NCBI RefSeq assembly: GCF_032854445.1
Contig: NC_088300.1
Span: 77,429,966-77,493,965, forward strand
Direction: 5' to 3'
Length of the DNA: 64,000 bases
Source of the DNA: Liolophura sinensis
Lineage: Eukaryota > Mollusca > Polyplacophora > Chitonida > Chitonidae
Part shown: piece by piece, positions 1 to 64,000 of the stretch
Numbering within the stretch: position 1 is the first letter of the stretch
How the letters are laid out: every line of letters starts with the position of its first letter
Notes under the pieces: model-generated
Told to the model about the DNA's origin: nothing
The model's database searches: none
Seen by the model: only the letters and a program-made list of their open reading frames with translations
Program-made: the position numbers and the translations under genes

Positions 1-489
1 CTGTGACGGTGACGTTGTCATGATACCCATGAGCTCACGACATCCGTGACACCTTTGACGTGTTAGTTACATCGTTTTAATGACAATACTTTTCATAACA
101 AACCCAAGTCCAGCTTATGCCGGCTTCCTCCCCGACCGTACGTGGGAAGGTCTGCCTGCAACCTGCGGATGGGCTGTGACCGGTTTCCTCCAACCATAAT
201 GCTGGCCGCCGTCGTACAAGTGAAATTTTCTTCAGTACGGCGTAAAACGCCAATCAAATAAATATATAAATCACAACAAACCCTAAGTTAAATCAATATT
301 ATGACAAACCCTATAGCGGGTAGTTTGAACTTAAGATTTCTGAACGTTCAACACATGAAATGTCTCAAAACACTAAGAGCACGTATTTTCCAGCATGTAC
401 TTCATGTATAAGTTTCATGCTAAATTTTGCAGCAAACCGGGGAGTTGGGGAGGGATTCAGTCTTGACTTCACATTTTTTTTATGTTTAC
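1..489. other. Chitin synthase intron at the left edge
   Basis: This follows the exon 10 donor (GTAAAC). It contains a truncated SINE copy at about 109-270 and otherwise no recognisable feature. Confidence 0.7.
109..270 (+). mobile_element. tRNA-type SINE, 5'-truncated copy
   Basis: This has the same body as the SINEs at 17.5 and 60.5 kb but lies on the plus strand. The tRNA-like head is missing. The conserved body (CTTCCTCCCCGACCGTACGT, then CCTGCGGATGG and GTACGGCGTAAAACGCC) is followed by the family's AATAAATA tail. Confidence 0.8.
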
Positions 490-3400
490 CTGGGACCATC
501 TTTTTCGATGACGAATTTTGTTTTTGTCCTTGAGATGCGCGACAAGTTTGTTTCCACCGAGCAGTGTCCATTCCAGCCTGCCTCCGTATGGCGTCACCAT
601 CTTGGAGGGCGGGTCCAGGATCGTGGCCCTCTGGTGAATTTCGCTGTAAGCAACCACCGAGACATGAAAGCGATGTCTAGTGTTAACAGACAAAACTACA
701 AAGGAGAATTTTTTCTCATATTATAGAATCAGTGGTTATGACTACTGATTTAGAGGACGGCATGCTTAAGATGATATCAATTATATATATATATGCCGTG
801 TTTTATGCTATACTGAAGACATACAGATTAACAGAGAAATAATGGTAGGGAATGATACCTAGCGGCCTTATGAATGACGGTGACTAGCTGCTCCACAAAT
901 CCGTTAGGTTTGGAGAACCCATCTTCCGTCATATCCATGGAGTCGTCAAAGAATATGTGAGCTGAGGAAATCGCAAGTGAAAATCTATCTTTATAAATTA
1001 TGCCTTTAATAGTATAGGTTATGTAACAGCGAAAACCTATGAACCACGTGAAACCACGGCGGGTGGTTATACCATGCATATGGTCCACGGCGGGTGGTTA
1101 CGCCATGCATATGGTCCACTTTACACTGACATTTTGATTTACTCTATATTTATATTCTTTATTTCTCTACGTTACTCAATTCATTCAATTGTAATGTCCT
1201 TGCGTTCATTTTCATATTTTCAAAATTTTCAGTAACACCTGGCTGAAAGTTTTGGCAATAATGTTTTCAAAAATAATTGTTTACCAATGGCATTTCGTGC
1301 ATTTCGGAAACATAAGCATAATATTCTTCACAATGATATATAACAACATGCAAATTCCAAATACTAAATCCACACTGGTATCATGTCAGCCATGTCAGAA
1401 TCATTTAATTACCAAATAAGATTCACTCACCTTCAAATTCATAATAATCCGTATCTTTGAAATCCGTAACCATATCTCTAAAATGACGCCTGGCGCTTTG
1501 ATCTCGGTCCATCCTGGTAATCACACAAGCATACAATGGTCAACAAAAGGAGAATATCCATGTCCTCATTCTAATAAAATATTACATTGTTGAAATCACC
1601 CTTATAGAAATAATCATAGGGGTGACCATCAAAGATAAAGAGTAAACAACGATCTCTAAAGTCCAAAGATCTCCTGTCAGTATGAAAACGCCTATCGCTC
1701 CTTGAAGCTCCTCCATTGCCCATTCGGTGTGCATCTTGATATAAATACTTTCTAGGGTGTTGATCTGAATTTGTAATATATGAGCAATTACCTGAAAACC
1801 GATTTCAACATCTGCACCATTTCGTTGACGTTTTCATGCCACATGGTTGCACAGATGAAAATGGTAGTGTTCGGATCATTCTCTGTTGATTGAGATGAAT
1901 CTACAAACGCACTGTCATTAGAAATGTTATCTCCTTTCGTAACATCCTTCCTATCAAAATGGTCGTCCTTCCGGCGAGCGTACAGAAAAGATTGCTCGGA
2001 CAAAACCGGGTCAAATACAGGAATGACGAAAAGCCTGGGGACAATCAGCATAAACAAAGTGAAACTCCGCCCTTTCGAATTCTTCTCCGACACTGAGTTA
2101 TCAATTACACGGGTACACACGTGTCGTTACACTGTCCAAGTCTTCAAGCCATAATTCAGACCGTCAGTTGATGATACAGTCAAAAACCATTATTAATGCA
2201 TGCATTCAGTATAATTTCAAACCTTAAGCTACATATGAGGGCTCTGCATGCCCAGAATGTCAAAGAGCTTGTTTGTTGTAGCTGAGATGTTGTTATCTAT
2301 TGAGTTTTTGTGTTGGAGTCCAGCTGTCGCTGGTTCGGCTGTTTCAGTAAGCCAGGACAGGCCGGTTCCAACAAGCCATAAACCCGACCGTCATGGTCAG
2401 TGGTTGAAGCATTAAACAGAGAGCTCGTATACATGATCTATCTGGGAAAATGGACTAACAAAAAAGCCAATTGCATGTCTCATACAGGGGGGAGAAGACT
2501 AGAGAAGGGGCCACGTTCACGATGCAATGTTAAGCTGAAGACCAAAGTATTAATCTTCACAAAACAAAATACGTGTATGTGATGCCGGATGCTCAAACTT
2601 TCGTGAAATTGTACTACCACAGCATGAGATTAACTCCCAAAATTTTATCGATTTCATGCATATAATTTAATTTGGGAAAGCCCGAAATCGCTTTTTGAAA
2701 TGGGCACAAGGATTTGGCATAAACTGCAGTGGTAGATGTTTATCATAAATATCTATATATAGGTAAGTTAATAACCAGACCCACCTGTTGACGAAGGCCA
2801 GTCGCTCATTATCCGGCGTCCAGATGTGGGCAGTTATCCAGATCGACGAAACCCACCAGAGTAAAGCAAACAACAGCGTTTTCAGGGTGGATTCTCCTCG
2901 CTCTTGCAGGCACTCCCACGACAGGAAATTGTCCAAGGCAGTCTTGACAGGAAAGAACTCTGAACACACCGTGGACAGCACACCCATTAGCAAAGGTGTC
3001 ACCAAGAGCAGAGGAATGGCAAAGCACACTCTTTGCATGTGAAGTCTACACGCCACAGTGGCAAGATGATAGAGTACCCAGGAGGTGAACACATGGACGA
3101 GGAAAGGGACAATGAGCACCCAGTCGGAGAATATCACTGCTCCTGTGGACGCAGCGTTTGGCAGGTTTATCACAACTTCCACTAAGCTGCTGTTGTTCTG
3201 TTCAGAGGAAGAATTCAATAAAGAAATGTTCGAAATAGGATCGGCGTGATGTTTGATCTTTGAATACCATTCGCGAAATACTTTACCCATGTCCCCAAGA
3301 CCTCCAAAAATTAAATATGTCACAAGCACTGTTATTATTATTTTCCACAAGCTGACTATAATATGTGTCTTTGCTCTTGCCCTGTGGAGTTTCACAACCA

Positions 3401-6400
3401 GACGTTTCAATGGGAGTTTGTGTGATCGAAACGAGATGTCTGTGCAGGCATACGCTTCCCACCAGCGAATAGTCAGAGCAACCAATGAGAGCTCCGTGAG
3501 TATTTTAACAGCCCAAACAGGAATGATGCTGTTGCTAGCATTAATAGTTTTGAAGCCCGTTTGATTCCTAATTTCGTCCACAACATCATTTGCTACAGTT
3601 CGACCAACATTCAGATCGAAGATGTCTTCGGAAAAGATGCAAGCAACAACAAACAGTTGCATTAAAAGAGCTAAAATATCAAAAAGTCGCAGAATAGCCC
3701 TAAATTTTGGCGAGTGCTGCCCGATGCCGTTTTGTTGGAAGCAGAATGCCTTCACAAGGGCGGGAATCTGTCCGACGGCCAGTAACAGCGCCAGAATCGT
3801 CATTGGCGGAAGTCTTGGCATCACGTACATCACAAAGAACGTTTGTCCAGCAGAATGGAATGTTTCCAGAAGAAGTACCTGTGAGAAAAGACAAGGGACA
3901 ATCACTGATCGGTACGGAAACAATTCTGAAATCACAAGCTGTGGACAACTGAGTAATCCTCTAACAAGCTGCTTTCAGTTGTGTTTCACCTCATTACATC
4001 ACAACTACAAAACCGTAAGGTTAAACCAAACATTATAATCATGAAGTACCCACACATATACATGAGCATTCCTCGCCACGATGTAAACATATACAAATAA
4101 TGACGTAGCCCTTGATATATTGCATGCAACAAATGCGTTTGAAACAGCCTAGTGACTTGATAGAACAGGTCTCGGTCGTACCGAAGGGATGTAATACACG
4201 CCACTTGTACGAAGGGTTCTTAACGTTACGAGCACGTCGCTACCATGGCAGCTTCGTGAAACGCTGCACCCATCCTCACGAAGCTGTCTTAACGTTAAGA
4301 GCTCGCAACTAGCACGACGACGTAATGCGTACAGTACTGGTTGTCGTGGTATTTAAGTGAAAATACCGTCAAGAGTGCTTCGCGAAACCGGGCCCAGGTT
4401 GCCATTGCCGCTCGTAGGCCTAATGTCCGGGGGACTTTGTGCAAGTGGACCCAGTGCTGCAGGTATTACGTTGCCATGGTAGTTATGTTCACGTACAGTG
4501 CTACGCGTGCTCTGTAAAACTTGGCTCCAACAGATAAATATGCATATTCTACGTCCCCAATATTTCGGCGTAAATTGTTACACTTACCAGAAATCGCATT
4601 TGCTTTGTGGGTCCTGGGTCATTCCCAAACCATCCGGAGGCACAAGATATGAGGAATGAAAAACCGTGTGGGATGCACAGAATGAGCAGAAGTAGATACA
4701 CCAACCCGTCCATCTCTGTTTGTTGAAACTGGTAATACCAAAAAATTCATCTAACATATAATACTAGATTAGGAAAATAAGTAAAAACTGACGCTTAGAA
4801 GGAAATGCTGTGGTCGAAACAGCCATTCGTATACTAGCCTTCAATTAAAATCGACGTTCGGGGTCAATAATCGCAAGGCCAATTCCCGGCATAACTACGT
4901 TTAACACAAACTATAAAGAAATGAGAAAATAATGGAAGTACGAAATTAGGACGGAATCATGCAAAGAGAAGCAATCGATGAAATTCTATCAATTAAATCT
5001 CTTTGAGGAATAGTAGTACATGTATAGAGAGTAAAGAAATCTCAAGCGGAGTTGTCCATATACGGTACGTGTATTTGAGCGTCGAGTTCTTCTGTAAAAC
5101 GCTTGGACTTAATAAGAACCCACATACAGTTGACGCCTGAATATTTTTCCACGCATTTGTAGAATCCAATAGTTGTGGTAAAGATGTGACTGGACGGTAC
5201 GGATAAAATCCTCTGGTTGAGAAAGGATTAATGTTTTTTTAAATAGTTCCTGTCGAGTATAGGTCGTTATAGAATACATTTATTTTGTGAGTTGTTGCAA
5301 TGATATTTAGCTCCTCTACAAGAACTTGGTAGTTTTATTCTTGTACACAAATACAGCATAATTAGGAGCATTGTCCGCAGGACCTTTCGCACGATAGGAT
5401 CTTTTAGGACTTGTTTGGCTGTTATATGAGCATTAATATTGATATGGCATATTACATGTACAACCCTTTTCAAATTAGCTAAAACCCAGTCTCAAGGACT
5501 GAAGTTTCTACTTCCTTCCACTTTGACCTGTTTCTTTGACCTTTTTCTCTCGGCTCACTATACTTTGCCCCTTACAAGCAGATTTTTGGGCCCCTTACAA
5601 GCAGATTTCAAAGATTATCATATCAAAGACATCTCAAAATCTTTAACTGCTTAGCAGATTGATACGAAATGCATGGGGGCTCTCCTATTTTGAAATACTT
5701 TGGCACAGCATTGCGAACCTAATGGTCATTTAAAATTCCTAGTATGCTGAATGTGCGATCACAGAAACAAGGAGACACAAAACTCCTGTACTTGGATCAG
5801 CTGTATAAAACTTTATAAAGTCAATGCTGATGTTACAGCTAGAATCAGAAAATGCTAATAAAGATTCGGATGTTAATTCAAAGATGACCCATAGCATTAC
5901 TGATGAGGGCATAAGACCGGGCACCTTACCGTAGACATGCCTCCTAGCTGACCAGTAAGAACGAGCAGGCTTCCCTTACTGAGCATGGCTGTAGACAGAG
6001 TACCAATAAACATGAAGATGTAGGCCAGAAGCTTGGAGCTCTTCAACAGTGTCAGGAAAAAGCCTTCTGTGTTACAAGTCACTTTCTCCTTTGGGGTTGT
6101 CTTGAAAATGTCCCAGAATGGTTGTCTAGACAACAAAAATTATCCTGGTCAACATGATACACTCAGACAGGACTGATACGAGTCACCAAACTAACAACTG
6201 TTTAAAATAAAAGGGGCAGTTTGACCCATTCCTTTCGTCGTCATTTGTAACTAAACGCGTGGGCAGTGTGATTTCTAACTAGTTATTTACAGAATCCTTT
6301 GATAATCTCATATTTGTTTTTGTAGGCCTGTTTATGTAACATGTACTTTGATTTCAGTAACAAGGAAAAAAAAACATCACAGACACTGCACGAGACATAA

Positions 6401-9400
6401 TACAGTACATGCCGTGTGTCTTCTAAAGAGACCTACCCTGCCTCTTTGGTCTCTGTTGGTGATGGTTCTTCCTGGTTGGTTGAGTTGGAGTCTTCCGTCC
6501 TCGAAGACTTTGGTTCGTGTCGGAGAGATCCAGCCGGGGTTGGTATTGGACTAGGTGCACGGCTAGCGGCACGGCTCGGAGCCCTGCTGGAGCGCGGACT
6601 GGATGAAGCGGTGACAGGGTTCTCGGGTAGATATAGCCCGTTCCTCCTGCTTGCAACCGCCGGGTTTCTTCGGTTGCTGGAACTGCGCGAGATCAAACTG
6701 ACGTCACAGCTGCCTCTTCTGAGGCCATGATACGACTCCCGATCCGCCTCAGTGATTGTCTGTAGTTCCTGAAAGTAAACAGTTATTAATCAGAAACCGT
6801 TGAATTGGAATCCTGTGTTGTCAAGATTTTTTTGTCTGGAGTAGGCGAATTCTATGATTTTCAAGGCTTTCTGCGTTTTCTAGTATGTTATGAAACAGAT
6901 GTTCCTGATGAGCAATTGCAGCAGAACAACATGGAATTTTACTGAAACACACATTGTTATTAAAGCGTTGAAAACTACCAGCGATGCATAGCAAACAGAC
7001 ATCTTGTTTATTAAGAGCGCTTACATGGTGACTACAGGAAGCCATTACCCCTACATCTTTGTTTGAATCCCATTAATAATGATGAACATGGTATTCAGTT
7101 TAATACACTTTTGATTTACAAGGAAACAGCCGATAAACCAAATTGCGGAAATATTTATTGGTTCAAAAGAAATCTTAGTTGATTCAAACACAAAGGCTTT
7201 TGTTCACACTCAAGCTGTGTCAGTTTATACAAATGTGTCTATTTTTACCAAAAGTCTTTCTTAAATTTAGAAAAAATGTATGTGTTTTCAGAGAAATCTT
7301 TGTTAGTTCAGGCGGACGGTATCAACCAGATAGCAACCACGGACAATTAATGGTCTCCATCCATGTCTTGTTTGGAAACTGCTGTGTCCATTTGTAAAGA
7401 GAAGAGACTTACAAATGGTTTGTAACCCGGAGAAATGTCATAGTCCGGCTGTGGGTTGGACGCCATCATGGCTTGCAAGGTTGGATAGCTGTGTCTGAAA
7501 TAGGTATTGGATACAAATATAGCCTAATTAAGAGTTAAACTGATAACATTGTAACATTCAATGTCTGAATCACTCCATGGGTGAAGTGACTTGTATCTAA
7601 AATGAGACTTGAACACAGTGCTGTCGCCATGATGCTGATGAAATGATCGACATGGTCACATTAAAACGGGCCTACATTTATATAATCTACTTACAGTCTT
7701 CACATAAATATTGGCCTTTTCCAGTCTATAGGCTAAGGTGTTTGATAACGCGTTTGAATATGGTCATCAAGGGCATCAGTCTTCACGGTTCGCTGAATAT
7801 TGGCCCTGGTTGAATTAATCACAGTCCCAACTTTCTCTATCCATAAACCGTATTTATCAAGCAACTTATGACTTAAGTCATAAATTGCAAGAGCTTAAAA
7901 AGACAAATTGAGAACAGGAACGAACTCAAATTGTGCTTGATACATTGTTCTACAGTAAAGAATCAGTGTACACATTTTAAACTTTCTAGACCACAACGTT
8001 TTAGTTGTAGCTGTGTTTGGATTTTGCACTTAAGTCTTGCACTTAAGGGAGTAAAATCTATGAGTCTAAACAGACATTCGTATACTAGCCGTCAACCAAT
8101 AAGGAGGTACTGGGTTAATAATCGCAAGGCCAATTCCCAAAACGAGGTTTAACACAAAATACCAAAGAACTAACAAAGTATATAAAATACAAAAACAGGA
8201 CGGAATCATGCAAAAGAGAAGCAGTCAACAGTTTTCAATGATGTGGGAAATACACTAGGTATGGTCCAGGCGACTGAGTGAAATACAGTACTGACAGTAT
8301 GTACTAGACTGGATCACTGAAGTAGTATGTGCTGGATTGGATCACTGAAGTAGTATGTACTAGACTGCATCATTGGTGTATTATGTAGTAGACTGCATCA
8401 CTGACGTATTATGCACTAGACTGAATCACAGAAGTAGTATGTGCGAGACAGGATCACTGAAGTAGTATGTGGTAGATTGGATCACGGAAGTACTATGTAC
8501 TGGACTGGATCACTGACGTAGTATGTACTAGACTGCATCACTGAAGTAGTATGCACTAGACTAGATCAGAGAAGGAGTATGTGCTAGACTGGATCACTGA
8601 AGTAGTATGTGCTAGACTGGATCACTGACGCAGTATGTACTAGACTGGATCACGGAAGTAGTATGTGCTAGACTGGATCACTGAAGTAGTATGTGCTGGA
8701 CTGGATCACTGAATTAGTATGTGCTAGACTGGATCACTGAAGTAGTATGTGTTAGACTTGATCACTGAAGGTAGTATGTACTACACTGGGTCACGGAAGT
8801 AGTATGTGCTAGACTGGATCACGGAAGTAGTATGTGCTAGACTGGATCACGGAAGTAGTATGTGCTAGACTGGATCATTGAGGAAGAATGTGATAGAATG
8901 GATCACGGAAGTAGTGTGTGCTAGACTAGATCACTGAAGTAGTGTGTACTAGACTGGATCACTGAAGAAGTATGTGCTAGACTGGATCACGGAAGTAGCA
9001 TGTGCTAGACTGAATCACTGATGTAGTATGTACTAGACTGCATCACTGAAGTAGTGTGTACTAGACTGGATCACTGAAGTAGTATGTGCTAGACTGGATC
9101 ACTGAAGTAATATGTGCTAGACTGGATCACTGAAGTAGTATGTGCTAGACTGGATCACTGAAGTAATATGTGCTAGACTGGATCACTGAGGAAGAATGTT
9201 CTAGACTAGATCACTGAAGTAATATGTGCTAGACTGGATCACTGATGTAGTATGTGCAGGACTAGAAGTAGTATGTGCTAGACTGGATCACTGAGGAAGA
9301 ATGTGCTAGACTGGATCACTGAAGTAGTATGTGCTAGACTGGATCACTGAAGTAGTATGTGCTAGACTGGATCACTGAAGTAGTATGTGCTAGACTGGAT

Positions 9401-12400
9401 CACTGAAGTAGTATGTGCTAGACTGGATCACTGAAGTAGCATGTGCTAGACTGGATCACTGAAGTAGTATGTGCTAGACTGGATCACTGAAGTAGTATGT
9501 GCTAGACTGGATCACTGAAGTAGTATGTGCTAGACTGGATCACTGAAGTAGTATGTGCTAGACTGGATCACTGAAGTAGTATGTGCTAGACTGGATCACT
9601 GAAGTAGCATGTGCTAGACTGGATCACTGAAGTAGTATGTGCTAGACTGGATCACTGATGTAGTATGTGCAGGACTAGAAGTAGTATGTGCTAGACTGGA
9701 TCACTGAGGAAGAATGTGCTAGACTGGATCACTGAAGAAGTATGTGCTAGACTGGATCACGGAAGTAGTATGTGCTAGACTGGATCACGGAAGTAGTATG
9801 TGCTAGACTGGATCACTGAAGTAGTATGTGCTAGACTGGATCACTGATGTAGTGTGTGCTAGACTGGATCACTGAAGTAGTATGTACTAGACAGAACAGA
9901 TCTAGAACAGAAGTAATAACATTCCCAAACTTCGAATGGACTTAGACCTGATCGAATATTGGTATTTGTTTTAATATATACTTCTGAGTAGTCGGTGAGG
10001 ATCCATATATTATAAGTTGTATGTATAGACGTGTAGGAGAAAGGGTCAGAATCGAGTGGTGGGGTTAAGAGGCTCGTTTTTCAATCACTAGGTCACAAAC
10101 GGAGTTAGCTCAGCCCCAGGCTGGAACGTGGAATCTTCGAAATTTCTCCCGATTCGATTGTCGTCGGAGTCTTGCTAGCTATAAGAGGTTGACGGCGCAA
10201 GGACGCCCTTTAGTTGGCCTGACACGAAGGTGCTTGAGATTTGTTTCAGTCTATGGCTTTCAGAACTACACATCTGTGCTCTTCCATTCACTAACCTAGA
10301 TCTTTTTGGGTGTGCTGACCGCAACATGTCACATCTGTACGCTAGAAAAGCATGTTTCCTGTAATGCTGAGGAAATTCTGACTTCACCTCGTCTAGTTAT
10401 TCGTGAATAGTAAAGACCATAAAGTCACAATTACACAAATATATCTTTCGCATTGTAAGCAAACGAAATTCCGGTAACCCCATTTTTCGATGCGAGTGGA
10501 ACTTCTGGATCAAAACCAAAAGATTGCACCATTAAAATGGCGAATGACAAGTAGTTGTTTTATTTTGATAATGAACAGAAGGAGCTAATAGCATCTGTTG
10601 TGAAAAAGATGGTTATAATTTTGGAAAGAGCAGCAAAGTGCACCCTACCAACGGAAGATTGGAAAGTTGTGTTTGCTGGGGTGCTGTCCTAGTGGATATT
10701 TGTGTTCATTGTGGCGGTTTGGGCTACATCATTCTGGGACAATGAGATGATATAAGTTGAAACTTACTATAAGACCACGGGAAATTTTTTTTTTTGTGGA
10801 GCACAGCTTTGATAGTGCAACCGACAGGACCGAGTTGGGGGCGAGTAAATGTAAAGATTCAGAGCGGTTAATGTGGAGCTTAAGATGAAAACATGGCCAA
10901 TCGATCTCAGAGCGAGATACCTCTGTACGTCACATGGGGAAAGCACTTTGGGTCCGACCACGCAGAAAACCACACCATCTTCGCCATGTTTACAGGAACA
11001 TTTCGTCTATGAAGGCCATCAAAGATTTCACGTATGGCATCAGTGGGCAGACAGAGTGACCCACGTCTTGGACATTTGCCAGAGATCAGAAACACTCAAA
11101 AGATATATTAAACTTTTATTAGCAAGTTGGAAGGTTAGTAAACATTGACTAGCGATCATAATTTGGTGAAGGAAGTACCTAAATTACTTAATATAACCTA
11201 AAAGGTCATTGGCGTAAGTCTCCAAACAATAAAGAAGTAACATTATTGAAACTGCATTGAACACTCTATTGGTTATACCAGTGCAATAGGCCTACTTACT
11301 TTTATGACACCAGATTGCATTACCCTTGTAGTACTCAGTGTTGGGTATAGTGAACCTTACTTGATAGCTTATGCAATGAAGCCCTCGTAATTGTGCTCTG
11401 AAACATCTCCAAATTTCAGGACTAACCGAAAGCGAAAGTATGCCGTTTTCAAGTTTTCTTCTCCTTTAATGGAGCCACAATAGGCGACAACCACAAACCC
11501 CGCGTTTACCAGCATTCACAAGACTGTGTGACACATGGAGTTTAACGGAGCCACAATAGACGACAACCACAAATCTCACGTTTATCAGCATTCACAAGAC
11601 TGTGTGACACGTGGTGTTTAATGAAGTCACAATAGGCGACAACCACAAACCTCACGTTTATCAGCATTCACATGACTGTGTGACACGTGGAGTTTAATGG
11701 ATCCACAATAGACGACAACCACAAACCTCACGTTTACCAGCATTCACAAGACTGTGTGACACGTGGTGTTTAATGGAGCCACAATAGGCCACAACCACAA
11801 ACCTCACGTTTATCAGCATTCACAAGACTGTGTGACACATGGTGTTTAATGGAGCCACAATAGACGACAACCACAAACATCACGTTTACCAGCATTCACA
11901 AGACTGTGTGACACATGGTGTTTAATGGATCCACAATAGACGACAACCACAAACCTCACGTTTACCAGCATTCACAAGACTGTGTGACACATGGCGTTTA
12001 ATGGAGCCACAATAGACGACAACCACAAACCTCACGTTTACCAGCATTCACAAGACTGTGTGACACGTGGTGTTTAATGGAGCCACAATAGACGACAACC
12101 ACAAACCCCACGTTTACCAGCATTCACAAGACTGTGTGACACATGGAGTTTAATGGAGCCACAATAGACGACAACCACAAACCCCACGTTTACCAGCATT
12201 CACAAGACTGTGTGACACGTGGTGTTTAATGGAGCCACAATAGACGACAACCACAAACATCACGTTTACCAGCATTCACAAGACTGTGTGACACGTGGAG
12301 TTTAATGGAGCCACAATAGACGACAACCAAAACCCTCACGTTTATCAGCATTCACAAGACTGTGTGACATATGGAGTTTAATGGAGCCACAATAGGCCAC

Positions 12401-15400
12401 AACCACCAACATCACGTTTACCAGCATTCACAAGACTGTGTGACACATGGAGTTTAATGGAGCCACAATAGGCCACAACCACAAACCTCACGTTTACCAG
12501 CATTCACATGACTGTGTGACACGTGGAGTTTAATGGAAGCACAATAGACGACAACCACAAACCTCACGTTTATCAGCATTCACAAGACTGTGTGACACGT
12601 GGTGTTTAATGGAACCACAATAGGCCACAACCACAACCTCACGTTTGCTAGCATTCACAAGACTGTGTGACACGTGGTGTTTAATGGAGCCACAATAGAC
12701 GACAACCACAAACCTCACGTTTACCAGCATTCACAAGACTGTGTGACACGTGGAGTTTAATGGAAGCACAATAGACGACAACCACCAACCTTACGTTTAC
12801 CAGCATTCACAAGACTGTGTGAGGGTGGAGGTTCTGACGCATTTGGACAAAACAGCACTACAGAAGAGTATAGAATTTCGCTGTTTCCAAGGTACATTAG
12901 AACACTTTTTCGGGAGTGAAGTAAAATTAAATTCAAGGAGGCATGTATATGATAGTGAAATCGGGGATGACTATCGCTATCCCTTTCCTTCTAGAATCTT
13001 CATAAATTAAATAAACCTGGATTATTATTCACGATGTGATGAAATTTTAGTTGTTTCATTAGATGGCATAGTGTTATTTAGAGATTGTACTGTGAACAAG
13101 ATTGCCGTTAACTTGGATTGTATTTTATATGAATAACATAAATTTTAGGTCTAAAATTGACTGACACTACTTCGGGTTCAAAACTGGGATGAATTGCACA
13201 AAGCAGTCTTTGAATTAAGTCAAAATTTAGAACTTCTTTTCTTCACCAAATAGCCGGTCTGTTTGAAGAGCTCAATAATACATCTACGTATTGATCTTCG
13301 AATTACACCATCCCACATTTGGCTGATCGTTTCAAACATTGAAATAAAGCATTCAAAAATACTTTTCAGTTTTCTTTTATATTGTAGCTAGATTTATAAC
13401 ATCACGCTATACACAATTCTGTCCATTTATAAATTATAAAACAAAACCAATATATCTGTTTATGTATACAGCTGATCCCAGCACCAGCAAGGTGTGAACA
13501 ATCTACATACCAAATCGGCCACAAAACTAGCACAAGGTTAGCCTCACTGTGATCTGGTACTGAAAGCTAGTGATATTGTCAATGGTGACGCGCTGTCATT
13601 GAGGAATTCTCACGTATTAGGAAATGTTTACACCAATATTTTTAGGTGCAAGAAATGTATGTAATGTTTCCATCAGAATGTGACGTCGTCTGAAGGGTGG
13701 GTGCACGTGATATGTGTGATATGCCTATCACCCAGTCCGTTGTTCTTAATCCCACATAACTGATAAGGGTCATCCTAAATAGTAATTTATATCACTCTGG
13801 GTCCAAGTTGCAAAATATGCCTGTCAGTTTGTAGTCAGCTTAGCGTCCTATATACCGTCTCTTCTAACTACCGACTACAAAATGCTGAGAAAATTTTCTC
13901 ATTCTTTGCTGGTCTTAACCGCTATATTGTTATACGCTAACATACATGTATATGAAAACATGAGGACAATTGGACTTTGGTATGGATATCATGATATATA
14001 ACTCGTTACTGAGGTCTGGCATCACTACTCTCCTCCTGTAACTGTTAGATATTCTTGGTTTAAACAGAGGTATAATATAACTTATGTGATATTTAAGAAA
14101 ATAAAATTGACATATTTTATATAATGTGAAAGTCATCATGACACCTGGAATCCTGAAACTGAAAACAACGTAGGCCTACCAAGTAGGAATTACCCACTCA
14201 TTCCGCCATGATAACGGTAACCTGTGTATTTCGAAACTAAAAACTTGCTTTGTCAACGGGTATATAAAGTGTCTACTTATATCGAGCTTTATTTAATCCA
14301 AAATCATATTTCTTCATTTTAAATATAGATTGATAGAAGAATGAAACATGAATTATTTACATCATCGATGTCGGTAATTTATTTACTCACATAGGTAATT
14401 TATTTCTTGATACACGTAATTCATTTATCGATATCGATAACGTATTTCACGATTTCTGTCAATTATCGATAATTTAACTATCGATATCGATAAGTAGTTA
14501 TGAATATCGGTAAATATTTATCAGTACCTATAAATTATTTATCTATATCGATAATCCTCCATTAATTTGGACCCCATACTGCTCTTCTGCAATATTTATC
14601 CATTCACATAGCTCATGGTGTCAATTTATTGCCTTCACATGTATATGATTTACTTAATATAATTGGAGTTAGTTGAACACGTTTTCTATCTTTGTAGCAT
14701 TCGCCGCTTTTATCGTCGGGAGTCTCATTGTTTCAGCCTTTACAGCCTAGGCGACAAATGTCCCCCGTATTACCAACAAGTTATTCACCTCTTCATGAGA
14801 AGCTAAAGCAATTAGTACACGTATGATTAAATATCTAGGTGAGGAGAGAAACAGTTAGTTCACGGATAATTAAATATCTAGGTGAGGAGAGAAACTTGGA
14901 TTTTTAAGGTGCATGTAAGGAGATCTCATCATTACACAGAATGGGTGAGATCAAAGTTAAAAGCTTAAATATTATTTTCGTCAATTTTGAAATGTTGCCT
15001 TAGTTTATAATTGCTATGCGGGGACGGCACTCAAAACTCATGCTCGTGTATGCGCTAAACCTATATATTTACTTAACACAGAATACCCGTAAATAACTTT
15101 AATAATGGTAAATCCAACATTTCGACAGTGATGAAACATGAAAGGAAAACATTTATAGATTGAACACTTCCTAAAATGTTAAAAAGTGAACTCGTTAAAC
15201 AATCATAACCAATTTTTGCAATTTAACAGTATCTCGTGTCATACTAACACTTTTAGGTGTTGGAATCCGCAATATGTTTAAAATCTTTGATCTAACATTG
15301 CTACAATCTGCAAACAAGCATTTACACACGGCGTAACATCTTAAGCTTTTGTATCATTCTGATACTTGGAAAATGTTGAAATTTTAAACTTTCCTATTAA

Positions 15401-18400
15401 GAGAGTACCGTAAAACCTATGAAGTGTCCTAATGTGTGTATAGCTTTGTAAAAAAAGGCAATGTTATCTAAATCGGCGTCATTACAATGGATATGACCCC
15501 CCCCCCCCCATAAGGTAATGAAATAACTATTTTAATTCAATGAAAACCATCCTGGGGTTATTATTCTAAAGAACTAGTTTTGAAATGTACTCACGCTGTA
15601 GAGTAGTTAATGATAGACCACGAACCTCGTATAAACTCGTTGATTGGTGACGACAACTCGAAAATAGAAGAAGTTATTAACAGGTATATGGCACACGTCA
15701 GCCAATATAGTTCCATCCGACACAGGGACAAATAAAACAGTGCGGGCGTACAGCGCAGGTGCCGCCTAACGCAGCATACTTTCGATGATTGGACTCATCA
15801 CTTGAGTACACTGACGTATCGTGTAGGCCCTATTGGTGGTTGTTTAAATACATGAAGTCAATTTTCTTGTCGGATAAAGCCTGAATATGTCGACCGTAAG
15901 CCCTAGATATAGACTATTAAGTTACTTCAAGACCGGTTATTACAATTTACCGGTTAGTTTTTTTTAATCAGCCAAGACACCCATTGGTGGAGGGCCGTTG
16001 AAACTTTGAACCTGCGGATAGGTCCTTTTATTGGAAGTATATAGGCTGTCCCATATGTGTCAGTCTCAGAGTTTGACTACAGGCCACCTGTAGATAACAT
16101 TTTCAGGATAGGCCCCTACAACACTGATATAACATGCAGCGATATCCCTGAGTGATTCATGCACGTGAAGAATGACACGTGCATGACACGTACTCCAAAA
16201 TTGTGGACAGCGAAGGGGAAATCCCCAAGATTATTGTCTTCTTAGCACTCAGCCATGTGTATGATCAGTTATATGTAGTGATCCGCTGATAAAGTACTAA
16301 CTAGAATAGCACATAAAGCCTAAATTCTCCAGCTATACCTTAACTATATATGTCAGTTTAATAGATTTAAAAAGATGGCATGTTTTACCAAATAAAGATT
16401 CTGGTTACATTGCGCACAAATACTTTTATACTTGTATAAGATTTGGCATTGAGAACGTCTCTTGAAGCGTTGCACTCGCCGGAGAAGATCTCCCGATGAC
16501 CACTGACTTCACAGACGTCCTAATGTTATAGCACGGTTGCGGCTTTGAGTCAGGCAGTTTGTCAGATACATTGTGAAGGGTGGTGGTTACCCCAGCCTCC
16601 ACAGTTTCTTCTACCTATAATCACTGTCGTAAGTGAGAAAAATTCCTAATCATGACGGGAAACATCGGTGTAGATAAAAGATAAAAATATGCGAAACTAA
16701 ATACTGGTAAGATGTAGGCCTATTATTCCACATGTCTGTGAAGACAGCAGTTCGCAGTTAGCAGTTAGCTATTCGCCGAGGAGCAGTCTTATTTTTGAAC
16801 AGGTCCTGTCAAGTTCCCCTCTGGCTACTTATTTTATGGACTAAGTAGGAATGTTCTGGCGTGAAAAAGTGTGGCTCGGTCGGCTGAGTTAGCTATTCGT
16901 CGGATGTTGGTAACAGCGCCCCCTAGTGCCTGAGGTCAGAAATAAAGGTTCTATCGAGTAGCCAAGCTCTACAAAAATAAATGAAACTATCTTCCTGGGC
17001 AGGTGTTTAATGGCCTTTTATCTGATAAATACATACTTTTAGTGTCTTCTTTGCCTTTAAGTTTCGTTTAATCACCATGCTCTATAGTCTAGCCTGTGCT
17101 GATGCGAATCTAAGTATATGGTCTCCAATTCCAGTTCATTTACTTCCGTCTAGCTTAACCTCTGCGAACCGGAACCAGAACCAAAGGAAGCGATTGTTAA
17201 TGATTTAGCGGATTTTCTGATAGAGCATGAAATCAAATGAGCAAACGGGTAGAGTTAGAGCGTGAATCTGTAAGTGTTACTTTCGTCCTGGACTAAGGAG
17301 TGGTTGGAGTGGTGTGGGGGGGGGGGGGGGGGCTTCGGTGGTCTTGAGGAGGGGGGATGATTGTTGAGGAAAAATAATCATCGTTTGAGGTGCTGGGTGC
17401 TGACGTCTGCGCTGGTGACATAAATAGAGGACGAGGGGCCGTGGTCAAGATTTATTTATTTATTTATTTATTTGATTGGTACGCCGTACTCAAGAATATT
17501 TCACTTATATTATGGTGTCAGCATTATGGTGGGTGGAAACCGGACAGAGCCCGGGGGAAACCCACGACCATCCGCAGGGTTGCTCAGGGACCTTCCCACG
17601 TGCGGCCGGAGAGGAAGCCAGCATGAGAGCTGGACTTGAACTCACAGCGACCGCATTGGTGAGAGGACTCCTGGGTCATTACGCTACGCTAGCGCGCTAA
17701 CCTAACTGAGCCACCGTGGCCCCCAGTGGTCAAGAACTGGTATCAGTATTACTTTGGTAATAAAACAGCACTGTAATTAGATTGGTATTGTTGATTGTTG
17801 AAAAGCCCCAATTCAACAAGCAGACTTAATAGGGATTCTAGGGTGGAAAGCCTTATTGGTATAACCAGTTGTGTCACATAAGTGACAGGCCAACAAACAT
17901 AAGACAGTCATCTGAATCTCGGAGTCGAAACTAACATTCGTACACAAACCATCAATCAAAATGAACGTTCCGGGTCAGTAATCGCAGGTCAAATCCCCGA
18001 AAACGACGTTTACACAAACCACCAAAGAACTAAGTAGGTACATAAAGTACGAAATTTGGACGGAATCCTGCAAAAAATAACCAGTCAACGGTTTTCAATG
18101 ATGATGGAAAGACGTAAGGAATGTTCTGGGCGAACCAGCATACCTACGCTCAGATAAAATATTTATTTATTTATTTGATTGGTGTTTTACGCCGTACTCA
18201 AGAATATTTCACTTATACGACGGGGGAAAACCCACGACCATCCGCAGGTTGTCTGATAGAATAACTATGACACTAGTTTTTGCAGTAAGAGCTTGTGACG
18301 ATGATTCTAACAAATACTACAAGGTGAGACATGTTCACGATACATATAGGACCCTTCGGTATATTGCTCTACTAGTAAGGAAAATTTACCATGTCTGTGG

Positions 18401-21400
18401 ATGGCTGAAGCCAAAGCTGCTGATCAGATGGCAAATCTGTTACCATTGTGCTTTTAATTATAGGCCTAGAATACTGCATCTTATCACTATTCAGTTTCGC
18501 ATAGTTATTTTTGGCTACAGCGATGTTTCCCGTCATGATTAGGAATTTCTCTCACTTACGACAGTGATTATGGGTAGAAGAAACTGTGGAGGCTGGGGTA
18601 ACCACCACCCTTCACAATGTATCTGACAAAATGGCTGACTCACAGCCGCAGCCGCACTTTAACATTAGGACGTCTATGACGTCCGTGGTCAGCGGCCGAT
18701 CGGTTCAGTGCAACGCTTTTGTCAAATGAGTCAGAGAGAGGCCCAATTCAAAATCTTATCAAAGTATAACAGTCTTTGTGCCCAAATGTAACCAGGATCT
18801 ATACTTGGTAAAACATACGATGCTTCTAAATTTATTAAACTTAAATTTATAGTTAAAATATAGCTTTTGTATCCAGACTTGCCCAATATTTACGGTATCA
18901 CGGTTGTCTTCATGCGTCTGCTAGTCGAATTATTTCTTATATAAATGATATTGAAATACACATGGCTGATCGGAGATAATGATCAGCAATGCACCTTGTT
19001 TTGCTCGGGACGTAGACACGTGTCCATGTTGATGATTGTCACATATGTATGTGTATATGGTAACAATAACGGAGTAATCTGGCTAAGGAAAGAAAAGCTG
19101 GGGAACAGTCAGTCATTTTCACCACATGGTTCACTAAATATCAACTCCTGTAGGGTGGAAAGGATAATTTATTTGGGTGATTTGTAGGCCTACATGTATA
19201 TAAAAAGAGAACAGGCATTCACGGTCACTTTATTTATGGACTCTGATATAAGGCATCGATAGGTGGATAAGCAAAGAGCCACCCAAAGTCGAAGTCAGTT
19301 GCTGGACTGGACCCTCCCAGAGACATGGTACCTCCCACGGTTCTTTAAATTGCATATATGAGTATGTGACAACAGTAATTGGGAAGCATATGAGCAGTCT
19401 CTATATTTTTTATCAGCGCCTTATGCGGAGGGAAGCACATGGGCAATCTCTATATTTTTTATCACCGTCTTATGAGGTGGGAAGCACATGGGCAATCTCT
19501 GTATTTTTTATCACCGTCTTATGAGGTGGGAAGCACATGGGCAATCTCTGTATTTTTTATCAGCGCCTTATGGGGTGGGAAGCACATGGGCAATCTCTAT
19601 ATTCTTTATCAGCGCTTAATGAGGTGGGAAGCACATGGGCAATCTCTATATTTTTATCAGCGCCTTATGCGGAGGGAAGCACATGGGCAATCTCTATATT
19701 TTTTATCAGCGCCTTATGAGGTGGGAAGCACATGGGCAATCTCTCTATTTTTTATCAGCGCCTTATGAGGTGGGAAGCACATGGGCAATCTCTGTTTTTT
19801 TATCAGCGCCTTATGGGGTGGGAAGCACATGGGTAATCTCTATATTTTTTATCAGCGCCTTATGAGGTGGGAAGCACATGGGCAATCTCTATATTTTTTA
19901 TCAGCGCCTTATGCGGAGGGGAACACATGGGCAATCCCTGTATTTTTTATCAGCGCCTTATGAGGTGGGAAGCACATGAGCAATCTCTATACTTTTTATC
20001 AGCGCCTTATGAGGTGGGAAGCACATGGGCAATCTCTGTATTCTTTATCAGCGCCTTATGAGGTGGGAAGCACATGGGCAATCTCTCTATTTTTTATCAG
20101 CGCCTTGTGGGGTGGGAAGCACATGGGCAATCTGTATTTTTTATCAGCGCCTTATGAGGTGGGAAGCACATGGGCAATCTCTGTATTTTTTATCAGCGCC
20201 TTATTGGGTAGGAAGCACATGGGCAATCTCTCTATTTTTTATCAGCGCCTTATGGGGTGGGAAGCACATGGGCAATCTCTCTATTTTTTATCAGCGCCTT
20301 ATGGGGTGGGAAGCACATGGGCAATTTCTATATTTTTTATCAGCGCCTTATGCGGAGGGAAGCACATGGGCAATCTCTGTATTTTTTATCAACACCTTAT
20401 GGGGTTGGAAGCACATGGGCATTCTCTGTATTTTTTATCAGCGCCTTATGAGGTGGGAAGCACATGGGCAATCTCTATATTTTTTATCAGCGCCTTATGC
20501 GGAGGGAAGCACATGGGCAATCTCTATATTTTTTATCACCGTCTTATGAGGTGGGAAGCACATGGGCAATCTCTCTATTTTTTATCAGCGCCTTATGGGG
20601 TGGGAAGCACATGGGCAATCTCTATATTTTTTATCAGCGCCTTATGCGGAGGGAAGCACATGGGTAATCTCTATATTTTTTATCAGCGCCTTATGAGGTG
20701 GGAAGCACATGGGCAATCTCTCTATTTTTTATCAGCGCCTTATGCGGAGGGAAGCACATGGGCAATCTCTATATTTTTTATCAGCGCCTTATGCGGTGGG
20801 GAGCGCATGGGTAATCTCTATATTTTTTATTAGCGCCTTATGGGGTGGGAAGCACATGAGCCGTCTCTATATTTTTTATCAGCGCCTTATGAGGTGGGAA
20901 GCACATGGGCAATCTCTGTATTTTTTATCAGCGCCTTATGGGGTGGGAAGCACATGGGCAATCTCTATATTTGTTTCATCAGCGCCTTATGGGGCCGTTT
21001 TTACACATTATCTCATGCACACGCCCTTTTTACACATTATCCCATACCTACGCCGTTTTTACACATTACCCCATGCATGCACTCTTTTTACACATTATCC
21101 CATTCATACGCCGTTTTCACAGATTATCACATACATGCACTGTTTTGACACATTATCCCATTCATACGGCGTTTTTACACATTATCCCATGCATGCACCG
21201 TTTTTACACATTCTCCCATTCATGCGCCGTTTTCACAGATTATCCCATGCAAGCACTGTTTTTACACATTCTCCCATGCATGCACCGCTTTTACACACAG
21301 TATCCCACGCATGCGCTACTTTTTCTCACTTGATCCGATGCAAACGCCATTTTACACATGATGCTATGTATGCCCCGCTTATACACACTTGATCCAATAT

Positions 21401-23908
21401 GGATGCCTTGATTTTAATCACTTGATCCTAATAGCATATGCAATTTTTACAGGTTTTTACACACGTAATTCGATATAGCCTCTATACTTGTGGGATCCTC
21501 TACGTTTTTACACACATAATTCGATACAGCCTGTAGTCTATACTTGTGGGATCCTCTCCGTATATATATGCACGGTGAAGCGTAAACATTTGGGAGTAAA
21601 AGTGTATTACAGTACACATTGAAAAACATTGAGAAAATAATTCAGAAAATGTGCCAATGACTGTATATTAATTTGGTTCTTATTAACCAGAGACAGCTGC
21701 GTTTTCACCTTTGTTACCTTTAACTAAAACATGTGGACCACTGTTAAGCATCGCATTCTTTTCACAAAAACTGTAGCGCATTGTAGGTTTAGGGATCATC
21801 GTTTGTACAGCAGGTTTTACGTAATAAAACGATGTCCAACCGATAAACTGCCTCCTGGTTCCACGGGGTTCTATATGCTGAGACTTATGTTATTTTACTG
21901 TACATTAAAGATGCCAGTGCAGTGCCTGCGGAAAAACATTCCCTCTCTAGGAAATAGATGTCCCAAACCATAATACTTTCACGAGGCCGTTTTGAACATC
22001 TGGTGGATGTAGATTTTGATTATTTGATTTATTTCATTGGTGTTTTACGCTGTACTCAAGAATATTTCACTTATATGACGGGCAGAGCTGGGGGAAAACC
22101 CACGACCGGATGTAGATTTTGTGTCCTATCACTGAGCCCTTTTTGGAGACTTGATGGATGTTGATGTAGATTGTGTGTCCTATCACTGAGCCAGTTTGGG
22201 GACTTGATGGATGTTGATGTAGAATTTGTGTCCTATCACTGAGCCCTTTTGGAGACTTGATGGATGTTGATGTAGATTTTGTGTCCTATCACTGAGCCCT
22301 TTTCGGAGACTTGATGAATGTTGATGTAGATTTTGTGTCCTATCACTGAGCCCTTTTGGAGACTTGATGGATGTTGATGTAGATTTTGTGTCCTATCACT
22401 GAGCCAGTTTGGGGACTTGATGGATGTTGATGTAGATTGTGTGTCCTATCAATGAGCCCTTTTGGAGACTTGATAAATGTTGATGTAGATTGTGTGTCCT
22501 ATCACTGAGCCAGTTTGGGGACTTGATGGATGTTGATGTAGATTTTGTGTCCTATCACTGAGCCCTTTTGGAGACTTGATGGATGTTGATGTAGATTGTG
22601 TGTCCTATCACTGAGCCCTTTTGGAGACTTGATAAATGTTGATGTAGATTGTGTGTCCTATCAATGAGCCATTTTGGAGACTTGATGGATGTTGATGTAG
22701 ATTTTGTGTCCTATCACTGAGCCCTTTTGGAGACTTGATGGATGTTGATGTAGATTGTGTGTCCTATCAATGAGCCCTTTTGGAGACTTGATGAATGTTG
22801 ATGTAGATTGTGTGTCCTATCAATGAGCCATTTTGGAGACTTGATGGATGTTGATGTAGATTTTGTGTCCTATCACTGAGCCCTTTTGGAGACTTGATGG
22901 ATGTTGATGTAGATTTTGTGTCCTAATAATGAGCCATTTTGGAGACTTGATGGATGTTGATGTAGATTTTGTGTCCTATCACTGAGCCCTTTTGGAGACT
23001 TGATGGATGTTGATGTAGATTTTGTATCCTATCAATGAGCCCTTTTGGAGACTTGATGGATGTTGGGTCTGAGTTCAAACGCCAAGGCATTTTTTGTTCA
23101 ATTTATAAAACACATATGTTAGAACTGCAGAGTGCGAAAGTAAAGACACTGGGCTAGTCCCAAGGCTATTACAGAAAGATATGAGTGCATCAGCTCTGCA
23201 TTGTATACGAGGCGATATGTGAAGTTAAGGTCCACATCTACGCTCCGGAAGCGCGGAAGAGCTGTGCTATGGTTGTATTCCCTAATCACTAGTGCTGTGG
23301 TATACAGTTGTGATTGTGGATATCGCATCTAGCGAGAATTGGCACCAAATTATATATTTTTTTCAAAGCAAGTAGCCTCAATATTATTCTAATTTTGATA
23401 CACATACTATATAGCGTGTGGCTCTCAAAAGGATGTAACTCATGCAGTCGTCATTTCGCACTGACCGTTTACAGAAGATAAGGCGTTAAGAGATGCGAAT
23501 CAACAACTGTAAATTAATGTATAAACATCACACTACACCAGGAAACACGGACAAACGGTAACCTGTATTTGGTCAAAATGTCCTGCAAAAAGAAGATCTG
23601 AAGACCTTCAGGTTTCAGTTTCCACTTTTTTTTTTGTTTATCAGTGGTTCAGACAAATCGAACTTATGTCAGTTACGGCTATCTGTACATCATTTTTCTT
23701 TTCACTTGTGTAAAATTCACCTTGTAGAATATCGATACAATCTGATTTGTTTTATATCTCGCATCAAAGATGGCTAGTGTGTTGCTAACCACTTTCATAA
23801 ATCCAAACGTAGACATGTCAAATAAAAAGCGAAAAGGAGATGCGTCCACATATCAAAGCCCTTTACATACCTTCTCAAGAGAGGATCCCTAGTCAGTGTC
23901 CGTGCCAT
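490..23908 (-). CDS. Chitin synthase, N-terminal 817 residues (10 exons, 3' part beyond left edge)
   Basis: Makes chitin from UDP-GlcNAc at the plasma membrane (family knowledge). Exons in transcript order: 23908-23871, 7494-7413, 6768-6437, 6125-5930, 4713-4588, 3878-2785, 2034-1792, 1513-1431, 961-859 and 643-490. All have GT/AG ends and matching phases, giving 817 residues before the edge. Residues 1-150 are a hydrophilic Ser/Arg/Pro-rich cytosolic tail. The QPFWDIF segment (from about 152) opens the membrane region, and exons 4-6 hold many hydrophobic segments, including WWVSSIWITAHIW. Exon 7 has CATMWHE (684-690), exon 9 AHIFFDDSMDM, and exon 10 TPYGGRLEWTL and KIRHRKRWSQ. These are the signature start of the metazoan GT2 chitin synthase domain; the later catalytic motifs lie outside the window. 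Exons 3-10 are secure. Exon 2 is likely. Exon 1 (ATG at 23908, giving MARTLTRDPLLR) is inferred from its donor and phase across a 16-kb intron. No N-terminal myosin motor, known in some molluscan homologues, was seen. Confidence 0.93.
2785..3878 (-). CDS. Chitin synthase exon 6, multi-pass membrane region
   Basis: This 1,094-bp exon is the largest in the gene and encodes residues 259-622 plus two bases of 623. It starts after CTCACAG with VLLLETFHSAGQTFF, a segment conserved in animal chitin synthases. It continues through alternating hydrophobic stretches and a soluble loop with several Asn-X-Ser/Thr sites (NNSS, NISLL). It ends with IWTPDNERLAFVNR before the donor GTGGGT. Its end phase (AG) joins the next exon to rebuild the conserved VNR-LFVIP junction. 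Confidence 0.93.
4200..4400. mobile_element. MITE-like dispersed repeat fragment
   Basis: This contains palindromic TTAACGTTA blocks and two GCTTCGYGAAAC blocks. It ends in CGAAACCGGGCCCAG, which resembles the ends of the short inverted-repeat element at 30025-30154. It lies in a chitin synthase intron. Exact ends are uncertain. Confidence 0.4.
4819..5000 (+). repeat. Dispersed repeat family, copy 1 of 3
   Basis: It shares CATTCGTATACTAGCC, TCAATAATCGCAAGGCCAAT and GACGGAATCATGCAAA-type blocks, in order, with the copies at 8066-8280 and 17929-18150. All three copies have the same orientation and all lie in introns of the chitin synthase gene. No coding capacity or terminal repeats are evident, and the family is not recognised. 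Confidence 0.7.
7495..8065. other. Start of chitin synthase intron 1, no feature seen
   Basis: AT-rich sequence directly upstream of exon 2. Nothing recognisable beyond the exon 2 acceptor region. Confidence 0.5.
8066..8280 (+). repeat. Dispersed repeat family, copy 2 of 3
   Basis: Collinear with the copies at 4819 and 17929: ACATTCGTATACTAGCC, AATAATCGCAAGGCCAATTC, AGGACGGAATCATGCAAA, AGTCAACAGTTTTCAATGAT. It directly abuts the 28-bp minisatellite. Confidence 0.7.
8295..9893. repeat. Minisatellite, ~28-bp unit, ~57 copies
   Basis: The unit consensus is about GTGCTAGACTGGATCACTGA plus AGTAGTAT. Copies at the left are more diverged (TACTAGACTGCATCA variants). The middle, about 9060-9640, is nearly homogeneous, as expected for recent expansion from the centre. 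Higher-order blocks recur, such as the GGAAGAATGTGCTAGAC variant and the shortened unit GTGCAGGACTAGAAG. It lies in chitin synthase intron 1. Confidence 0.97.
9896..11465. other. Intronic stretch between two minisatellites
   Basis: Unique-looking sequence with no assignable gene. A stretch at about 10545-10755 reads on the plus strand like diverged coding sequence (FDNEQKELIASVVKKM) but is broken by in-frame stops. A T-run sits near 10787. Confidence 0.4.
11466..12821. repeat. Minisatellite, 76-bp unit, ~18 copies
   Basis: Each unit contains GGAGCCACAATAGACGACAA, CACGTTTACCAGCATTCACA and AGACTGTGTGACACGTGGTG blocks. About ten units carry a CACGTG palindrome, which is CACATG in others. The last unit is diverged after GTGTGAG. 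It lies in chitin synthase intron 1. Confidence 0.97.
12822..16329. other. AT-rich intronic stretch
   Basis: No gene recognised. It holds a single-ended match near 13187-13225 to the MITE end at 58.24 kb (CACAAAGCAGTCTTTGAATT), a TATCGATA-rich block at 14360-14560, a 33-bp local duplication (ATTAAATATCTAGGTGAGGA) at 14827-14895, and a C-run at about 15498-15508. Confidence 0.4.
14360..14560. repeat. Degenerate TATCGATA / TAATTTATTT repeat block
   Basis: Roughly nine diverged units of 20-25 bp alternate TAATTTATTT with ATCGATATCGATAA. Several perfect TATCGATA palindromes are visible. This is too decayed to give a clean period. Confidence 0.6.
17451..17725 (-). mobile_element. tRNA-type SINE, full-length
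   Basis: On the minus strand the head carries an A-box-like TGGCTCAGTTAGG and a B-box-like GAGTTCAAGTCC. The conserved body follows, and an AAATAAATAAAT tail ends at the left. It is flanked by direct repeats GTGGTCAAGA at 17441-17450 and 17726-17735. The head is tRNA-derived, so RNA polymerase III transcription is inferred. Confidence 0.92.
17929..18150 (+). repeat. Dispersed repeat family, copy 3 of 3
   Basis: Collinear with the copies at 4819 and 8066: AACATTCGTACACAAACC, GTCAGTAATCGCAGG, GGACGGAATCCTGCAAAA, CAGTCAACGGTTTTCAATGA. It lies inside the inverted-repeat spacer. Confidence 0.7.
18163..18253 (-). mobile_element. tRNA-type SINE, truncated, internally deleted
   Basis: The tail (TATTTATTTATTTATTTG in plus orientation) and proximal body are intact up to TCACTTATACGACGGG. 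It then jumps to GGAAAACCCACGACCATCCG, so about 45 bp of the body are missing. The head is absent. Confidence 0.75.
19381..20993. repeat. Minisatellite, 49-bp unit, ~33 copies
   Basis: The unit is about GGGAAGCACATGGGCAATCT plus CTATATTTTTTATCAGCGCC plus TTATGAGGT. Sub-variants (GAGGTGGG, GGGGTGGG, CGGAGGGA) recur in patterns, suggesting block amplification. All three forward frames stay open for long runs because 49 is not a multiple of three. The resulting long reading frames are judged artefacts of the repeat. Confidence 0.97.
20994..21400. repeat. Minisatellite, ~29-30-bp unit, ~14 copies
   Basis: The unit is TTTTTACACATTATCCCATG plus CATGCACCG. It starts immediately where the 49-bp array ends (CGCCTTATGGGGCCG joins straight into TTTTTACACATTATC). 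Copies toward the right are increasingly diverged. Confidence 0.93.
21440..21570. repeat. Two-copy ~57-bp tandem duplication
   Basis: The blocks TTTTTACACACGTAATTCGA and CTATACTTGTGGGATCCTCT occur twice in order. It continues the TTTTTACACA theme of the preceding array. Confidence 0.8.
22019..22107 (-). mobile_element. tRNA-type SINE, 5'-truncated with target-site duplication
   Basis: Headless copy with tail at the left and body to AAAACCCACGACC. It is flanked by a perfect 14-bp direct repeat GGATGTAGATTTTG (22005-22018 and 22108-22121). The duplicated target is itself part of the 53-bp minisatellite unit, so the insertion hit the edge of that array. Confidence 0.88.
22108..23062. repeat. 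Minisatellite, 53-bp unit, ~18 copies
   Basis: The unit is TTTTGGAGACTTGATGGATG plus TTGATGTAGATTTTGTGTCC plus TATCACTGAGCCC. Variants CACTGAGCCAGTTTGGGG and CAATGAGCC alternate in groups. It lies in chitin synthase intron 1. Confidence 0.97.
23063..23870. other. Intronic stretch, no feature seen
   Basis: Unique-looking sequence between the 53-bp array and the candidate first chitin synthase exon. Nothing recognised. Confidence 0.4.
23871..23908 (-). CDS. Candidate first coding exon of chitin synthase
   Basis: On the minus strand an ATG at 23908 opens twelve codons reading MARTLTRDPLLR. They are followed by AG and a good donor (GTATGT). The two-base overhang exactly fits exon 2 (7494), which needs one base, giving DPLLRRHSYPTLQ across the junction. 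The call rests on phase, donor quality and a natural reading; no transcript evidence is visible. It implies an intron of about 16.4 kb. Confidence 0.5.
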
Positions 23909-24036
23909 AATCCCTTTGTTCAAATTACCATCTTCAAGTCCATATTGTGCTCATCAGGTGCTTGTCGGACAGAACTCCGAGCGGGCCTATAATGTACGTG
24001 TGTCCATATATCTACCACGATGAACCAAATACTGCC

Positions 24037-24067
<31 letters not shown>

Positions 24068-24427
24068 CCGCGATTTATCTATGACTGTGTATATCATGAC
24101 ACCGAATTCTTTCATCTGTACGACACAAGAATTCCCCTTCACGGTATACATTTATACAAAGTATGATATATGCCGATATAAATGTCTGTAAGCAGGAAGG
24201 TCGCCCCCACCGACCCAGCTTATAGGACAGTCGAATAGCGCCAGTCCTCCATTATACCGTACAAGTTAGATTTTTCGAATAAGAGCGGTTTCGCTTTGTT
24301 GATTCTCATTTTTGTTGATTTTCATCGTAAGCTGTTTCTAAACAACCTGTAGAAGATGAATGTATATATATCAAAAGCAAGATTTCGTTTCTATACTCTG
24401 AAACGGACTAACTGTCGATGTCTCTGC

Positions 24428-24600
24428 AGACAAACCAGATAATATACCACAGTGTGTACAAGTGTGTACAAGATTATTATACAGACCAACCAAATAATAT
24501 ACGATTATCTGTACAAGGTTTTATTATTATACAGATCAAACAAATAACGTACAACTGTCTGTACAAGGTTTGATTATTATAAAGACCAACCAAATACGAT
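24428..24600. repeat. ~52-bp tandem repeat, ~3.3 copies
   Basis: The blocks CAGACCAACCAAATAATATA and CTGTACAAGGTTTTATTATT recur three times with moderate divergence. Confidence 0.8.
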
Positions 24601-24603
24601 ATG

Positions 24604-24660
24604 GCAGAAATGCTGTCGATGTGGCGTTAAGCCATAGTCATTTATTCATTCAAATAAAAT
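24604..24660 (-). mobile_element. Fragment of a third dispersed family
   Basis: On the minus strand it contains AATGAATAAATGACTATGGC followed by TTAACGCCACATCGACAGCA. Related fragments occur at 42051-42125 and 50525-50590 on the plus strand. It is judged a decayed SINE or MITE end; the family is unnamed here. Confidence 0.5.
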
Positions 24661-27475
24661 GAATCCACTGAAACATGGAACTGCAAGTCTGTGATCACGG
24701 GATCCTCAGATACCAGATTAATGTTGGCAGCTTGGTTACCATGCTATTTGGGATTTGACGGAGGTTAGGTTTCGATTATATAAAAGTATACACTTAACGG
24801 TTTCCTAGCTCCGTCCATAGACATGTCCACCGTGGTATAATGTAGCCATCAATGCGGCGTTAAATGCAAATCAAACAAATAAGAAAGATCTGTCTAAGTC
24901 ATGCCGCAATCAGGCAGTCTTCAGAACTTTTCAGATAAAGCGACATGTACGTAATTTTTTATTTTCACAGCAATCAGGCATGCAGGGCTCAGTTACATAT
25001 GCTAAATGCATAGGTATACTCCCTGATTAGCCTTGCTACCATTACATTATCATTTTCGCTTTGGAGTCCTTTGTCTGATAATAATTAGGGGCCCTGTGGC
25101 TTTACCGGAAATCCCATTGAATTATGTTTGTGCTTTAGTGTTCTCTAGTGAATATCACTTCTCTCGGGATGACGATACGTGATATCCTATCAATCATCAC
25201 GTACTATATGTGCACACTACACTTGCTTTCAGTATATGCGTGCAGTAATCATGTGTCTGGGTCTAATGTCACCTTGTAAATCTTTTTTTTTTAGAACTTT
25301 CCTTGTAAGTCACGTGCTTTGTGGTGCATTAACCTGTGAAAAAATCATTTAAGAAAATATTTCGAGAAATCAGAAGTTTTGTGAAAGTGGCCCAAGAAAT
25401 TGTTTCCTAACAACCAATAAGGCCATTTTGTACTTATATATATTTATCTAACCTTTCTACCGTATTGTGGGAAACACATTTCCCATTCACCATATACATA
25501 GACTGACTATTTTATTTTCTAGATACACTTTTTCACCATTCTTAAAATGTTTCCTTCGTTTTCCCTTTTTTCAAAAGGAGATCTGCTACCCCAGGGACTT
25601 GCACCACCAGGGGATCCATGTCTGCTGAGAGCCAAGCGAATGCTACTAAAGATAACCTCTTAGCCTAGGTCAATATAGTTGTATATCTGCCACGAAAATC
25701 CAGCAGAGTATAACTGGACCACATACATGTATACATTTGGACAGTATTCAAACATAATGCAGAAATTAAGTGTGTGTTTAATGTATGAGTCGGAAATCCC
25801 GTTCAGTGCATCTGTTCTCTAACAGACCAGATCAACGCACATGTGAGTGACAAGCACTGGCCGTAGCCCTGGAAGACAAGCATTGATTCATAAAACACAG
25901 AATCCCTCGTTTGAAATGGTGTGAGAAAGATATTATGTGACCAAATTACCATGACCCTCACATACAGAGAACACAGCTGGGAAGAACCCCATACAATCAA
26001 CAAAATGACATTACATAAGGTTCTGTAGACAGCCACGGGTTCAGATCATCTAATACAAGCTACATGTATAAATCTGCGTCCAGAGAAAAGGGAACAATAT
26101 ATATATATATATATATAAGTCAAAATACCTATGAGTGTTAACGTAAAGGAATGGAGGTGTATCTAGAAGACAGATACAGTAACGTGTGATATTGATGACG
26201 AATATTCAGAAGGTGTATCTAGAAGAGAGATACAGTAACGTGTGATATTGATGACGAATATTCAGGAGGTGTATTTAGAAGGGAGAGTCTTCTTGGCAAC
26301 GAGGAACCCATTTTACTAAGTCGTGGAGGAGAAAGATATCGCTATGCAACAATAGTGGTAGGATGTAATGATTTTAGGAATAAGTGTACCGAGACGAGAT
26401 ATTAATCATGTCTGCATTAGAAAAAAGAATATATAAATATACCTTCCCATGCCCTAAAACGCATCCATGCCGTTGTGTTCATCATTCAGATAGAACAGAG
26501 AGAGGAGTGTCCATGCCTCTGTCGCCACAAAACACCTGATATTCCAACTACAGGCCGAAATATACAAGATTTGTCCTCGGCATTAAGCCGCAGTAAGGGA
26601 TATATAGACATGCTTGTCAATGATTAAAAGTCGAAACCTACACAATTGATATTTCATTTTAAATTACTGTAAATGAGTGCTTAGCTTTGCCAAATCGCAC
26701 AATCAAAAGTAACATTTGTCAAAAGCATAATGTGACGTCATGAAGATTTGTATGTTATACCCTTCCACCTCCAATCCATATATACATGTGGTTTCCAGCA
26801 TGTTTTCAAATACAACATTTAACCAAATGACATGAAATTTTGTCATTCCAGTGTAAACCGAAGCGGATAACAATACTCTAGCTGTGTTCTTTTGTGGACG
26901 GAATCCATCAAACTAGGGGGAAACACCACACATTTCTGGTTTCTACAATCTTAATAATAAAGCATCCCACAAGACACTTAAAAGGGTACTGGAAAATCTA
27001 CACAGAAGGAGATATTAAGGTTTAAATAAGTGTCGCCTTATCACTCGTAGTCATGGTGATTAAGATCGAGTTTAGCACATATATTATGGTGGCCGGGTTC
27101 AGGAGTGGAGAAAAGTATGCTCTTAGCAAACCATTTGCCTTCTTGAAATCGTATTGAACTCAGGTATCTGGGGACCTAGCGATAGAAAGGCAGGGGTCTT
27201 AACTACCAGCATTGTTGTAGTTTAGATTTTAGTCTTTTAGTCTTTTAGTTTTTAGTCTTATTGCAGACACTTACTTGAGGTTACTGTTGTTGGCTGGACA
27301 AGGCCCAGCTGGCTGATGCGTTGCACATTTGGAACTTGGAATCTCATCAGATAGAAGGCCAGACAAATCTGCATCATGATTGTCAGCCGCTTTTGAGTCT
27401 GACTATACAAATATAAATAATGTCAATATGTGTAGGCCCCCTACTAATAAGCGCATCATGAGCAGCCAATGCCAA

Positions 27476-27870
27476 ATTCATAGATATGCAGGCAGGAATA
27501 CACAAACTTCATACATATGCAGTCAGGAATACATACACTCCATACATATGCAGTCAGGGATACACACACTTCATACATAGGCAGGCAAGTATACATACAC
27601 TCCATACATATGCAGGCAGGGATACATACGCTTCATAGATATACAGGTAGAGATGCATACACTTCATACATATGCAGTCAGGAATACATACACTTCAAAC
27701 AAATGCAGGCAGGGATGCATACACTCCATACATATGCAGGCAGGGATACACACACTTCATAGATATGCAGGCAGGGATACATACACTTCATAGATATGCA
27801 GGCTTGGAAATATGCACTTTATAGATATGCAGACATGGATACATACACTTCATACATATGTAGTCATGGA
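27476..27870. repeat. Minisatellite, ~31-bp unit, ~12 copies
   Basis: The unit is about TATGCAGGCAGGGATACATA plus CACTTCATACA. It degrades gradually at its right end. Confidence 0.92.
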
Positions 27871-28340
27871 TGCATGTATTTCGTATCTAGATGGGTATAG
27901 ATAACAGATACATTTCAAATATACGCAGACATGGACATACAGCGTTATAGATAGTCAGACACGAATATATATTCGACGCTTACACAGACCACGTAGACTC
28001 CATGGACACCCATATAAGGTACAGCCAAAAATATAGGTAGTTATGGTTACAATATACACTTCTTACTCATATTTACAGTTGGACAGGTATGAACACACGT
28101 CATATACAGTATGCACATTGACATATTTAAATAAGAAAAGTGTAAGGGCATATATATTCATATAGTGATGCAAGTACATATGGAAATGTCACCGAGGATA
28201 CTTATTTTTATACTGAAATTTTATCCATTATTTTGTATTTGTGGAGTGTTTTTATTTCTGTTTTTTGGGAGGAGGAGGTAGTGATTTCTTCAGCTTTATT
28301 CGGTTTTTAACTAAACTATCGAACTGCACCCAACTGCTTA
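27871..28340. other. Intergenic, no feature seen
   Basis: AT-rich sequence downstream of the sperm histone gene. Nothing recognised. Confidence 0.4.
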
Positions 28341-28383
28341 GAGAAAGTTTCTTTCGGGGGAATTGTTGGCCCTAAAAAGGGCC
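28341..28383 (-). terminator. Histone-type 3' stem-loop and purine-rich downstream element
   Basis: On the minus strand, 32 bases after the stop codon, GGCCCTTTTTAGGGCC (28383-28368) forms a perfect 6-bp stem with a four-T loop. This fits the replication-dependent histone mRNA 3' hairpin. About 12 bases on comes CGAAAGAAAC (28356-28347), matching the purine-rich element that pairs with U7 snRNA. The mRNA is therefore inferred to be cleaved and non-polyadenylated. Confidence 0.88.
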
Positions 28384-28414
28384 GATGTTGTGGTTTCCGG
28401 ATCTTAGTCAGTGT

Positions 28415-29017
28415 TTATCGCCTGGTTCTTCGTCGTGTGGTTCTCTTCCTGCGGATAGGCCGCCTCCTCAATCGCCTACGAGGAGAACGGACTTTCCTCG
28501 TACGGCGAGCCTTCTTGCTCTTGGCGGCTCGTCGCACTCGCCTCCTTCGGCGCATTGTTGTCTTTTTGGCTGCCTTCTTGGCTACCTTTCGTCGTCGGCG
28601 CCTAGTCATTCTTCTCATTCGCTTGGGAGAACGACGCCTTCTGGTCCTCCGACGTTTGCCACTGCTCCTCATTCTCCTACGTCGGAGCGCCGGGCCGCCG
28701 CGGGACAGTCGGAACTTGCCAGTTGTTCCGATGCCCCTAGCATTTCGCATCAGCATGCCATGCTTAACGGCAGCCCGTAGTGCAAACTTGAGCCTACTGT
28801 TCACTTGGGATTCCGAGGCTGTTCCCATGTCGTAGTTGGCCATGATGTAGTTCAGGATCTTCTGTCGGGATGACCCGTTTTTGTCCATGAGGTAGGTCAG
28901 GGCTGCTGTGATCATCTCCTTGTACGAGGGATGATCGCCCGTTACTGTCACTCCCATCTTCCGTCTTCGCCTTACGGGGGAGCGACTCGGGGTTTTCGCG
29001 CGGGGCGAAATGGGCAT
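28415..29017 (-). CDS. Sperm-specific H1-like (protamine-like PL-I type) nuclear protein
   Basis: A chromatin-packing protein of sperm nuclei, inferred from family resemblance. It is a single exon of 200 residues. Residues 1-20 are a basic tail with SPRAK and SRSPVRR motifs. Residues about 28-105 form the linker-histone winged helix (SYKEMITAALTYLMDKNGSS, then RQKILNYIMANYDM and LKFALRAAVKHGML). Residues 106-200 are an arginine-dominated tail with RRRSPKR and RSPRRR motifs and a short KVAKKAAKK island. A globular H1 domain with an Arg-rather-than-Lys-rich tail is the hallmark of molluscan PL-I proteins, placed between H1 and true protamines. The start follows a short leader below a TATA box. 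The 3' end has a histone stem-loop. It lies alone between chitin synthase and PLK1, all on the minus strand. Somatic H1 is excluded by the tail composition. Confidence 0.93.
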   Translation of the reverse strand: MPISPRAKTPSRSPVRRRRKMGVTVTGDHPSYKEMITAALTYLMDKNGSSRQKILNYIMANYDMGTASESQVNSRLKFALRAAVKHGMLMRNARGIGTTGKFRLSRGGPALRRRRMRSSGKRRRTRRRRSPKRMRRMTRRRRRKVAKKAAKKTTMRRRRRVRRAAKSKKARRTRKVRSPRRRLRRRPIRRKRTTRRRTRR

Positions 29018-29110
29018 CTTCTGGTCGACCAGAAAGGGGGGAATGATTACGTAATCGATTGTTGTATGAATACCCGGGTATTCTCGGCTGTTGTCACCGA
29101 CGACATCAGG

Positions 29111-29117
29111 TTATATA
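29111..29117 (-). promoter_or_regulatory. TATA box of the sperm H1-like gene
   Basis: TATATAA on the minus strand, about 95 bases above the ATG. It predicts a start site near 29083 and a leader of about 65 bases. Confidence 0.65.
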
Positions 29118-29127
29118 CAGACAGCGC

Positions 29128-29174
29128 GGACGTCACAGAGATTCCTTACCAACGCTGGCGTCCAGCGACGTCAT
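29128..29174 (-). promoter_or_regulatory. Two CRE-like sites upstream of the TATA box
   Basis: TGACGTCC (about 29128-29135) and TGACGTCG (about 29167-29174) on the minus strand each match the CRE palindrome TGACGTCA at seven of eight positions. CREM-type factors drive many testis genes in vertebrates. That they act here is inference. Confidence 0.4.
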
Positions 29175-29179
29175 GTACG

Positions 29180-30020
29180 CGCCAGAATGTGTTTGTTTTG
29201 CGTTAAAAGATGACGAGCAAACTAACAAAAGTATTGTGTTGTTGTCCATATGACTATGACAAGTGAAAGCCCGGAAACCCCTCTACAATTTGTAACCATC
29301 TTGTAACTCTGCGTTGACCACTAAAACCAAATTAGTACAAATTCTCTAGATAGGTCGTGGTTGAGTGGCTATAAAGGCATGGTTCTTTAGTCGTTATCTC
29401 ATCAGTTCAGGATTCCAAACTCATTCCAGCGACAAATAATACGTCAGTGTATATCCAAGTTTCACAATGAACAAACGACAACTTTCAGTTTTGTAATTTG
29501 GTGGCGGAATAACATGATTTTCTGTGAATATTTAGTATGTTTTAAACGCCAGTATCCGGCTAGGAAATTCTTATTGTGACGTAAGAGCATGCATCTGTGA
29601 CGCTAAATACAATGACGTGAAATCCAATGTTGACGTCCCAGGTATACACACTGTCAAGTCCGTTAGACGTCACATTTGCTCCAATACGCGTATATTACTA
29701 GCTAAACAAGATTTCAAATTTAAGCTTGACATTTATAACCATGTATTTGGTTCAAATCAGTGTGTGTCAAGTACCAGTGCGTATTTTCAAAATAACGGGC
29801 TACAAATTAACGACACAGTCGTATTTTAATACTCTGATTTGTTTGTAAAGATTTCAAACTGTTGAACAACTAATTAAGGACTTCATAATATAAAGACTAA
29901 AGACTTTTAAGCATTCTCTGATGGGTATACCAGATTTAATGAAATTGACGGAGTGCTGGCAAAACTGCTGCCTTTGTCTAGAGTGACTTTCAGCCCGAGT
30001 ATATATGATCTACATTAGGG
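29180..30020. other. Intergenic, no feature seen
   Basis: Upstream of the sperm histone gene. AT-rich, with no recognisable coding or repeat content. Confidence 0.4.
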
Positions 30021-30024
30021 CTTT

Positions 30025-30154
30025 GGGGCCAGTTTCGTGAAGATTACTTAGTGTTAAGTCACCCTTAGCTAAATGCACTTCATATCTCTACAACATACGT
30101 CGTCATGGTAGTTAAGGGCTTACTTAGCTAAGTGAACTCCATGAAACCGGCCCC
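30025..30154. mobile_element. MITE-like element, ~130 bp with inverted ends
   Basis: The left end GGGGCCAGTTTCGTGAAG is mirrored at the right by the reverse complement of TCCATGAAACCGGCCCC. Internal TTACTTAGTG / TTACTTAGCTAAGTG blocks also fold back. It is too short to encode a transposase, so it would be non-autonomous. Confidence 0.7.
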
Positions 30155-30528
30155 TGCCAACGGGCCATTGTTCTCTTGCGATATCTTATATGCATAGGCC
30201 AGCTATTGAACTATAGTATTCCCACAAAACGTCATGGCGAAAGCAGGGGGAACATCAGACTAGACTGCTAATATAGGTTAGAATTCCTAATCTGGCCGTC
30301 AGAAAGGTGGCCCATTGGTCCGTCAGCAATTTATCACGCTGTGTCCATGTCACCAGCTTGATGATACACTGAAGCACCTTTATGGCCAGTATAGACCATA
30401 TTTGTGGTTTACACAGTAATACACTCAGAGAATAATGTGTTCATTTTATCAAAAAGTTTGTTGTTTGAGTGATACTAATACTGTGTCATGTTCAACATAA
30501 TATCCTGTTAGTCCAATACAATCTTTAT

Positions 30529-30776
30529 TTATTTATTTGATTGGTGTTTCACGCCGAATATCCTAAAATATTTCAATTATACGACTGCGGCCAGCATTAG
30601 GGTGGGAGGAAACCGTGTAGATCCCAGGAGAAACCCACAACCATTCGCAGATTTCTGGAGGACCTTCCAACACACGACCCGAGAGAAACTTGAACTCACA
30701 ACAATGGCAGTAGTGAGAGTCTGTTGAGTTATTGTGTTACGCTAGCACGCCAAACACTCGGTCACGGAGGCCTCAG
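30529..30776 (-). mobile_element. tRNA-type SINE, nearly full-length, diverged
   Basis: Tail at the left, body GATTGGTGTTTCACGCCG, head region ending GTCACGGAGGCCTC. Candidate direct repeats AATCTTTAT at 30520-30528 and 30780-30788. More diverged than the 60.4-kb copy. Confidence 0.85.
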
Positions 30777-31012
30777 TGTAATCTTTATGTTGAATTATAA
30801 GATTTGATGTTGAACAGGTTACTAATCAGAGCATCATCAGCGAGGTTTTCATGTGTACGTATAATGCAAAAGGACCAGTGCATATTTGGCGAAGGTGGGG
30901 GCGGGGGATTTATAGTCCCGGGCAATCTTCGTCAAGACAGCTATTTTATCATCGAAACATTCTCTACAGAAGAAAAATGGTGTTTTTGTTGCTTATCGTG
31001 GGGTCCACTGTA

Positions 31013-31277
31013 TGATTTGTTCGTTTATTTGTTTGATTGGTGTTTTACGCCGCACTCAAGAATATTTCACTTATGAAGGCGGCCAGAATTATGGTGGGAG
31101 GAAACCGGGCAGAGCCTGGGGAAAATCCACGACCATCCGAAGGTTGCTGGCAGACCTTCCAAGGTACGGGCGGAGAGGAAGCCAGCATGAGTTGGACTTG
31201 AACTCACAGCGCCTGCATCGGTGAGAGGCTTACTGAGTCATTACGCTGCGCTAACCAACTGAGCCACGGAGGCCCCT
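31013..31277 (-). mobile_element. tRNA-type SINE, full-length
   Basis: Complete body and head; in plus orientation it ends AACCAACTGAGCCACGGAGG plus CCCC. Flanking near-direct repeats are TCCACTGTATGA (left) and TCCACTTTATGA (right). Confidence 0.9.
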
Positions 31278-31429
31278 CCACTTTATGAAGTCTCAGAAAT
31301 ACATAAAGTGTGGCCTATTAGTCAATAGTCATGAAGGCTCACTTACATAGACTCGAAAATAGAACGCGTGAATTGCTCCTTGCAAAGCAACTACTGCGCA
31401 GATCGCCTTTTTGACTTGTGTGCCAAATG

Positions 31430-31790
31430 ATGGATGGATGGATGGATGGATGTATGTATGTGTGTATGTATGTTTTAACGTCACGCTTAACAATTTTTCA
31501 GTCATACAGCAACGAGGTGTCATTAGGTGCGCGTACATATAATGCGTCTTCTCGTGGCAGGGCGAGTTCATACCCCCAAAGTGCTGGCTCCACTGAAGCA
31601 TCGGTCGGAAGACAACAGACATGCCACCCCACCCAGTCCCGGTGACACCAGGCCAACCAGTCACGTTTCCTTGCTCTAATTAATCTCTCAGTGCTCAGCG
31701 CCAAGCGAGGCAACAGCACGTACCATCTCTAAACCCCGTCCTGGGTTTGATTCCGGGATCTGCCGACTTCGAGGTGCTGTAACTATTAGG
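31430..31790 (+). mobile_element. Second dispersed repeat family, copy 1
   Basis: It starts with TGGATGGATGGATG and TATGTATG simple repeats, then TTTTAACGTCACGCTTAACA and TTTTTCAGTCATAC. It ends near GGGTTTGATTCCGGGATC. The same order is seen at 38151-38520 and, reversed, at about 48780-48905. GGTTTGATTCC resembles a pol III B box, but no clear A box was found. Confidence 0.65.
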
Positions 31791-31919
31791 TTACATAAGC
31801 AATGATAATCTGATATTTTCTCCACTTACATTACATACAACAAAATCTGAGGAAGTTTGGTAAGACAGGTCACAGAAAGTTATCAGAGCACATACATTTT
31901 TTCCTATTTGTATTTAGGT

Positions 31920-32057
31920 AGAGAATACCCAAAATGGACAGTCAAAACGCCCTGGGTTGTTTCCCCAGGATTTTGGAACATAGTAACGTCAAAGCGGCCC
32001 TTCCTCACTGATCTCAGAGTCGACGACGTCAAAAAACTGTTACCTGACAACACATAA
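31920..32057 (+). other. Unassigned open segment, possible exon
   Basis: After a TTGTATTTAG acceptor-like sequence, the plus strand reads GREYPKWTVKTPWVVSPGFW and on to a TAA at 32055-32057. The composition is protein-like, but no partner exons, donor or family match were found. Confidence 0.15.
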
Positions 32058-32084
32058 ACTGCTTAGACGTTACACACCGAACAC

Positions 32085-32395
32085 CCAACTGGGGCTCCTG
32101 AGCAGAAAGCTGTATCTCCAGTGCTGTATTACATACAAGTCCATCTCAATGTACTGTCCTGAAACACTCACCTGTGAAAGCTCCTAAGCAGAAAATTCTG
32201 TTTCCAGTGATGTACATGTATTGCTCATACTGAATACAGAAACGAAGGCCTTCACTGTTCCCTCCTGACACACCCAACTGGAAGCTCCCAAGCAGAAAGC
32301 TCTATCTCCAGTGATGTACACGTATTGCTCGTACTGAATGCAGAAACGAAGGCCTTCGCTGTACCCTTCTGACACACCCAGCCAGAATGCCCTAT
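32085..32395. repeat. ~105-bp tandem repeat, ~2.5 copies
   Basis: The blocks AAGCAGAAAGCTCTATCTCC, AGTGATGTACACGTATTGCT and GAATGCAGAAACGAAGGCCT recur in order. The leftmost copy is partial. Confidence 0.85.
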
Positions 32396-33031
32396 TCACC
32401 AGTTAAACAAAAGAGATATCAATAAGAACATGGTAGTTACATTTTATTCGCATTGTTTTAAGCAATGATGTAATTGGCTCTCGGATGACAAAAACAATAA
32501 TGAATGTGTAATAATATGTTTTGTACATAACGTGACTATGTATGCCACACCACAGCCAAGAGGTCAATAGGTACAGGTTGTCAACACTGGACCTCTTCAG
32601 AAAAAAAATTGTACAATGTTCTACGTTCAAGTAATAACATTACATCTTTACTCTAAAACAATAATCCACATACATTGTAGGTGCTTGCTGAAAACTACGA
32701 TTTGTGGACATAGAAAATCACTTGAAGCTCTACGGTATATCAGCTTAATCAATTGAGAAAAATAGCACTGTCATGTTTACATGGTTTCCTCAGGAAAGAA
32801 GTCGTGTCCAAAAAAAAAAAATTTCTGAAATACAGTAAATGGATGGAGTAGACGCTTTAACATTTCAATTTCAGTGTAACAAAGAGTGTAATTACTGTTT
32901 GAATCAACCTCATAGCCTACATACATATGAATGTGAATGTTGAAAAATAAAACACACAAGCACTAAAATCCCCTTGCTCTACTCAAGTATGCAAGGGGTT
33001 TAACTTATTGTTTTAGAACAAAATGAAATAT

Positions 33032-33037
33032 TTTATT
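33032..33037 (-). promoter_or_regulatory. Candidate PLK1 polyadenylation signal
   Basis: This is the first canonical AATAAA on the minus strand after the PLK1 stop codon. It would give a 3' UTR of about 1.2 kb. The stretch 33040-34267 shows no other feature and is taken as 3' UTR. Confidence 0.35.
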
Positions 33038-34267
33038 TGCACAGAACAATTACATTTGCAAAAGAACAAAAAATATTGGTGGAGGGACCTAATATAGTAG
33101 CAGGTATTTCCTTCAACCTGTATAATTCAAATACACAGCTATGCCTTCAGCCTGGAAACATAAAAAATATTTCAATTTCCACACTTTCACCTGCACCTCA
33201 GAGATAAAGATTTCACCTGAATTTTACGTTGTACAAAAATATTTCCACTCAATCATGTCAGTCTGCTTGTACAGAACATACAAGTTTCAAAAATAAAACA
33301 TTATACTGTATATTTAAATGATTGTTGAAATGTTCTAGGACAAGATCATAGTCTGAGAAAAAGAGTCCACAAAAGTGTCTCCAAATATTCTTAAATAATT
33401 TTGCAGCTGATTCCCCATATCCTTTCTACTACTCCCACCTCCTCTGTCTGAAGTCACTACCGTTTTCCTCAGAGTCCTACACCACGCAGCTAAAAGGGGG
33501 ATGGGTGAGAAAGCACAGGGAAATTAATGTTGGATTAGCTGATCATTCTCATTACATCGTTCTGTATTTTTTCCTTTCTGTAGTTGTTAAATAGATTTCC
33601 TTGTTTTTACATACATTAATCAAATAACCTCACAATCCACAGCTTACTAAGAAATTAAACACAAACGTTCCATGCACAACATGCACATGAAGATACATCA
33701 GCCATAGCAGCGTAACAACATATGTACCGTACCCCTGTCAACAACCTCCAATCACAAGCACACTTCATCACATAATTCTTTATGATAACTAGATTATATA
33801 ATGGTAAGGTCACCCACATTTCCATCTAATTTTAAACATTTCTCTACCATATAAAGCAAAAAAGAACCGTAGTCATTGTTCATTCGGGAAAAGCCCAATT
33901 ACTATCCTGACATACAAGAAAAACGTCATAATTATTTTTGAGGATGATAAATGAAAAAGATCCCAGCACTTGTATTGCAAATTATTAACACTGGTGGTAT
34001 TTAAGAATCATATTACACTCATGATCAAAAAATAAGTATGTACACTCAAACTGTTGGCACAAGTCACAATCTCTTGCCCAGCGGTTTTGGACAGAAGCTG
34101 AATTTCATTACACTTGATCTGATCACAGAGTTCTAAAGAATCTCCTCCAGAGTCAGGAGGCGACTCACCCACCGTACCCACAGATAACGACATAGATCCA
34201 ATCTCTGCAGGACAGGTGTGTGTCATGCTTGTTTTGGCTTTTCTCACCCTCTCTGTGGTATCACAGG

Positions 34268-43816
<9,549 letters not shown>

Positions 43817-44186
43817 TTTCTCAAGTGTCCAGGGCTTCTTCTTAGAAACAGAAAAATATACCCAGACAAAGTTCCGAGAGCTCAGCAAGCAAAAAGGATA
43901 AAACGTGGTGTCGTTCGGCCAGTTGTTATCTTCAGCTTGTGAGCTTTTCAAATTTGCCAGTTTGTACGTGTTTCAGGCCTTCGAGCAATCTCATTGGTCT
44001 AAATTTCATCGATTCGCCAGTTTCACCGCCACCTGGTGGGCATGTTGAATCCTGTCCATCCGTATGACCCCCAAGACTTACGTGTATCACAAGCCAGTCA
44101 TTGGTTGATCCCCTTTTGACTTTCGTCGTTCGTCCAATGGTGTGTCTCTTTACACCAAGACCTCCATGTGACGTTCACACAACAGC
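43817..44186. promoter_or_regulatory. Shared divergent promoter of PLK1 and PINX1
   Basis: Only 370 bp separate the two start codons, so this must hold the core promoters of both genes. CCAAT boxes lie at 43993-43997 and 44100-44104 on the minus strand and 44134-44138 on the plus strand. A TTTGAA at 43947-43952 on the minus strand fits the CHR element of G2/M genes. No TATA box was seen, as expected for this promoter class. Function is inferred from motif content and gene identity. Confidence 0.7.
43947..43952 (-). promoter_or_regulatory. Candidate CHR element of PLK1
   Basis: TTTGAA, preceded at three bases by GGC, resembles the CDE/CHR pair bound by DREAM and MMB-FOXM1 in vertebrate PLK1 promoters. 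It lies about 131 bases above the ATG and about 45 bases from the nearest CCAAT box. Confidence 0.4.
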
Positions 44187-47100
44187 ATGGCGATGTTGGC
44201 AGCCCCTCGCAGAAAACAAAAGTTTTCAATTGATCCAAGGGGTTCTTCTTGGAGTAAAGGTAAATAGCACAAATTATTAAAATGTTAGAAACAAAAACAA
44301 AGTCACTGCCTATCCGTAAGTGATTTTTTTGAAGCGTTACTGTTGAGGAGACAGTATTGTTTTGGTGTCGTTGTTGTTGTTGTCCACGTGGTGTTCGTGA
44401 GTGGAAGAAGAAAGTCCAATCCACCGTGAAACTGGTGATCATTAAGAGCTATTTACTTGTGGCAGATCAATATAGTTTCTGAAAATGTACTTGTTTTATG
44501 AATTTGTGGGGTTGTCATGGGTCGTTTTTGGTTCGGCAAAGCTCAGAACAGGTTAGTTGGTTATGTCGACCACTTGGTTGACATCGAGTGGGAACTTTTT
44601 ACGCGCTTGTGAAGACGCGGTATATGTTCCTTTCCGTCACTCCGACACATTTTGGGCTGTATTACTCCGTAACTGTCGCAAAAGTTTGTGTTGCTCGACT
44701 TAAGGCGATAGTAAAGTGCACAAATTTCCCAGTCCTCCCATATGGAGAGGGGTCTGAAACAGAGAAATAAAAGGAACCAGATCACATTTACCTACACCAC
44801 CAGTTGCCTTATCCACTATGAACATGAAATATATCAACACTGGACCGAAAAAGTATCATTTGAATGCAATTATCTACCAAGTAGATGTAAAAACGCCAGA
44901 GACCACACAGTAACTTAATCAACAGTTACCTATTAAAAAATCACCTCAAAAATTTCTTTGAATTCTAATCTGTGTGATAGACTAGCTCCTTTTTAAATTT
45001 AGGCCTCTTGAATTGAAGCATTAGAGTTTTTGTGAACACCATGTGTGTCTGGATGCCATTTTGTCACAAAATATCATAGCAGCCAAAAACACAATCCTAA
45101 ACTTGCCACGACAACTGTAAATATCATATAATTTACCTGAAAATGCAACCATGTAATCAGACTCATTGCAACTATTCCAGCAGGACTGTCACGACGATCA
45201 CCTCAAGTAACTTCCTTTACTGCCTCACAAAATAATAAAATCAAACAACGTTTACCCACTGTTTTCCTTTTCAGGAAGAATGGCCTGATTGAAATCTTCA
45301 TTTTCTTTTTGACAAGGATAATATTTCAAGAGAATTTATAGGCGATGCACTTTTCAGATTAGTTTCTAGTATACATGTCAGACGCATGATTTTTGATTTT
45401 CTCAAAGGCTTTTTTTTAGATCATATGTGAAATTTCCTTTTACAGACTGAGAGTGACAACCACATAGTAGTATTCCATAATTTATTTATTTACCTGATTG
45501 GTGTTTTATGCTGTACTCAAGAATATTTCACTTATATGACAGCGGCTAGCATTATGGTGGTAGGAAACCAGGTAGAGCCCGGCGGAAACCCACAAACATC
45601 CGCAGGTTGCTGACAGACCTTTCCACTTACGGCTGCTAGTATTCCATAAGCCATTAATGCGTGAAGATTCTGTCTTGATTCAGGACTGTTGAATATGTTT
45701 TAAAATTGATATCATGATCAATTGCAGTGTGTTTAATCAATCTAGGCTGATGCTCTAGGTTTGTAAATTGTCTGGGCTGGTCTTCACACTTCACTGGAAT
45801 GTTGTCCTCAAATACACATAACAATAACTGCAATGTGTGCCAATGTGCTGCAATCATCAGTTTGCAGCATCAACTAGGAGACTAGTTTGAGTTTATATAC
45901 GCGTAGTGATAATTATTTCAATCAATGAAGTATAGTAACGTACAAAATTATTCAACTTTTGTATCTCAAATGGTCGGTAGACACACAAAAAAACTCAATT
46001 TCAGTTTAAAAAAAATCAGCTTTGCTCAGAAAGTGGTGGTTGGTACGTGGAAAAACGACTTCTATGAACCCCTCTTGAGGTTACATTTCTTAAAGGCATC
46101 CATAAATGTCTGAGAGTAATTTCATGTAAATTAATGACATGAACATTTGGCTCAATATACTAATTGCATTTTGACAATATGAATAAGTGGACTAAGAAAA
46201 AATTATGCGGGAAACATTGGTCATGCGACCGCATTTTGACAGGAGTACGTGAATGGTGACAAAGCTAGGCATTATGAAGACATTAGGTGAGTTTGAAAGG
46301 CAAGTTCCATCTAAGTCATCTCCTAAGTACACAGTGCATCATTTATCACTATGAATACAGAAATCGAGCCTTTAGTAAAGGAGTATAAAATAGTTTTGTA
46401 GGTCACACTGGGAAGTTTTACTTTATAATAATAAGTTTATGTGACACAGTTTAATATCTATTGTTCTTTTGCTGTCATTCTAGTGTCCTTCTGTCTGTAA
46501 GCGACTGTCCTCACTTTCTCATCCCCTTTTATTTCATTTATCGACTACAGGAGTTCGTTTTTATGACCCGTTATAATTTCTAATACACCCAAAATTATCT
46601 GAAACAAGCAGTGCATTGAGGAAGTGGCTGTGTGGTCTCTGGCGTTTTTACATCTACTTGGTAGATAATTGCATTCAAATGATACTTTTTCGGTCCAGTG
46701 TTGATTTCATGTTTCATAGTGGATAAGGCAACTGGTGGTGTAGGTAAATGTGATCTGGTTCCTTTTATTTCTCTGTTTCAGACCCCTCTCAATATGGGAG
46801 GGCCGGGAAATTTGGGCACTTTACTATTGCCTTAAGAGTTATGGAACTTGCAACTAGCTTTTTATGTGCAAGTTCACCATGTGTAATTTTAGTGCGTGTG
46901 AAGCAGACTATTGGGATTTGTAAGGCTGGGGGTGCTGTCTGAAGTCCGCTCATCCAAGAAGATGCTTTCCACATTGCACATCTGAATTGGAGGTCACCAA
47001 CTAACAATAGACAGCACCCTAGTCTTTACAACAACCCAGACTATTTTTCATGATGTTCGTCTGGCAGAAAGATTTTAAAATGGAGAATTTGATTTGACTG

Positions 47101-50100
47101 ATTTGAACTGAACAGATACAAATGGTGATCCAGCAAAAGAGCAGTCCCATTGGCTAAGGTTTGACAGTTGGAAAACTATCAGGTAGAAAATATTACATAG
47201 ATTCTGAGGGTGGAAAAAATCCTGAGAGTTTTGAGAATGGACCTCTGTTAGATGTATCATTGTTATACATCTACTTCATTTGTCTAACCACTGGTTTTCC
47301 TTCTGGCACATTTTAGATAACCCCAGGCATCCATTTTAATCATGAAATGTTTATAAGCATATATTCCAATGACAAGCTCAGCATTGAGAGGTTAGAGCAA
47401 GGAAACATGACTGGTTGGCTCGGTGTCTGTATTGTGAATGGGTGAGGTGCCAGTGTATTGTGAATGGGTGGGGTGCCAGTGTATTGTGAATGGGTGGGGT
47501 GCCAGTGTATTGTGAATGGGTGGGGTGCCATGTCTGGTGTCTTTGACATGATGTCTTCCAGTTCGGCCAGATTATGTACAGGTGGATCCCTTGCTTGAAC
47601 ATGACGACCATCTGGCTTAATTGGGAGCTGCCTTGCAAGAGGAATGGTAGAGGCTACCCCTTCAGAGTACCTGAAGGCTGACAGGTGGTATGAGCAGGGT
47701 TCAGCTTCTGATATTCACATGAAACACTTTGGGAGATATGTTTTGGTTGAGTAATTTCATCCACTGTTTCAACACTGCTCACTCCAGAACCATACTTGTA
47801 AAGCCATTGTTTCACATAAAAGACCAGTGATCATAGAAATGCATGTGTGTTATTCAAACACATAGATTCCAATCATTCTGTAGTTTTTTATTAGCCAAAG
47901 GGTCGCAACCAATCACATTTTACACTCTTTTGATACAGAAAAACGTCAATCGCATGAGTACAAAATCGCCTCGGTGAAAACCAGAGGCTTGCTTAATAAG
48001 TTCTCTGTGTATACTGTAGTGGTGATAGCACTTTGGTGGCATGGAGTCACCCTGCCACAAGAAGACACAATGTATCTGTGTAGTGGTGATAGCACTTTGG
48101 TGGCATGGAGTCACCCTGCCACAAGAAGACACAATGTATCTGTGTAGTGGTGATAGCACTTTGGTGGCATGGAGTCACCCTGCCACAAGAAGACACAATG
48201 TATCTGTGTAGTGGTGGTAGCACTTTAGTGGCATGGAGTCACCCTGCCACAAGAAGACACAATGTATCTCCGTAGTGGTGGTAGCACTTTGGTGGCATGG
48301 AATCACCCTGCTACAAGAAGACACAATGTATCTGTAGTGGTGGTAGCACTTTGGTGGCATGGAGTCACCCTGCCACAAGAAGACACAATGTATCTCTGTA
48401 GCGGTGATAGCACTTTAGTGGCATGGAGTCACCCTGCCACAAGAAGACACAATGTATCTGTGTAGTGGTGGTAGCACTTTGGTTGCATGGGGTCATCCTG
48501 CCACAAGAAGACACAATGTATCTCTGCAGTGGTGATAGCACTTTGGTTGCATGGGGTCATCCTGCCACAAGAAGACACAATGTATCTCTGTAGTGGTGGT
48601 AGCACTTTGGTGGCATGGAGTCACCCTGCCACAAGAAGACACAGTGTATCTCTGTAGTGGTGGTAGCACTTTGGTGGCATGGAGTCACCCTGCCACAAGA
48701 AGATGCAATGTATCTCTGTAGTGGTGGTAGCACTTTGGTTGCATGGGGTCACCCTGCCACAAGAAGACGCAATGTATCTCTGTAGTGGTTGTAGCATGGA
48801 GTCACCCTGCCACAAGACAAAATGTATCTACACACACCTAAAGACTCCTCATTGTCATGTGACTGAAAAATTGTTAAGTATGACATTAAAGCCCAAGCAT
48901 ACATACATATACATATATTACCCTGACAACTTCAAGCTAATAACAGAATGAACAGGAAGACAGTGAAACAGCATTCGGAAAAAGTTTGGTTATCGTCTCA
49001 TCATGAATAGAAGATCTCCATGTTGCGGATGATATCAAATAAATAATATATTATCCACATGCCCCAGAATACTGTCTGGAATTATTGTCTGATGTGAATT
49101 TTCTTAATAAACCTCAGATGAGACTAAATTTGGACAGAAGATGTTGGAAAAGATGGGCTGGTCTAAAGGCCGAGGTTTGGGGGTCAATGAAGATGGAAGA
49201 ACTGAACATGTGAAGATATCCCTGAAAGATGACACAAGAGGTAGGAAGTGATAATAAAGAGTGACAGTAGATTTGTATAACACTGTGGCTCTTCTGACAG
49301 GTGACCAGTGCAAGGTTGTGAAATATTTATCTGACCTTTTTAACTTCAGTGTACATGCACTGGATAAATTACCAGAATTGCTCCTCATATACAGGTCTTC
49401 GAGGAGTCTACTTAATGTATGCATTCCTTATATTAAGTTGAAAACTGTCTTGTTGAAAAGCTCCTCTACCTGGTAATACTGGTAATAACTTGTCCGTGAT
49501 ACACAGTTGTAAATTGTCTGATGGTCTATCAGACAGTGTATACTTATGTTCACCCTTCAGGCTTCATGTACAAAACAGTAAAGAAAATTTAATACCAAAC
49601 CACATAAATTTTTCATGATGAACATAAACCAAATTGTCAGCTGTTTGCAGTTTGTGATTCTCCACACTTAAAAATTATGCATGTTTTTTTAGGGGTTGGA
49701 TGTAGCAAAAGTCTGGCTGATAACTGGATCTCACATCAAGACGATTTCAACAGCCTGCTGGCCAGTTTAAACCAGAACGGTATGAACACAGAGCCCGATG
49801 CCGTGGATAACGCCAAGGTTTGGAGTCTGGAGGCAAAGTCTAAGTCCTCTAAAGGCAGACTTCAGTAAGTAGACATGGTAGTCTGGAGGCAAAGTCTAAA
49901 TCCTCTAAAGGCAGACTTCAGTAAGTAGACATGGTAGTCTGGAGGCAAAGTCTAAATCCTCTAAAGGCAGACTTCAGTAAGTAGACATGGTAGTCTGGAG
50001 GCAAAGTCTAAATCCTCTAAAAGGCAGACTTCAGTAAGTAGACATGGTAGTCTGGAGGCAAAGTCTAAATCCTCTAAAGGCAGACTTCAGTTCTTCAGCT

Positions 50101-53100
50101 TATCTGCTCACAAAATTAAAGTTGAGGATTAAATAAATTTAACCATTTGTAGGGGATGTGATTATTTACACTGCATGGCCTAACAATTACCACTAGTCTG
50201 GCATTTTGTCATTTCGATCTGATCGGTTGGGCCGTTAAGGTGGTCAGTTGGTGACTTGGGAAAAAATACCAGCCCAGGCCATGTTTCAAAATTCAGAAAG
50301 TTTACCTGTCTGCCTGTCACGACAGCCAGCTTACAAAGTACAGGCGCAGCTTATGTCGTACCTTGAGCATCAGCGTCCAATAAGAGGGAAGGCAATGTTA
50401 AACAAAATGTTATGAGTAGGATCTTAAAAAGTACTGCTCGTGTAGAGGACAATAACATGAGGGGGATATTCCATCTTTGATTCGGAGTGTGCATATTGAA
50501 TACTGTAAATTACTGAATTTCTGATTTAAAATAAATGAATGAAAAATTATGGCTTAATTCCGCGTCAGCAATTTTTCAGCCATGGCGGAACAAGATTAAA
50601 ACAGGAGTCTCCTGACTTACTGTTTTTTGTTTTAAAATGTATGTTAAACAAAATGTTAGGGATGGTACCTCAAAAAGTACAGCACGTAGTGGCCTGAAGT
50701 GTTTCATGCATATAAAGCACAATGACACAAGGGGTATGTTCCATTGCTGATGCTCTGTCATATTTTCTTAAACACATGTTTTCATATGACCAAAATTACT
50801 ATACAAACTCTTGATTTCATTTCCTTTGTTACTTCTTTGTAGGAGATGATGAGATAAATTCCAGATAAAACCTGTGTGCATGTGTTCCTGGATAGAACTA
50901 CAACTACATTGTAGTTTAGGGGAATTGACTCTTCTCATACTCAACTAGTTATTATAAACATGAACCAGAAAAAAAATACCCCACCTCACCTCAACTCTAT
51001 TGAAAATTAAAATCTGTTAATTTGTTTTCAGAGATTTTCCAATGTATTTCTTCAGTTAAAATGTTGATCTCTTTGGTGGCACAGGTACAGTAGTTCTAGT
51101 GGGCATGGTAAGAATTGCGCTAATTAACGCAAACTTCACTCAGAGTTCACAGACTTATTTTGTTTTCTGATTCCAGCTATCAGAAGTTCACCAGGGGAAA
51201 GGATCTTTCCTCTCGAAAACTGGAAGATTTGGATTGTATCTTTGGCAGGAGAAAGAATAAAGCGTTGAAAGAGGTTGAATATTATTCACATCAATTTATT
51301 AGAGGAGAAAAAAATTTAAATATCAATCAAAAACCATTGAAAAGTGTATGTTTTTCCTCACAGGTGCATGCCATAAAAAAATTCTAATATGTACCTCAAG
51401 TTGATAAATTATAAATAAAGTCATCGCCAAAATCTGCTGTGGGCAACTCCATTTTGCCTAAGAACTAGTCCTGAAGTCTTCTGTGTTAGGAGGAGAATTG
51501 CCGTCGGAAACCGCCGAAGTGCAGTTCGTACATTTCCGGTAGAGTTCTTCTTCCCAGAAGGTAGCAAACAGTGCAGTTTATTTTCCACTTGACGATCGGG
51601 AAACTTGAATGTTGGACGTAGGTTCCGAGTTTACACGAACAAACCGGCAGTTTTAATGACTCTTGGCTGAGAGGCAGCACACCCCCAGCATAAATTACAG
51701 GCTGTTAAAGATAGAGGACAGGATGGACTCAGCAATTTAGGCCAGCTTTGCCGTTTTCAGGCTTGACGTGTATGGCAAGGAAAAATGACAAAATTATGCA
51801 GCAGGCACCACCAGATAGAAAAAAATGTGCTCTTTTCAGCCAATAGTGTCATGTTTTTAGGTTTTCTTCTCCTTTAAAGTCATAAAAATAATGCTGACAT
51901 GTTCTGAATTGTATTGATTCAGTTAATATATTTAAGAACTTTGTAAAAGAAATCCCTGGCTTTGTGGCTAAGTGTATTATAGTGGTGGTGTGAATGACCA
52001 TTGTCCTTCTGGGCACTTGCCGTATTTTCTTATATCAGGACATAACGCTGCCATTTCACTACTAGTTGAGCATTGTATACATGTATTCATATGTGGTGCA
52101 AATTCTTAATTGAGTAAATAAATATTCATTTGCAGAAGACAAAATCAGTTGTAGAGGAGAACCTTACCTCCTTGCCTGAATCAGTGGATTCACCTGCTGA
52201 GCAGTATGGGGTACAGACATTTGAAAGTACAGACAGCATTCAGGGATACTTTGCCAGGAAAATGGCTAAACTGGATTCCAGCAAGAGGACAAACATTGTG
52301 AGTGAAATATGCAGAATAAGTTGCGTTGCCAAAGATAGAGATAAACCAGAAGATTATTCGTTCTGTTTCAGTTAGGATTGACCTCAATTTTAAGATTTAA
52401 ATATAGTATGATTAGTTAACTGCAGTATCTGACCTTATATTAATCCTCTTTCAAGTGGTACATTTTGCTGGATTCTGACTGATCCGCACACCTTATAAAG
52501 TCACTTAAAGTCTTTTGTGGTGAAGATTGATTGATTTCTTATTCTAAAAACTTAACAGCTTGCTTCAAAAGTATTATTTTAAGGCCTTTATGTTTTTCTT
52601 TAAGTTTATTTTTATGCACCAAACTTTAGGCAATATGCAATAGTAATTCTTAGTGGCTTGTAGATCTTAACTGAAATAAGTTGTATCCTGACTTAAATGT
52701 TGTCTCAGCTGTCCATAAACCAAGGTCCCTTTCAGTGAGGGAATAAAACACAGGCTAGATAAGGATACAAAATGGGACAGTAAATGTAACTGGTGCATTG
52801 GCAAGTTATGGCATTTTGTTTGGGCTTAGTACATGTTTTCCTTAATATTTATTATTAAATTTATAGTTAATGGCAATTAGTTGTTGGTTTTTCAGATTGT
52901 TTATTTTGGAATATATTCCTATATGGCTTTCCTGTTTTTGTACATAGGAGGTGAATGGGGCAGGAGGAAAGGATAATGAAGTGAAGGCACAGGAGCAGGG
53001 AAGTGAAAACCTGGGACTGGGAATTAAAACCTATAGTAGTTCACAAAGTGTTCAGGATTATTTTGCTCAGAAGATGGCAAAGCTGAAGAAAGAGAGGCTG

Positions 53101-54063
53101 AGTTCTGACGTGAAAGCATCAGACGCCAGCTGTGAGTCTGTAGTACCATTAACAGAAGAACCGGGCGACAAGCCTGTCAAAAGACAGAAGAAAAAGAAAA
53201 AGCGAAAACAGAGCTGTGACGAGAAATCTGGAGAACCTGTAGAAAAGAAAAAGGAGAGAAAAATTACTGTCGATTCTGAAGGTACATTACACAAGTTGTC
53301 TTGTGAGACATTAACTAAGGAGAGTGATGTTGAAAGCAATAAAAAGAGAAAGAAGGATAAGAAAAAGAGGGAGATTGATAGTGATGTATCAACAAATATT
53401 TTTTTGGACACTAAAAATAAAAAGGTAGTTTCAAATAAAAATTTAAATCACATGCCACAAGAATTGTCTGCTCCAGTCAAAAGGGATATGGACAGTAGAA
53501 AAAGGATTAGGTTTAGAGATCCTCTTTCCTCAGCCCTAGGGGAGACAACCCTACAGGGTTCTATTGAGACTTTTACAGATGAAATCACTAAGGCTGAAGA
53601 TCCTGAGGAGAAAATTGGAACTTCAGAGACAATGGTAGTGGTTAAAACCCCACAGGTTATGAACACTGAAGAGCATTCTGAAATTGGTGCACATTCACCA
53701 AAGAAGAAAAGGTCCAAGAAAAAAGCAAAGCATAAAGATGTAAGTGAGCAGATACACATGTCTGAGAAAGTGGATAGAAGTAATATCCCTGCTCCTGAAG
53801 AAAACAGTAAAGGGTCCGCTTTTCAGGAAGATTGTGTCAATAATACAGAAAATTCCAAGAATGGAGACAAAGCAAATGCTAGCAAGAAGAGGAAAAAGAA
53901 AAAGGAAAAACGGACTTCAGAGGCCAGAGAAAGGCTGATGAAAAAAAGAAAATATATATTGGACTGTGGCAAATTTAAGATTATTGAGACCGGATTTACA
54001 GGGTCTAATCTTGATCAAATCCCAGGGTATTCCAACAGCAGCCTTTTGTTAAAGACTTCATGA
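44187..54063 (+). CDS. PINX1: PINX1 (Pxr1/Gno1) G-patch nucleolar protein (6 exons)
   Basis: In vertebrates it binds TRF1 and restrains telomerase; the yeast homologue acts in rRNA and snoRNA maturation with helicase Prp43. Exons: 44187-44259, 49118-49240, 49693-49864, 51177-51273, 52136-52297, 52948-54063; all phases agree, giving 580 residues against 328 in human. The start MAMLAAPRRKQKFSIDP matches the family N-terminus. The G-patch spans about 26-70 (FGQKMLEKMGWSKGRGLG). NWISHQDDFNSLLASLN and YQKFTRGKDLSS, then DLDCIFG, follow as in other PINX1 proteins. The long Lys/Arg-rich tail accounts for the extra length. The motif SIQGYFARKMAKL (189-201) recurs as SVQDYFAQKMAKL (243-255). The exon 3 donor sits in a tandem duplication. 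The exon 4 donor is weak (GAG|GTTGAA); a better one at 51364 (CAG|GTGCAT), also in frame, would add 30 residues. Confidence 0.95.
44701..46837. repeat. Inverted repeat pair, arms ~210 bp, spacer ~1.7 kb
   Basis: The left arm 44701-44909 and right arm 46627-46837 are reverse complements with only a few differences. Example: CAGATCACATTTACCTACAC on the left and GTGTAGGTAAATGTGATCTG on the right. The inner boundary is CCAGAGACCACACAG; the outer begins TTAAGGCRATAGTAAAGTGC. No coding sequence lies between the arms, only a truncated SINE and unassigned sequence. Confidence 0.93.
45481..45636 (-). mobile_element. tRNA-type SINE, 5'-truncated with target-site duplication
   Basis: Tail and proximal body present, tRNA head absent. 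Perfect 13-bp direct repeats TAGTATTCCATAA flank it (45468-45480 and 45637-45649). It lies between the arms of the 44.7/46.8-kb inverted repeat. Confidence 0.92.
47427..47530. repeat. 26-bp tandem repeat, ~4 copies
   Basis: The unit is about TGTATTGTGAATGGGTGGGG plus TGCCAG; three copies are nearly identical. It lies in PINX1 intron 1. Confidence 0.92.
48016..48800. repeat. Minisatellite, ~62-64-bp unit, ~12-13 copies, derived from a dispersed repeat
   Basis: The unit is GTAGTGGTGATAGCACTTTG plus GTGGCATGGAGTCACCCTGC plus CACAAGAAGACACAATGTAT plus CTGT. On the minus strand it reads TCTTCTTGTGGCAGGGTGAC, then CCAAAGTGCT. This parallels TCTTCTCGTGGCAGGGCGAG, then CCAAAGTGCTGG, inside the dispersed repeat at 31545-31590. 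The parent element's end lies just to the right. Confidence 0.93.
48801..48905 (-). mobile_element. Second dispersed repeat family, copy 3 (end)
   Basis: On the minus strand: TATGTATGCTTGGGCTTTAA, then ATACTTAACAATTTTTCAGT and CACATGACAATGAGGAG. This matches the start of 31430-31790 and continues into the minisatellite unit. Confidence 0.75.
49818..50090 (+). repeat. 56-bp tandem duplication of PINX1 exon 3 end and 5' splice site, ~5 copies
   Basis: The unit is GTCTGGAGGCAAAGTCTAAA plus TCCTCTAAAGGCAGACTTCA plus GTAAGTAGACATGGTA. Donor GTAAGT occurs at 49865, 49921, 49977 and 50034 (periods 56, 56, 57). The fifth copy reads CAGTTCTTC and lacks it. The first copy is the coding one and differs by AAG for AAA. 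Confidence 0.97.
50100..51176. other. PINX1 intron 3
   Basis: AT-rich. Apart from the 50.5-kb repeat fragment, two short stretches resemble each other (near 50400 and 50650: AACAAAATGTTATGAGTAGG / AACAAAATGTTAGGGATGGT), suggesting a decayed local duplication. Confidence 0.5.
50525..50590 (+). mobile_element. Fragment of a third dispersed family
   Basis: AATGAATGAAAAATTATGGC, then TTAATTCCGCGTCAGCAATT and TTTCAGCCATGGCGG. Related to 24604-24660 and 42051-42125. Lies in the PINX1 intron between exons 3 and 4. Confidence 0.5.
51274..52135. other. PINX1 intron 4
   Basis: Contains the possible 30-codon exon 4 extension (51274-51363). No other feature seen. Confidence 0.5.
52298..52947. other. 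PINX1 intron 5
   Basis: AT-rich, bounded by strong GTGAGT and CATAG signals. It separates the two exons that look like duplicates. No other feature seen. Confidence 0.6.
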
Positions 54064-54095
54064 TGTCCCTACTCTTGTCTGTTTATATAGAGTGG

Positions 54096-54445
54096 AGTGC
54101 TTGCCCTGTTGTACCAGTAACAGATTGGAGGGCTGGCCCTGCCTTCTAAGTGCACAAGTGAGTTAGTAATGTTACATGGTTGTACCAGTAGCAGATTGGA
54201 AGGCTGGCTTTGTCTGCTGAGTGCACAAGTGAGTTAGTGATGGTACATACATATCAATAACACTAAACAGATTGGAGAACTGTCACACTCTGAGTGCACA
54301 AGTGAGTTAGTAATGTTCCATGGTTGTACCAGTAACAAATTGGAGGGCTGACACTGTGTTGAGTGCACAAGTGAGTGAATTCTATTACATGCATGGTTGT
54401 ACCAGTAACACATTGGAGGGCTGGTTCTATCTGTTAATGATTAGT
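54096..54445. repeat. ~75-bp imperfect tandem repeat in the PINX1 3' UTR, ~4.5 copies
   Basis: The blocks TTGTACCAGTAACAGATTGG, AGGGCTGG and AGTGCACAAGTGAGTTAGTA recur four to five times with substitutions and small indels. Confidence 0.9.
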
Positions 54446-54764
54446 TAATGATATTACATAAATCGTTGTACGAGTATTTAAGCCTTCAGAGACCTATCTC
54501 TAGTTATCTCTAGCCAGTACTGCTTTATACAGTGCACATTCCTGCTGTCAGTAGGGCTTTACTTTCGATCAGATCAGGGAATGTGATTCTTGTCCTGATT
54601 CAAATGAACCAAAATTCTGTCTCTCTGCTTCAGTTCCCGTAATCGCAAAAATCATTTTCAAATGACGTTCTTGAATTTTTGATTTGTGAAACTTTCTTTG
54701 GACAAGTGAACGCGTGTTTCACGTTATGAACAGAAATCACCCCAACCTGTTTACTATTTTATGT

Positions 54765-54770
54765 AATAAA
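54765..54770 (+). promoter_or_regulatory. Candidate PINX1 polyadenylation signal
   Basis: AATAAA about 700 bases after the stop codon, the first canonical signal on this strand after the UTR repeats. Confidence 0.55.
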
Positions 54771-54789
54771 ACCTTGACATGGAGTAACT

Positions 54790-57700
54790 TCTATGTGGCA
54801 CTTTGGGCTGGATTCTATTTGATACCAACATAGTACATGCACATGAATCCACTTAATTTCTGGCGTAAAATAGGGAAAATCAAAGCTTACACCACTCTGG
54901 TACAAGCTGTCAAAGTGTTTATCAATTGGTGTATCAATTTGTGTCAGACACATTTCTGTGTTACATTGAGACCGAAATGTAGTTAATGAAGTGACTGTAA
55001 CAACTTCATAATGTTTAGTTATTACAGCTGAAAGTGTAATAAAGTTACTGCTTTGATGCAGGATATATTGTGTTGGGTACTCAAGTCATTTTAGAGTCAT
55101 TGTGGTCAGGTTTTCAAGCATTCTGTCCTTAAAAGAAAGTTGTTGGTGGGTAGAAGTTTCTTCAGAAACAGAGAGACACACAAGGCAAAGATGAATGATC
55201 AGTCAAAGATCGCATTGAATGTTAATAAGTTGTTAATACAAGGACAGGATTGTGTTCCAGCTCCAGTCCCAGTTTCATGAAACTTAAAGTTAAGTATATT
55301 GTTTGAGTCTGTAATCATTTGCCAACATGGAGTGTTTCTCAGAAAAACACTACAAAAGTATAGTATTATGTTACTTATGAAAAACACATTTACTTAGTAC
55401 AAAACACTTAAGAATTTTCGTGAAACTGGATCCAGGTGTTAAGGCTAGAAATGCAGGTTCAAGGAGGAATTCGCAACGCATTGTCTGTATACAGGCACTT
55501 TGTGGAGTGTCAGGTGCTCTGCTATGGTTTTACTGTAATAGTTGTGGAAAAAAGCAGAAACTAACATTAACACAACATCCATCCATGATGATTTGTGTCC
55601 AGTGGCAGTTTTGTATTTTGTGCTTGTATTATCCCAAATTACTTAAAATGGTAGCCATGGAAATGCATCTAAAAATATACTGTGTTAAAGTATAACAGAA
55701 ATGAAGAGTCAAAGATCTACATGTATACGGAAAAATGAGTTATTTGATTGGTGTTTGTGGTCAGTTATGGGTAGAGTAAAATGATGTACCCCTAGCAAAC
55801 CAATGATCTTTACAGTGAGTGACTTAAAATTTGGCCACCAAATTGTGCACTTTTTAGAAGCAAATATAGGTCATAAATGTGTTTTTATGGGGCTGAAAGT
55901 AAAATTTTTCTTCTAGGATATTATGCTGTTTTAACAAACCTCAAAACCCCGTTTTAAGAGCATCAGAGCTCTGATAATCTGGCAAAATGTTAGTTCATGT
56001 ACTGCACCTCTTTACAACAAGCCAATGTTGGGACTGCAAGCACTGGATTTGAACACGCAGCATTGATCATTTGTGTGGTAGTCGTGCTGTACAATAAAAC
56101 ATTGCTTATGCATCACAGGGACCATTTAAAACTAGTGAAAGGATTTGTATTGTTTACTGATGCCTTGTATCTGGCAAGGTGAACGCATATCTGTAGTAAT
56201 GTGCTGAACCAGAAGATAAAGAATGAGGGAAGTTTTTGAGTTCTCTATAAGAGCATTGAACTATTGAGAAGTGAAACGCATTAGAATACAGACAGTATAT
56301 AGAACTATTAAGAAGTGAAATGTATGGATCACAAGGTACTCAGAATTCATGTTAAGACAAACTAGTCATTTGCCTGGTTTATTGTTCAATGATGGATTAA
56401 GTTAACAACCATCTCTAACATAGAATAGTTCACTATCTAGTCAATAACCATGCAGACAGTCTCTCCACCACTCACTTGTTCACAATGACCTTGGAGCACT
56501 TTAAATAATTAACACTGATTTATTTGTACATGTACTGATATAACCAGTATAATACTATCAGTATGTAATGTATAAAATATGCAGTCAGCTGTCTACAAGC
56601 AGTTTTCTATAAATCTTGTGCTATTGTTAAAACTAGAGCAAACATTTGGAATGTATAATAAATGTCCTTGTTAAGTTTAAGAATCCTTTGACATGTACAA
56701 CTCTTCCTGGAGAGTAAAACACTCCATCAATGTTTGAGCATTATCTTTGCAGCTCTTTATATACTGTTTTCATTCTACAGTGATAAAATGTGACAGCATA
56801 GTCCTATAAAATATGACATCTGAAACCAAGAATTATCAAACAGCAAATGCAACCATACAGATTGTAATTGTGGCCCGTCAAACAGAGTGATTCAACTTAA
56901 ATGCACCAATACTTAGCTCTAGGTCTAGTTATCTGACAAACTTGTGACCTTGGTTGCAGAACAAAAACAATAGGTACAGAAGTAGGCCTACCCTAAACAA
57001 CACCTGCGTAGGTAGACCTTTCTGAACTGTCGCTAAAGAACATCCGTCCATTTGACCAATCGTAACCAATACTGCTGCAAATGAGTTATCTGGATGTCCC
57101 ACACATAGATGACATGTTCAATCCTTTTGTGTCACGATTGCTTTTCACAACAAATGAAATTAGATGTAACATTGTCAACAAAAGCGGTGATGGGACATGG
57201 CACATGTGATCTCTTAGTAACTGTGGGTACTTTCTACTATCAGACACAGGCAGTCATTAACACTCCCCTCCAATCAGTACCTATATTTATTACCTGTTGA
57301 AAGCAGAGGGCACCACTAGTATTTGATGACGGGGATACACATTTTTACTCCAACTAAATCAGTTTTGGTGACAGAGAGAGACCTATAGAATGGTAAATAT
57401 TTGGATCAAGATGCACCCTAACATGAGCAATAACTTGTAGTTTACAACAGCTGTAATTTGTCTTCTTGGCGGAGGATTAAGAGTTGACGCCACACCTACT
57501 TTAACTTCAGCAAGGCATATCTTGGATCCATAAATATGAATTTGTGACACTGTAATACAATAAGACAAAATAACATCATAAACTTTAACCAGTCAGAAAA
57601 CTTGCTTGGTGGAATGGTCCCAGATATTATTGCCTTTATAACCATTATAACAGTTTGATTGTCAAATGAGATTCAGACGCTTGATTTATGGTGACCAGCA

Positions 57701-58230
57701 AGGTTTTGGTGTTAAAGTCACAAAAGGTGCACATCAGTGATGCAAGAGTGAATAATAAAAAACTTTTATCTTATTTGATTTCACACTAGACAAAGAGATT
57801 CACTTCTCTCACAGTATTTTGGAATTATGGGCTGTGCCAGAGAGGCTTCAGGGATAAGAGGTAGGAGGAAGGTGAAAGGCAAGCTTCTCTGGACCACAGC
57901 CCACAACCCAACCATGAATATCTTACGAAGTGTGCTACAGAAGCTGGGCCAATAAGAATGAGCTTACAATCCATTTCAATAAATACAACCGGTAATTTCT
58001 AATCTAGTCTAGTCTACATGTAGAGGGGTTATGTCAAAAATACATAGATTTATGTGCAGACCTATTTCTGGTTATATATATCACTGTGTGTGTGTGTATG
58101 TATACCTATCCGTTACATGCTCCTGTACGTCTACATTCATGTATCACCACACATAGCAGTATTATTGATTTAGTACATGTCTACAAAGCTTGGCACGTGA
58201 AACTGTGAATATACAGGTTAAGGACATTCA
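54790..58230. other. Intergenic, convergent side of PINX1 and the proline-rich gene
   Basis: No gene recognised in 3.4 kb. The only recognised element is the MITE-like element at 55264-55435. Confidence 0.45.
55264..55435. mobile_element. MITE-like element with CCAGTTTCATGAA-type inverted ends
   Basis: The left end CCCAGTTTCATGAAACTTAA is mirrored by CTTAAGAATTTTCGTGAAAC and TGGATCC at the right. About 170 bp, non-coding. Its ends resemble those of 30025-30154. Confidence 0.6.
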
Positions 58231-58233
58231 CCA

Positions 58234-58454
58234 GACCCGTAGCCAATTCCACAAAGCATTTCTGACTCAAGTCAAAATTTAAAACGTTGTCACATAGCTT
58301 AGTTTTTGGTTTTAGAAGCCGAAATTTTCACACATTTTTCTTTAGATACCACTGATGAAGTCAAAATTTTAATTTACAGGGCTTGAAACTAAGCTCTAAA
58401 ATCACGTTTCAAATTTTGATTTAAGTCAAAACTGGCTTTGTGGAATCGGTCCCA
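58234..58454. mobile_element. MITE-like element with ~45-bp inverted ends
   Basis: The left end CCAATTCCACAAAGC, then CTCAAGTCAAAATTTAAAAC, is mirrored at the right by GTTTCAAATTTTGATTTAAG and GGCTTTGTGGAATCGG. A related single end is seen near 13187. Non-coding. Confidence 0.75.
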
Positions 58455-58475
58455 GGTGTATTTACAGCCAGTGTT

Positions 58476-59020
58476 TAGCCCATGTAATCTGTACCTACAA
58501 TACATCTGGTCAGCCCATGTAATCTGTACCTCCAATACATCTGGTCAGCCCATGTAATCTATACCTCCAATACATCTGGTCAGCCCATGTAATCTATACC
58601 TCCAATACATCTGGTCAGCCCACATAATCTGTACCGACAATACATCTGGTCAGCCCATGTAATCTGTACCTACAATACATCTGGTCAGCCCATGTAATCT
58701 GTACCTACAATACATCTGGTCAGCCCACATAATCTGTACCTACAATACATCTGGTCAGCCCATGTAATCTGTACCTACAATACATCTGGTCAGCCCACAT
58801 AATCTGTACCTACAATACATCTGGTCAGCCCATGTAATCTGTACCTACAATACATCTGGTCAGCCCACATAATCTGTACCTACAATACATCTGGTCAGCC
58901 CATGTAATCTGTACCTACAATACATCTGGTCAGCCCACATAATCTGTACCTCCAATACATCTGGTCAGCCCATATAATCTATACCTCCAATACATCTGGT
59001 CAGCCCATGTAATCTGTACC
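58476..59020. repeat. Minisatellite, 35-bp unit, ~15 copies
   Basis: The unit is CAGCCCATGTAATCTGTACC plus TACAATACATCTGGT. CACAT and CATGT variants alternate in the centre, indicating a two-unit (70-bp) amplification step. It starts 22 bp from the MITE-like element. Confidence 0.96.
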
Positions 59021-59362
59021 ACTCGTACATCATCACCGATCTCGAGCCTTTTGAACGAGTCCATATTTATCAGTTGGTTGCCACAAGGAATCACCAAGTA
59101 TGAGTACACCACCAGTTATTCTACTGATGTTAACAATAACAGTGGTCTTACATTTACAGAAGTCTTACGGATATTAAAAATCAAAACGTTTTCTCAAGTC
59201 TCATTAAACAGAAAAAGAGAATTCATGTAAACTACCACAAATTTCACTGATTATTTGATTCCTGTTTGACACCTTTGTTTGGCACAATTTTGAAACTGAT
59301 GTAAGTATCTGACTTATGTGACATACATATCCCCACCTACATATTGGGTTCAACGTGTAAGC

Positions 59363-59515
59363 GTGTTGATGGGGGTTAAGCTGTGTTTATGGGGGCTAAG
59401 CTGTGTTGATGGGGGTTAAGCTGTGTTGATGGGGGCTAAGCTGTGTTGATGGGGGCTAAGCTGTATTGATGGGGGTTAAGCTGTGTTGATGGGGGCTAAG
59501 CTGTATTGATGGACA
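59363..59515. repeat. 20-bp tandem repeat, ~8 copies
   Basis: The unit is TGTTGATGGGGGTTAAGCTG, with GGTTAAG and GGCTAAG variants. Each unit carries a run of five G. Confidence 0.95.
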
Positions 59516-60420
59516 TCAAGCAAGCCCGCATACTTCATGTAAGATCACCATGAAATATAACCAACATCTTAATACTGTGTGACCAAGGCCTGTTGGCATA
59601 TTTCACTAAATCTGAAAACCTCATTACAAAATTAGTTTATTTTGCATACAGAGCTAGAGCAGTCACTATAGAACACACCACAAAAGTTTTCTACTCGTTT
59701 ACACAAACATCAATCTCTGCCGTTCTACAGCATGTCTACATTAAAACAAGAAACAGAATATGAAATAAATTGACTGTCACAGAAGTACATAACAGTGACT
59801 ATCAGATTTGGCCGCTTCAGGTCACACATAATCTGTATTATGATAAAAATTTAACAAACAACAACAAATATCACATAATTTCCATCTTCTCTTTAACAAT
59901 AGTATCCATAAATACCAACATAAATATCACAAAAGTTCAAACATGTATTCATATTTAACCCTAGTTCTGAAAGATGTAAGAAAGAGACATAAACCAAAGA
60001 GGGCAGGTAAAAGACTGATAAAAATGAAATAAATGGAGACTTGTATGGAAGAAAACCTGGAGCAGTAACCTTAACCAGCAAGGCTGAATATACAGTGTGC
60101 TCAATAACTTATACACACCAATAACAACGCAAATGTGAATGGAGCAATGAAGCAGGTTTGATCATTTCCATATGACAGCCCCCTATGTACAGACTGGATG
60201 ATACAGCAGCACAATGTATTCACTGTCTTGTATAAAAGTGATCCATGAACTAGAAAAACAACAGACAACAGTCGACAGCTAAATATATGACATTACAAAC
60301 AACTGTGTAGTAGATGAACTGCAGAAATAACACACCCGTCAGTGTAATTCTAGAATCTGAAAATGCTCAACTTACACAAGTGACTTTTCTCGTTTTAAAT
60401 GAAGACAGTCTTTTCCCAAG
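59516..60420. other. Intergenic, no feature seen
   Basis: AT-rich, presumably beyond the 3' end of the proline-rich gene. Nothing recognised. Confidence 0.4.
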
Positions 60421-60437
60421 TATTTAGTTTACTTTGT

Positions 60438-60701
60438 TTTATTTATTTGATTGGTGTTTTATGCCGTACTCAAGAACATTTCACTTATATGACGGCGGTC
60501 AGCATTATGGTGGGTGGAAACGGGGCAGAGCCCGGGGGAAACCCACTACCATCCGCAGGTTGCTGACAAACCTTCCCACGTACTGCCGGCGAGGAAGCCG
60601 GCATGAGCTGGACTTGAACTCACTGAGACCGCATTGGTGAGAGAATCCTGGGTCATTACGCTGCACTAGCATGCTAACCAACTGAGCCATGGAGGCCCCG
60701 C
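60438..60701 (-). mobile_element. tRNA-type SINE, full-length, best-preserved copy
   Basis: On the minus strand the head begins GGGGCCTCCATGGCTCAGTT. The A box TGGCTCAGTTGG lies at 60689-60678 and the B box GAGTTCAAGTCC at 60621-60610. A conserved body and an AATAAATAAA tail follow. Perfect 15-bp target duplications TTTAGTTTACTTTGT flank it (60423-60437, 60702-60716). The tail supplies AATAAA on the strand of the proline-rich gene upstream and could serve as its polyadenylation signal. Confidence 0.95.
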
Positions 60702-60771
60702 TTTAGTTTACTTTGTGTATTGCTAACTACAATAAATATCACAAAAAAAAAAAAGAATGAATGAGGAGACA

Positions 60772-61503
60772 ATCCTTTGGCTATCACACAGCCTGGGCGA
60801 TACACCCAGAGGTACGCCCTTTAGCTATCACACAGCCTGGGTGATATGATGGGAGGTACACCCTTTAGCTATCACACAGCCTGGGCGATACACCCAGAGG
60901 TACGCCCTTTAGCTATCACACAGCCTGGGTGATATGATGGGAGGCACGCCCTTTAGCTATCACACAGCCTGGGTGATATGATAGGAGGTACACCCTTTAG
61001 CTATCACACAGCCTGGGTGATACGATGGGAGGTACACCCTTTAGCTACCACACAGCCTGGGTGATATGATAGGAGGTACACCCTTTAGCTATCACACAGC
61101 CTGGGTGATATGATGGGAGGTACACCCTTTACTTATCACACAGCCTGGGTAATATGATGGGAGGTACACCCTTTAGCTATCACACAGCCTGGGTGATAAG
61201 CCCAGAGGTACGTTCTTTAGCTATCACACAGCCTGGGTGATACGATGGGAGGTACACCCTTTAGCTATCACACAGCCTGGGTGCTATGATAGGAGGTACA
61301 CCCTTTAGCTATCACACAGCCTGGGTGATATGATGGGAGGTACACCCTTTAGCTATCACACAGCCTGGGTGATAAGCCCAGAGGTACATTCTTTAGCCAT
61401 CACACAGCCTGGGTGATACGATGGGAGGTACACCCTTTAGCTATCACACAGCCTGGGTGATACGATGGGAGGCATAGTCTTTAGCTATCACACAGCCTGG
61501 GTG
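60772..61503. repeat. Minisatellite, ~43-bp unit, ~17 copies, overlapping the stop codon of the proline-rich gene
   Basis: The unit is TTAGCTATCACACAGCCTGG plus GTGATATGATGGGAGGTACA plus CCC. The last copy contains the final codons (RLCDS, stop) of the gene on the minus strand. GATGGGAGGTACACTCTGAG at 61531-61550, further into the coding exon, matches the other half of the unit. Confidence 0.95.
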
Positions 61504-63685
61504 GAACTGGGGGAGGGCCTCGGCGTGTGGGGATGGGAGGTACACTCTGAGGTTCCTCGTCTGTGCCCACTGCACTCATGTTTGGCCGAGTGGGAACTGG
61601 GGGTGGTGCCCAGTCACTGAACTTGGCCTCTTTTGAGAACAGAAAATCATCATTCTTGGTAAAGTTATCAACATCGCCATCAGGGGGAGGAGGTGGGGGG
61701 CTGGTGGGACAGGTTATGTCTTCTGGAGGGGTGGGAGGTGGTTGTCTGGTGGGACATGCCATGTCATCTGGAGGGGTGGGAGGCGATGGGCTCATGGGGC
61801 TTGCCATGTCCGATGGAGGCGTGGGAGGTGGGGTAGAACCAGGAGATCCAATATCACTGCCATTAGTTACCGTTACCACTGCATCTGAGGCACTGGTGTT
61901 GGGGGGCTTTGATGGGGGGTGACCAGGAACTGGGGGTGGTGGTCCTCGCGACACAGGCACATTGTTTCCAAATGCAGGACCTGAGACAGGAGGCACACTT
62001 GGCACAGGAGGCGGGGTGCCTCTGACAAACACGCTCTGAGGTCGGCTTGCTGGCTGGGGTACCTGCCTGCTGCACACAGGTTCTATGGTGCTGACTATGT
62101 TCCTACGTGGTGTGGGTACAGGTCTTGCCACATCTGTGGACTGATCGACACCGTTCTCGGCTGTGGACGACAGGTTCTGAACACTGTTAAATCTGGGAAC
62201 TGCTTTGGGAGCCTCCAAGGAATCTGGAGCAACTCCCTCACCTGCCACATCTGTACTTGTCTTGCTTCTGGGGAGAGGCTTAGGACCAAAGGTGGGCACA
62301 CCTGCCAAAATCAACACACAGAAAAGTGTGAACAATACGAAGCTTTGCTCATCAACACTCATCCACCCTGGAAGTTACTGTAAACGGGCCTTGAGAAAAT
62401 TCCCTGCATTACTGAAAACTAACGACTTCTTCTTTCTATATATTATTTCTTACATATTCCTTTGGGAACTGGTGCTATAGGTTGTTTGGGAAATGGGTCT
62501 AGCTATTATCCACTTGGAATTGTGTTACTGGTAACTAGAGCTGATGAGTGAAATATTCTGTCTCATCAGAGGTCTACCTACCATAATATTGGTGACACTC
62601 CCCAGTCTGTTCATGTACTGGCTTTGGCTCAGAGCTTTTGGAGATGACCAGTTGACAAGTGCAAAGTGTTTCACACAGGTATAATCATTCATTTCATGGA
62701 GGTAAAATACAGTACTCACAGTGCCTTGTGCACATTTCAATTTAGAGAGTAGGTCAAAGGTCAGTAGTGTGGATTCAAATTTAATCTGGTTGGCAGTGAG
62801 CTGTATTGAAATTGTCTGAGTATATTTGGAAAGGAGCATTTTAAGTAAACAATCTTAAAATACCTGAATACATTATTATTCCTTACAATCATACATATTT
62901 TTGATAGGCTTCCTACCCAACAGCAGACAGAACAAGTATACCAAATTTGAAGAACAAATATGAAATAGTTTAAGAGAGAAGTTCGTCATTAAGTTCATGA
63001 CTACTAGAATACCCTTTATCTTTACCATAGTCAAAGACTCCCCAGGGAAGGTTAAACAGTTAATCACTACTCTGTAAGAATCTTGACCTAGGGAATGTTG
63101 GCATTAGTCTGAAGTGTTACACACTCTAATGCATCCTGTAAAATACAGGCAATATACATCAGCAGCTACCAGGAGAATGTAGATAATGTACCTGTGAGTG
63201 GGCCAGGCTGTAAAGGCTGTGGGAGGCTGTCATCGCTTGCCTGTCCCATCAACTGCTCAATCAACTTCTGAGCCTCACATATATTCCCTGCATGCCCCTG
63301 GTGAGTCACATTTGTGGGAAGTCCTATAGACAGAATCTAAAACACAAAATATATAATGCTAAGTTCACATCAACTATTTTTTCCCCTAAACAGCTGAAAA
63401 TTCCATTCCACAAAGAAATTCAGATATTAAAAAAATACTGTCTGACAAGCAAGACATAAGATCCCATTAAGTCTACAGATAAATTAATCTCCTAGAGAAA
63501 TGGTTGCATATTTAAATTCATTGCAAGATGTGAATTGTAAGCTCTGGGGATAAAAAACAGCACACATATTCGCTAAAGTTATCTTCCTACCTTTTTCTGT
63601 GGGCTAGTGCCAGCCTTCTTTGGCATATTCTGCGGCCTCATTGGGGGCCTCATTGGGGGGCCAGGCTTAGCTGGGGCAGCTTTAC
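61481..63685 (-). CDS. Proline-rich SH3-ligand-type protein, 3' part (3 exons)
   Basis: Not identified to family. Exons: 63685-63591, 63336-63192, 62301-61481; phases agree and further 5' exons lie beyond the right edge. The visible ~353 residues contain no catalytic domain. A short segment EAQKLIEQLMGQ in the middle exon looks helical. The last exon is low-complexity with many PxxP motifs. Examples are RPVPTPRR, APPPVPTRP, GPPPVPPR and four PPPTPP-type repeats spaced by DMA/DIT-C/SP. Such tails bind SH3 domains and profilin (general knowledge), so an adaptor, cytoskeletal or endocytic role is inferred. The acidic/aromatic DDFLFSKEAKFSDW lies between them. The frame ends RLCDS followed by TAA inside the minisatellite. 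Candidate families such as synaptojanin-like or SH3-adaptor tails cannot be told apart here. Confidence 0.8.
62302..63191. other. Intron of the proline-rich gene
   Basis: 890 bp, no recognised element. Confidence 0.6.
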
Positions 63686-64000
63686 CTGTACATACAACAA
63701 CAAATGTTAATACTAGGCTTCAATGAATAGTAAATCCAAGAAAAATTGGTTATGGTTTACTTTAACGCATGAATACCCTTAATCTTCTGTCCATAAAACT
63801 TTAACACAGCAAATTTAATTTGTCTCATTTTTTGGTATCCATTCTAAATACTACGAGAAACTACACATTGTTGCATATTCATTACAAGAAAGTCCCTATT
63901 CAGAAATCTAAATAGAAATGTGCTTTACAATGTACTGATGAGCACATTTTGTGAGCAACGGGCAGATTTTTAGACAAAAACAAAATTTACCCATAAAGTA
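63686..64000. other. Intron of the proline-rich gene at the right edge
   Basis: Starts after the TGTACAG acceptor of the leftmost visible exon in transcript order. No exon recognised. Confidence 0.5.

Follow-up and report, generated by a model that had tools for sequence, protein, structure and literature searches.

A young minisatellite across the exon 3 splice donor of a predicted PINX1 gene in the chiton Liolophura sinensis

The boundary between exon 3 and intron 3 of PINX1 in Liolophura sinensis lies inside a short tandem array that sets four intact GTAAGT donors before one exon 4 acceptor. We favor, with a probability of roughly 75%, the reading that a young minisatellite grew by accident across this donor, that it has no selected role, and that the additional donors are decoys. 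In support of this passive reading are the 580-aa frame that runs through donor 1, the single locus, the youth of the copies, the richness of the genome in such arrays, and the ordinary folds of the RNA. Counting against it is the fact that an array coinciding exactly with a real donor is rarer than an array as such.

Results

Gene model and identity

Six coding exons were placed by reading frame and splice signals. Coordinates are positions in the window, the whole 64,000-nucleotide stretch of DNA that was analyzed.

44187..44259, + strand: PINX1 exon 1, coding part from the ATG (frame continuity and match to PXR1)
49118..49240, + strand: PINX1 exon 2, which holds the G-patch
49693..49864, + strand: PINX1 exon 3, with the end of the G-patch match and HQDDF; 172 nt with donor 1
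51177..51273, + strand: PINX1 exon 4 (frame and splice signals)
52136..52297, + strand: PINX1 exon 5 (frame and splice signals alone)
52948..54063, + strand: PINX1 exon 6 to the stop codon (frame and splice signals alone; putative exact acceptor)

The exon 6 frame encodes 371 aa and is lysine rich. A Pfam search of the PINX1 product returned the G-patch domain PF01585 at residues 28-69 (E 9.1e-16), the match to G-patch_2 (PF12656) falling under its cutoff, and a PDB sequence search returned yeast PXR1 (8rdy_B) over residues 4-75 (E 3.4e-17), with another G-patch protein as a weaker match. The product thus carries the N-terminal G-patch with a PXR1-like leader that marks the PinX1/PXR1 family (PF01585, 8rdy_B), and, judged by its sequence, the gene is a member of that family; the Pfam and PXR1 matches uphold the original prediction that it is PINX1. 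Proteins of this family also have a telomerase-binding C-terminal part. The residues that exon 4 contributes after donor 1, R-L-H-Y, presumably resemble those of the human PinX1 protein. The chiton protein bears a family likeness to the PinX1/PXR1 (Gno1) G-patch proteins, and nothing in the protein itself is odd; what sets the chiton gene apart from them is its splice site.

We searched a genome of 609,464,459 bases in 632 contigs. The 209 aa encoded by exons 1-5 (exon 6 left out) gave 5 matches in a protein search, which are this gene's five exons, and a nucleotide search with the 408-bp array region gave 1 match; neither search found a second PINX1 copy. Nor did the protein search find a retrocopy or second haplotype that might record splicing, its 5 matches being the five exons at this locus. 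The 609-Mb assembly, some stretches of which read N, contains exactly 4 occurrences of a 25-mer across the donor, all in the array, and 0 of the same 25-mer read backward, so the multiplication of the donor is not a chance event. Within the limits of these searches, we rejected a dispersed repeat or mobile element on the strength of the 1 match for the 408-bp region and the confinement of all four exact 25-mers to the array.

Anatomy and age of the array

The array and the donors that it carries are as follows.

49824..50091, + strand: 56-bp tandem array, 4.8 copies across the exon 3/intron 3 boundary (TRF and copy alignment)
49824..49879, + strand: copy 1, the final 41 coding bases of exon 3 and then 15 intronic bases
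49880..49935, + strand: copy 2, intronic, 56 bp, with the same sequence as copy 3
49936..49991, + strand: copy 3, intronic, 56 bp
49992..50048, + strand: copy 4, intronic, 57 bp through a single additional A
50049..50091, + strand: copy 5, intronic, 43 bp, ending ...CTTCAGT without a donor and matching the other copies over its whole length
49865..49870, + strand: donor 1, GTAAGT, productive, in-frame join to exon 4
49921..49926, + strand: donor 2, GTAAGT, TAA after 123 aa, 52 nt upstream of the exon 3-4 junction
49977..49982, + strand: donor 3, GTAAGT, TAA after 123 aa, 108 nt upstream of the exon 3-4 junction
50034..50039, + strand: donor 4, GTAAGT, TAA 165 nt upstream of the junction; closest donor to the exon 4 acceptor

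TRF gave the 268-bp array a period of 56, 98% matches and a score of 520. With a 56-bp unit, 4.8 copies and 98% matches, it has the tandem, highly alike units of about 10-100 bp that define a minisatellite. TRF and the copy alignment agree with the earlier proposal that the exon 3 end and its donor are tandemly duplicated with a 56/57-bp period, and the four intact GTAAGT motifs lie at the predicted 49865, 49921, 49977 and 50034. The repeat unit consists of 41 exonic and 15 intronic bases; the predicted figure of about 40 coding bases is thus close, and that of 16 intronic bases becomes 15. All four donors have these 41 upstream and 15 downstream bases in common, save for one G/A difference and the additional A. 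On the + strand between 46000 and 56000, the sole further GTAAGT beyond the four array donors is at 53740, within exon 6.

The single-base difference foreseen between the coding copy and the rest is a G in copy 1 for an A in copies 2-5 (AAG/AAA, synonymous). Among copies 2-5 (56, 56, 57 and 43 bp), the alignment has 0 substitutions and one 1-base indel, from which we conclude that the array is young; the rule of three puts the divergence among these copies at less than about 1.4% per site. Copies this young would not yet have diverged, so that their intact donors are uninformative about selection. The G/A difference is accounted for by one change, in copy 2 or in copy 1, that preceded the amplification of copy 2, and the homogenization of the intronic copies that had been suggested is not needed. 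On this account, a stretch reaching from 41 bases upstream to 15 bases downstream of the exon 3 donor would have been duplicated in tandem, copy 2 would then have been amplified into the intron, and the last copy would have lost its 3' end along with its donor. The duplication junction cannot be reconstructed, since copy 5 is truncated and the original intron bases after +15 do not adjoin the array.

The published Liolophura japonica assembly, whose species was later corrected to L. sinensis (PMC12441733), was built, according to the excerpted text of its report, from HiFi reads with a mean of 8,347 bp at 14x, with haplotigs purged and a heterozygosity of 1.24% (PMC11068029). A second allele would go unseen, since haplotigs were purged from the assembly. 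It is extremely improbable that the animal has a single copy and the assembly an artefactual five: the 268-bp array is far shorter than the mean read, and the copies can be told apart by two positions and by their length. The array should be correct as assembled, given its unique flanks and HiFi reads that far exceed it.

Consequences of each donor for the reading frame

Conceptual splicing of donor 1 to exon 4 gave a continuous frame of 580 aa. Donors 2, 3 and 4, joined to the same exon, gave an identical 123-aa product ending ...KGRLQ, read from CTT CAG TAA, just as predicted for the sequence beyond the first donor. Exon 3 would be 172 nt long with donor 1 and 228, 284 and 341 nt long with donors 2, 3 and 4. 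A stop codon well upstream of an exon junction leads to nonsense-mediated decay. Here 52, 108 and 165 nt separate the stops from the exon 3-4 junction, well downstream of them, and two further junctions follow; decay is therefore expected for the transcripts of donors 2-4. Where splicing is coupled to such decay, the alternative site is also used, in a regulated or conserved way.

The claim that the frame survives at the first donor alone is true of direct joins of exon 3 to exon 4; on paper, a route through a micro-exon is also in-frame. In that route, donor 1 is spliced to a GGCAG in one of the later copies (GGCAG, then ACTTCA, then GTAAGT), and the 6-nt exon is spliced to exon 4, giving 582 aa in frame (+2 aa). 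The four later GGCAG sites would all be in-frame, the introns measuring 50, 106, 163 and 219 nt; the 6-nt ACTTCA is followed by a donor in copies 2-4, and copy 5, which bounds the 219-nt intron, has no following donor. An intermediate in intron or exon evolution could be imagined from this, with splicing inside the array adding two residues through the ACTTCA micro-exon. The in-frame GGCAG sites and the 582-aa product argue for it, and new introns are known to arise by tandem duplication, as the excerpted text of PMC4974935 has it; set against these are the difficulty of defining a 6-nt exon and the pyrimidine content before the array GGCAG sites (9 of 20), low though equal to that of exon 5. 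The acceptors of exons 2-6 have 12, 11, 16, 9 and 14, so that the array sites are lowest in the set, tied with exon 5. We regard this intermediate as very improbable.

The arrangement of donors and stops also invites a functional interpretation, in which the number of decoy donors would set the share of PINX1 transcript sent to decay and would be used for tuning. Such a splice attenuator would draw on identical donors, on an immediate in-frame TAA in every extension, on the distances of those stops from the junction with more junctions beyond, and on the argument, made for Drosophila in the excerpted text of PMC2809761, that nonsense-mediated decay acts as a backstop or shield for imperfect new splice arrangements. 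We nevertheless judge it improbable, as there is no selection signal in copies too young to test for one, no RNA structure beyond chance, and no donor in copy 5, and such arrays arise freely in this genome. A copy-number-tuned version, in which each repeat adds a decoy donor and natural length alleles set the PINX1 dose, is likewise a long shot; if true, attenuator length alleles would set traits of telomeres or of rRNA processing in a mollusc with a long life.

Against shuffles, single units had fold energies of z -0.85 to -1.18, a stretch centered on the boundary had z -0.91, and the whole 508-nt region had z 0.13 (50 of its 100 shuffles were equally stable). Within each unit, AGTCTG and CAGACT are able to pair. 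We rejected an RNA structure that masks donors, since the array folds no better than its shuffles, and at none of these three scales (units, boundary stretch, 508 nt) was there a sign of a switch.

Possible competition among the donors

Under the passive reading, donors 1-4 would compete, and with surroundings this nearly identical, position and splicing factors would decide between them. Donor 1 would be used often enough to supply PINX1, and transcripts from donors 2-4, with a TAA after 123 codons, would be removed by nonsense-mediated decay; the copy number of the array may vary between individuals.

The opposite outcome is that the donors nearest the acceptor win and most transcripts decay, so that the assembled allele would be hypomorphic or a recessive null, maintained in the population by its normal partner. 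Near-identical contexts mean that position decides, and donors 2-4 are unproductive. Classical duplicated-donor experiments have reportedly been connected with an intron-proximal preference. For competing donors, the excerpted text of PMC5585400 has SRSF1 favoring the site proximal to the intron and hnRNP A1 favoring the distal one. If a proximal choice of the SRSF1 type prevailed here, it would fall on donor 4, which is unproductive, and the allele would be strongly damaged and close to null, which is a counterpoint to the passive reading. The heterozygosity and purged haplotigs of the assembly, in which the other allele is unseen, would also suit such an allele (PMC11068029, excerpted text). 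Against it, the distal preference of hnRNP A1 would point to donor 1, and exon size would favor donor 1 as well: donor 4 would lengthen exon 3 from 172 nt to 341 nt, which exon definition should disfavor. A loss-of-output allele is, in our view, unlikely, though we retain it as a rival.

Tandem arrays in the window and the genome

The window contains 25 tandem arrays covering 10,221 bp (16% of its length); of these, the array at 49824-50091 alone has three or more GTAAGT. Three of the others, found by TRF, lie in or next to PINX1.

47428-47530: array in PINX1 intron 1
48014-48796: array in PINX1 intron 1
54108-54428: array 45 bases past the PINX1 stop codon

Large minisatellites of the window, with 28-76 bp units and 12 to 57 copies, lie at 8296-9892, 11465-12822, 19380-20991 and 22109-23065, and further ones at 48014-48796, 58477-59020 and 60774-61503.

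In a 200-kb sample of the same scaffold, made up of 20 evenly chosen 10-kb pieces of that one scaffold and so not a random sample of the genome, 63 arrays (period 10-200, merged) covered 11.2% of the sequence, and 2 of the 63 held at least three GTAAGT. Array content was uneven along the scaffold: four of the 20 pieces (L002, L017, L019 and L021) accounted for 16,265 of the roughly 22,500 array bases; three of these pieces lie toward the scaffold's 3' half and one lies near its start.

Genome-wide, three GTAAGT spaced 36-66 nt apart occurred at 11,067 places, a count to which one array contributes many. With a chance expectation of roughly 17 for uniform bases, nearly all of these triples come from arrays, and given their number, a donor-bearing array as such is not special. 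The ready-made splice switch of the original prediction is unsupported, because the donors are intact through youth and arrays of repeated GTAAGT are common in the genome. Its alternative, a hazard, holds as a possibility, given the multiplied donor and the consequence for the frame.

The backward hexamer TGAATG, spaced in the same way, occurred at 21,373 places, against 11,067 for GTAAGT, and as single hexamers in the 200-kb sample, GTAAGT occurred 152 times and TGAATG 187 times. The deficit of spaced GTAAGT may be a hint that arrays bearing donors are avoided, but with one control and several counts per array the point is uncertain, and we draw nothing from it.

Other reading frames in the window were noted in passing. 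A frame at 28421-29110 on the - strand has a linker histone H1/H5 domain (PF00538, E 3.8e-20) and a long arginine-rich tail, and we take it to be reminiscent of sperm protamine-like proteins. A proline-rich frame without a Pfam match at 61487-62374 (- strand) has a 45-bp tandem array inside it, at 61682-61833, which could change length without harm to the frame, 45 being a multiple of three. A hydrophobic 434-aa frame lies at 2673-3974 (- strand) and has no Pfam match at E 0.001.

Discussion

The chiton array shares with minisatellites (VNTRs) a short head-to-tail unit, near-identical copies, and a genome with many of them, but it differs in spanning the end of a coding exon and its donor. In the excerpted text of PMC12783039, the intronic minisatellites described lack splice-site copies. 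Among the literature matches listed, none reports a natural minisatellite that multiplies a donor, which is not proof that none exists.

Intron gain by tandem duplication offers a second comparison. In the AGGT model, a tandem duplication lets an exonic AGGT supply both the 5'-GT and the 3'-AG, and the cases given are ATP2A1, the fission yeast genes SPOG_01682/SOCG_00815, and a potato RdRp; in the fission yeasts, multicopy 24-bp arrays have introns that extend over two or four of the copies, and in potato an intron-exon structure was copied (PMC4974935, excerpted text). The likeness, as far as that text goes, is an in-gene duplication of a segment with splice signals, in several copies in the yeast cases. 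The chiton's 56-bp unit, however, contains no AGGT, having instead CAGTAAGT across the exon-intron boundary, and it straddles an existing boundary and multiplies donors only. The array is outside the AGGT class, yet the event behind it is of the same kind, in a variant form.

Competing 5' splice sites are a third point of reference. Intron 4 of DOK7 has two different donors 11 nt apart, of which the proximal one is productive (PMC5585400, excerpted text). The two genes are alike in offering several donors to one acceptor, with a full or a truncated protein as the outcome, as far as that text describes DOK7; the chiton differs from it in having four donors, 56-57 nt apart, in near-identical context and made by a repeat.

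If the array is real in animals, it would be a natural counterpart, in one conserved gene, of the laboratory duplicated-donor experiment. Its four donors in near-identical context give a plain readout, full length versus TAA, and RNA from one animal would reveal which donor position wins in a mollusc. Length alleles, if there are any, would relate donor choice to the number of sites. The array would also show that a minisatellite-rich genome can endanger the splicing of a gene.
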